From Lineus longissimus (taxonomy: Eukaryota; Nemertea; Pilidiophora; Heteronemertea; Lineidae), in assembly GCF_910592395.1 (NCBI RefSeq), contig NC_088308.1, positions 23,513,501-23,577,500 on the forward strand: 64,000 bases of DNA, given 5' to 3'. Below are positions 1 through 64,000 of this stretch, in pieces; position 1 is the stretch's first letter; the number at the start of each line of letters is the position of its first letter. The translations under genes and the position numbers were made by a program. Below the pieces are notes generated by a model. That model searched no databases and had not been told where the DNA came from. It was given only the letters and a program-made list of their open reading frames with translations.

Positions 1-3000
1 CACTATCAACATCACTGTCAAGGTCACCTTCGTGAACTTCATGTGCTTGAAGAATCTCTGCCTCAGTGAGTGGATCTAGTGTGACATTCAGCACTGAAAT
101 ACAGAATTAAATCCAACAAATGGTCATATAGAGATGTAGAAGATTTTTTATAGCAAGGCATTTGTGGACTTGAATCATGTCATGAGCCAATGCATGACAC
201 ATAATGCACCGAGTGACATCATGACGTCATTGGAACCTTCAGCGTGCATACGAAATGGATGGCAAATATGTATAAGGTACAACCAACACTGCGCTTCATG
301 TAAAGATATATAAATGAGTGTCACTTATCAAAAACTTGTTATATGTCATAGGTTTGGAATCAACCAACCTTTTCCACTGAACATTTCTGGCAAGTCTTTC
401 AAGTCCTCTTCATAGCTGTGGCATCCTTCACCATGCAGGTTGATATACTTCATGTCTAGTTTCGATTTACCAGCAATGATTAGAGAACTGCACTGCCCAA
501 CGGCAGCTACAGAGGAGATCTGAGGAAAAAACAGGGACATATTTTTAAGGGGTAAGTTTGCTCCAAGTACACCTACACATTAACCAATATCCAGGTCAGG
601 CCCGAGTCAGAATAAAAACCAAAGAGATATCTTGGTTTCTGTCCAGTTTTTGGGATTGACAATCAGCGAAGAGACTGGTCATAGTTAATGATCAAATAAG
701 CGCTGGAAATCTCACCTCAGCATCGAACCTGAACATTGTCAACCTCTTGTGTGTCACCAGGTCCCAAACAAAACAGGCAAGCTCTTCGGAGCTAGAATTA
801 TATGTGACAAGACGTCGGTGGTCCAAGGACAGAGAGATAACTTCAGCCCCATGTGACCCATGTCCTTCCAAGCGATAAAGAAGGTCCCCTAAAAAATTGA
901 GGAAGAATGTGTTATGAAAAAAATGTATCTTCACAAAATGACATACCGGTACATTTACCCTTGACATACCAAGATACTGATATTGCAAACCAATTATTAG
1001 ACATCTTGACTCTCGAGCCTTGGATCCACTCCGCTGACCCGGACTCCGTATGAGGGGAGGTAATGGACCGATTAACTCTGATCGTTCAGAAGTTGGTGTC
1101 TAGTAGAAGAGATCATGGGTGATCATAAAAAGAAAATGTTAGTAAATGCTTACTTAATACTTCATGTACATTGACACTCCACATTTCTTAACAAAACAAA
1201 GTCAAGCAAAAGCATTTTAGTCTTATCTAGCCTATATCACCCATTGCTTTGATAATCGAAAACTCAGAAAACATCCCTCCAAGAGTAGCATAAGAAGGCA
1301 TACTGACAATGACAGAGTAACTCGAGCTCAATACCTGAGTGAATGTCATGAGCTCTGACAATGAAGTCATCACAGGAGACATAGGCCACGTCATTGGCTG
1401 CTACATAGAGGGAGTTTGCCTCAGGGGAGTTCTCTCTCTTCTTCTGCTCATGCAGCAGCCCATGCTCCCAATCATACAGAATGGAAGACATGTCTCCTGT
1501 AAGTTGAAAATAAAATATGAAGAGGAGAGTATAATGATAATCAACACATGCATGATTCAGATTCACTACTTTGTAATCCAGTTGTCTGGGGACGACCTTT
1601 CTTATTACCATAATTTTGCTGGGGTGAACTCCCAACAGATCTTCAAACCATGACAAAGGGAAGAGACAGCTATATTCTGATACCCTTTTTCTTGGGGGAA
1701 TTAGACTGGTATTGCAAGTTTGTATCATGCCTGCCACTTGAAAAGCCTTGAGACACCAAGTCACCACAGCACAGGAGACGTGATAACTATAATTTGCTGG
1801 TAGTCCTGAGAACTCTTGGTTGACAGAGTTTAACTCCACTTTCATTAAAAAGTACATACCTTTTGCTATATCCCACACATAAAACACCATCACACTGCTC
1901 TCCAAGCGTGGTTTAATCTGCTGATGTTTCTTGCGTATCACACCAGAACCTTGCACAACCATGAGATTCCCATCCTGAGACCATATTCGCGAGCCCTCAA
2001 GGTAAATGTCAACGTCTTTAGCATACGGGTTCAGATCTATGCGATGGAGAAATTTTCTGTTCACGACATCAAAGACATGAAGTTGGGTTTTCATACCGTC
2101 TGTTGCAGCCACAGCATATGTACCATTGGGATTGGTCTGCAAGGAAGTTTAATGGATATTATCATCTGTTGATCAAAATACATCACATTGCTCACAAACC
2201 AGAAAGCTATTCTCGTAACTACTCACCAGGAGGAGCTGACATACACTGCACAAGTAAATAAGTAACAGAATAAGCAAAAGTAGCCTCTTCAACCACGGCA
2301 GCATCTATCTCCCAGTAAGACACTAATCTTAGTCAAATATAAAGTTCCATTCAATATCACTTCTTTCATTGATACAATCCCTCACATACATGTAACATAG
2401 GACAGACTTAGTTGTTGATATTCTGCAACTGTTCAAGAATTGTCTTGGAGTATATTCAGTATCATTTAGCTCTGATCTACTTACCAAAACGGAGTCATAT
2501 CGAACTATTTTCTTTTTCTTGACTTTGCCAGATTTTGTCAGCTTTATCTCCTTCTGTGCATCACCGGGCTCTTTTTTGTTGTCAAGTTCGTTCCTCAATA
2601 TTGCAACTGTTTTTCCAGTTGCCAGGTTACTGATCTTCAGGTTCTTGCTACCCCGACTCAGACAAATACATTCTGAAAAAAAATACATCAGCAGCTGAGA
2701 TACAGTACTTATTTGTGAGGAATCAAATGAGAGAGTGACTTGAGATAATGTCAGGCCAGCATTTATTCAGTTCACAGAGTTCCTGTAGAGGGGGTGCTGT
2801 GTATATTCCCACATACATCTAAGAACACCTCTCTTTACAGAAGCTGTAAATTCTTGAGCACAGGCACAGAATTTTCTCAAGAAGAATTGCGGCATCAAAC
2901 TCTAAAAGTTGTTGGTTCAAACCTTGATCTTGTCACAGCCTCACCCTCCAAGGAACAACTTGATGTTGTGATTGACTGGCTGTCACTAGTTGATAACCCA

Positions 3001-6000
3001 GAGTGCCTCTGTTGAGACCTATTGCCAGCTTTAATTGTTTTTTAATGCTTTGTCAATGTCAATGATCTCAAAATCTACCATTCTATTGATCAGACAAAAG
3101 ATTATGAAATACCTTTGCCATTACTGATGACCCCAACCAGGTATTTTTTGTTGGGAAGGGATCCTTCCAAAATCTTTAACAACTTCTAATGTATCCAGAT
3201 TAACTAGTACAGTTTTTCTGCCCAAGCACATTAGGACACGATAGTTGTCAACAAACTGAGCTTCTTCACTGAAGCCAGATGGAGGACCACCATATTTTTT
3301 TGAAGGCTGAAATGAACAGTGAAGTGAAAATTGAGTATTAACTTCAAAATACCTGTAGCGTCATTGATGATGCCAACACAGTGATTGATCTTAGGAATGG
3401 ACCCATCCAAAATGCGTACAACTTCCAATGTATCCAAATTTACGATCACCAACTTTCTTGCAATGCACATTATGAATTGATGGTCGTTGATAAACTGAGA
3501 CTGGCTGATCTTATCTTCATTGATATAGAAACGACTATATTTATTAGAAGGCTGAAAGAAATGGGAAAATATAAGAAATTTTGAACAACTACTAACCAGG
3601 CACATCACATGTTCATATATATGATTGCTTGAATACTATTCCACTGGAGTCATAAAATAAGCTGACATATAATAAAATCTAATCCAGGGTCAAACTACCT
3701 GTATAGACTTTTGTGTCAAAGAGACTGGCACCTATTCCACTGGTTTCTACATGCTTTGAGAAATGATCTTACTATTGCAGCTGATCGAACAATTTCCCTT
3801 GACATCAGATCCAGTACAAAAAGTTGGATGTCCTTGGTTTTGCCTTCGGCATCTTTAATTGTGTAACTGCCCAGCAGGTAGCGAGGGTTCTTTGGGTTCA
3901 ATGTTAGGAACCTGAGGTGAAGGAATTAGAGAAATGTTATTAGTTGATGAATGAAATTTCAAAATGCCATCAACTTCATTGAGCATAAAACAACCCTACT
4001 CAAAGTAGGGTCGTAGCAGACTGACTTTCTTGGTTTTTGAATCAACAGTTTGTATCTTCTCCTGCAGTCTTCCCAGCTACAGGTGATTTCAGAGCATCTT
4101 TACAGGGACTATATCAGTAGATTCTATCAAACAAATCATCTGGCCTTACCTCCATGCCACAGTCTCCTTATCAGGACCATCTTTACCTCCAGCAACTGGC
4201 AGAGCAGTGTCTTCCCGATGCCAGATCCGAAGCAAGTTATCGGTCGATGTCGTCACAAATGTTTTCATATCCACTGCCGCGATAAACTGGACTGCATGCT
4301 CATGGGCAAGTATGGTGTGCCTGGTGCCGGCAACCAGGTCCCATGCGATGACATTTGAATGTTCCATCCCTGGAAGCACGAGATGTTTGCCGTCTGGGAG
4401 TATCTGGAACTTCTCCGAGTAGTCTTTTCGATGACCTGAAAGATAGGGTAATTTCAATCATCAATTTTTCTCCACTTTGGAGAAATTGTCTATTGTATCA
4501 ATAAACCTTGGGTTTCTGTAACTATTTCCAGCTACGTAAGCACGTCCAGGCCTTAGACTTGCATGTATGAGTGACATTACTCACTCAACGAAGGAAGTGG
4601 AGAAAGTGTACACTGTCAGAGAGTCGCCCTATCACATGAAGACGTGTTTGGGCCAGGGATCAAGGCCACAACCTCAGTGGTGGCTGGTGTTGACTTGGGT
4701 CTTTACCACTGATGGTTCTACTCGGATCACACTTACAGCTCAAAGCACTAAGAAGACAACTGAAGACAAACACACTGGAAAGAAGCAATTTACCTTGATA
4801 AGTCTTGACTTTCTCCATCTCAGGCAATGAGAAATATTCCAAATCATTGAGAGAACAATTAGCAAGGACAACATACTCCTCATCGGGGGTAACTGCTAAA
4901 CCATCGATAGTGACATTGTCATAGTCGTCATCATCATCTTCGTTTTCGTCATCATCTTCGTCAGTATCATGATTCTTGACTTTCTTCTTGTCATCTGCTT
5001 CATCATTGACGCCTGCTACATTGTTGACACCTTCTTCATCACTGACGCCTGCTTCATTGTTGATGCCTACTTCATCATTGACGTCTGCTTCATCGTTGAC
5101 ATCAGATTCATTGCTGACATCTGCTTTCCCTTTGTCTTCTTCTTCATCATCTTCAGGTATTTTCATATCCCTGGCATAAATCTCAACGTTTTTGATTATC
5201 TCGTTCTTCTCAATGTCGAATATCCGGACATATCGGGTTCCTAAGCAGGAAAAGACAAGGTATTTCTTGTTTCCTGAAAAAGGATTTAAAAAAAATTATG
5301 ATGTGCTGCACTTAATATTAAATTAGACATCAAGATGTCTGGTACAGTGTTCCCTTTGGCCGTTGCCCAAACTAGGACTATTTGATACAGGATAATCAGG
5401 AAGTCCAGAAAGACCTGGAACATAGAAATGTAAAAAGTACATGTATATTAAACTTGCCTCCAATCAGATCTTCATTGCCGTATTTCTGTCCTTTCTCCAG
5501 AAGTGTGTCAGTGATTTTCACTTTTTCACCAGTGTATACATCGAAGATGAAGAGGCTGTTACCAATCAATGCTGCTAATTTGCATCCATCGTCAAAAACA
5601 TGTGTTGTCACGGATGCTGTAAACACGGATAGCTGATGTACAACTTCGCCAGTCTCGACCTTCAGGATAAACAATTGGCATCTACTGTTGTATCCGAGTG
5701 AGAGAAGGACCGAGAAAAGTTCACCATCTTTCCCGCAGATTCTCACTTGGTCGTAGAAGGAGCGATTGGTTGGCTTGACCATTGCGGTGTAGGACTTTTT
5801 CACCGTACCGTCTGAAATTGCAGTCACCTTGATGGCCTCGTCGCCAGCTGAATCACCAAAAAATTGACAATAATGAAATGATGGCTATTCAATGATACTT
5901 TGATTTAGGAAGTATAATAATCCACGGGTTGACAATTGAGTTACTTAGAGATATATTGGCTCTAGGATAACATTTCCATAGCAAAACACACATGTACACT

Positions 6001-9000
6001 CAACTGCTCAAAATGCACCCGTGAAAGAAACCCAAATTGAACAATTGGCAATATTAGACTGGGGCCAAATCGTGAAGACCAGTAGTTAACCATAATGCAC
6101 TAGGAAAGTGAAATTCAAACTTACTACTAATAGCATATTTCCCATCTTTAGTTATTGCTAAGCTGTATATGTCCTCTTTGTGCAGCCTGATGGTGTGGGC
6201 CAGCTCACCCCCCACAGAGAACAGGAATGGTTCCTCGGGGATGAAGCCTGGATCTGATGGTTGACAGCACTGAGACAGGAACTCCTTCATGTGTGGGCTG
6301 TCAGCCTAGAACAGGAAGAATTTGTCAATGAATGGAAAAATTGCCTTTTAAGGTATCAATAATAAGTTATTAGAGCACACTCTAAACTTTGACAACTCTA
6401 CTTTCCAGGTGCTGGGCTAAAAGTATGAGAGGGACGCCTTGACACTGTTTGATTCTCAGACAAAGTCATAGGGACATATCTGCAGAAACCAATTTATAAC
6501 TTACTTCCTTTATTCTTCCCACAGCTTGGCCAGCCAGGGTTGTTACATCAATCTGTATGACAACTTGGGAGAGTTGCAACATGGACATGATTGTTGGGAT
6601 GTCAGTATCAGAGGAGTAGAGGCCTGCAGCAAGTTGGTAATCATCCAATACATGCCTGAAAAATGTATAGAATTTTATCACTTATAAGGTACAAACATGT
6701 TTAGACGAATGTGTCAAAATTTGTCCATGTTGGTGTCTGACAAAGTTGCTCTGATTTTGCAACTAATGCTTGAGCGATGTGAAAATGTGATATTACTTAC
6801 CTGAGTGACTTTGCTTTCAGCTTCGCATACAGCCAAGTGTAGTTACAGAGAACCTCTGTCTTCAATAAGTTCAAGTTTCCACTGTATGCCAAGTGCGTCG
6901 GCAGAAGCATGAGTTTGCGATAGTTGTAGAGATCTTCAGTGAACTTGATTGGTTGTTCTGGTAAGATGCGATCATCTTCATGAGGGATGCCTTTCTTATC
7001 GATGTATGGTTTAGGAACCCCTGGCAAAATGGAAAAGACTGATATGAGTCCTTGCTATGCTTAAAAAAATTTGTCACACCTATGTTGCAGTAGTCAACAA
7101 CAGCCTAACTCAGCTTTACACTGGATGACACGTGTACTTTCTTTCCTTGTCACTGAATAATTTTTGTGAACATGATAGCATAAGACCTTAGAAAATGCCT
7201 CAGGGTGGATGACACTTACCACTCCAAGTACCAAGAAAGTATTCTGCAATGGCAAAATGGGCCGCCTTGGTGTCCTCCTCAGACACAGTGCAGTATTGCT
7301 CTTGGGCAGCCTCAATGAACTGACGATGATACCAGTAGACCACCCGGAATCCATCTGCTCCTCGAGTCACTGAAAGTATATAAATATATTCATAAAATAT
7401 AGCACTGCACTGTACCGCATGCACTTGGCATCTTAAATTAGTATGTCTTGTGGACAAACCAACTGAGCTGCTGCAGTACCAAAATAAGAATGACATATCA
7501 TCGTTCAAATGCTGAGCAAAAGTCCTCCGTAAACTTACCTAAGTACTGTCTGATATCATTCAGCAGACGGACAAGCAAAAGGGGAGGCAGACGTCTGATT
7601 GGCGGAGTCCAGTATTGGTATACATCGTTGAGGATGTCATCATCACATGACAGAAGGTCTTCAAGTTCAGTTTCAGTCAGGCCATTGTTACGCCCAGCTG
7701 CAAATATGAAAATTTAATGTGATCAAATTCAGTGTGCACGTGATTGGGTATCCTAATTAGGTGAATGGTACTTATTCAGACCTCCAACAGTGATGTAAGT
7801 ATTGACATTCAGCAATTATGTATCACTTCAGTATCTAGAACAGTGCCATATGGGCCGAGTGACTTCGGCTGACTTTTTCAAATGACCTACCCAATGTCAT
7901 ATAACGTAGAGCCTTGGAGACCAACAGTGTCCCATATTTCTTTTCTAGCTGATTAAACAGACTGATTATGGCTTCCCTGATTGTATGCTCCAATACGGTC
8001 CTATCTGGCGTATAGTATGATGACCAGCGGCATGACTCATCAAAGCTTAACTTCAAGAACAAAGGCAATGGACACTTGTGGAATGCATTTGCCAGAATGT
8101 CTTGTTGCTCCGATGTTAGGGTACGATGGGTCTTGTTGAACCAGAGTTGAAGGATTCCATTGACGTCGGTGTCTGACAAAGTTGGGACCTCAAGGAAATT
8201 GGTTGAAGGAATAAGCGCCTGAAAAATATATGGAAATGCATCTAAAGGCAAACAAGACCAGTAGTGACATATTTTAAGCAATTTGGTCAAAACCACACTG
8301 CCACTTGGTCACTAGGTTCCCCAGATTTAAATCCTTCATTATTGAGACGACCAACATTCTCAGGCATAATTATTCCACCACTACTCAGAATATCCTCTAA
8401 GTAATGCTTCTTGCATTTATTCCAATACAGTAATGTTGATAACAGCAGTTTCTTCTTCTTGTTACGATCTATGGCTTTTTCGGTTCTGTCTTCGTCTCAT
8501 GTGAGCAACAGTGGATAAACTTGTGACTTATAAAAAGAACGACAGAGGACAGCTTTGGCTAACCTGAAGTCGAGGTAAGCACTCATACTCCTTGTCCGGC
8601 AATGTTGACACAACAATCTTGACCCGCTCCGGCAGTTTCACAGGTAACCAAGCCAACTGTAAGGCACCATCATCTGGGTTTAACTGATCTAGGGAGTCTA
8701 ACAGGATCACAGCTTGGCAGTTCCAGATCTTCAACCAGATGGCCATGGAATGGATCGCTACTGTGAATTTCGTTATCAAACCTTTCATGTCCTGAAAGTC
8801 AATGTGAATGCTAGTATCAGAAGAACATGTGGCTGGTCAGTGAACCATCAAGGACGATACCATCTGAAGAAACATATAACACATTTATTTTGGTCTGATT
8901 GTTCTTAAAGCTTCTGAGAGTCAGTTTTAACAATATCCAGAGTCATCAAAAGTGTCCAAATTGCACATGGTCCATCTCTTACTTACCGCTGGGAAGTCTG

Positions 9001-12000
9001 GTGGTTGTTTACTTTGAACTTTAAACATCTGATTCATCACACTGACTAGTAGTTGTCTGATGCCTGAGCTCTCCTGTGTGGTCCCAATAAACCTGCAATG
9101 AGTTGAAATATGTTTGAATTTGAATGCCTCTTTTAGTAAAACGATTAAAGACCAAATCAGTGTAGGTCCTTCTACGTAACCAATGCAAGAACTCCCATGT
9201 TCCCATACCATTAACGGGACAAAGCAGATACAATAAAGATCAGCATTACCTGAGAAGAACCAGTGTCCTTGGCTTCAGCTTGATTTTCTGAGCTGCAGCT
9301 GCCATTATGGATGTCTTCCCACAACCTGACTTTCCATGGACAACAAAAGGCTTGCTTTTTCCAGAAGTCTCGAAGTAGTTCAGGATTTCCTGAAAGACAT
9401 CAAGTTAAAAGTCCTGAAATCCTTTGTACATCAATCATTAGTAATTCTCATTTTCATGCCTAACCTGCAAGTGAAATGTCATCTGGAAGCCAATTTCACA
9501 AGCTCCGGGTGATGCAGCACAGTATGACATTGATGTCTCAACCATTACCTGAATGGTATCTTCCCTTCCATGAAACTTGCTGATCTTCTCCTGACAGAAT
9601 GCTGTGTGCTGTAACACCTCTTCATACAGCGAGTCATGGATGGCAATCTTTTGCTTCTTCTCAATTCCTCTCTCAATCAAAGACTTCATTTGGTTTTCAA
9701 AATCTTGTGCCAGTTCTTCAAGGTATTTTGCATGCTCAGGTACACTTGTTGGATTGATACCTATAGACAGAAGGAAAACATTTCTGAATACCACTGTCCA
9801 CTTGACATCATGCTGGCTAGGCAGCTGCAGGTGTCTCAAGCCTTATTTCAAGGGAAGCTAACGTAAAATTGATGGTCCTTAGTTAAAACGTGGTAGGCAG
9901 GTTTCGGATTAGCAAAGTGCTTTTTCTAGGTGCCATACCTAGTAACCTGAAAGAACCAGTCCTTATTTCAAACAACCCCAATATGCAACCTGTCTAATGC
10001 ATTACAGACAAGACACCAAGGCGCAGGTTTTGAAGTGATTGGATTAATTTTTCTATCAGATCTGAATCATCGCATGACATACCTTCTGCTTCGTCCCATT
10101 TGAGAATGTACTCCTTGATATTGTTCTTTGGCATTATAAAGCAAAGTTTGGATTTTAGGTTCTCCAGGGAATAAATCACTTTGGCAGTTTGCGCTTCATT
10201 GGTTTTGACATCTGTAAATCAAGATCAGAACTTAGTGTGACTTATTACAGCAGCTTCTCTCCTCAAGGCGAACAAACAGGTAGCAATCTTAACCAGGGTT
10301 AGCATAAGCCAACATGGGATGCAGACATCTGACATACTGACAGTTTTTTATAATATCGGGTAGCTGAAATCACACAATCTTACAGACCTATATATCACTG
10401 AAAAATCATTCAAAGACCATTTCACAAGAAAGGAAATCTTACCAGTGTAGCGCCCAAAGGCATAATTCTTGGGTTGGTTGTAGATATCTTCTATGTCTCG
10501 GTAAAACCAGAGACAATGGTCACCGATGTCTGCAGCTTCAAGGATCCCATCTCGGATTTCATTCTCAGTCACTGCAAATAACAGAGGGCTTGTATGAAAT
10601 TGATTAGGCAAGAGTAGTCACCAATTCATGCCTATAGTCACAAACCAAAGAAATTTATCAAATCAATCAACTTTTTGATCAGAATCATATTTTTAGTTTA
10701 AATTAAACAACATTCAGTTTAGTCATTAAAACCAGAAACTGTATGTAGGAAAATTTACGATTCTGTTCCGGCCTTGTCAAATCACTAACTACTGACATTA
10801 AGGGTCAATGATAATGGACATGTCCTTACCTGATATTAAGTATTTCTGAATATCTTTTGTATCGGGTAGCTTTTGTGCAGCAGCCCTGGCAAGAATTTCA
10901 GAGATTCGTTCCTCGTCGGCCCACCATCTTCTTTTGGCAGCTTTCTGGACATCGATGCTCCTTTTATCCAAAACATCAGGGTAGTACGTACTGATTGGCT
11001 GGAGGATGTATGCTGCTGGGACAACATTGTAATCCTTTTGATACCATCTGAAAAGGGATTTTCAAAAATGAAAAGTCAGTTATCAATCAATTTAATGCAG
11101 ACTGCAAACATGATTTGCTCAACTTGATCATTCCCATTTTGCTCTGGAAAAGTGGCTTTGGCTGTAGATTCGATGGAGTCAAAACACTGTCACTTCAATT
11201 CAGGTGGCCCTTTTATCTCACATTTTCTCTTTGTCCAATATTTCCCAAAATGTATTTGAATTGTTTTGCCTCAGGCCTCATCACTTCGTAATTTATAATG
11301 AAACGCCGCTGCTTACTTGCTGATAAGATCATGGTCACTATCTTCTACTACAGCTATCAGCAAAAGTTCAAACTCTTCGCCATCAATGACCCGCGGTAGA
11401 GGACAGTAGCCATACTTGTGAGACAAGAACGTCTGCAAGTTAAAAGGACTTATTTTCTGACACCAGTAGAAATTAAGAGTTCAAATTAATAGAGAAATAC
11501 TGTAGTCCGAATTTTTATAGATTTTAGACAAATGGGCTGGCAGTCGACCACCTCTACCTACCACAACGCCATCCTTCCAACTCCAAGTAAGCTTACGACA
11601 TAGATATCTTGGGAAACACAACTCTTTTCAAAGGTTTCGTTCCAATATGTACATTACCAAATCAGTCCCATATAAATAATTTTCCTCAGTCCCTGTACCT
11701 ACCACAAAGAATGGCCCAGTTGAAAGATCTTTGCAGAGTTTCAACTCTTGTAAGCAAAGTTCGGTGGCAGTATGTTCATCATTTGAGTATTCTCGGATTC
11801 CCCATCTCATGTCAACAACCTGGAATTCATAGCCAAGGCCATGGCAAAACTTCTTAAGCTCTGGGTAGGTTTTCTTCATCAAATAGTTCCTCTCATGATG
11901 TGTGTCTGAAAGAAATGGTGATGCAAGACTCAGGGGCTTGAATAGGGAAATATTTTAATTCAGATTTAGAAAGCTATGAAGGCAAGTCAGAGCTTCAAGA

Positions 12001-13895
12001 CATACCCTTCAAATGTGGTGACTCATTATGTCATAATGCAAGTTATGTAAAGAAAGAACACATGCTTATTGTCACTTGGCACAATCCTTATATCAGAATG
12101 ATCAACTACCTGTAAATGTACTGCTTGTGAAGATCCTGACAATCTTAGCGCTAGCTGGATAGTCCAATTCCACGTCTCCCTGAAACAGCCTTTTCACCTT
12201 GGCAGCCAAAGTCAACTGTGCTGGCATTGGGGCTAGCCTGTCTTCAACGGAAGGTAGGACACTGGGAAGGACATTTTTGCTCATATCCTCAATATCAATA
12301 TCCATATCAAAATCATCATCATCATCATCTTCATCATCATCTAAATCATCATCTAAATCATCATCCTCATCATCGTCCATATCATCACTGTCGAGATCTT
12401 CATCGTCTTCACCATCATCATCCCATAAAGATGAGATGTCACTGATGCCACTGATGTCTGATAAAGACACATTTTTCGTGTCAACTGGGATGGCATCAAA
12501 AGCCGCAACAAAATCTTTGAAGGCTTGGCTGTTTGTATCACTAGGTTTCAAGTTTTCAGGTTCCAAGTTGCTGTCACACTCTAGTTCTTTCATCCCTTCA
12601 GCACCATTTTTCATACTCTCACTGAGTTCTGTCATTGGCCTGCTTTCATTCAGAAGCAAAGCATCAATTTGGCCTGACCTGAAATAAACAAGGAAGAGGG
12701 CAACAGTCAAAAACACAAAGAGACATGGGTACCATCAGCAGTTTTTAAATAAACTGCTGATTTCCATAATCAAGGCCCATTCCTAGTTTTCTGGAATGAT
12801 TTAATCACTAGAATTCGTGATATACTGATCTGTAATGGAATTTGCATACTTACAACTCAGTTTTTTGTTTTGGTGGAGGTGCTTGTTTGTTTCTTTTGAT
12901 GACGGCGGGGAGAGGGGCAAGCATACGTCTCTGTGAGTAGGATGACTGGACAAGAATGCCGATGCCACATCTTGGGCGACTACGTTTGCCCTGAAGGAGA
13001 AATTTAACTTTTACAATAGCTTGGTGACTGAACACTCTATCACAAAAGATTTGTGAGAGAAATATAAAAACTTCCCCACCAGATATAATTTTCTAGAGGT
13101 GAGCAGGATGACAAATTGTTATTGTAGATTATTTGAAGGTTGCTGGAAAGCTATCAGGACAACAATCTCTCTCAATAATCTTACTCAATCTACCTCAACT
13201 TAACTTTGGATATCATAGATATTTACATTAATTACATTGTGATAAGTGTTAACATTTAAAATTGTAAGCAGTGGTATCTTCCTGAAAGCACGGCACTGGC
13301 CAACTGCCAATGAATATTCTTAAAAACTTACTCGTCCCAAACGCAATGCAGCAGGATCATTGAAGAACCATGGATTCACTGAAAAGACGATTATCAATAC
13401 ATTTCAGTTAAAAACATTAAGGAATTTCTTATAGTAAGCAATTGCTGAGAATGACGAATACAAGCTGTTCAAATCAATAGACCCTCCTAGGACCTAGGCG
13501 CTGATAGGTCAGTTTGCTAGCAATTTAGGTGTGATAAACACTAAGAAAAAGATTCTAAACATCTGATTTCATCATATATGTTGTGCTCACCTGTAGGAGA
13601 AGTCTGTCTGCGTGGTGGTGTAGTAATTGGGGGCAGCTTAATCTGGAATAATAGCAATAACACTTCATTAAGTCGAAAGCTGAACAAATTAATTCTCCCT
13701 CCTTCAAAGTTGAAGATAATTTGTAATGACAGCGATAACAAGCTATCAAAAACAATAGTGTAAATGCAAAATCAGAAACAAGCCACAAAATAAAGTCAAA
13801 AGTATACTTACTGTAGAAATTGATGAACGTGAACTTCTTGAGCTTTTGGCAGCCCCATGTTTGCGTTGAGGATGGTTTTTGGCATTATCATCCAT
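1..13895 (-). CDS. NACHT and WD-repeat domain protein (NWD1/NWD2-like), 3' end off window
   Basis: A multi-exon STAND-type NTPase, about 2,070 codons in the window. Exons read in phase: 13812-13895 (ATG), 13591-13642, 13332-13378, 12854-12990, 12110-12678, 11703-11905, 11317-11432, 10830-11047, 10443-10571, 10083-10211, 9549-9760, 9250-9389, 8987-9092, 8564-8791, 7891-8218, 7539-7697, 7220-7369, 6801-7020, 6505-6655, 6125-6305, 5458-5847, 4794-5273, 4150-4435, 3773-3911, 3353-3551, 2485-2672, 1860-2136, 1335-1496, 970-1077, 716-888, 369-519, 1-93. Seen: basic tail, acidic run, an IFTSSTFTDTHHERN start (DUF4062-like), VVDMRWGI, P-loop GKSGCGKTS (exon 9250-9389), Walker B AVILLDSLDQL (exon 8564-8791), then WD40 repeats from about 6300 down to 1. 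Known: such proteins pair a NACHT oligomerisation ATPase with a WD40 sensor; vertebrate NWD1/NWD2 have this order. The ligand is unknown. The donor at 5452-5457 is GC (gcaagt). NWD1 versus NWD2 is not resolved. Confidence 0.9.
3113..3306 (-). pseudogene. Frameshifted duplicate of the adjacent NWD WD40 exon
   Basis: This block repeats the layout of the exon at 3353-3551. Both begin after tttcag with codons for PSxKY, both carry MC(L/I)xRK, both carry an identical VNLDTLEVV, and both end at a gtattt donor. The two are separated by only 46 bp (3307-3352). Relative to the intact copy there is one extra A just after the VNLDTLEVV codons, so the frame runs into TAA; reading in the +1 frame restores ILEGSLPN-like sequence matching the intact exon's ILDGSIPK. 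It is therefore a decaying alternative exon, a poison exon, or a one-base sequence error. Confidence 0.7.
5000..5127 (-). repeat. 18-bp coding minisatellite in the NWD gene
   Basis: About seven imperfect copies of an ~18-bp unit (plus strand ttcatcattgacgcctgc-like) lie inside exon 4794-5273. On the coding strand they encode a loop of NDEAxV / NNEAGV-type hexapeptides followed by a Glu/Asp run, interrupting a WD40 blade region. The unit is a multiple of three, so all copies stay in frame. The plus-strand open frames here are shadows of this repeat. Confidence 0.8.
12298..12420 (-). repeat. Asp/Glu-rich low-complexity coding tract
   Basis: A run of GAT/GAC/GAA triplets (plus strand atcatcatc) in exon 12110-12678 encodes about 40 almost entirely acidic residues ahead of the IFTSSTFT segment. 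It is an expanded trinucleotide-type tract and likely length-polymorphic. Similar acidic linkers are usually disordered; no function is inferred. Confidence 0.75.
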
Positions 13896-14825
13896 TGTGA
13901 GATATTTGGGTGAAATCTGAAATGGATCATGATGATGATCATCATCATGATGATATCATTAGTGAAAAGTTTATGACAGTAAACTCACTGACTTAACACT
14001 TTGCAGAATGGGCCTTATAGTCAATGCTGTTTTCAGTTCAACAGCTGAACAATCATGTCTGACAGTTAGCTGGTTGGAGACTTTCGACATCCACCCTGGC
14101 AGAAAAAATGCATGACCTGGGGCACCACCTTTTGGAACTCCATCCTTGACATTGTGTGATTATGGTGATGCAGAATGAGATTAAAAACAGCGCTGTGAAT
14201 ACCACACTGACTTGGAAGCTTCCTCTAGCTAGGCTTAGTCTAAGCTAGGTTCCATCAATATCTTTTATTATAGGTCCAAGGCAAAGACATGAACAAGGAG
14301 ATTCAGTAATCTGGGATATCAAAATAATACACTCAATCTGTCGAGTCTCGGCACGAGCAGTAGGTCTATTAATGGAACTGGGAGTGGAAGTGGAAGGAAC
14401 TGGAGGAACAACTCATCCCTCATTCTTTCTTAATTGTTTTATATCCCACGGCTCATCTATCAAAAAATAGCAACCCAAGTGAATTGATAAACTACAAGAT
14501 GATCCTCATAACTTTGAATTTTCGAAAACATTTAATACATTTGCATACTTACAGGCAAAACTCATGATATTTAGGAAAATCATATTTAGGAAAAGCATAA
14601 CTAACAAAAGTCAGCCATGTTGTTTACATTGTCGCCATGCTGAGAAATTTGCGCAAACTCTAATCATCCATGTACATATAATGTGTACATTTGAGATTGC
14701 TAAGAAAATGAGCAGTGCGCGAGGCTTACGGGTACCTACAACGGCTGCTATGGACATCTCATTCTGTAGGCGACAACCACGACGACAAACCCGGAAGTGA
14801 GTGTGTAAACAAACCTGTGAAAAGA
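13896..14825. promoter_or_regulatory. Shared head-to-head intergenic region, NWD gene / AP5S1
   Basis: About 930 bp separate the NWD start codon (minus, 13895) from the AP5S1 start (plus, 14826), so both promoters must lie here, or be a bidirectional one. No TATA box was recognised. A short ATGATGATCATC-type palindromic cluster lies at about 13930-13955. No other gene is seen. Confidence 0.45.
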
Positions 14826-15596
14826 ATGGTTTATGCATTCATAATTCATGTTATTGCAGGTGATTCTGCAAGAGTAGTATACCAACGATATTTCAGTCAA
14901 GAAAATATAGCAGAATTTCGTTCTGGTTGCATGTCTCGGGAGAGGACACTAAAGTTGAACTCTTATGAGCTCAATGTTCCGACCCCTAATCTAAGTCCAG
15001 CCCCAAGTCCTGTTGATGTGACTGGGTCGTTCAGGATTGGGACTCCTGATCACTTTCATGGAAGAAGATCACGTTCACCATCCCGTGGAACTGTTCAAGA
15101 CCAGGAAACAGAACAACCTAGCTCGAAGGAATTGATTGCCAGTCGGAAACAACAGTCGCAAATAGTTTCTGACTTTGTGCAATCCGAATACATCTTTCGG
15201 AAAGCGATTACAGGGCGTACTGTGGAGGAGGACTTGAGCAGATTGAACAATGAAGATGTTTTGCCCGAATTCGAGATGGGATTTCTTAGATTGCCTGCAG
15301 GGGAACCATATCAAACTGAGAAACTTTCCTTGTGGTTAGCGGCAGCGAATTGCTGCTTCAGCTTTGTGCTGGAAGGACATGAAAATATGACGATAGCTGA
15401 GATTGTCTTGAAACGTCTGATTGGATTTCTTCAGGAGCATTTACGTGTAATAAGCCAGCCATCTGAAGCCATGTTGAAAGTTGATAGAGTTGACCTTATA
15501 CTTGATAAATATTTGCCCGGAGGACAGTTACTTTTTATGAATCACAGACTTTCAAGGCAACTGGAGAGACAGATAGAACAAGTCATGAAGTCATGA
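14826..15596 (+). CDS. AP5S1: AP-5 complex subunit sigma-1
   Basis: A single 771-nt open frame, 256 residues. The start is ATG 14826 because the family begins M-V-x-A-F-x-I-H and this reads MVYAFIIHV; an in-frame GTG at 14715 is ignored. The second half matches AP5S1 closely: GFLRLPAGEPYQTEKLSLWL, FVLEGHENMTIAE, DRVDLILDKYLPGGQLLFMN. Residues ~45-110 are a Ser/Pro-rich insert (SPAPSP, RSRSPSRG) that makes the protein longer than the ~200-residue human one. Known: sigma-5 is the small subunit of the AP-5 adaptor, which works with SPG11/SPG15 on late endosomes and lysosomes in retrieval to the Golgi. It is head-to-head with the NWD gene and convergent with ZCCHC7. Confidence 0.93.
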   Translation: MVYAFIIHVIAGDSARVVYQRYFSQENIAEFRSGCMSRERTLKLNSYELNVPTPNLSPAPSPVDVTGSFRIGTPDHFHGRRSRSPSRGTVQDQETEQPSSKELIASRKQQSQIVSDFVQSEYIFRKAITGRTVEEDLSRLNNEDVLPEFEMGFLRLPAGEPYQTEKLSLWLAAANCCFSFVLEGHENMTIAEIVLKRLIGFLQEHLRVISQPSEAMLKVDRVDLILDKYLPGGQLLFMNHRLSRQLERQIEQVMKS

Positions 15597-15679
15597 TGTG
15601 ACTGATTTAGAACATGTAACAGTTGAAGGATGGTGAAAATTGATGACAGATAATATCAGTATTGTTTGGATCCTTTGTA

Positions 15680-15685
15680 ATTAAA
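15680..15685 (+). terminator. Candidate AP5S1 polyadenylation signal (ATTAAA)
   Basis: ATTAAA lies 84 nt after the AP5S1 stop codon in an AT-rich 3' region. The position suits a short 3' UTR. It is a common non-canonical hexamer and transcript ends are not visible, so this is tentative. Confidence 0.4.
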
Positions 15686-16610
15686 CTGGTTCTAAAACAG
15701 TTTGTTGTTGTAATTCATTGAGAAAAGGATTGATGAAGTCGGTCTCCAACTGCTCTCGAAGACAAAACCAAAATGCCTTGAATAATGTCCTTGTGTCATT
15801 GCCTACACAACCAATCGGATTCCTCATCAGACAGATGGCTGGTTGTGACATTGAGCCAGCCATGGTTACACGACATGCTTTCAAAGCACCATGGTGGTTT
15901 TATTTTGAGTGAATAGCATGCTCTAAAATGGTTGCGACTTCATCATTTAAAGTGACATCTTGGGTGAAAATTGAATGTCTCGATGCATTCATGGAAATGT
16001 CATCTCTTTATCAGCCTGGAGTTTTGGCCTTGCCAATTTCTATAGCTAGATCATGCTGGTTTACGACTAGATGTATACTTCCATACATCACTACATCATG
16101 GCTCAATAAAAGATCAATAGATGAAGTTCTGTCATATGAGACTAAAAGCTGTGGTCCCTTGCAACCAAGCGTCAATGTTACTCAGATGGACAGTAGCCTA
16201 GTGGACATCTCATCTCCTTCAAAAATCCAATCGGGTAATGATGCCTGTATTGTTCATGATGAATACAATACAGGGTTACCTCCCCTGCAGCTTCTCATTA
16301 CTCGGTCTTGACATACATGTATATTTTTTATTGACACTCATGGATACTGTAATGAGGAAGAAAACACAGTTTCTTTGCTAGGTATTTATTTTTTGAATGA
16401 AAAACAACATATCCTGTGTCTTCATTTTCTGAATTACAAATCTTCGCAATCATCACAAACTTGTAAAAGTCCCAATCAAAGGATGAAAACTGCTTGGAAG
16501 AGATATATGGAAATAACCCCTCTTTTGAGCGATGTTACAACAAAAGATGTCAAAACTGAATTCCTTGCAACATTTAAATCATGAGCACACAAACAATTCT
16601 TGAAATATAC
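15686..16610. other. Convergent intergenic region between AP5S1 and ZCCHC7
   Basis: Holds the 3' UTRs of two convergent genes. Open frames at 15718-15912 and 15928-16311 show no family match and no splice context and are treated as chance. An 18-bp stretch at about 16143-16160 recurs in reverse complement inside the MITE candidate at 17591-17742, hinting at a second, diverged element copy. Confidence 0.5.
16385..16390 (-). terminator. Candidate ZCCHC7 polyadenylation signal (AATAAA)
   Basis: AATAAA on the minus strand, about 220 nt downstream of the ZCCHC7 stop. A second candidate lies at 16327-16332. Either would give a normal 3' UTR; neither is proven. Confidence 0.4.
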
Positions 16611-19600
16611 CTAGTATACCTTGAAATTGAAACCCTTCTTGGACTTGAATCCACTATTACCACCAGTATTCCAGTTTCTTCCTCCACCTTTCCCACGCTT
16701 CCCCCTACCCTTACAAGTCCATTCACCTTTTTCTGATGGAACCCACTTTGATTTGAAATGAGGATTTCCACCATCATTTCTACCAGTCTGATCTAACTTC
16801 CACTTCGTTTTATTCTTCTGCCTGTAGTTTCCAACCTTCTGTTCCGAATACTCAGCAGCCACAGCAGCTTTCTTTTCTCTAAAGTTCTTTCTTCCCTTTT
16901 TCTTTTCAACAGGCTCATCAACAAGCCAGGAATGCTGCTCTAGACTCAAACTACCAGCGCCTCTCCGTTTTCTCCTACCCCTCTGCCCGTCCCTGACACT
17001 TGACCGCGGTAAATCATCCCCTCCGTATTCCTCCTCAAACTTTCTCTTTTTTTTTTTCATACTCTTTCCTTTTTTAGTCTTTTTTGAATTGTCTTCAGCA
17101 GACAACCAGCGTTTTGTCTGTTCAGAAATCTTTTTCATACTCTTTCCTTTTTTTGTCTTTTTTGAATTTTCTTCAGCAGACAACCAGCGTTTTGTCTGTT
17201 CAGAAATCTTTCTTGAACTGGTAGCACTCGTGGAATCTGTTTTTCTTCTTTTCCAAACAGGCTCATTGGATCTGTGATCATCTAAAAATAAACAAAAGCA
17301 TTGTATTTAAATATAGTTTACACGCTTGTCTTGAGCGAACACAGCAATCTTCTTTAATATAAAGTGTGACACTACTGATCAAATGCAAGCTTCACAGACC
17401 CAATGCTTCTGAATAACAAACCGTGCCATACCGTGCTGCCTTTTTCTATTGGTTGGATTTTTGATTCTGATGTCATCATATTTAGACACCCATGGACAAA
17501 ATGGTGCCTTGCTCCAGCGATTCATCATTTCTTCTGTACATTCCTGTAAATGAATACAACTCATTAGAATGCTGTGTGGCGTGTAGTGTGATGAAGGGGA
17601 CTTGCCAGTTATTGCTTTGAATCACAATCAAGGGACCACAGCTTTTATTTTCTAATGAAATTGTTATCTATCCTCTTAGAATTCCGGTTGATTCAGGGCT
17701 GCCTTCTCTGTTGGCTCTCTATCATCAGAAAGTCCCCTTCATTGTTTCTAATCAAACTTTTCCAGGACTTGGATCTGAGGGTTTACAGTATAATTTGTAG
17801 ACCAACCTGCAACAGTGAGAAGTTGGATTAACTAAGATGCACTCCTCATCAAATATTACCAATACGTAAATGATAGGTAGTGTCTACTCACATGCCCAAA
17901 ATGCCCTTCCTGGCTGCAGTTGAAGCACCACATATTGGAGTTCTCTTGAGTCTCTGTTTGTACAAGTAAACCAGGGCCAGTCTGAAGGGACAGAAGATAA
18001 CATAATGAGAAGATGTCAAATGATTTTTCCAGAACTCATACCGATTTATGCTTGCCTCTGATCAGCCTAATAATTGAAGGGTCAAACATCAATAGGAATT
18101 CACTGAGGTGGATAAAACAGACTCTCAACTACGAGTCAAGAGATCCCTGGTTCAAGTCCTTCAGTCTGTGTGAGGCTCTAGGCAGCTCTCTTTGTCTTAC
18201 TTGTCTCACTCCAAGCAGATGTATGATGGGTAAATGGGTACTACCAGTCAGAAGTGCACAGGTTGTAGCATTGATTGAGCAGCTCATCTGATCTACTGAA
18301 AGATTTCATGATAGACCGGGCTTAAAGTGTCATTTCAGATGATAAACACTACTGCATGCAGTATATCAGAATAAGAACAAAAACCCAAAACTTGGACTTG
18401 TTTCAAACTCAAAGTTCAGCGCAGTAAATAGCACTAGATATGCCAATGTTTTGGGCATTTCAAATCCAAGCTATTGAAATACATCAAAGTAAAGCATCCT
18501 CCATACAGAGAGAGCAACTGAAGTGAAACTTACTGTTGAATGGTACTGTCTCCACAGGTCTGAACATTCCTGAAATAAATCATGAGCCATATTATACAAC
18601 ACTGTCAACAAAGAAATATTTGCCACAAATGTTTACATGTACATTAACGTATCAATCTTTATGAAAAGAAGCGAATTATTTAAAGTTAACATTGTTTAAA
18701 AAAAGGACTTACTGCTCTTACGTGTCCCCAGCCGCCACAGCGGTAACACTGATCACTATCTCTGCTGCGCCTTTTGGAGCAGTCCCTGCTACTGTGTCCG
18801 GTTTGACTGCAGTTGTAACAGAGGCTTTCCGGACATTCTCGTGCCATGTGGCCCTGAATACCACAGAGAAGGCAAACTGGCAATTTCTGGAATTGTCAAG
18901 AAAATTGTCAAAACGGCTGCAGACAAATAGTTTCACTAAGATCATGCAGAACGGTAAACTTTTCCAAAACAATTTCAGTGCTTAATGATTACACTGCTAA
19001 TGTTCTAAACAGGTTCATCCCTGGTTTGTTGTTTCTGGCGGTGTGTAAAAATGCATAACACAAGAGGCCTCACAATTGACATATTTGTCCGGTATTGAGA
19101 AAGGTTAATACAAATACTGGGGTGTACAATTTGTACTCCACAAGAATACAGAGCGCAGGTCATTATTACCTTTGGCTTTGGGCAGTCTCTGGAGAGGTGG
19201 CCTCGTTCCTTGCAGTTGTTACATTGAATTTTTGGCGGACCGTAATATCTACCAGGAATGGCTAGATGGGTATACTTGTCAGAATTGATTATATTCCAAC
19301 TGGAATCTGAAAATGAAACAATCACACCAGTTAGAAAACTGCAACCAACATTTTGTAACATGACGTGTTTGAGTAAATTTTCCCTTGTCTTTGAAGTACA
19401 GGTATTTTAACGATTGAGTTAGGATTTACACCACAAGGAAGATCTTATTATGATCAACAGACATGTCCACAATCTCATTCTCAATAGATGAATTGATCAA
19501 CTACTTTTCCTCTGGCCATCTTTTTAACCCTTTCGCAGCGGTAGCCAGTTTTCAGCCAGTACTGCCATGTGCTGACACACAGTGACAGTCAATTCCAATA

Positions 19601-20539
19601 ATAAACAACAGTGAAAGGGTTGAGGAGATTACTGAAGTAATAGCTTCGAAATTTGAATATTGAGCAATCATTCGAAAAGTATTCTCAAATATTTTCATGC
19701 AAAAATTCACCCTGGTCAAGTTGACATATCTCTTCATAGTCGCTCAATTCAGCAGCATTCAGGACGATCTTCCTTGCTCCCTTGTTGTTAACATTCAAAA
19801 CAATATTGTCATCATTTATTTCATCCACAATTTCCTGAAGTATATCACTATCACTCGAAGACATATCAGAACTATCTAAAAGAGTCAAATCTATCAATTC
19901 TTCCTTGGCTTTTGTCCTCTTTTTCTTGTCAGAAACGGGCAGAGAGATACCACCAACGAAATGTTTTTCAACAACTACATCAGTATCGGAAGTGATGTCA
20001 CTTGATAGTGTTATAACCTCTGGCATTTGCTTAGTTGTACTTGATTTGACAGATCTTTCAGACCAGGGAGGAGACATCAAATCATCACTGCTGATCATAA
20101 GAAAGTCTTCAATCTTGGGGCCAGATGTCTTTTTCTTACTGAATTTTCTTTCAGATGTGAGGTTAATAACTTCAGTTTCCTTTGATTCTGGTGCAGGTGT
20201 ACTTGTAGCTCTAGGCTCCAGCACATGTGTCTCTAATTTCACAGTATATTCATTAGAAACTACTGGAGTTGACACAGCTTTCTTTCCAAGGAGCTTGGGT
20301 GATTCATTTCTGATGATTTCACCATTTTTCTCCTTTGCGTTTTCGACAGTGAAAGACGTGGCTTGTTCCTCCACTTCTCCAACAGTCTCATGATGAATTT
20401 GGCTGTACAAGGCCACTTCCATCTCCCTGTGGTACTCGGAACTATCTGAATCCAGATCATCCAATGGATCATCATCAGGATTTCCTCTGGCGATGTCATC
20501 ACCATAGTCCCACCCTTGACTTGAGAAACTTCCAAACAT
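16611..20539 (-). CDS. ZCCHC7: Zinc finger CCHC domain-containing protein 7 (TRAMP-like RNA-binding subunit)
   Basis: Seven coding exons, all phases consistent, 682 residues: 19711-20539 (ATG), 19170-19306, 18713-18886, 18534-18569, 17892-17981, 17432-17543, 16611-17281. The acidic N-terminus starts MFGSF and contains YSQIHHE, as in vertebrate ZCCHC7 (MFGGY, YSQIHYA). Five CX2CX4HX4C knuckles follow: CNNCKERGHLSRDC, CLLCGIQGHMAREC, CYNCSQTGHSSRDC, CYRCGGWGHVRAEC, CFNCSQEGHFGHEC. The last two are each cut by an intron just before their final E-C. DLWRQYHST matches EIWRQYHLT of the human protein. The tail is long, Lys/Arg/Gly-rich and disordered. Known: ZCCHC7 is the Air1/Air2 orthologue, working with MTR4 and PAPD5 in nuclear RNA surveillance. 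Confidence 0.95.
17058..17213 (-). repeat. 78-bp in-frame tandem duplication in the ZCCHC7 tail
   Basis: Two adjacent, nearly identical 78-bp units (17058-17135 and 17136-17213) each encode 26 residues containing ISEQTKRWLSAE(E/D)NSKKT and KKGKSMKK. The near identity at DNA level points to a recent duplication. It lengthens the basic C-terminal tail without breaking the frame. Confidence 0.88.
17591..17742. mobile_element. Candidate MITE (13-bp terminal inverted repeats)
   Basis: A 152-bp segment in a ZCCHC7 intron begins ATGAAGGGGACTT and ends with its exact reverse complement, AAGTCCCCTTCAT. The interior is non-coding. Size and perfect terminal inverted repeats fit a non-autonomous DNA transposon. 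No clear target-site duplication was found, so the family is unassigned. Confidence 0.55.
18085..18290 (+). mobile_element. Candidate tRNA-derived SINE
   Basis: In a ZCCHC7 intron. A tRNA-like head with an A-box-like CTGAGGTGGATAAAAC, an anticodon-stem-like CTCAACTACGAGTC and a perfect B box GGTTCAAGTCC is followed by ~130 nt of unrelated body containing ATGGGTAAATGGGTAC. The acceptor stem is not conserved and no CCA-compatible 3' stem pairs with the 5' end, so this is a SINE-like relic and not a tRNA gene. Confidence 0.5.
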
Positions 20540-20883
20540 TTCTCTGAAGTTGAGTCTGAAGTGGTAAAAAGAGGAGTCAAAATCTTGACAAAAAAGAATG
20601 TCGGCATCTGCAGCTTATCGGTACTAATTTACCAGCAATAGGTTAATTAACAACAGAACGGCTTCAACTTTTTTGTGAATACCTTACAAAAACCTCTGAT
20701 GAAACAATTCAATTAGAATACGGCAATGCGGAAACAGAATATTTCAGCATTTTTTGGGGGTTGTCAGGAGATGCCCCCTATTGGGCAAATATGTTCGTCA
20801 ACAACGTGTGAATGTAACACTTACATTAATTTGCCAATAATTTAAGAAAGAAATAGCCTAGCAAAATTTCAGAGCTATAGTTT
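20540..20883. promoter_or_regulatory. ZCCHC7 upstream region
   Basis: 344 bp between the ZCCHC7 start codon and the first GC-hairpin repeat. AT-rich, with no recognised motif or reading frame. The ZCCHC7 promoter and any 5' UTR are expected here or inside the repeat array. Confidence 0.35.
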
Positions 20884-21954
20884 AATATGTAAAGTCAAGG
20901 ACTTAGTGAGCCCCCCTTTAGGTCGGGGGAGCTCCCCCGAACCCCCCTACGAGCATATGTTAAGTGCAAGCTCTAACAACTACAGCTGTTACAATGGGGG
21001 GACACCCCCCAAACCCCCCTCCGTCGACATAGGTTTTTACCAGTGCGTTGGGGGGAAGCTCCCCCCAAACCCCCCCGGTGGACAGTCAACTAGCCCTTCT
21101 GTGTCATACTGCTGGAGGGGGGGTGCGATGGGACCATCCATATAGTTCCTTCCGACACATTTTTGTTTTGGTAATGTAATACATTTTGATTGTCCTTATT
21201 CACGGGAATCGGGCATTTCCAGTGATATACGACACAAATGGGTTGTCCTTATGCATTCACGATGGAAACGCATTTTAAAATAGATGTTACGTCCTGTTAA
21301 TGGGCACGTCATCATCGCGTACATTTGGGAAAAACTCCCTAACGAGACCGGAGCAGACAGCTGAAAGTAGTTTATTTTTTGGCCGCTAGGGTGCAGAATG
21401 TACGCCGCTCGCGCCGCTCACCCGAATTTTTCACGCAACTATAGCTGAATAGAGCTAGTTCTAGTTTGTGATTCATTTTGATACTTCAGATTTGGGCAGT
21501 AGACCAATATAACTTAGTCGTCAGTGTGGTTTTAAGCAGGGAAAACGTATTTGTTTTTCTTAAAGTGCCTTTTTTGGACGGGTGTGTGCGATTGTTTTTA
21601 TGTCACGTGACCTCGACCATGTAGACACAAAATTGATATAAAACCACCTTTTCTGTCATTATTTATGACGGATATTTCTCTAATGAAAATATCAATATAA
21701 TTGGCCAATTTCTTAGGCATATGTAGCGAATTCCCATGAAGATTTAAATTAGATGTTCTCGTAACCTGTTACAACTGGTCTGATTTATAATTCAGCGCTA
21801 CAACTGGTCTGATTTATTTATTCAGCGCCATTTTGAAAAACCAAAAAAAATTGTTTGTTGGATATACAATACTTACTCTCTTTATTTCACTTCATTTACA
21901 TTATATACTCCCGCACACACGTGTATCTTAAGAGCCCCTCCTAAAGGGGGTCTT
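20884..21954. repeat. GC-hairpin repeat unit 1
   Basis: 1,071 bp. Three GC hairpins lie within the first 200 bp, followed by an AT-rich body. Near the 3' end is an internal direct repeat of TACAACTGGTCTGATTTAT (about 21770 and 21800). The terminal AAAGGGGGTC differs slightly from AAGGGGGGCT in unit 3. Confidence 0.88.
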
Positions 21955-23036
21955 AATATGTAAAGTCAAGGACTTAGTGAGCCCCCCTTTAGGTCGGGGG
22001 AGCTCCCCCGAACCCCCCTACGAGCATATGTTAAGTGCAAGCTCTAACAACTACAGCTGTTACAATGGGGGGACACCCCCCAAACCCCCCTCCGTCGACA
22101 TAGGTTTTTACCAGTGCGTTGGGGGGAAGCTCCCCCCAAACCCCCCCGGTGGACAGTCAACTAGCCCTTCTGTGTCATACTGCTGGAGGGGGGGGGGGGG
22201 GTGCGATGAGACCATCCATATAGTTCCTTCCGACACAGTTTTGTTTTGGTAATGTAATACATTGTGATTGTCCTTATTCACGGGAATCGGGCGTTTCCAG
22301 TGGTATACGACACTTAAATGGATTGTCCTCATGCATTCACTTTGGAAACGCATTTTAAAATAGATGTTACGTCCTGTTAATGGGGCACGTCATCATCGCG
22401 GGAAAACTGGGAAAAACTCCCTAACGAGACCAGAGCAGACGGCTGAAAGTAGTTTACTTATTGGCCGCTAGGGTGCAGAATGTCACTCACCCGAATTTTT
22501 CACGCAACTTTTGCTAAATAGAGCTAGTTCTAGTTTGTTATTCATTTTGATACTTCAGATTTGGGCAGTAGACCAATATAACTTAGTCGTCAGTGTGGTT
22601 TTAAGCAGGAAAAACGTATTTGTTATTCTTAAAGTGCTTTTTTTGGACGGGTGTGTGCGATTGTTTTGTTTATGTCACGTGACCTCGACCATGTCGACAC
22701 AAAATTGAAATAAACCACCCTTTTCTGTCATTATTTAGGACGGATATTTCTCTAATAAAAATATTAATATAATTGGCCAATTTCTTAGGCATATGTAGCG
22801 AATTCCCATGAAGATTTAAATTAGATGTTCTCGTAACCTGTTACAACTGGTCTGATTTATAATTCAGCGCTACAACTGGTCTGATTTATTTATTCAGCGC
22901 CATTTTGAAAAACCAAAAAAAATTGTTTGTTGGATATACAATAATTACTCTCTTTATTTCACTTCATTTACATTATATACTCCCGCACACACGTGTATCT
23001 TAAGAGCCCCTCCTAAGAGGGGGGCTTATTAGTCAT
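21955..23036. repeat. GC-hairpin repeat unit 2
   Basis: 1,082 bp and nearly identical to unit 1, including the internal TACAACTGGTCTGATTTAT direct repeat. It differs by an uninterrupted G14 tract at about 22188-22201 where units 1 and 3 have shorter runs, a likely slippage site for polymerases and sequencers. Confidence 0.88.
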
Positions 23037-24118
23037 AATATGTAAAGTCAAGGACTTAGTGAGCCCCCCTTTAGGTCGGGGGAGCTCCCCCGAACCCCCC
23101 TACGAGCATATGTTAAGTGCAAGCTCTAACAACTACAGCTGTTACAATGGGGGGGACACCCCCCAAACCCCCCTCCGTCGACATAGGTTTTTACCAGTGC
23201 GTTGGGGGGAAGCTCCCCCAAACCCCCCCCCCCCCCCCCGGTGGACAGTCAACTAGCCCTTCTGTGTCATACTGCTGGAGGGGGGGGTGCGATGGGACCA
23301 TCCATATAGTTCCTTCCGACACATTTTTGTTTTGGTAATGTAATACATTGTGATTGTCCTTATTCACGGGAATCGGGCGTTTCCAGTGATATACGACACA
23401 AATAGGTTGTCCTCATGCATTCACTTTGGAAACGCATTTTAAAATAGATGTTACGTCCTGTTAATGGGGCACGTCATCATCGCGTACATTTGGGAAAAAC
23501 TCCCTAACGAGACCGGAGCAGACGGCTGAAAGTAGTTTATTTATTGGCCGCTAGGGTACAGAATGTCGCTCACCCGAATTTTTCACGCAACTTTTGCTAA
23601 ATAGAGCTAGTTCTAGTTTGTGATTCATTTTGATACTTCAGATTTGGGCAGAAGACCAATATAACTTAGTCGTCAGTGTGGTTTTAAGCTGGAAAAACGT
23701 ATTTGTTTTTCTTAAAGTGCCTTTTTGGACGGGTGTGTGCGATTGTTTTGTTTTTATGTCACGTGACCTCGATCATGTCGACACAAAATTGAAATAAACC
23801 ACCCTTTTCTGTCATTATTTAGGACGGATATTTCTCTAATAAAAATATTAATATAATTGGCCAATTTCTTAGGCATATGATGTAGCGAATTCCCATGAAG
23901 ATTTAAATTAATTTAAATTAATTTCAATCAATGGGATAGCAACCACCACCGGAAGATCGCGGAGAAATCGGTAAACTCAACGGAGTTAATTCAGAAAAAT
24001 ACCAAAAAAAATTGTTTGTAGGATATACAATATTTACTCTCTTTATTTCTCATCAAATCAGTATATACTCCCACACACACGTGTATCTTAAGAGCCCCTC
24101 CTAAAGGGGGGCTTATTA
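23037..24118. repeat. GC-hairpin repeat unit 3, chimeric 3' half
   Basis: The first ~850 bp match units 1 and 2, with a C18-like tract near 23224-23240. From about 23900 to 24000 the sequence is replaced: a TTTAAATTAATTTAAATTAA run, then a segment absent from the other units. The common end (CACACGTGTATCTTAAGAGCCCC) then resumes. This suggests gene conversion with, or insertion from, another family member. Confidence 0.85.
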
Positions 24119-24398
24119 AACTCGGCATGGAGGAGACTGGTGAAAGAGTCGGTATCCAGTCTAAACCTCCTCACGCCAAAACTGGTGAGCAAAGAGTCTC
24201 TCCAACGATGACATCATCACACAGTTGGTACCCTTTCATTTCCCGCGAAATCTCAAAGATCACATGACCTGCTATCGCGGATTGGATATAACACTGTCTG
24301 CCTCCGGCTCGAAATCTTGACACTAGAGGCGCTGATTTCGTTCCTTATATTTTGGGCACTTGGGCGAGTTTGCCGACTTTGCTCTAGATCAAGCAGGA
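24119..24398 (+). promoter_or_regulatory. ABAT upstream region and 5' UTR
   Basis: 280 bp of unique sequence between the repeat array and the ABAT start codon. It is more GC-rich than the surrounding introns (e.g. GCCTCCGGCTCG), consistent with a promoter-proximal region. No TATA box at a useful distance was recognised. Confidence 0.4.
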
Positions 24399-27300
24399 AT
24401 GGCGACGAGTGGGTGTATGCAGTTCGGACTTCGCCGATTCATTCAACAAAATTCACTATGTTCACTCCGGAAACAAAGTGAGTATTTATGTGGTCGTTTC
24501 GTATTCATATTCAACTTTCTAATGCACCAATTATAAATTCGGTTTGCATTACTAATTTCTTGCAGGCAGTGAATAAAAGTTGAGCAAAATGTAAATATTC
24601 TAGTTCTGCTTGTCATCCCTACGTGGCACTGCACTATGTTGTGTATGTGTATGATCCATGAAATGCAAAATGTATTTTTTAGTAGCAGTAGTGGATGTAT
24701 GCTTATTGCTATTTGCTTTTCATGCAATTTTTGTTTAGTGAAAAGATTGAACCGTTGAATTGGAGTGACGGAGGCATCGTGGTAGTCTAGATTAGATAAG
24801 AAAGGAATCACGTTGACTCGGTTGAGTTACGTCATAGCCTAGACCTTTTCGATGCAGACGAACGAGGCCGAAGGCCCAAACAAAACAATTTTGTACCATC
24901 GGAACACATCGGAAAAACAGAAGGCCAAAGCAGACTTTGGGCAATGCCATAAAGCAATTGTGACTCCTTTGAAACGCATGATTGGTCAGCGCACCCACAA
25001 ACTTCTCAAAATCGTCCATTGGCACTGCCTCAATATAGGGACATAGTGTTTCAGCTAAAGCAGAATAGAAGAAGGCCGCAGCGCCCTGCCCTCGCCCTTT
25101 TTTCTAAATGAAAACACCCTGCTTTTTTTTAGTCTGGTTTTATTCTTTCTTCAGTTCGGTGTGTAACTGGACAGGCCGCCAGGAAACATTATGGTGTGGA
25201 TGAGCCAGAAGGGCCTGTAATGAAAACAGCCCTACCTGGACCAAAATCAAAGGAACTATTGAGAGAACTTGACAACATACAGGTAAATAGTAAAATTCAA
25301 ATTATCTAAATGTTGCAAAGCTTTCTGATTTCTTAACCCAAGTAGAAAAAACTGTACCGAGTATCTCACAATAATAGGTTCTAAAGATTTGCTTCCTTTA
25401 CTTTCAGCATTGCTCAAGTGTGCAGTTTTTTGTCGACTACTCAAAATGTCTGGGCAACTATATCGTGGATATGGATGGCAATACTATTCTTGATCTGTTC
25501 ACACAGATATCATCTATACCTCTTGGTAAGTTCTTTCTTGAATTTTAATCATCACTGAATATTCCATAGAAAGTCAATCCATTTAAAATTGTTGTGAAAA
25601 AGACAAGAATTGACTCCTGTTTAAGTCTTTTAATCGGTACTCCCAGTTGCTGGAATTGTTTGTGGCGCGTTTCAATAACAATTGACCAAAAGGATAGTAC
25701 ACTGATAATCTAAAATATTATTAAAACAATTAAGTATTAAAAGCCTCCGTGAAAAAGTAGGCACATTATGTAAAATTTTCTTTTTTAAAACACAGTTAAA
25801 TCACTCAATTTCTTACAATGCCTACTTGTGCCTATTCTCAGGGTGAGGCTATCAGATTTATTTCATGAACCCATTAATTACTGATAGTAAAAGTTCATCA
25901 TATGAGTCTCCTTCATTTGAGATAACTTGAGATACGTAGTGTCTAATCTTCTTTAAAATAAGTGTCAACCTCCTTCATTGAAGTTAAAATTATACAACAT
26001 ACTTATAAATTGTGTGTCAGTGTTAGGTCTGCTGGAGGAATTTGAGTAGGCTGAACCTAGTTTGGCATATTACCAGATAAAAACTGATCACTGACACACA
26101 TCTAGAAGTAGAGAGAATCTAAAATTATCTCGGGTGGAGGAGGTGACAAACTTTGGTGACATTTCCTACTTATGTCAACTGGTTGTTTTTCTTTTTGACT
26201 CCTATAAATCTTGCCTTGAGATGACAATAACAAACTCCTTGAGCTGGTTTCTTGGGTGTCTCGATTGGCATTTGTCTAGCTATCCTAGTTAGTGTTATTG
26301 CAATATTTAAAAAAGCTACTTTCATCTGACCTTTGAACTCTTGCGCCTTTTTTTTGGCTAATCTGTTGTGCTTTAAAAAGTTCAATCAGCTTTTAAAAAT
26401 GTGTTGTCCTTTGTCATTTATACTGTAAATGCCTGATCTTTTCTTTCCATTAAAACCCACTGTTTTTCCCATCCATAAAATATCTTGATCGTGAGAATAT
26501 CAAAGATACAAATCAGGGGTCTGAGTATAACTAAAGCATTACAGAAAAACCAAACAATGTTAGTCGCTGCGACTTGCAATGGAACCATGAGAACATGACT
26601 AAAATCGCTTATTTGTACGATGCTTGCTGAACTACGGTTAACATGTCATGGAGTAAATCAGTCTTACTGGATAATGAGTTAATATGTGGCATTGGACATT
26701 AAACCTTGATAATTGTCTATGTTATCATATCGAATTTGAATATGGGTGTCCTATAGGTCTGGTGACCTTGAGTTGATGTCTGAAAATCTTGCTGGCACTG
26801 GTATGACTTATCATGAGCTTTATAGATGTTTTTCTTTTTAAAGGCTTTAATCCTATTTTCTGTTAATCAGAGGATAATCGCGTGACCTGGCAGGTTATGC
26901 CATAAACATGTAACATGATGTGACATATATTTATTGCACGAAAATGACCTGCAAGACTTGTTAAAATGTATATTGAAGGGAAATAAAATGAAGCTCAGTC
27001 AGAATGCTCAAAGATGAAGTTATAAAGTCAGATTAGCTAGGCAATAATGTGCTTCCATGGGCGGAGTGAGTTACCATCTTCTGCCAATGACAACATACAT
27101 AAACACATGAAATATGTAAAATTTTGAAGGTTATGATTATCATTCTCTTGCCTTGCAGGGTACAACCATCCGAGCATGATAAAAGCTATGCAAGATCCTG
27201 CTAATGTGGTAAGTATGCCCAGCTCTCTCCCAGACTCAAGTGGTCTGTCCTCTTCAAAGAAAATCAATGCTGATTTAGTTTAGTGGGAGCCCCATTCAGC

Positions 27301-30300
27301 ATGTCATAATCCGGTATCAATTCATCACCGACAGAGACATGAATCTAAGTGCATTTGCCAATTATTCATCTGCCTCTTTCCTTATTAATATTATTTGCTT
27401 TGGTTTCCGATTACTTTCTAAGATCATCAAATGCTCCTGCCTGTTTGTGTAGCCAAGAAGCCCAGTTCTCTGTTTGCAATCTTTATACTGAGAAGATTTG
27501 GCCATAAGGATGGCTCATGTAAAATTCATTACTTCCCCTTGGATCTGTTACGAAACTTCATCAGCTCACCAACAGTAACGATATTGTTACCAAAAGACTT
27601 GGAGCGTATGACGCCAACTGGTGTGAAATGGCTGTTCTGAAACTAAAATGTTCCTTCGTGATAAACATATAGGCCTAGAATATAAAATACAGTTTACTAT
27701 TAGGTTGGCCTGTGGCTGTGTATGTATTCATGTAAAAATGTAAGGGCACTATATAAGTACATATGTGTAAGCCGACGTAACATAAATTCTTAACCATAAA
27801 CGTTAAAGCATAGGCCTGTTCATAGTTCTATTGGTTTATCAGCTAAATGTGATGAAAACTGAGGGACATACATGTAGTTCTAAAAAGTTGCTCTTGTAAA
27901 ATTACAGAACATAATCTTCTATGTTGGTTAAGAAAGGGTCTTGATTCAAGTGTAAAATCAGGAAAATGTTGATGGGAATGGCCCCTAATTTTAAGCTTGG
28001 TATCAGAAGTAATGATATGGCTTTAGTCTGGTATTGCTAAGAAAGATGCTAATAAATAATTTGTCCACTGCATCACCATAGATCAAAATATCAGAATTCA
28101 TCTTATTGCATCCATATCATGGATCCGTTGCTCATGTGATCGGTGTTATCCAATTTTTTCAACATCTGTGTATTTCAGTATGACCTGGTTAACCGACCTG
28201 CACTTCAGGTGTTTCCCCCTGGTAACTGGCCAGCGCGAATGGAGAACTCTCTTTTGGAGGTATGCATATCTCAACCATATCTTTGCTAAAACATTTTAAC
28301 TTCGCAGTAAAATATGTATCTTGTATAAAAGTTTGTCGCAGTTAACTGAATCATCAGGGTGTCTCGTGACAGTACCTTACCAATCATATAATTCTGATTT
28401 GTTTTTCAGATTGCCCCACCTGGCCTGAATCATGTACATACTCTGATGTGTGGTGCTTGCTCAAATGAACATGGATTCAAGGCCGTCTTCATGAGGCATA
28501 TGGTAAGATACGAAAACATTAAGGGTGTCCTATATGTCTGTTGGTATTTAATTATTAATGGCCTACCAAAAATCAGTCCAAGCTTTCTCTGAACCATTTC
28601 AATACATTGGTTTTCCCTTGCTGGCTTAAGCCAATTTAACCCTACAAATCTTGTTTCATGGAGAGTTAATGTTATCAAGCATGCCCTGGTGACAATTTGG
28701 GTTAGTCGTTCGGTTTGTGTATCTTGAGAATTTTTCCTGCCCGCTGAAGAAAATGCTAAAATCTATTATTCTTTTCAGCGGAAATTACGAGGTGGTGCAC
28801 CCCCAACGAAAGAAGATTTAGAAACGTGCCTCCTCAACCTTCCTCCTGGATGTCCTCCTCTCACCATTATGGGCTTCAAGAATGCCTTCCATGGGCGAAC
28901 TATGGGTAAGGAGCTGAGTGGTTGTTTGAATCAATGAAAGATCACTTTGTCTACTCTTAATAATACTATACTCCGCAGACTCAGTGACGTATTTCTACTC
29001 TCATTGATGGCCTGAAAATACTAAACAACTGATTTGAAAGAATTGAATTATTTTCAACTGCTATTAACTTTGGGCTAACTGGGGTAGTTGATATTGGATT
29101 TCTTTGTCAAATCATTGGTCTATTGTAGAAAAATGCAAAGAAAAATAGGTTTTATTGTTGAGACTGAAATTACAAATCGAATTAAAAAAAAAGCAGTATG
29201 TTTTGTTGCTGTGTTGTCTCACCTGAGATATGTTAGAGCAGTAGCCTTTAATTGTCTGCCACCTTGGAGTGTTATCTACTGGCGAGAACTGTTGGCCATC
29301 TGGCTTGCCTGGTCAAAGGTGTCAAAAGCGCAGTTATTTTGTCAGCACATGTAGATCATCGACCTGCATAAAGAGATTTATTTAGGTGCATTGATTGGGA
29401 ACACATGTGGTGTACTTACATGTAACAGTTAGATACATGGCAGATACATAAGCGGTTGCTGAAGACAAGCTATAGATAAGCTTACTATAGTGGCAAGGCC
29501 TGCTTTACAAATTCTCATGTTTTGTAATTTTATATTGGAAATCGATGTAGTCTTAACTGTAATAGATAAGTGAAGTCACTTTATTATCACTATCAGTTGT
29601 AAAAGTCAAAATCACTGTTTGTTATCTTAATTCTGCCACAGGGTGCTTGTGCGTTACCCACTCAAAATATACCTACAAGTTGGACATACCTCAGCTTGAC
29701 TGGCCAATGGCTAACTTTCCAAAGTATCGTTACCCACTTGATACCCCTGAAAATTCTTCACGCAACGAAACAGAAGATAGTAATTGTCTATCTGAGGTAA
29801 TGAGTTGCAGAGTCTTTTTAAACCTCTTCTTCTGTGTATGAACTGTGTGTTAGACTGTTTGAGAATGCCTTCTCCAAAACATTTTGTACCATTGGTGAAA
29901 CACTGCAGACCAATAGTGAGATACTGGTTTGTTTTTCTCTCCGTCTTCGATTTGAAACATTTTGTTGATTTTGAAAAATATTCTTAAACTCAAAATGTGG
30001 CATTTGAAGAAGGCTTGGGCTGGTACGCCTATGATGAAACTAGATGCACCTTTCTTACCTGTGGTTTAGATTGCACAACAGTTTTCCCATTATCTGAACT
30101 ATTTATTTTTTTGGGGTGGATGTTTTGTCAAGATGCTCAAGTGTGGCGTGTGTAGCGTAGTTTTCTCTTCATCAATAAATGTTCAATCTTAATTGGAAGC
30201 AAACGCTGCCGCAAAGAACCTATTTTTTATCACATTTCTCATCAAATGTGTTACTTTTTCATAGGTGTCTTAAATGTCACTCACACAAAGGCCAGTCATA

Positions 30301-33300
30301 AAGTAGACTTTCCGCAGATGGACTGGCCGTGTGCATCATTCCCAGAAATCAAATATCCATTGGAAAGTCATGTTGTTGAAAATCAGAAAGAGGAACAACG
30401 CTGCTTGGATGAGGTATTTTGGATACAGGGATTTGTTTTTATTACATGTACCTTCTAAGGTGTTCTCCACTCTATTTTCTTTTGGTCAGGTAGTAAGCTC
30501 TGATTTAATTTCTTCTTTAACTGCATGGTCCGATGGTGTATATTTTGGTCTGGTTACAATAGTTTTTTAATAGAAAAAACCATTTCAGCTCCAAAGCGAG
30601 TTTTTTTTGTCTGATGAAAAAATTTGAATTTCCAATAGAGTAAATCAAATTTTACCAACAGCCAGTTGTCTAAATACATGTAGCAACTTGCTGAAATTGA
30701 TCAAGAAATATTTCCCTGTCCAGGTAGTGCAGAAGAATAGGATGACAGGGAGGGGCTAACATGCGGTGAGCTTGGGGCGGGGGCTTCCGCCAAAAAAGTA
30801 CTCTTATACCAATAACATATGCTTTTATCACCTTAGCTCTGGAGGGGGGGGGCTTCCGTTAAAAAAGTGCTCTTGTCACAAATCATAGTTCGAGTTCCTC
30901 CACGAAATGGCCAACAAGAGAAGTAAAGCAAATTCTGCAATTTGTGAATTTTCATTTACCTGTACCACAAGAAAATACAATGAAAATGAACATTGTAGGC
31001 TTTTAACTCTAAGGTTTGGGGTTTAACAAGTTGCTCTACTAATTATACGAGAATGCCATCTTAAAATCATAACCCTAAGGCTATCGTTTTAACCAGTTAG
31101 TGTGACACACTAGCTTCCCTGCATCTAAACTTCTTCAGAGCTTTTTTTCTTGACGTGTTTGTGTGTTGGTAGGTGCCTTGAATGTAACACGTGCAAAGGC
31201 CAACCAGAAACTTGACATACCACAGCTGGACTGGCCCTGTGCATCGTTTCCTGAGCTCAAATACCCGTTGGAGAGGTATGGAGTTGAAAATGCACAGGAG
31301 GAACAGCGTTGCTTGCATGAGGTACATTTTGTGGCTGTGTGCATGCTTAGATCAGATCTTGCTCTCTTTATCTTATTGTCTTGTGCGTTAGATGTTAGTT
31401 GCTTGTGCTCAACCAACACTTCCCTAGCACCAGGGGTGGATGCAAGGTGCATTCGCTCCCTCTTTTACCTGGCAGATAAAAGCTTTTTTTAAATGGTCAG
31501 TTGACCACAATTGCGCCCATCATGTCTACAACTACTTTTGATTGTTAAAACAATAAAGCTTAAAAAATTGTGAAAATTTATTTTTTGGGGGATATTTTAC
31601 AATTGGCCAAAACAAATAGCTGCTTCATAAATGTCTTTCGAAAATATGGCAAAAAGGACGCGTTTGGATGTGGTTTTCAGCAGTATCTCTACTTCTATAA
31701 ACCTTCGTTCGGCTGGATCAACATTCCAAAGAAAAAAGTGTGTCCTCGGAATGATCCTGGGCTTCTGTTAGGCTTCAGTGCATGAGATTGCACTTTTGCA
31801 CTGTATACATCATGCACTGCTCTTATACCCTTGGTCTTTTCTGCTTCCCTTCATAATTATAGGTGCTCTGAATGCGAGTACGGTCAAACCCACGCATAAA
31901 CTTTATTTCCCTGCCGACGATTGGCCGGTTGCACCATTCCCCAAAGTTATGTATCCATATGAAAAATATGCTGAGCATAATGCTAGGCAGGAGAGAATGT
32001 GCTTGAGTGAGGTATTGTGAAACTCATTAAACCCAATTTCTTGCCGCATCCTACCTCATCTGAAACAGGACTGGCTCCTCTAAGGAAGGCTCCTCTTCAT
32101 AACCCACTTCATAAAATCAACATCCAATTACCCCCTTTTAATCAATGAGGAGGTCTGTCTCTGAAAGATAAGGTTTGTACTGTCATTGCAATAACTTATT
32201 TTGAAGCTTTTGAACACACTTCTTCACAGGACAGGAGTGTGTTGCCCAAGTGGTAAAGTGAATAAGTTTTGCTAAACATGTGACGATTAAGGACAACAAA
32301 AGGTGTGACATGTTGACACATAACTTTTACAGAGGAAAATACATCCAAAACTTCTGCAATTAAATTTTCAAGCTATTGGGAAGATTTTCACATCATTCTG
32401 AGGCTAATAAAGTGCAGATACAAAACACTCATTTTCGGTTTTCTGGTCATTGCAACTTATTTTGCTATCCTGGATCAGTAGTTTTTGTCAACCAACTCTT
32501 TTGTGTATCTGTAGGTGCTATGAATGCAAGCCACTTGCCCAACAAACCAGAAACCAAACTATTTTTCCCTGCCACTGACTGGCCCATGGGACCATTTCCC
32601 CAAGTCAGATACCCATATGATAAGTATGCTGCTGAAAATGCAGAAGAGGAGAAACGGTGCTTGCATGAGGTATGGTGAGATAGTGTCCTGAATAACCTGT
32701 CCCCGTATCCAATGACACCAGCCTGTCCTGTGCAGTTGTGTATATTTGATAGCCGATCTATCAACCAAACTAGCCTTGTAAGAAGGCTTTTTTTCTCAAG
32801 ATTTCGTTTGGTCAGAATTAGAAACCGATCTATTAATGAAAATGCTTCTTGTGGCTCAATTTCCTTACTCTAAAAAGTTTCCATTTGACGGACAGATCTT
32901 CTCAAACCTCACTTTAATCCAAAGATAACAGGTTTTTTTACACCTTTGTCCATTTGTTCAAAACAAGTGTATAAAGCCCATTATAATCAGCGCCAAGTTA
33001 GTAAACTTACTTGCTTTGAACAACTGGGCCCGAATCTCACCAATATGAACAAAATGGTTCCCACTTTGCCATACCTGCAACAACCTAAATATGCCACCTT
33101 CCTTATCCAGCTGTATCACAGATTCAAATCTGTATGTAAACATTGTATGTATTCACTAATGCCTTGAGCCATCGTTTCAATATCATCTCGAGGCCAGCAC
33201 TGTCGAACCTTTACACAAACTCTTATTTCTCAACTAATTTGGCTGGTTGTGAAAAATATTCGGGGCAAAGTTATGAAATCATCTTTATGAATAGTCTGTC

Positions 33301-35821
33301 TTTAGCTTCTTGTAATCTTTATAACCAATTTGCTTTAATCTTTATAACCAATTTGCTTTATTAATAAGCCAACCTCTTCTTCCCATCACATGTGCTTGGT
33401 GGCAATATATTTGGTGATTCTTGGAGTTAACCCGAATTTTCCCCCAATAAAATGGTGCAGGGTTGTCCTTTGTCCTCGGATAACATCATGTCAGAACCTT
33501 TCCACAATCTTTCCATCCAATAAGTACTAATAGAACTTTTTCTGACAAACCCTTGGGGGTTAATGGTATCTAGTTACAGGTCATTATGTCAATTTCACTA
33601 ATATATCTTGAGTGTGCATTTTTATCTAATCATTGTATAAATCTATAAAGATTTATCTGATATTATCAATAATAATATCTTTGTTGATAAAAGTTCAAGT
33701 ATGACTGAAGATAGGTTTGTGTTTGATAAAGATAGTTGAATATTGTGCAACGAGTAGTTGATCGAGTAGTTACGAAAAGATCTTTAAGCATTCAATATCA
33801 TACTTCTTTAATATCATGTAAGAAGTCTGTTGCCAGATTTAAACACTTTATGATATGCAACTGATTCATGCACTTAGAACTTATCAAAATGAGACATGTT
33901 AAGCCTATCAAAGGCTATGTGTTTTTAAATATTTCTAACTTGTGTTGACAGATTCGTGCCCTAGTCGAGGAGTATAATGGCAGAGGTACCCCCTGTGTCG
34001 GCATCATCACTGAGCCAATCCAAGCCGAGGGAGGTGACAACTATGCTTCTCCCGACTTCTTCCAAAAACTTCAAAAGATATGTAAAGAGGTATGTAGAAA
34101 TAAGACTGTAAATGTTTGCTTACCAACAAGAGTCAATCTGGTACCTAGGACATGTAAGCATCATATGCATTGATGAGGTAAATTACCCACGCCATCCAGT
34201 TCCTTTGTAGTGCACGCACAGATCAGTTGATGCATGATGAAATTAGTTTGCTATCCACATGATGTTATACATTATGTCCATAAAAGCAACAGTTTTATTT
34301 GAATGATATTCATCTATAAAACATTGTATTTACTATCTTTGTTCTGTCCAATATTTCAGTTTGACATTGCATTCATCGTTGACGAAGTCCAGACTGGCCT
34401 GGGTGCTACCGGTAAGATGTGGGCTCATGAACACTGGGACCTCCCTGAACCACCAGATATTGTGAGCTTCAGTAAGAAGGCCATCACGGGAGGTTTCTTC
34501 TTTAAAGAGGAATACAAGGCAACCGACGTAAGTAGTCCTTGATATTGTGACACGGTAAAGTTAGTGTGGTCTCAAGGTCTGCTCGCGCCGCAATGGGTTA
34601 TCAGGCTGGAGCTTATCCGGGATTTTACAGTATAAAGGGACTAGAAGTATCACTCCCCCTGGATAGCATGCTGATCCGCAGGTCAACTTGCCAGGCAAGC
34701 CTAATATAAGTACCTATTAATACTTCTTGGTGGGAGCTGGACTGTGTGGGTGTGTGTGGCTTGTTCTCCTGCGCACCTTTTCCTCATCAATCTCCTTCCT
34801 ATTTTCAGGGTCACAGGATCTTCAACACTTGGATGGGCGACCCGCACAAGATCATTCTGCTTGAAGCTGTTGTAAAGGAAATCAAGTCAGAAAACCTGCT
34901 TGCACAAGTCAATGAAACTGGCAATTTCCTTCTTGCTGGGCTCAAGAAACTTCAGGTATGAATACTGTACCATAAATCCAATACACTGTAAAGAATGCTC
35001 TATGATGTCATCACAAATGCATTGGCCCATTTGGGAAGCCCTATGTGGTGTTAAATGAGTTTTCCATATGATATAAATGATATATCTTAGAGCTATTTTG
35101 TCTCACATTTAAATCGTCTATCATTTGTCACTTGTTTTGCTAACTTGCTACCGCAATCGCATGTGAACCAGAGAGTGTAATACCTTGCTCTGCCTATATC
35201 TTCAAGCCTTTCGTTGCCTCTGCAGGACACTTACCCTGACCGTCTTGCTAATGCTCGTGGACTTGGAACCTTCTGTAGCATTGATACTCATGATGCACAG
35301 ATGAGGGACAAGATGATACATTCGCTCAAACAGAGAGGTAATGGAAACGATCTGTTGTTATCATCCATTCCTACACTTGACTTCAGTCAGTGAAATACTA
35401 AGTTGCGAGTTGAGCGTCAACATAACATTATAAGCTTGATAAACAATATTAGGCAAATGTAAGGTAGGAAGAAACCGAAGACCCCGGTCAAAGAGAGTCG
35501 CCCTGTCTTATCACATGACCGACCAGATATCAAAGCAAGTACCTCGGGGGTGACAGGCACTGATGTTTCTGCTGTGCCACTCCGAAAGTCTATACTAGTG
35601 ACTAATGCTAAATAATAAAAGATACAGGCTTAACTTGTAATTCATCGTTGAAATAAAAATTTTGTAGAAATCTGCATCAAATCCAATGTGTTTGTCTTTC
35701 AGGTATCAACATTGGAGGTTGTGGAGTGAGCAGTCTACGTCTGCGGCCAAGTCTGACTGCCCAGCCTCACCACTGTGAAATCTTCTTAGATGCTCTCAAT
35801 GAAATCATGAAAGAATTATAA
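24399..35821 (+). CDS. ABAT: 4-aminobutyrate aminotransferase (GABA transaminase), with five alternative exons
   Basis: Exons: 24399-24477, 25155-25282, 25408-25525, 27159-27208, 28179-28259, 28410-28502, 28779-28905, one of five copies (29642-29796, 30265-30413, 31173-31321, 31863-32011, 32515-32669), 33952-34089, 34360-34527, 34809-34955, 35226-35337, 35703-35821. With a 149-nt copy the protein has 502 residues (human ABAT 500). An Arg-rich N-terminus fits mitochondrial import. Seen: CGACSNE (the iron-sulphur Cys pair), FHGRTMG (substrate-binding Arg), [17 protein letters not shown] (PLP Asp), FSKK (PLP Lys), SLRLRPSL (second substrate Arg). Known: the enzyme is a PLP-dependent class-III aminotransferase in the mitochondrial matrix that turns GABA and 2-oxoglutarate into succinic semialdehyde and glutamate. 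All catalytic residues lie in constant exons. Confidence 0.96.
29642..29796 (+). CDS. ABAT: ABAT alternative exon 8a
   Basis: 155 nt, entered after 1 nt of a codon and leaving in phase 0; borders ccacag/gg and gag/gtaatg. It encodes [20 protein letters not shown], then [14 protein letters not shown] and a tail ending NCLSE. Of the five copies its start is the most like vertebrate ABAT ([20 protein letters not shown]), so it may be the ancestral version. Its tail is two residues longer than those of 8b-8d and has NSS and NET triplets. Confidence 0.9.
30265..30413 (+). CDS. ABAT: ABAT alternative exon 8b
   Basis: 149 nt, same phases as 8a; borders catag/gt and gag/gtattt. It encodes [34 protein letters not shown] and [12 protein letters not shown]; this tail resembles vertebrate ENQQEEARCLEE. 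Closest to 8c. Confidence 0.9.
30774..30876. repeat. Local G-rich direct repeat in an ABAT intron
   Basis: Two diverged ~33-bp copies (30774-30806 and 30843-30876) of GGGGGCTTCCG, then C/T-rich and AAAAAAGT(A/G)CTCTT, lie between alternative exons 8b and 8c. Non-coding. It may be a simple repeat or an RNA-structure element; nothing distinguishes these. Confidence 0.55.
31173..31321 (+). CDS. ABAT: ABAT alternative exon 8c
   Basis: 149 nt; borders ggtag/gt and gag/gtacat, with a weak polypyrimidine tract at the acceptor. It encodes [34 protein letters not shown] and [12 protein letters not shown]. It shares [14 protein letters not shown] with 8b, suggesting these two are the youngest pair. 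Confidence 0.9.
31863..32011 (+). CDS. ABAT: ABAT alternative exon 8d
   Basis: 149 nt; borders ttatag/gt and gag/gtattg. It encodes [34 protein letters not shown] and [12 protein letters not shown]. With 8e it forms a second subgroup (FPAxDWPxxPFPxVxYPY). Confidence 0.9.
32515..32669 (+). CDS. ABAT: ABAT alternative exon 8e
   Basis: 155 nt; borders ctgtag/gt and gag/gtatgg. It encodes [36 protein letters not shown] and [12 protein letters not shown]. Two extra residues (LPNKPET region) relative to 8d explain the extra 6 nt. It is followed by a 1.28-kb intron before constant exon 33952-34089. Confidence 0.9.
33314..33359. repeat. 23-bp exact tandem duplication in an ABAT intron
   Basis: AATCTTTATAACCAATTTGC plus CTTT-type flank occurs twice back to back in the intron between exon 8e and exon 33952-34089. 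Probably replication slippage. Confidence 0.7.
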
Positions 35822-36592
35822 GTGCTTGCCTTATAATAACCATTTGATTCAAAGTGAAGGTGGTCGCACTACTCTTTTAGTTCTAATCAAGGATTGTTAG
35901 CTTGATGCAGAGTTTGTTGAGTCCTCATAATCAAGAAATCTTTTGTTGTAATGAGAAGTGATCAATAGGGATCGGATTTTCCCTCAAAATCTTCTTTTGA
36001 AAGTCATTCCCTCAGATGCATTGAATACCAACATTGCGTTTAAGTCCATAAGCTTTAATGAAAAACTACTTCTTAGCAATCAGTTTTAAGATACCAGTAG
36101 TTTCATAGCCAAGCCTGGAAGTGGAATGCTTGACAAGTGACTTTATTTTGAGACAACCTATATATTCAGTGAATGTGTCAGAAAATAGTATGCTCGTCTT
36201 AAACATACCATTGCCATGATGGAGAACTATGTGAATTTAAGGGAGATATACCTTATCAGGGGGAGTGGGACTGGTTGTCTTAGAAGTTAAGATTAAGCTA
36301 CAGTCAGCTGCAACAAGCCAAAAAGGGCAAATCAGGTATCTGTGTGCTGTTCAGTTCTTTTATATGCTTTCAATATACATATATATATATATTTGGTTGA
36401 TGTTTGCATCGTCAGTCTCAAAATATGTGACAATTGTTGGCCCATTGTACGTAATTATATTGGTTTGTGATTAGTGTTTCAAATATTAATATATTACCGG
36501 TATAATCGGTAGATTTTAATGCTAAAAAATGTTTGACCACACTTGACCGTTTGTTAGTGAATTTAGTAATTTTTCAGACACAATGATGTCTC

Positions 36593-36598
36593 AATAAA
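36593..36598 (+). terminator. Candidate ABAT polyadenylation signal (AATAAA)
   Basis: Canonical AATAAA 772 nt after the ABAT stop and just before the start of the DCXR duplication unit. It would end the ABAT transcript about 300 bp short of the convergent DCXR copy A stop codon. Confidence 0.5.
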
Positions 36599-36607
36599 AT
36601 GGTAATC

Positions 36608-39600
36608 ATACGTATAGACTTCTATAATATACTCCTTCCTTCTGTGTATCCAGAATAAAAAAAAGATAAATTTATATATGAAAACAAATTGTTCCTTTTT
36701 GCTGTATGATGACTTGATTTTAAAACTGGCCAATGCAGCTGCAATCGGGAATTGACATCCCAAAAGGCATCACTGATTTTTCTTAGGGTATGAATACATG
36801 TAATCATCCTATAGTCCAAATGTGATGAACAATCAAAATTTCAATTCGTCCTGTTATGATAGTGCTAGGCTCTTGGATCATCAATCTTCTATTTTGGTGC
36901 TACGTAGTCCAGAATCCTCCATCTACGGGAAGGTGGACTCCGTGTATCATGCTGGCCTGGTCGCTGAGTAAGAATAATGTGGCATTGGCAACATCAACTT
37001 CCTCTGCAATTAAGACAACAACAATTTTACAGAAGGATCACCTTTAACTTGGTAGGAGTGATACATTGGGTGATATGAATAAAGGCTAGCAAATGCTTTT
37101 ACTTCAATTTTGTACAGAAAGGCCAAGTATAAATGTACATGGAGTTTTAGATAAAAGCATTTACTAGTCTTTATTCATATCACCCAATATCAACAGGTAA
37201 CTTTATAGCAGACAGTTGGCATAATAAGACAAATGGGCCTTTTAGGCTGCGTATCCATAGTCTATTCCATTGGTCAAGTTGTGGACTAGAGGCGTTGTTT
37301 GCATTTTACAAGGGAACCGTCTATGGATGAGGAGCCGAAGGGAGTGGAATATATGAGGAGGGTATGACTCGCTCAGTGAAGGGCGATATGCTGTCATACA
37401 GGAATTCTGTTGGCTGAACTGACATAGAAGTGGCCCATCTCTATTCCATTGATGATTTAACCAACTGCCAACTGCTAAAAGGGAGTGATCATCTAGAGTC
37501 CTCGAGCTTCTCCACTTAGTTCTGGCAATTAGCTGCCTTTGAGCCAAACTAGCTATGTTGTTGAGTGGTTCCCGTACCTGCAAATCTCCCAAGTGGTATT
37601 CTGTCAAGCATTGGTTGACTTCTGGCAGGGTCACTCCAGTTCTGTCTCCCCATAGCTGTCATGACGACCGTGGGATGAACAGTATTCACTCGAATCTTGT
37701 GTGGTCCAAGTTCTAAAGCCATGACTCTTGAGATAGCATCCACAGCACCTTTTGTTCCGCAATATAGGATGTGTTCCTTCAGAGCCCTCTCTGATGCTTG
37801 ACTTGACATATTGACTATTGAGCCTCCTTTTCCTGATTCAATCATCCCTTTAGCAACGACCTGGGAGACGCAAATGATCGACTTGACATTGGTATTGTAC
37901 AAGCTGAAATTGAATGAACAGTTTGTTGTTGAATGGAGACAAGATACTGCATGCCTAGAGCTAGCTTTTGGTCGGGGTCACTGGCGGTTTGGGGTGGTAA
38001 AAACTTCCTAGTGCTCTCCATCTAGCTACATGGCCCTCTTCTGTGATCATGTAAAACCATTTTTGGCAAGATGCTCATGTGTTGGCACAATCTCATATTT
38101 TCAAGAAAGGAAGGAAGAAGAGGATTTAAATTGTGACTCGTACGTATCAAAATCCTCTGGTTTGATATCCAAAAGGCTAGCCAAAACAATTATTGCTGCA
38201 TTGTTAACTAAGAAGTCAACTGGTCCTATGGCTTCAATAGCTTTCTTGGTGGCGTTCCAGTCCGAGAGATCTGCCTGGACACCATGAGTGTTGGGGATCT
38301 GCAAGAGATGAACAGCGATGTTCTAAGCTCATCCATCTTTAAAAAATTCTTGTTTTAAAGGACAATTAACAAGGCCAGCTTATTTGTGAAGAATAGCTTA
38401 TAACAGGTATCCTCGCCTTAACCAAATTAACAATTTAGCATTCGTCGTACACAAAAGAATTTACAGTTGAGACATCAATGTTTAGGGTAAATCAAGGTTT
38501 GATGATAAAAGTGATTGCTAACATGCTATACTTGCCTCTTGTTCAACCTTATCCAATTCTTCCTTTGTCCTACTGACAGCCCAGACTTCTGCCCCATTTT
38601 TGGACAATCCTTCTACAATAGCTCGACCAATACCTATAGAATATTGAAAACGGCTATAAATGGGAGCGTTTCATGCAAGGAGAAAATATGTAAAATCTGC
38701 TGCCTCCCTGAAATAGGCGGTGATACATGTAGGACTATTATTCTTAAGTTCTTAACTTCGACTGCAGGATCCTCTTAGAAACTAACCACCTCCCCATGGA
38801 AACCGGCCCCAAAAATTAAATCGTTCTGAGAATGCCTATTTAAAATTTCCCGCAATATCTTAGCCACGCCTCATTCAAATTCATGTCGCCTGCTCGTCTG
38901 CCAATTAGACTGACCTAAAACATTTTAATCAAGGCAGTCAAGGTTGTCATGGTCAATCTCAAACTGGCACAAATAGCGGCCAGCAACAGTTACTCCAACC
39001 GCATTGCCTTGGCGGGCCGCATGGAGTTCTCATGGGCAGATGAAGCGAAGGGGCGTTAGATCCCGGTCCAAAGAAGACAGGCTCCTTGGCTCAGACATCC
39101 TGACGTAACATAATCCGCCTCTCGATGCTCTCAGGATGGGCTCAGACGGGGCGAGCGTTGCTCGTGCTTTTGTCGTCTGCTCGTAGGGAAGTCGGCTGGT
39201 GAAATCGGAGTAGGCTGCTTACCGCGTCCCCCACCAGTCACGATAGCCTTCTTCCCCGAGAAGTCGTATGCCATTTTGGCAGTGTCATTTGTCACCTCCA
39301 CGAGAGACTTCAAATCCGATACTTCCGTCTCGACTGAGATATGGCGTCTAGTCATTGTCATTAACATATACCTGTTTGCTTTTGGCGCGAGATATAAATC
39401 ATGGCACATTTATTATTGCATGATATCCTGAAAGAAATCATGCAGGGGTGTGTGATGACCGGACAAGCGAACATTACATATAGCCTGGTCCACCAAATGT
39501 TACACTCCGGACACAGTGGACCGGCCTCCTCCCTCACTCTATAAGATGACGCAATGGACTGCCCCGTCGGGAGTCCACCAAGTGTACCCGCGTGCATGGG

Positions 39601-39680
39601 GTCAGCACAACATTACACGGTCTAGTTATATTTGCAGTCATCAGAAATAATTGGAAAGAGGACAATTTTCATTTCACTTT
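36608..39680. repeat. Segmental tandem duplication, unit A (holds DCXR copy A)
   Basis: Homology with 39695-42332 extends beyond the gene on both sides. On the left both units share TACTCCTT and AAATTTATATATGAAAACAA near 36680/39720. On the right both share AATTGGAAAGAGGACAATTT near 39650/42305. Promoter and 3' region were therefore copied along with the gene. Unit A is longer because of ~170 bp extra in the intron at about 38780-39130. Confidence 0.85.
36900..39274 (-). CDS. DCXR: L-xylulose reductase-like short-chain dehydrogenase, copy A
   Basis: Five exons, phases consistent: 39223-39274 (ATG), 38536-38633, 38144-38298, 37578-37903, 36900-37003; 244 residues, the human DCXR length. Seen: Rossmann TGGGRGIGRA, AVSRT (NADP-type Arg), VNNAA, NMSSQ (catalytic Ser), YCGTKGA (catalytic Tyr and Lys), [14 protein letters not shown], ending GGFWTT. 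Known: DCXR is a tetrameric NADPH-dependent reductase of L-xylulose and dicarbonyls. The start [10 protein letters not shown] was chosen because the family begins a few residues before the Rossmann strand and copy B keeps the same start; an upstream in-frame ATG exists. The donor of exon 2 is GC (gcaagt). Odd: HPT replaces the NPT that copy B and human DCXR have after RVNTV. Confidence 0.93.
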
Positions 39681-39694
39681 AATATTTCTTTAAT

Positions 39695-42332
39695 AGATTG
39701 TATACTCCTTCTGTATAGATAAATTTATATATGAAAACAAATTCCTTTTTTGTATGATGACTTGATCTTAAAACTGGCCAATGCAGCTGCAATCGGGAAT
39801 TGACATCCAAAGAGGCATCGCTGATTTTTCTTGGGGTATGAATACATGTAATCATCCTATAGTCCAAATGTGGTGAAGAATCAAAGTTTCAATTCTGCAT
39901 GTTACGATAATGACAGGCTCTTGGATCCCCAATCTTCTATTTTGGTGCTACGCAGCCCAGAATCCTCCGTCTACGGGAAGGTGGACTCCGTGTATCATGC
40001 TGGCCTGGTCGCTGAGTAAGAATAATGTGGTATTGGCAACGTCTACTTCCTCTGCAATTAAGAACATTAAGTTAGTTTAAATTTACCGGAAGGATTATCT
40101 ATAACTTAGTAGAAGTTATACATATCAAAAGGTAACTTTATAGCAGACAGTTGACATAATGCGATAAATTGATATGAGGAAGGTTATGATTCAGTCCGTG
40201 AAGGCGGTCATTTCTATTCCATTCAACCAACTGCCAACTGCGAGAAGGGAGTAATCATCTAGAGTCCTCGAGCTTCTCCACTTAGTTCTGGCAATTAGCT
40301 GCCTTTGAGCCAAACTAGCTATGTTGTTGAGTGGTTCCCGTACCTGCAAATCTCCCAAGTGGTATTCTGTCAAGCATTGGTTGACCTCTGGCAGGGTCGC
40401 TCCAGAACTGTCTTCCCAAAGCTGTCATTACAACCGTGGGATTGACAGTATTCACTCGAATCTTGTGTGGTCCAAGTTCTAAAGCCATGACTCTTGAAAT
40501 GGCATCCACAGCACCTTTTGTTCCGCAATATAGGGTGTGTTCCTTCAGAGCCCTCTGTGATGCTTGACTTGACATATTGACTATTGAGCCTCCTTTTCCT
40601 GATTCAATCATGCCTTTAGCAACGACCTGGGAGACGCAAATGATCGACTTGACATTGGTATGGAACAAGCTGAAATTGAATGAACAGTTTGTTGTTGAAT
40701 GGAGACAAGATATTGTATGCCTGGAGCTATAGCTTTTGGTCGGGGTCACTGGCGGTTTGGGGTGGTAAATGCTTCCAAGTGCTCTCCATCTAGCTACATG
40801 GCCCTCTACTGTGATCATGTAAAACCATTTTTGGCAAGATGCTCATGTGTTGGCACAATCTCATATTTCGTCAAGGGAAGCAACTATGCAGAAGATGGGA
40901 AGAAGATGATTTCAATTGTGACTCATACGTATCAAAATCCTCTGGTTTGACATCAACAAAGCTGGCCACAGCACTTGTTGCCGCATTGTTAACTAAGAAG
41001 TCAACTGGTCCTATGGCTTCAATAGCTTTCTTTGTGGCGTTCCAATCCGAGAGATCTGCCTGGACACCATGGGTGTTGGGGATCTGCAAGAGATGAACAG
41101 TGATGTTCTAAGTTCATCCATCTTTAAAAAATTCTTGTTCTTAAAGGACAATACGCTTATTTGTGAAGAATAGCTTGTAACAGGTATCCTCGCCTTAACC
41201 AAATTAACAATTTAGCATTCGTCGTACACAAAAGAATTTACAGTTGAGACATCAATGTTTAGGGTAAATCAAGGTTTGATGATAAAAGTCATTGCTAACA
41301 TGCTGCACTTGCCTCTTGTTCAACCTTATCCAATTCTTCCTTTGTCCTACTGACAGCCCAGACTTCTGCCCCATTTTTCGACAATCCTTCTACAATAGCT
41401 CGACCAATACCTATAGATTGAAAACAGCTATAAAATCTTTAAGGATCAAAGGGTTCTTGACTCCCTTGGCATTTCAATGATGATAGTCTTTCTATGAACG
41501 CGGTATAGCGGTGATATAGCACCTCCATGTAGGCCTATTATTCTTAAGTTCTAAAGTTCGCCGAGATCGCGGGACTCTCTGAGAAACTAAGTTCATGGAG
41601 TATAAATAGCCAATCAAAATTCATGCAAAATATGGCACCCCAGGGGGGCCTCTTCAAAACGACACGCGATACCGGTATTCACAAGGACGACCTGTATTAT
41701 ACGTGGATATAAATAGTCCCGGTCATGCGCAAGGAGGTTGGCTCCGTGGCTCAGACGGAGCGAGGGATCGGCTCGTCCTTTTGGCCAAGTTGGCTGGTGA
41801 AATCGGTGTACTTACCGCGTCCCCCACCGGTCACGATAGCGTTTTTCCCTGAGAAGTTGTATGCCATCTTGGCAGTCTCCTGTCACCTCAACGAGAGACT
41901 TCAAATCCGTTGCTTCCGTTTCGACTCTACTGTGACTGCTTTGTTGTATCTGTGTCAAATGATATGGCATCCAGTTATTGTCATTGTCATTAACATATTC
42001 ATGTTTGCTTTTGGCGCGAGATATAAATCATGGCACGTTTATTGCAAGGTATCCTGAAAGAAATCAGGGGTGGATATTTGCATCCCCGATGTGATGGCCG
42101 GACAAACGAACATTATACAATGTATATAGCCTGGTCCATCACAAGTGTTACACTCCGGACGCAGTGTACCGGCCTCGTCCCTCACCCTAGAATGACGCAA
42201 TGGACTGCCCCGGGAGTCTACAAAGTGTACGTGCGTGCATGGGACCAGTGTGGTGACAAAAAACATTACACGGTCTCGTTGAAATTGCAGCCTTCAGAAA
42301 TAATTGGAAAGAGGACAATTTTCATATTTCAC
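39695..42332. repeat. Segmental tandem duplication, unit B (holds DCXR copy B)
   Basis: Head-to-tail partner of 36608-39680, starting within ~15 bp of its end. Exons and the intron-1 splice flanks are nearly identical between units, while intron lengths differ by indels. The duplication is therefore fairly recent but not new. Confidence 0.85.
39948..41867 (-). CDS. DCXR: L-xylulose reductase-like short-chain dehydrogenase, copy B
   Basis: Exons 41816-41867 (ATG), 41313-41410, 40929-41083, 40344-40669, 39948-40051. They have exactly the same lengths as copy A (52, 98, 155, 326, 104 nt), giving 244 residues ending GGFWAA. All SDR motifs are present (TGGGRGIGRA, VNNAA, MSSQ, YCGTKGA) and the usual VNPTVVM is kept. 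Differences from copy A cluster after VNNAA ([16 protein letters not shown] versus [16 protein letters not shown]), near the substrate side, and at TALGRQFW versus TAMGRQNW. The exon-2 GC donor is shared. Both copies look functional; whether they differ in substrate or expression is unknown. Confidence 0.93.
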
Positions 42333-45096
42333 TTAATATACTTCTTATTTATATAATTTACATGTAACAATATACGTAAGACATTGTAACGGGATGATCT
42401 ATTAATATATATATATACTGTACAACAATGTTTAGCTCTGCTTGATCATAAATTGATATTCGCCGTTCATTTGGAAAACAAGTTAAGCTGAATATACATG
42501 GAGTAATTGGGGACGCCAAATTTGAAGTTTTCTGCAGTCACAGACATTTTTGCTTTACTTTATCTTCGAGTGATGAGTGACAAGTTAAAACTGATTGAAG
42601 AGTGATGTTTGTTCCGAAGATCAGCAGGCCGGAAAAGAACCAGAATGTCGCCCGCTCTGTTGTGACCGTAACGCAGATGCAGACGATAGACATGTACTTC
42701 CTATAATTTGATGTGCTCAGACAGTGGTTTTCTTCAAACCGGCCCATATTTATAGGTCTAGCTCACCGAAATTGGAAGTAGTCCTGGTCTTCGCAACAAA
42801 ACTATACATGTAGAAGAAACGGGTGTGGTAGCTTTTTTTAAATCAGTCATCACTTTATGTAATTTTACATAGGCCTACAAAACCAAAACCAAACCATTGG
42901 ACTACTCTAGACAATTGCTACTCGAAATGCATCCTTCTCTTGGTCCCTTTAGTTTAAAAGTAAACAACAGTCGTATACAGTTTTAATGATTACACGGTAA
43001 CTTTCATTGGACAACATCGACGGTCTCTTTTCTGCTACTTGGTGGGCTGTGTAACGTCCCTAGCAAGCCAACGCCCCCAAGAGTATAGCAAGCGCTATCC
43101 TGTGTATCTTGAACCTCTCGCTCAAAGCTCTTTGTGGTTGTGAACGTCTCGTCGGAGACTCTTTTTGGGGGCGTCGTGGTGAGGTTGTGTTTGGAGAACA
43201 AAGTCAGCGTGACACTTCGATAATAACGCATTCTTCCGTTTAGTTGATATGGATACTCCATCCAGTACATTAATATTATGATTATTTTTTATTTACAGAA
43301 AAAAACAGTATAAGAATAGGCAGGTTTCCAGCGCAATCCTCACGAAGAGATATACGAACGACGAAGTATACATCTAACGGACCTTTAAAGTAAAATATTT
43401 CCCCTATTCCTCGTATAAGTAAGGATAGACGATGATTAACGAGTATCTGGCTGAATGAATTCCTCAGGACTTGATGACGCCAATGGTCTCTGTGTCTTGT
43501 TCTTCGTCGTTCGTAAGGGTTGCCAGACCTGCCCAATATAATACATTGTACAATGATAGAACATTGCAACTTAGTTGCGTTATACAAATGTAATCAATAA
43601 ATTAAAACTTGTTTAAACTAGGCTAGATGGCACTTAAGACCATCATACGAAATATTTTGTTATACTATTGTATGAGATTCATTGGTGAATACACATGGAA
43701 TTTCTTTTCGTGGTTTATGAGACATGTGAGATGCACCGCCAAGACCGTCTGCACCTCTTACATGTCTCAAACATGTTCATGAATCAATTGTCTTATAGAC
43801 CAAAACTGTTATGACCACATTAAGTGTATCTATTTCGTACGGTACTGGTATATCTCGTTCTTCTACATGTGTATGCGTGCGTTCACTCCAAGCGACAAAA
43901 CGCTATCAAACATGTTTTTCGTTAATTAAGTGTTGCTTTTCTACCCATGATTATAATCTACATATAAAATTAAAATACGCTTTGCGTCAGAAAATTTGCT
44001 CACGCCAGAAGGGATTGTTTCACCTACAATATATATAGCAACACAACAGGATGCCACAAGAAAGTTAATATACGACATCATTATATAGGTTGATTACATT
44101 GTCAAAACGTATAAATCCGTAAAGTATGATATAGGAGGACGCCAAACTTCTTAATTTCACCATTGCTGCCATTGTTACATAACGGTATATAGTACTTTAT
44201 GTCTCATAATCGCTAATGTGATCTGAAATCTAGTATCAAATGATATTGAAATGATGTATTAAGAATCGTGTACAAGAGAAGATGTCAAAATATTCGAAAA
44301 CTTAATGCGGTCACGTGGAACGTTCTGAAAATTGTTAATAACAAAATCACGGATGAGAGCAAAATAGAGGCCGAATAATACTGGACTCGCGAGACAGTCT
44401 ATTCGTCAACCCGAACATCTACTTTCTCGGCTGGAGAGGGACGAGGCCAATACCACTCCCTTTGTCTGTTTTCCTCCGTACACGAACCTTAATGATAGAT
44501 ATATATATATATGATAAACGATATCATGGAATGATATAGCAAAGAAAGTAGAAATGATGGCGACTTTGATGAATTTCGGTCGTTTCTGCAGCAAAAGTTT
44601 GATATCTTAATACCTATACGACTCCTCTTTAGTATTGAAGTGTAGACATGACGAGTGAAAGTGGAGTACATTATATCTTAGCACCTCATCGATGGAGAGC
44701 TTCTGGAACCGGACAATGCTGTCACCACTGTCCGTTGTTCAATAATCGATTTGCTGCATGCGATTGGTGAGTTACAGTATAAACAGACACCTAGATTGAA
44801 TATATCATGATTGCACAATGACTAGGCGATGATGGAGTATTTGGATGAAAATGCACAATGCCATTTTTTGTGATATTATGGAATTCATATTGTATTCAGC
44901 TAAAAGCGTACCAAACCTGCTCGAAACCTTCTGCGGAACTCACCGTTTAAGATATACCAGGCGGGCCCCAAACCTCACTTTTCAAACTTTAAAATTCCAC
45001 CAGACGATGTGCATGACATAAAATAAGTATGGAATGCAACAAATGTATAGCACACTGGCCATCGTCTGCTGCCTGGTCAGCTTATCTGGGAATTAT
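42333..45096. other. Intergenic region between DCXR copy B and RET
   Basis: Mostly AT-rich, with TA microsatellites near 42400 and 44500. It contains the RET 3' UTR and the unassigned minus-strand frame at 43004-43270. A minus-strand frame at 42538-42747 has one hydrophobic stretch (ATFWFFSGLLIFGTNITLQS) but no supporting context. Confidence 0.5.
43004..43270 (-). CDS. Unassigned open frame, possibly a terminal exon
   Basis: 88 codons on the minus strand, ending SSRKETVDVVQ. Codon third positions look more gene-like than the AT-rich flanks (many C/G wobble codons), and the stretch RYYRSVTLTLFSKHNLTTT is not low-complexity. No family is recognised and no convincing upstream acceptor or partner exon was found. 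It could be an exon of an unrecognised minus-strand gene or chance. Confidence 0.25.
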   Translation of the reverse strand: MYWMEYPYQLNGRMRYYRSVTLTLFSKHNLTTTPPKRVSDETFTTTKSFEREVQDTQDSACYTLGGVGLLGTLHSPPSSRKETVDVVQ

Positions 45097-48000
45097 TCAG
45101 ACAGCCACTGCCTTCAGCAAATCCTCTTCCACGTCTTCTTCCTCGTCGTCTGAGCCCTCATTGGACTTCCTCTGCTCACGCGGCATGTCCAGGACCAGCA
45201 GCCTTGTCCGCTCACATGCACCATCAGTGGGCCCGCTCTCCTCCATATTGAGTTCACCATCATAGTCCTCTCTGGTATTGTGAGTGTTGGGTGAAAGGTA
45301 TGCGTTGGCGTCCAATGATAGAATGCTGATGCTGCCGTAGTCTGGGTCCTCGTCAAGCCCTGGTCGCTCTGAAATCCAAATGCAGCAAGTTTGTTGATAT
45401 TCCATTTAATAAATTTAAACAAAAAAAAATTCGGATAAAAAAATGGACCATAGTTTAGCGATTCCCTTTTTACACAACTCATTCGCGCAGATTACCGGTG
45501 ACATTATATTGGTTTTCGGCAGTTTTGAGTTTTCCCTTTATTGCCTCGTTTTGAGTCTTCCCCTTTGGGGCACTATTCTCACCAGTAACAACTCTTGGTA
45601 CTGCTGGGTTATCTTCTCCATCTTTGTCGTCTACGATTGGGATGTGTTCAACGGCTGACGTCAGATCTAGGTACGTCTAAGGAAAGGGTAAAAATCTCAT
45701 TGAAAAGTTTCATATAATGCAGCTATGCTTTTAATGCAGTAAAATGGTTTAAACTTCGGTTTCAAAGGGTAAAAATTCTTGGTAAAGTTTGTGTGTTTAT
45801 GCCGTACAGTAAATGTGAATGGGCGTAATGTGAAATGGTTTCATTGCATCTATATTATGTGTCAGGTAAATCTATTTGGAGGCACTGTTCTTGACATCCT
45901 GACCGATGTCAGTGTTCAGAACACGCCTTTTTTCGCTACTTCTTACCATATGACACTCCGTATACTACCGGCGGTGGGGATATCGACCTTTCATTAATCA
46001 TAACCTTTTTAGGGTGAGCGTCGAAAGAAATGTTATGATGGTTACATAAATCTTTTTATTGCGCACGCCAAACGTACTGTGTCATTGTTATTGTACGGTG
46101 CACTCACCACATTAGCTGACAGCATTTCCTCAAACCTCGCCACCAGGTCTTGAAATGAGGGTCGGTCGATGGGTGCGGTACTCCAACATTTTGACATAAT
46201 CGAATAGCTGGAAATTGGTGAAAGGTTTGAAAAATTACTTATTCGATAATTATTGGTCATCTTGATTTTACCTTCACATTGAATTAATAAAAAGAAAATG
46301 ATATCTGAGGTATGTAGTCAGCAAAACTTATATAAAATTTCTCATTCTCTTCTGTGCAAGTATTTTTGCGGAACGTAGAGCATCGAAGCCCGAAAAGGTA
46401 CTAAGTAAAAGGCTTTTGATGATTTTTTTCTCTGCTACAGTTATTTCGCGGACTATAAACGTCATATGATGAGCAACTCGTTACTCACATTTCATATGAG
46501 CAATTATCGGGCCTTTCCATTCTGTAGCCTGTCTTCAGAATGTTGTAGAGTCGCTCTGGTGGAATGCCAGGGTACGGGGTGGCCCCTATAGAAAAAGCAG
46601 GAGACTTTATCATCCTCACACTCATCAAACACTTTCGAATCAGTTATTTCTCGGTGGTTTTGAATTTTTATCTTTTGTTTTGGTTGTGGTATTAATTCAG
46701 ATTACTCATTACAGTTGCACAGAGGAATTTATCCCATTTCCCATAGTATTGGTAAACTGCGTGTCCGAGTACTGTATGATCTTGAAGGAGCGTACAGCCC
46801 AGTAGAAAATGAACTTCAAAATCTCATTGACTTGCTGATCATGATAGATTGTCATATGCCTTTGCAGCGGATTTGTTTACTCACCAAGGGTGCTTATTTC
46901 CCATAAAACAATACCACAGGACCATCTAGAAGCAAACGATAATTGAAATGAACGAATTATAATCATTTCATCACTCCGTGAGCAGGCGCAGCTGACCGCA
47001 AGATTGGCAATTCAGCTACCAGCTACCAGCTATTAGCTGTCAGCTGCCACTATAATTCTTTCGTCAAACAGGTAATTACTTAATCAACAGTATGACATGT
47101 TTCAGGTTAAATGATCCAGGAATGTTTGAATGTCCTCATCTATTACATTTTTCGACTCAAACGAAAATAAGATATTCAGCGGTGTCTCAAACAAGTGGAG
47201 TCCATACCTTTATCGTCGTTCCATATATATTAACTGATGACTCCTGGGCCCCAAAATAAGCCAAATACTTACACATCACTCTTGGTAGTATAGACCTGAT
47301 CGTAGAGTGACTCGGGGGCCATCCATTTTACCGGTATTCGGCCCTTGACATTGGAAACGAAGGTATAATCAATAGTGTATCAAGCACGCTGAGATCGCCT
47401 TTACAATTTCAATTTATTACATTTCTAATGAATACATATGGGGCTGTTACATCTGCCCAAAATCCCCGGCCAAACACCATATATCAGTTCTGGATAACTT
47501 CTTAAGGCACTTGTCTATATCCCTTTCCCTCGAACACCATCTCTTTGATTCCAAACAGAACCGCAGACACCACAACAATCACAGCGCCGATCGCGCTAAC
47601 ATAATCAGGGGTCTCCCCGAGAATAGCTATCTCAAGAATGTAGGCAAAGATGACTTCAGTTGTGCGTCCGATGGAGACAGTCACTGCGCTACCTCGTTGA
47701 AGTCCTATGACACTTGCCCATTCTCCAATAACACCCGTCACCATAAAGCAAAAAAAAAGCAGCAACCATGGACGAAAGTCGCTTGGGAAATGCCAGCTCC
47801 GAAATGCGCTATTGAGAATAACAGATATCACAAATGCAATTGACCAAGTTTGAAACAAATTTGTAGACACGTTATAGTTTTTAGTTTTTCTTAAAAGGAC
47901 AAGTGCAAATGAACATATCACTGCCATAATGATTGACAACAATGCTGCAATTACCCGGGGAATATGCGGTGAAGCAGATATTGAAGTTCCGGTTTCATTC

Positions 48001-51000
48001 CTTGGAAATTCGAGCACGTCACTTAGACTACAATTGTCACAAGTAAGATTGATCAAACCTGTGAAACGTTTCCTCAAAAAAAGTGGCTCGTCTAGTGAAG
48101 AATTTACCCTATAATTCCCGTATGACAATGTACGATTATTTCCCGAATTGGTAAAAAGTTTTACAAGAAACGGGGGCTGGATGATTATCATTGCTCCAAC
48201 CAACATGACACAAGTCAAGCAGATATCTAGCACTCCAAATCTTTCCTTCAACACACACCAGGCGAACGCACCGACGAAAATGGGCTCCGAAAAGTAAACG
48301 GCGCAGCAGGCACCGTAATCCATATTAACTGCTGAGAGGAAATATCCGGTAGTCGCTATACTTATGCCAGCACACGATGCCCAGAAAACTCCCTGGTTGA
48401 GGAAGAATGGGTGTCGTCCCCTCATGATGAAAGGAATGGCTACCAGTGCTGTGAACGCTGATCTGTAGACGAGGCAGTCAAATACTGAGAGATCTGATTT
48501 GACGACATTTACTGCAATGCCTTGAATGGAAAACATCAGACCCGTAATACATCCCATGATGAGGCCGATGGCACGCTTCCAAGTGCATGCTTCGGCGATA
48601 TCTTTGGGTGTTGTCATCTTAATCCAATGGGGTAGGGCGAATCACTCCTTTACCTCAAGTGCTGTATGTACCAACCAGTTGCTGCTCCGAGCGACGACTG
48701 TCAGTGCCAGTCAAGCATTTGACAAGAGAATATCTGGGTAAATGTAGAGCTGATGCAATCAAGCTACTAATTTGAAAGACAGCTGTTTGTTAGTTAATGC
48801 AGAACGGAGAGCTTGACACATAGAGTTTGCCTAATGTATCTGCAATCAATTCAAATCAATCATGTCACAGTCATAACCTGTTGGTTACGCTGGGCGCCAG
48901 CAAAACAGTTAGCATAACAATTAGCAGAACCATCTGTTGCGGGCTGTAAGTATTTCATGGCAACCGATGCAACCAGAAGGAAATGCCTAAGGTCAACCCT
49001 TAAACTATAGACTTCTTTACATGTACATTAGATCCGTGCTTTTATCATACGCTAATCGCATTTAGGCTTCATCTACGTTCTGGAGATAGCTATTCCGAAG
49101 AAGACACCTAGCTTTGTAATTATGTAACTATGTTGGTGTGATCGGCGCTAGTAGTGATGTCTGCAGTTCTGTTTGCAATAGGGGAGATGATGTTCTAGAA
49201 GAACGAATATTCACAAGTGCCATAGGAGGAGAACGAAATAGATGGTGGCTGTGTCAGTGCACTGTATGATATATACTACATGTAATTGTTGAGTACAGGA
49301 TCACGTTGATGCTGTAACAGAAAGAGAACATTCATTCCCGATATTAAGACTTCTATTTATGGCTTTCCTTGCAATAATCTAGACATATGAAATAGAAATT
49401 GGTAGAAGATCATTCATACCTTTGTTTTCTTTGTGTAAGCGTCTGCCTCGTAGATGTCTCGCGTGAGCCCGAAATCAGAGATCTTGACTTTTTTACCCTT
49501 GGCAACCAAAACATTTCTCGCAGCTAGATCGCGATGGACGAGCTGAAAACCAAACGGGCTGACAATTATTTTAAATAATAGCTTAAATAGTTCAAAAACG
49601 CCTTCTAATCATTTTTGATACATCATGCAACTTGCAAAATGTGTGTTAGGTTCATCACAATTATTTTTCGTGTCCCTCGCCTCAGTTAATTATACCGAAT
49701 GGTGACACCAACCTTCATCGACGCGAGATATTCCATTCCTTTTGCAATCTGCCATGCAAACGATATCAGGTCCCTGGCGGAAATGACGTCATCACTTTCC
49801 GGATCACTGGGCATTGAGCTATCGATTGGTGTTTCGTACTCATCGTCGCTTGAAGGTTCCCCACGTGTTCGAACTGGTCCCAGATATAGGGCCTCCACAT
49901 GTCGTTTCTGCCGGAGATAATTCTTCAGGGAGCCATGCTCGCAGTGCTCAACAATCAAATAAAACGGACCTTTCAAAGACAATGATAAATTTTATAAAAA
50001 TACGCTTAGAGATGTCATCTGGTTTGGAAAAAAAGTAGCAGATAAGTTGTTCGAATTAGAGTCTTCCAATATACTGAGTGGTTAATTGACCAATTAGTGA
50101 GTTTGCGACCTACCACTTTTTGTGCACGCTCCCAGCAATCTGATGACATTAGGATGGGAGACATCCTTCAGGAGGTTGAATTCGGAGAGGAGGTCCCGAA
50201 GCTCCGAAACGGATGCACAATCTGAAAGATTACCGACGTGACAATATAATATGATCAATGAAAGTTCAGGGAAAAAGTGCTTGGCAGGGCACTATTCGAA
50301 TGTCAGCAGTCGGAGCAAACTTAATCCCATATTCTGTGCTGGTGTGGTCTCTCTTCTGACTGACCCTTTAATTCTGAAGAAGTCAGATAGAGGCTCCCTA
50401 CTCGTGCGTCATACCTATGCTGATCCGTTTTGACTTGTATCAGCTCTCTATATTGCCTGTGACGGAAAAACCTTGGTAGTTCAGAAGTTACGATAGGTTT
50501 TCATAAATTTCCGTTTCTAATCTTCCAAAACTACTAAAGAAGCCCAAGTTGGGTGTTCATGTACTATGTGCAGTATAGCTCTAAACTTGGAGCACTCTGA
50601 AAAAAGCAGAGCAAGTAGGATAGACTGTGATCGCAACTTACTTTTCAGCATCTTGATGGCAACAGTGGTTTCCTTATCGCAACCATTGATGGGTGGAACC
50701 TTTGCCTGCAGAACCCTTCCAAACTCGCCCTCCCCTAAAACCTTCTCCAGTGTGATGTGCTTTCTTGGGTACTCCCATTTATCATCGACCTGAAATACGC
50801 ATAAGGAATTGGTGATAGTGTTGTTGAAGGCTTGGGATTCTTATACTTTCCGAAAATTTTTAACGAACAAGGAGGCAATCAAATAAACATAAAGGCATCG
50901 TTTCGATCGTCTTGCATAAATATCCTCTCTTTTGGTTATCGGCAACGAACTTTGTGAGGGCTGTCGACAGCGTCTACTCTATCGAACGTTTACCTTCGCC

Positions 51001-54000
51001 AATGTATTGGCAGTGCTAACGCTGCATGTTCTGTGATCTGGGAAAAACGATGCCCCTTTTCTGCTGTAGTTCGTGAGTATACGAGTACTGTACTTACTGG
51101 CACAGCCTGACCAACGATTCGAGGCGACCACTCAATGGAATGACCAGAGATGGCCATGGATTGTCTTCGTTCGTTTCCGTCGACGTAATCCGAGGGAATA
51201 GCGTTTAGAGACACCACGCTGTTCACGTGTTTCATATCATCAGACTTTCTTGCTCCTCTGATGTAAAACCTTAAGCAAAAGAAATTGAGTGCTGATTATT
51301 TCAGCTCAAAAGGCATCCCAATGAACCAAAAGAACAATACCATCTGTAAGAGATGCTTTATCACAGCTTATAAGGTTTGATAGACTCCTGGTGAATCGAC
51401 GATTTGAGTCTACCAATGATAGTGTACCGCTTGTCTTTGACGTGTATTGTACGAATGGAGGTACAGCTTACCGATAAATGATGAATCCGACCATAGCAAG
51501 GATAGCAGCCGAGCTGACAGACAGCCCAATGATCAGACGACACACGTGGTCACAAGCGTTGGCATTCACTTTCACAACATCATCACCTATGAACGTAATA
51601 TTTAAGAATTTATTACTGCGGGCGAGGGATCTCATGGACCTTGGAAGGTTTCCGACGGAATCTCACTGATCGATAAGTCTCTAACTGGATACGTACATGT
51701 ATAGATCTTACAAATTTAAAGAGATTTAAAGAAACCAAAACAGGAAACATGGCTTGAGCTGGAAACGTTTTTACCTTGTAGCTGGGCAAGCCTCGTGTGC
51801 GCATCCTTGCTCTTAGGCGTGGTGGCCCCACCAGGCTTTCCCTCCAAAGGACTGGGTGTTGTCGCTCCACCTACTGAATGATTAGTGGATATATTTGGGT
51901 TTATATCACAGTTGCAGTTGCTGCCAACCTTACCACACCAGACTGTGGTGGCCATGGATATACCCTGCTTCTCTCCGTATCGTTGGGATAGTGCACATCC
52001 TGTGGGCGTTTCCTCTGAATCACAATAGTGAAAAAGTATATAAGTCTGATTTTCATTTTTGACAAAGAATGATCTGTATCATTATGATTGTAATAAAGGA
52101 TACAAATTCATGAAACAATTTATCAAAACCAATGATGCTACATGTATTGATGTCCAGATGATTGTTCAGAAATAGCAAGCGTCACACAAGGTCACAGCTG
52201 CGGATCAAAACTTACTCGTACAGTCCTGTGGGCAGATATGGCGAATGCTTTCTAGTTCATCACATATTCCATCAGGGCAATACTCGAGGTCGGGGGAACA
52301 GGTGGCGTAGTGACTGCTCCGCCTCATGCCTTGACTCTCCCTCATCGTACACGTCCCATTCGGGGCACCATAGCCACACGACTTAATGCAGTCACTTTTC
52401 TCATAGCTCTCCGCGCACCACGTATCTGGAAAAGAAGAATTTGATCAAAGAAAGTATTGAAGCTATCATTTAAGATGTTATCGTTTACCAACGTTACCTG
52501 TTAACTTCAGTGCTCGTTCGTACTCTTGCTGGTGAAATCTTGAGGACAAAGTCATTGGTCACCACCATAAGGTGAACAGTTGTATTACTTACTGCAAGTT
52601 CCCTTTCCCTTTCCAATTGCGCCTTGGAGAATTATTGTAACGTTCACAAGCGACGTCCTGTTGCACCTGGCATCAAACACGGACACCTCAATGCTGGTCC
52701 TGTTCTTCTTGAACGACCGGAAGTCATCGGAATCCACGAACAAAATACCCTTTTTGGGAGTGATACCAAAGCCACCCTTCAGGTGCGCCTCTTTGGTGAT
52801 TCTGAACGTCAGGTTTTGGTAGGCGAGATCTGACGCCGAGACGATGGGAAGTGTCAACTGTTTTGGGAGGGAGACATAGAACGAGTTATTTCTGTGTATA
52901 CGCATACATGTACGTACACCTGTCATTCTTTTATGTCAAATTCTTTCATGTGAAATGTCAAATTCTTTCATGCAATTTTTTAAATGACCTTCGATCGATG
53001 GTGGGTAAAAGCAATTTTTCATAATCAAGATGGACAGGAGTCAGCATAAGGGGAGGCCATCGTTGATTGAACTTGCAGGTTGAATGTCAGTGGTAATACT
53101 TTGGCTACTATCAGTAAATCATGATTAGCACGTTGACCTTTATCTTTAGCTTGACAAGGCTTACCCTGGTGAATTTCCCAGCTCTTCTCGACAGAATGGC
53201 GGCAGACCTGTTACCTATTACAATGCACTTGTCGTCTGCAGCTGATTTGACAGTCGGTAGAGGGGGTAGTTCTATTGTGACGTCATAGACAGCCTGTGAG
53301 GAGGCATTTACCGTAGGCAGCATGGTAGTATCATTGAACAACAATCTGAATGTATAGGACTGCTGTGGAATATCGTCCACTCCAGTGTGCTTCACCACTT
53401 GAAATGAAAAAAATGTAAAGCCTTTCCTGAATCTGTTTTTTTTCAAAGAAAATTGAAAATTGAATACATATTTAAGCTACAAAAGACTATGATGATAACA
53501 GGGAGACACTTACTCGCGTTGACCAAGCTTTTTCCCATTGATAGTTTCATGATGGATACCTTGTCAACAACAAGGTTCCCCAGGGGATCATCCACCTTGA
53601 CGTCATAAGTTCCCTCCTGAACGTCATCGTTGTCCGTCACGACAAGTTCTACACCGCGAAGGAATCTATCACGGGACTGCAAAATAATCACATAACATTG
53701 ATGTGTTTCGTCGTAGTAGCGAGACCCAGTGGAATGTGGAATCATATTGGTCAGTGATAAGAAGTTGTTTTCAAAATTGACTATAATGAAATACACTTTC
53801 ATCGTAGTTCATTGTTGCAGTCAACATTGATGTTATCTTCCACTGAGATATTGCCAAATACATGGGAAGATAGTTTTGTCTTGCGTTCCCATGCAATTTC
53901 ACGGACGTCTAAATATCTATACACGTGTATAGACGTCCGTGTTAATTTAAAGATGAATTTGATTTCATCAAGCTGTAACTGTAGGCTACTCACCATTGTC

Positions 54001-57000
54001 TTCAGTCTCTTCGTTTTGGCCTGCGTGGCCGGGCTTTTAAAGGTGAGTATCATCGGCCCATTGTCATTCACATCAAGAACACTGAACTTGAGAGTCATGC
54101 TGTAATCCTGGATCTTTTCACCTTCGTACAAGTGGCAGAGGAGCACGACAACAAACTTGCTGCCGTAGCTGATATCTCGGTCAAGACTTCCGTTTATCTC
54201 CATTTCTGATGACGCATTGTCTACTGTGATGAAGGGCAAACTGGTTGCTTTGCTTCCCCCCGAGCTGTAGTATACTGCAAAGGAAATCAGGGTTCAGTCG
54301 AATGTAAATGTGCCTTTACCTGTGTAAAGTGCCAATGTGCCTATATCGGACCACCAGAGGCGGATACATCGTACAACTTGTGGTGCAATGTGCACTGCAT
54401 TATACCCAACAATTTACTAACATACGTTTAGAACCTACCTTTCTTTACTTCATACTTGGACGTAAGATGCTGACAGCGATTCTCGAGCACCATTGATCGC
54501 AGCCGCACAAATCTTGAGATGGATCCATTCTCTTGTAGCATCAGGTCTGTTGGTGTCTCACTGAAGCAGTACCGCCGGTCCGTCTCATGCCCTGCGCAGC
54601 CTGCAGTCTGCCTCCCTGGGACAGACGGCTTGGCAACGAAGATACCAACATCGGCTGATGCGGTCCTTCGGCGGTGTGCGGCAGACTCTGATGCAAGGGA
54701 TGCTGACACTTTCAGAGAGAACTCCGTGTAGTTCCCTGCAGAAGAGAAATGTTTATAGGTTAAGGCTTAACAGATGAAATGTAGAGAAGAGTGAAAGCAA
54801 AATTTGGAACCAATATTGCCATTTATTCAGCGCAGATTCAGGGTTTCTCTGGAGACGTTGCAAGCACATTTTGGCATTGCTTCTTCTTCTTCTCTCTCTT
54901 CTTCAGCGTTCGCCTCAGTCCAGGCGGCAAACCTTAGGGTAGCAAAACCGTGCTGACAATACTACACCGAAATTGACGGTGGATTCAAATCAGATTTGCC
55001 AGTTTGGGTGTTTTGGTTGATTCTCATACCTATTATATTATATTTTTATATCTTGTCTAATAACGCTTTCGGAAAGGCTGTAAAAACAGGCAGGAAACAG
55101 CAAAATTTGTTTGGAGTAAAAAGAAAATATCAACAGCATTTTGCCTAATTACGCGATAGGAATAGTTGTAATAACAGCGCCGCGGGTCCTTTGCTGAGGT
55201 CTATTTACTGGCATGAATGAGAGAGCTCATCTCGATAATTCTGCTCGGAAGTCCCCGGAGAGAGCTGTTGAGTAGAATTGTTCATTCATTTAAAACTCCC
55301 CTTCAACGATCTAGAACAAAATGGTTCCAGCCTCATTTAGGTCGTGGGTAACTCCTAAGCTCTTTGACCTTCGTTGTCCACAGCAATCGTTATTGTTAGC
55401 TAAACCGTCATATCCATGTATGATCCTGAAATTTCTTGTGCGTCTGTCGGAATAGTGCTATCAAATCAAAGTCTCTGTACATGTATACTAAATGTTACAG
55501 CCATCGAATTCTAGGCACAAACGTACAGTCGAGTTGGGAACGCCTCTATATACATGAACTCTGTATTTCACGCAGTGTCAGTTTGTTGCTGCCAGCACTG
55601 CTTCGTCTAAAAAAATCTATAAGATCTCAACAAATCCCTTGAATTCAAATAAGTCATGTCAATTTCACTCCCTGCAACACAAACATCAAGAAAGCTATCA
55701 AGACATCACCGCGACAAAAATGTCTCTAAGAAATAAATAATAAATTGTCTTGTAACGTGGTGTCCCTATGATGCTGCTAATGGCTCACTCCATTACGTTA
55801 GTCATCAGTTATCGAGGTTGACACTGCAGGCAAGATAACAGATTATAACCTCTGATTAGAACAAATATTAATCTATTACGGATTAGGGGTAGTTTCTGGT
55901 TGTAGGGTCGCCTGTCTTGGGACCGGTAAAGGATTCTGTGCGTCCACTTGGGAAGGGTGAGTGGAGTGATGAATTGGTCTTGGATCGATTGTAGTAAGAC
56001 AGTGGGCGATTGTTATCGTAGTATGTTCGATCATACTTAATGTTGATGCCGTGCCATTTATTATGATGATCGCGGGAGAGACAGGATAGTTAGGAGATTG
56101 TTTGAGGGAATGGTTAATACGGCGGAATGCTTTGTTGGTGTCCGCGGATGTTGGCATTGTATTTGTATTTTACTCACCCAGGGAACATCCTGGCAAGATT
56201 CGGAGGAGGTTGTTGTCTGAGTTCTTATAAAGGATTCTAGAAGGATTCTTATGAGAAATCTATCAAAAATTGGGTTCAAGATATTATAAGATTCTGGCTT
56301 GAAGTCTAGCTTAGATTTTTTGGCTCATTTTCATGATTCTAACGAGAAAAGACTGGCTCCTGTTTACATGCGATTGTGGCTCGTTGGTCGGGGACCAGTT
56401 GAACTGAACCGGATCTTGTATAGAACATATAATACGCCGATGTTCTGAATTTGAAGATGGATGGTCGACGCTGTTAGAGAAATTTTATTGAATGAGGGGG
56501 ACGCATGGCGTAAAATCGAGCCGACGGTCAACTTCCGCTGGACATAACATGGCTTTCCCATTCCATCGTACGGCGTAATGGTGACATTAACTTGTTAACA
56601 TGGTGCTTCCCGTGTAAACCTACAAACCATGAAGTCAACCTCTATAAACATAGTTTGAACTAGGGGCCATTACCAGTGGCTGTATAAACACGGGCTTACC
56701 GTCCCGGGGAAGCTATACATCATATCTCATCCGATGTTGACTAATGACTGGGAAAGATCGTCTCGCGGGAAACCGGAACCCTTACTTAGGTCCAAACATC
56801 CAATTGAAAGAACCATTACTCTAGACTCAATTCCAACTTCTGTTGATGCTGTTTGAGTGTACATTACATATACATCGCCTCTGGTGTGTACAATTAATTA
56901 CAGTAAACCTCAGTTGAAATCATTTCAGCAGAGTTCGAAGAGAAATGCAGGAATTGGTCATTATCTTGTATGAGCTTGTGGTAATGAAGGAAAACTAAAT

Positions 57001-58128
57001 TGTAATGTACAAGATGTTTTGGTCTTGGTTGATGAGAATTGGCCGCAGGATGGGTACCGCATACTTGGTTATGGAGTTTGATTTGATGAAGTAGTTAGGA
57101 AGAAATTGATGACGTCCTTCCTATACTTCGGACATCCGACTATTGTAACCGCAATGGTAGACTCTTTTACAGTTGATGGACGTAGCGAAGTTGGCAAGGA
57201 AGTAACTCAATGTTTTTTTCCGAACAAATATTATCTAACTCTGATAAATAGATAAAACGTTTTGTGTTGTTTTTAACGGTAATTGGTCGACTTGAAACGG
57301 GATTGATAAGATGAACTCTACCGGAAAGAAAGGGCGACATTTACTGATACTTACTAAGAGGACGCTTTGGGGGTATTTCTGAAAAAAGCAAAATTGAAGT
57401 TGACGAAATAAAAAAATTAGGGGGTAATCTTTACTCAATATTTTTTCTTTTAAGAAACCCTCCATCTTGCTTCCAACGATTAAGTTACAAGAAGAGTGAG
57501 AATGTTTTCTATGCTATGTTGATATTTTTGATGATACAATAGTATTGTAGGAACGATGATGAGAACCAACATGACGGTGATATTTCTGGTAATGATGAAT
57601 ATGACTGGTATCGGTGATTCTAATGATGATAGTGATCATGATTATGAAAATATGTGTAAGAAGATGAAAATATCCATATCGTGAGCTATACTGGGTAGCA
57701 GTTTCTTCAAAATGAGTGAAAATACAAATTAAAAGAAACTACCGTAGTTTTACGAGACAACAATGATTTCATGAACATTTCTTCCCTCGCTAGTGAGTGC
57801 AAGTAACAATGAAATATCAACCAGCAATTTGCTTGACCCACCTTTGTTCATTTCTTACCTTTAAGATCTGAAATAGTAGATATCGGTCTCCTTAAGTACA
57901 CAATCCCAGTATTTGCTTGGATTCCAAATATCGGATCATCTGGGTCATTTTTATAAATCCTTTGTTGCACACCCCGAGGAGATGCTGTACTATCCAAAGC
58001 GTACACAACTCCTCCACTCTCGTTGTATTCGGGTAAACCGAAAATCTTAAGTAACTCGGTGCCCCTTTTGAGATCTGAAGATATGGTGATTGAATAGTTC
58101 TTCTGAGGGAAGTATATGGCTGTTATAG
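45097..58128 (-). CDS. RET: Receptor tyrosine kinase RET, signal-peptide exon missing
   Basis: Twenty exons in phase, 1,184 residues: 57859-58128, 54439-54735, 53994-54274, 53514-53676, 53165-53397, 52593-52857, 52216-52425, 51775-52014, 51472-51586, 51098-51269, 50642-50789, 50114-50221, 49713-49969, 49420-49542, 47273-47343, 46885-46925, 46489-46585, 46108-46207, 45583-45676, 45097-45368. In order: cadherin-like domains ([19 protein letters not shown]), cysteine-rich domain ([25 protein letters not shown]), one membrane span ([20 protein letters not shown]), juxtamembrane, then a kinase with [28 protein letters not shown], activation-loop tyrosines in DIYEADAY, and [12 protein letters not shown]. 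The first exon needs one preceding nucleotide, as human exon 2 does. Known: RET signals for GDNF-family ligands through GFR-alpha co-receptors. Odd: VWSCG where most have VWSFG. Confidence 0.96.
47413..47418 (-). terminator. Candidate polyadenylation signal of the nested SLC35G gene
   Basis: AATAAA on the minus strand about 84 nt after the SLC35G stop and ~70 nt before the next RET exon (47343). If used it could also truncate RET transcripts inside the kinase domain. Confidence 0.4.
47502..48617 (-). CDS. SLC35G-type EamA/DMT transporter, intronless, nested in RET
   Basis: A 371-codon uninterrupted frame from ATG 48617. Ten predicted membrane helices in two EamA halves: five in residues ~13-150 ([52 protein letters not shown]), a ~65-residue loop with several NxS/T sites (NRT, NLT, NCS, NET), and five in residues ~215-360 ([50 protein letters not shown]). 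Known: SLC35G members are drug/metabolite-superfamily proteins of poorly defined substrate; SLC35G1 has been linked to ER calcium handling and citrate. It sits wholly inside the RET intron between 47343 and 49420, on the RET strand. Lack of introns suggests, but does not prove, a retrocopy origin. The exact paralogue is not resolved. Confidence 0.88.
   Translation of the reverse strand: MTTPKDIAEACTWKRAIGLIMGCITGLMFSIQGIAVNVVKSDLSVFDCLVYRSAFTALVAIPFIMRGRHPFFLNQGVFWASCAGISIATTGYFLSAVNMDYGACCAVYFSEPIFVGAFAWCVLKERFGVLDICLTCVMLVGAMIIIQPPFLVKLFTNSGNNRTLSYGNYRVNSSLDEPLFLRKRFTGLINLTCDNCSLSDVLEFPRNETGTSISASPHIPRVIAALLSIIMAVICSFALVLLRKTKNYNVSTNLFQTWSIAFVISVILNSAFRSWHFPSDFRPWLLLFFCFMVTGVIGEWASVIGLQRGSAVTVSIGRTTEVIFAYILEIAILGETPDYVSAIGAVIVVVSAVLFGIKEMVFEGKGYRQVP
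53901..53940. repeat. Nested palindrome in a RET intron
   Basis: ACGGACGTCTA (53901-53911) is matched by TAGACGTCCGT (53930-53940), and between them TCTATACACGTGTATAGA (53916-53933) is a perfect 18-bp palindrome sharing bases with the right arm. Two alternative hairpins can form. Not in an exon. Confidence 0.8.
54736..57858 (-). other. Long RET intron between the first two cadherin-coding exons
   Basis: 3.1 kb without a supported exon. Includes a pyrimidine run TTCTTCTTCTTCTCTCTCTT near 54885. Minus-strand frames at 55876-56157 and 57235-57465 show no RET similarity and no splice context. Confidence 0.6.
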
Positions 58129-58158
58129 CTGCAAAGAGACAAGAAGGTGCATGTGGAA

Positions 58159-58212
58159 CCCCGGTAACACGACCACTCATTGGACCGAGGTTGAATGGTC
58201 ACGTTACCGGGG
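58159..58212. repeat. Short foldback (inverted repeat) element
   Basis: Arms 58159-58179 and 58192-58212 pair at 18 of 21 positions (CCCCGGTAACACGACCACTC against GAATGGTCACGTTACCGGGG) around a 12-nt loop. It lies about 30 bp upstream of the first visible RET exon. It looks like a small dispersed foldback element of the kind common in invertebrate genomes; family not assigned. Confidence 0.6.
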
Positions 58213-61200
58213 TGGTCGCGTTAGTGAAGCTGAAAATCCGGGGACAAAATGCATCATTAGGTTTTCCAGCCAAAATTGTTGAACTCATTCACAAGTTCAA
58301 AATTCTGAAAAATTTTGACAGCCAAAATTTTTTGGGGCCAATGATGTTTCTTCATTTTGAACAGAAAAAAATCAGGTGAAAAAAATATTTGGACTATTTG
58401 GTACGATTCCTCTGATATTATCTATAATTGACGGTATTTTTATTTTTCTTGATTACTCATAGTTGACAGACTGCCTATACGTGTATGAGCTATTTTAGAC
58501 CCAAAGAACTGAACGAATCCCTAATAAGCCAACGCAATGCCAAGCTATTCTTATACAGACATGTTCACACCGTAAAAGGTTTTTTATCTCGCCACTAAAA
58601 ATATTTACAATCACTTCATACGGCGGCTAATGCAGTATTCTACACCATTATCGGGATTACTCTGGTCGCGGAGTCTGGAATGATGCATCACTGTACCTCG
58701 AGCTACAAAATGGACTATAAACAATCAAACGCCCTCAAATCTTGTGGCGATCGTTACATGGTATTCTTATCGACAATAGAGTAACTGTGGCCAATTAAGC
58801 CATCATAAATCGCTGCCTTCCTTGGATAAGTCGCCGGATTCCCGTCAATCGATGATAATGTGCTATTAGCTTGATGTACCGTTTAGGGCTGCTTTGTAAC
58901 GGATGACCTTATGACAAATGAGCCTGTTTGTTATGAAGAAGTGATGTACAATGCACCAAGACACCTGGGCCGTTTTCTTGTCCTATCGCATAGTGTGGTC
59001 ATTTTCGAAGAGATGCAACCGGTATCAAACAATATATTGTACAAATTAGCACTGAGAAGTGCCGATAATCTCGTAGCGCATGGCTCAGTTGTATATAGAA
59101 CGTGTAGAGTATCTTTATAAACTGTCACTCGCGCATTTAAGGGTGTATATCTGCACCGCTACAAGAAATCTCCGTATTATCATATATGTGATAAGTGCGG
59201 ACACGGTCAATTGAGAGTATCCCTCTTTAAGAGTTGTACTAATCGAACCCTGAGGTGTAGCCGCTCACCAACCTGGAGACTCTGGCTGTGATCTCACAAG
59301 CCTCAAACAAGCCACACACTGGGTCGTTGCGTGCATCCCGTTAGTGTGATTAACGCCTGATAGTCACTTTGATGATTTGCTGAACAATAAAACAATTGAT
59401 TGCATTTTTTTTCTCACTAAGACTTTTTTCAATGCTTGGTATTCAAAAAGCCAACAATTGATTGTTTAACAGCGTATTAAATCTCAGAATCATTGATGAT
59501 GCAAAAGCCAAGAATTGATTTAAACATGTTACATTCGTGTCCAGGGAAAGAGTGAATGGGTACTACCCAGTAGGGGTCTCCTGTAGCTATATCATGAAAA
59601 GGTACTCAAGCGGTACCGGTGGTGCAGTCTGTACACCATGCATTACTTGGAACTCCCCTGTCAGAATAATAGCTTTTCCCGTCTGGAGTAAACGGTTTCT
59701 TTCCCATCTTGCCATGATTACTAGAGGCATTGCGTTATAAGACTTTCAAACGGAGATGACCACAGAAGAACGCGACGCGGGCGGTTTGAGAAATCCACCT
59801 TGGATTCTGCAGCGATAATGCATGCAACGCTGAGATAATGAAATGTGTGATGGACTAATGAATGCTAAACGTGCAATCGATAATGACCAAGCCGCGAGGA
59901 ACAGGATTGTACCAAGTCCACATTTTGCAGATTGTATTATCGCCGCACGATTGCGTGCTAGCGATATACATAGACGTCTCTTTCTTCAATCTCACCTCTG
60001 TATCTTCAATCTGAGGTAACGCACTGTGTTATCTAGACCCTGAGCAAGTTCATATTGTACGTCGTGTTGGCCAAGAAATTTCCTTTTTCTAAAATTTACT
60101 CATGAGCGAACTCAGTCTTGAATTTGGTTTCGGTACCAAATGAATTGTCAGGTTAAGCATATTTTGTTGTGAAGAAAAGCCAGCCACGTGACATCTTTGA
60201 TGTAAAATTTGATATTTAATGTAAAATTAACTATTATTGCAACCAATCATATACATGTATAGAGTAAATCTAAAATAGAAGTACTAGTGCTCGATAACAA
60301 ATTTCAACTAAAAAGGGGAATCTTTAATGTAACTTGACATTGTCTCCGGTTTATTAAATGGTAGATCTGTGATGCTACCATAACCAAATCAATTTCAATA
60401 TCCTTTTTTTACAATGCGTGAACCCGGCCAATCCATCCACCATTGCTTTATGTGCTACCAAAGACTGTGGTGCTACTAATGTTACATTGCTCACGAACGC
60501 CATAACCTAACGGAACATACCAGTAAAGCTATGATAATATTTGGTAGCAATACAGCTTTAGTCCTGATATTGTCTCAAGCTATATCCTTGCCCATTTACC
60601 CTGTTTTATGACATGTTCCTTGCCCGGACGGAAAACATTTCCAGAACGATATCTCACCGTACGTTTACCTGCACACAAAATTACAATTACTTCGCGAAGA
60701 CGTTATTGTGTAACTGATGTTTTATTCCGATGGTTATTCAAAAAGTAATGTGGCGTGTTGTGTCAATAGAGATTGTGTATTTGGCAATTAAAATTAATGA
60801 AATGATTCTTCGATGAATTGGCTTTGTAAATTTCAATGAAAATATATCATTTCTTTGATAACTCAAAGCACGTTAGCATTCCAGACCTTGGCCAAGCGAT
60901 GGAGTTGAGTGTGATGCAAAGACAAATCAGTGATATTTCAGACCAAGCTGCGATTTTAGAATCCTTGATTATTTGGCCATGGAAATGGTCTCTTTTCGAT
61001 GATAAGGTTGATTGCACCAACCCTTGATCTGCGGTACAGGTACAAACATAATGTTGAGTTTAGAGAAGAGCGTCAACTTCGACGCAAACAGTATGAGCAA
61101 TGAGACATGTAGCCTTAGTGTCAAGACTACATAAAACAAGCAAAAAGAGCTTAGACCACTACAGTAAATCAAGTCTTCGACCTTGATTTATTTCTGTAGC

Positions 61201-64000
61201 AACGCAGACCAACGCTCAGCTATTTCGGATGCGTTCTTTATGACATGCCATCATCATTTGATGTGTTTATCGAAATCAGCTACCTAAACGCTGTTTATCC
61301 AAGTCATTTTAGAGGAAGTAACCATGTTTACGTGTCGCTTTTATCCAGCGGTGTTGGTGGGACAATAACTCTCAAGGTAAACAATTATCAAATAAGAAAT
61401 GTGTCATCCATCACAGAAGATGACCAAATGTGTTTTAGATGCACGGAGTTCAACCACTCCCACACCATTTTTGCAAGGTTACCACGAAGGTAACGGAAGT
61501 AAAGCTGCAATATTGCAAATTTCTGACAACCTGTAATTGACGTTTAGAATGAAGATAGGGAAAGGTATAGAGAAACTTTTTTGTTCGTTGCCTATGTTAT
61601 GTTTTTGCGTCGCGAAAAAAACACTTTCTGTTCAATATCGATCCTCACTCCGCGGATCCGTTCATATAAGGTTATATGCAGTACAAAAACAATGCTTGAA
61701 AGTTAAATGATCACGTGTAATAAAAATGCTGTGTTATAAAACTGCTGTAAGTGCATTACTTTTAGGCAATTGCTCTCTCTGCTTATTCTTGGATCCAAAA
61801 AACTGAGATATGGCTCAGAAGGCCATCGAAATACCGTACAGTTTTGCCACTTAATAGTACTACATTGCACAGCCAGCTTGTCTATTGCAGTATTTATTTA
61901 TGTGACGAGCTTAATTCGTTTGAACTTTAATAAAGACATATTCCAATCCGTTTGACTTAACAATTACAGGTGATAAATCGTTCAACTCCTTTCCTTCACG
62001 TTAGCCACCTTCCTCAACCGGAGGCTCAAAGATAAATCTGACACTAATGTCCCTTAATGACCATTAAACTCATCTCATGTGGAGAACATGGTGAGCCAAA
62101 CTGGAGATTGCCCGTATATGACAGTTACTTCCTTCACCACCCCACCGGGCTCGGCCTTTAAATACTCACTGATCAGTGCTTTTTACGGTGGATTCTCTGC
62201 ACTGAGTGTATTTTTGATAATTAGCGAACACATTGTTAACGTGTCCAGGAATTCTTCGTGCTTGCGACGATGGCATTTCAAACTTGCTCAAGTCACGATC
62301 GAACTGTTTAAATGGTTTCAAAAACAAGGGAAAAATGAAATTTATTTTCGACAGTAAATTTATGTGGTTGTTAAGTTAAAACCACGAAGGTTCTGCGAGT
62401 AGAATTTTTATTCCTACCAGTTCCATACAATTCAACCGAACAGTTCGTTTTACCAAAAGCGATTCGATGGAGCGATATAACATTTAGGATTAAGACTCGT
62501 GGAAAGTTTGAGTAGTGTAATCCCTTCAAATGCAGCAATTTGATTAATTTTGGACCAACAGGGGATTCGATCGATGCATCAAATTGATACGTGGATACAT
62601 TGATTGTAAGTTGCGGGATTCCAACAAAATTAATCTAAAATCATAACGCCCGTTTCACAGATTTAAACTATACACTGTAAGCTTTGCGCATGAACTTGGT
62701 ATTGTACTAATTGTCTTGTTTCTTGCTACGGTATGAAAAAAAACATGAACAAAAATATAAGCCTTGTTATTCTCTTCTTCATGTCACTACACACTATTTT
62801 GGCGAACACTGCACTGCCTCCCTAAGTGCTTAATTGCACAGAGGTGGTGATTACCAGAAACCAGAGCTGATAAAGCTGACCTTTCCATAAAAATCTATAG
62901 AATATTTCATGGAAAATGATTCTTGCCAATTAAAGATAATTCGAACACGACGTGTAGCAAATTTACCATCACAATTACAGAATTGCAAAATGTACCCAGA
63001 TTTCTTTGTAAACGGCCTGACTTCCGGCGCAGCCTCTCCTTTTGAATCTGCCTCCCCTTCCTAGGAAATGTGCAGGAAATTAAAGAAGTAGATGGGATGG
63101 AATGGCGTCATTATTCCACATCATAGCTTCATCATCACCTAGGTTTAGTATCCCTGCGTATCGCTTCAGTAACTGCTAATACCGGTGTATTCCTTGGTCA
63201 ACTGGAAATTCGCTATTATCAATTAATGTCGAGGGGTGTGTCACGGATCATGAACCTTATGGTAGCAAAATTGCATCTACAAGTGATTATGGTTGATTGT
63301 ACTGAAAAGATGCCAATTGGCAAAAGTGATTTTGACAGATACATCGGTATAGCAAAATTACGTATTTAAAAGTGTATCAGATATGGAAAGAAATGTGCAA
63401 AAGGTGTAGAATCTCCATCCTTTAGACTTGATGGCGAAATCATTGCCTATCTGCTGGCCATTTATTGCATTGGCTAACATAACATCTAAAATCAATGCCA
63501 GCATATATTCACAGCCACTGACCACCCCTCTTGTGTTTTGAATACATGGGGCCTTTCTTCAGCAGCACATCAAGATGTCACGATTCCATCAAGGACATCA
63601 TGTGTAACATGGCAAAATGATATTAGTCCACGTTTTCACCAGCATTTCATTGAGGCTGGTCCATTCACTTCTTTGAAAAGTGACTCATTGCCTTTCAGTC
63701 TGGTTGTGGTTGACTTGTCCAAAGTGCCTCGCCCACAACCGTATCAAATCACACTACAACACAATAACAGTTGCATAAATGATAGAAACATGTCATTCTT
63801 TTGCAATTCTTGTTTCAACCTATTGTTAAGTTGTTTAAAACAACATACAGTATACAACATCGTGATTTACGAAGTTTTATGCAGCTACATTACAGTCTAG
63901 TTTTAGCTTTTAATTCGTTTTTTGATGTTCATCCAGTGATCGAACTCTATGTTTCATGTATCATTTTGTCCACATCAAAAGTCTACCCTAACTTTTAATT
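58213..64000. other. Region with no recognised gene, probably RET intron 1 or upstream
   Basis: 5.8 kb of AT-rich sequence. Open frames at 58911-59120, 59537-59740, 61245-61493, 62079-62357 and 63538-63900 are short, often lack ATG, and show no family motifs. The missing RET exon 1 (signal peptide, ending one base into a codon) should lie to the right of 58128 on the minus strand; no convincing hydrophobic start with a correctly phased donor was found here. Confidence 0.5.

Follow-up and report, generated by a model that had tools for sequence, protein, structure and literature searches.

Does the single gene for GABA transaminase (ABAT) in the bootlace worm Lineus longissimus make one enzyme or several? 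The enzyme, a drug target, controls the level of GABA, and in animals it is usually regarded as a single enzyme from a single gene. It is also a general mitochondrial enzyme, so that the initial annotation's term "neuron-relevant" can only be inferred. The question is raised by an array of five tandem exon copies that sits between the constant exons 28779-28905 and 33952-34089 of the window, a stretch of 64,000 nucleotides that is part of chromosome 1. The array had been proposed as a candidate cassette for mutually exclusive splicing, and exon similarity, phase and length, a frame test and an excess of silent change in all ten copy pairs support that proposal. From the sequence we judge the five copies to be a cluster of mutually exclusive exons with a probability of about 0.88, and the single gene then probably makes five enzyme versions. 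Exclusive exon clusters as such are already known; for ABAT we found no report of one in the literature, and the initial annotation knew of none.

The ABAT gene and its exons

The gene encodes a class-III aminotransferase of full length that closely resembles pig GABA-AT. Its protein matches Pfam Aminotran_3 at 335 bits and the pig structure 1ohv at 564 bits, the predicted model of the public Lineus protein aligns with 1ohv at a TM score of 0.98 of the target, and pig Phe189, Arg192, Glu270, Lys329 and Cys135/Cys138 are all conserved in the alignment. The exons, all on the forward strand, are as follows.

24399..24477 (+), exon 1: carries the start codon and a presequence-like N-terminal stretch; its product is identical to the first 26 residues of the public Lineus protein
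25155..25282 (+), constant exon 2: AG/GT borders, in the public Lineus protein
25408..25525 (+), constant exon 3: borders and match to the public Lineus protein
27159..27208 (+), constant exon 4: borders and match to the public Lineus protein
28179..28259 (+), constant exon 5: borders and match to the public Lineus protein
28410..28502 (+), constant exon 6: CGAC, aligned with pig Cys135/Cys138
28779..28905 (+), constant exon 7: ends FHGRTM plus the first base of a Gly codon (phase 1); pig Phe189 and Arg192
29642..29796 (+), alternative exon copy 1: 155 nt, CAG acceptor, Tyr at pig 206
30265..30413 (+), alternative exon copy 2: 149 nt, TAG acceptor, His at pig 206
31173..31321 (+), alternative exon copy 3: 149 nt, TAG acceptor, Gln at pig 206; the version in public isoform X4
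31863..32011 (+), alternative exon copy 4: 149 nt, TAG acceptor, His at pig 206, Tyr at 209 and 227
32515..32669 (+), alternative exon copy 5: 155 nt, TAG acceptor, Thr at pig 206, Phe at 209, Tyr at 227, two-residue insertion
33952..34089 (+), constant exon 9: common acceptor (phase 0), EPIQAEGGD with pig Glu270
34360..34527 (+), constant exon 10: SKK motif, pig Lys329
34809..34955 (+), constant exon 11: match to the public Lineus protein
35226..35337 (+), constant exon 12: match to the public Lineus protein
35703..35821 (+), constant exon 13: stop codon, match to the public Lineus protein

The array was delimited independently with a profile of the segment built from 119 homologous proteins, the best listed of 5441 matches minus the Lineus protein, with the five copies likewise left out. 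Among the 3738 six-frame open segments of at least 10 residues in the window, this profile scored exactly five places, which are the five copies (E 2.6e-28 to 2e-17); the next-best segment has E 1.3. Every coordinate first given for the array proved right (the donor after 28905, the five copies and the acceptor before 33952), and each copy is indeed bordered by AG and GT and free of in-frame stops, with phase 1 at its entry and phase 0 at its exit.

An assembly error, or the merger of several ABAT genes, is scarcely credible as the source of the five blocks, and we saw nothing that speaks for it. The assembly is based on 79-fold PacBio and Hi-C data, and a search of the window with the public Lineus protein matched each constant exon once. 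An extra match near 63.6 kb (26% identity, E 0.47) is taken as chance. DNA identity between copies is 46-75%, too low for haplotypes, and we found no long homology between the array introns, which argues that the copies are old and not an artefact. Pfam searching of the genome gave 16 exon-level matches, spread over six loci of which the window is one. Each of the other five (9-10 kb each) holds at most two weak matches to the public Lineus ABAT protein and, with the segment profile, nothing under E 0.75, whereas a fish ABAT aligns to the window in 14 pieces; we take them to be other class-III aminotransferases, not ABAT.

Reading frame, constraint and use of the copies

The prediction of mutually exclusive exons looks for neighbours that resemble each other in sequence, share a frame and are of about the same length (PMC5740500). 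The five copies are neighbouring exons of similar sequence, in the same frame and of similar length (155, 149, 149, 149 and 155 nt), and their joint inclusion or skipping would be unproductive through a shift of frame. Since each length is 2 modulo 3, with entry in phase 1 and exit in phase 0, exactly one copy yields a full-length protein. In the frame test, skipping of all copies and all 26 multi-copy combinations led to a premature stop, which falls nine codons beyond the junction on skipping and at codon three of the second copy whenever any copy is joined to copy 2, 3, 4 or 5. We do not claim the third-codon stop as a selected fail-safe: it is mostly a consequence of the Asn at position 4 of the segment, found in 3 of the 119 homologues, and may be inherited. 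Of the synonymous encodings, 32 of 48 in copies 2-4 and 8 of 8 in copy 5 give this stop.

Ordinary cassette exons, included in variable number to give proteins with a repeated segment, would be another way of using such an array, and similar neighbouring human exons are often spliced non-exclusively (PMC5740500). For the Lineus array this is very improbable, as skipping and every multi-copy combination fall out of frame. All 119 homologues align here with one 50-residue segment, as the initial annotation had stated for the family. In the predicted model of the public Lineus protein (mean pLDDT 89.3), moreover, the cassette lies at 226-275 and ends inside helix 262-285, so that it could not simply be left out. 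Under mutually exclusive splicing, the donor at 28905 would join one copy and the donor of the chosen copy would join the acceptor at 33952. Messages joining copy to copy or skipping the array would be removed by nonsense-mediated decay, as several exon junctions follow their premature stops.

Between pairs of copies amino-acid identity is 42-70%, and identity at the three codon positions is 0.63, 0.68 and 0.42. Silent change exceeds amino-acid change in 10 of 10 pairs, which are not independent of one another (one-sided Fisher p 4.2e-3 to 3.2e-11), and this excess argues that the copies are not relics. Taken with the unrelated introns, these comparisons show the copies to be old and under constraint at the protein level. 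A tree of the segment (54 columns, 119 homologues and the five copies) groups copy 2 with 3 (support 0.88), copy 4 with 5 (0.96) and copies 2-5 together (0.72). It sets copy 1 apart, and hemichordate and two other sequences fall near copies 2-5; with so few residues, the tree does not settle the age of the array or an origin of all five copies within nemerteans.

Constraint in all pairs also bears on whether only one to three copies are in use, the others being old duplicates that are never or rarely spliced in. Copies 4 and 5 are altered at pig 209 and 227, positions kept by 99% of the 119 homologues, and retain 17 of 23 conserved positions where the lowest count among the homologues is 19; this could reflect relaxed constraint. 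The copy-3 protein is also the only product seen directly: a public protein, named "isoform X4" and standing for a cluster of four sequences, is 100% identical to it. Against such restricted use, all five frames are open (a chance of about 4e-7 from base composition), splice sites are intact in every copy, and the pair 4-5 is itself constrained (p 2.7e-4). The name "isoform X4" implies, by NCBI naming practice, at least four annotated products of the gene, although the labels could in principle reflect changes outside the cassette. We therefore regard use of so few copies as distinctly unlikely, and favour an exclusive cluster of five.

The array was not seen in a second nemertean; among the 120 matches listed, Tubulanus polymorphus was the only other nemertean recognised by name, and its match bears no isoform number. 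No protein shared three words with the copy-5 segment, and the copy-3 segment retrieved the Lineus protein alone, in searches of a 90%-clustered, exact-word database that miss even known ABAT proteins, so that carriers among other nemerteans are compatible with both results. Likewise, no pair among the 119 homologues resembled isoforms that differ in the segment alone, and 90% clustering would merge such pairs.

The exchanged segment and the substrate pocket

The cassette begins three residues past Arg192, comprises 50-52 residues and is what differs among the five proteins, while Phe189, Arg192, Glu270 and Lys329 lie in constant exons and are common to all five products. Glu270, Arg192 and Phe189 are described as substrate-site residues (PMC12731848), a docking study names Lys329 and Cys135 alongside them, and pig His206 is a pocket residue as reported from docking. 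This last position reads Tyr, His, Gln, His and Thr in copies 1 to 5. Because the cassette includes it, the five enzyme versions most likely vary in their substrate preference, kinetics or stability.

A more specific and tentative reading, to which we give clearly less than an even chance, is that one gene yields five pocket-variant GABA transaminases, and that splicing tunes the mitochondrial enzyme among omega-amino acids by tissue or stage. The omega-amino acids named for it are GABA, beta-alanine and 3-aminoisobutyrate. Variation in the segment is seen at 206, in the loop 195-209 and in the rare changes at 209 and 227 of copies 4 and 5. If the reading is true, pocket tuning by splicing would substitute for an enzyme gene family.

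A five-way exchange beside the substrate arginine would provide natural pocket variants of GABA transaminase that are otherwise identical, which makes the role of the segment directly testable. Most of the large exclusive-exon clusters known are those of receptors, channels and muscle proteins; the Lineus array would add a core enzyme of metabolism, from a phylum that has been little studied.

Choice of a copy and comparison with known systems

With no docking site in evidence, the array prompts the question how one copy out of five is picked. Splicing regulators that act on the rather weak splice sites probably determine which copy is taken: four copies have a TAG acceptor, and the donors of the copies pair weakly with U1. 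Donor weakness does not mark the array out, since 4 of 10 constant donors are as weak (exon 1 was left out of this scoring); the exon 7 donor, after 28905, is the strongest among those scored.

An exclusive cluster in which competing RNA pairing of a docking site with selectors picks the copy, as in Dscam, is on the unlikely side. All 40-base windows, in steps of 10, of the array's first intron and of its last were compared with the five remaining introns. One stretch, 29256-29295, pairs with the five downstream introns, summed, better than 148 of 150 local shuffles. It was, however, chosen as the best of all these windows, so that 2/150 is not significant, and its pairings include large loops; for the last intron, 26 of 150 shuffles reached the value of the best stretch. 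Shuffling of whole introns (steps of 20), with few controls, gave 0 of 6 reaching -155.8 for the first intron (best shuffle -149.4) and 1 of 4 beating -143.5, at -152.9, for the last. Docking-selector pairing was thus not established between windows of the first or last intron and the other five.

Distant branch points left no sign, either as long AG-exclusion zones (46, 30, 74 and 31 nt ahead of copies 2-5) or as short introns between successive copies (468, 759, 541 and 503 nt). U2/U12 incompatibility was likewise not seen, as all copies are GT-AG with GTA donors, the minor-class consensus being judged by eye.

Mutually exclusive exons arisen by tandem exon duplication are known in human, where 71 clusters of three to ten exons have been described (PMC5740500; PMC9741552). 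The Lineus array resembles them in its neighbouring homologous exons of the same frame and similar length, in the frame shift on joint inclusion (often so in human) and in the location of the segment in a folded domain, and differs in being five copies in a nemertean metabolic enzyme, GABA transaminase (PMC5740500; PMC9741552). With the arthropod Dscam clusters it shares the picking of a single exon from a tandem array, whereas the Dscam arrays, in the gene of a cell-adhesion receptor, are far larger (up to 53 per cluster); genes of the Dscam type have described docking and selector sequences, but none is established in Lineus ABAT (PMC5740500; PMC6071210). OGDH, also a mitochondrial metabolic enzyme, has its properties switched by the duplicated exclusive exons 4a/4b, but there two exons, calcium sensing and distant branch points in a short intron are involved, in contrast to the five exons, introns of 468-759 nt and lack of a distant-branch-point sign in Lineus ABAT (PMC7969005). 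Ketohexokinase (KHK) is likewise a metabolic enzyme in which exclusive exons exchange a region beside the ligand site; KHK comes in two versions, and a conserved catalytic arginine falls within the swapped region, whereas Lineus ABAT has five versions and keeps its substrate arginine in a constant exon (PMC9741552).

Five versions of one exon in the GABA transaminase gene

Along its entire length, the protein encoded by exons 2-13 with copy 3 is a 100% match to P0001, a public protein titled '4-aminobutyrate aminotransferase, mitochondrial-like isoform X4 [Lineus longissimus]'. The array lies between the constant exons 28779-28905 and 33952-34089.

Features of the gene (window positions)
24399-35821, plus strand: ABAT gene, 12 constant exons and the array
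29642-29796, plus strand: copy 1, AG/GT borders, in-frame stop absent
30265-30413, plus strand: copy 2, AG/GT borders, in-frame stop absent
31173-31321, plus strand: copy 3, AG/GT borders, in-frame stop absent
31863-32011, plus strand: copy 4, AG/GT borders, in-frame stop absent
32515-32669, plus strand: copy 5, AG/GT borders, in-frame stop absent

The coordinates, splice sites and stop-free frames claimed in the initial annotation were borne out at all five copies. The segment, described there as single in the family, is exactly 50 aligned residues in 119/119 homologues. Copies 1 and 5 have 52 residues each, owing to two-residue insertions at differing sites. A segment profile built from these homologues (the best 120 of 5441 matching proteins minus P0001), with the copies left out, matches five of the 3738 six-frame open segments in the window (E 2.6e-28 to 2e-17), and no sixth of these segments matches with E below 1. 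Every other exon is matched once by P0001; an extra match near 63.6 kb (26% identity, E 0.47) is taken as chance.

The window lies on chromosome 1 of Lineus longissimus. The genome is given as 391 Mb, with a chromosome 1 of 29.45 Mb, and its assembly as built on 79-fold PacBio data with Hi-C (PMC8593623). Immediately upstream of the ABAT gene are three tandem copies of a unit of about 1.07-1.09 kb (20882-23726); similarity between them is 96-100% over part of the ungapped stretches and about 70% over the rest, where the register is probably broken by gaps. A short-chain dehydrogenase gene (Pfam adh_short) is duplicated at 36698-41417 on the minus strand, the two copies lying at a distance of about 2.8 kb and showing 92-98% similarity over parts of their length. 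An open frame at 14823-15596, plus strand, matches AP-5 complex subunit sigma-1 (172 bits), and exons of a putative repeated-CCHC zinc knuckle protein were recognised by eye at 16600-20600, minus strand.

Reading frame, splice signals and the choice of a copy

Exon 28779-28905 ends with one base of a codon, exon 33952-34089 opens on a whole codon, and all five copy lengths are 2 mod 3. In keeping with the equal entry and exit phases reported earlier, any single copy restores the frame, giving 475 or 477 residues counted from exon 2. A premature stop arises in 26/26 combinations that join two, three, four or all five copies in genomic order; in any join, translation enters the second copy (2, 3, 4 or 5) at base one and meets a stop as codon three (30265-30273, TAA; 31173-31181, 31863-31871 and 32515-32523, TGA), possibly a built-in fail-safe against double inclusion. 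Skipping the array leads to a stop at the ninth codon beyond the junction. Since several exon junctions lie downstream of the premature stops, nonsense-mediated decay would be expected.

By NCBI practice, isoform numbers denote different proteins of one gene. P0001 is isoform number four and its 90%-identity cluster has four member sequences; P0001, the member read, carries copy 3, and the others likely carry other copies.

Routes described as enforcing exclusive splicing are frame incongruity with decay, U2/U12 incompatibility, RNA structure and branch-point proximity (PMC7969005). The array displays frame incongruity, with decay expected, and no sign of U2/U12 incompatibility or branch-point proximity was seen there. 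AG-exclusion zones of 30-74 nt argue against distant branch points. As to RNA structure, the candidate stretch 29256-29295 in the intron before copy 1 pairs with the five downstream introns, summed, better than 148/150 local shuffles, this being the best window chosen of many. Acceptors are TAG at copies 2-5 (30262-30264, 31170-31172, 31860-31862, 32512-32514) and CAG at copy 1 and 11/11 constant exons. Predicted U1 pairing of the copy donors is -5.7 to -6.7 kcal/mol; six of ten constant donors (exon 1 excluded) exceed every copy (-7.2 to -9.7 kcal/mol), with the donor preceding the array at the top, and the other four equal the copies in weakness (-5.2 to -6.7 kcal/mol).

Divergence of the copies and their place in the enzyme

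Between-copy identity is 46-75% in DNA and 42-70% in protein, and the six introns that separate or flank the copies have short mutual matches only. Silent change exceeds amino-acid change in 10/10 copy pairs (one-sided Fisher; p from 4.2e-3 for pair 2-4 to 3.2e-11 for pair 1-2); the pairs have sequences in common and do not amount to ten independent tests. Saturation at silent sites in several pairs makes the dN/dS ratios themselves unreliable. Identity is 63%, 68% and 42% at first, second and third codon positions, and the chance of all five frames being open is about 4e-7 by mononucleotide shuffling. Judged by their sequence, the copies are old and constrained.

Conservation among homologues is 80% or more at 23 positions; of these, copy 2 retains 23, copies 1 and 3 retain 21 each and copies 4 and 5 retain 17 each. 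The fewest in any of the 119 homologues is 19, so copies 4 and 5 fall below every one of these single-version enzymes; either a novel property or relaxed constraint may lie behind this. The silent versus amino-acid comparison for pair 4-5 (p 2.7e-4) argues that constraint persists on both. Asp209 (99% of homologues) is Tyr in copy 4 and Phe in copy 5, and both copies have Tyr in place of Leu227 (99%).

Aligned to pig GABA-AT (1ohv, 564 bits), the cassette corresponds to residues 195-244, its first residue three past Arg192. The AlphaFold2 model of the copy-3 protein P0001 (mean pLDDT 89.3; cassette ten-residue blocks 89-99) superposes on 1ohv with TM 0.98 of target and rmsd 1.2. The cassette (P0001 226-275) is modelled as mainly loop, with its end inside helix 262-285; a segment ending inside a secondary-structure element has been argued, for human, to be not simply skippable (PMC5740500). 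The substrate site is lined by Glu270, Arg192 and Phe189 (PMC12731848), all three in constant exons. For docking to GABA-AT, a review lists contacts with Arg192, Cys135, Glu270, Gly136, His206, Ile72, Lys329 and Phe189; for another docking, against 1OHV, Lys203 is among them (PMC11337686). Such contacts are weak evidence. Lys203 is retained in 5/5 copies and 116/119 homologues. Position 206 is Tyr, His, Gln, His and Thr in copies 1-5, and among homologues His in 104/119 and Gln in 7/119.

One gene among related loci and known exclusive exons

A genome search with Pfam Aminotran_3 gave 16 exon-level matches at six loci. The five outside the window, compared as 9-10 kb stretches, gave two weak pieces at most with P0001 or fish ABAT, and the cassette segment was absent from them (best E 0.75); the window itself aligns with fish ABAT in 14 pieces. 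The variety thus seems to reside in five exon versions of a single gene and not in a set of genes. The locus G000:C6:18391573-18394233 (in L013), with an extended open frame of 533 aa, resembles class-III aminotransferases and is only weakly similar to ABAT. Tubulanus polymorphus was the other nemertean recognised among the matches listed, under a title without isoform number; it belongs to Palaeonemertea, and Lineus to Pilidiophora.

Judged by title and abstract start, the open-access literature searched held no report of mutually exclusive or duplicated exons in GABA transaminase, or of the ABAT array in work on Lineus longissimus and mutually exclusive splicing; one paper retrieved under the enzyme's full name was, as listed, a study of a proteome. 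Exclusive exons are already known in the metabolic enzymes OGDH (PMC7969005) and KHK (PMC9741552), and clusters of three to ten are described in human. The ABAT array therefore probably extends a known class, in which its host gene and position are unusual.
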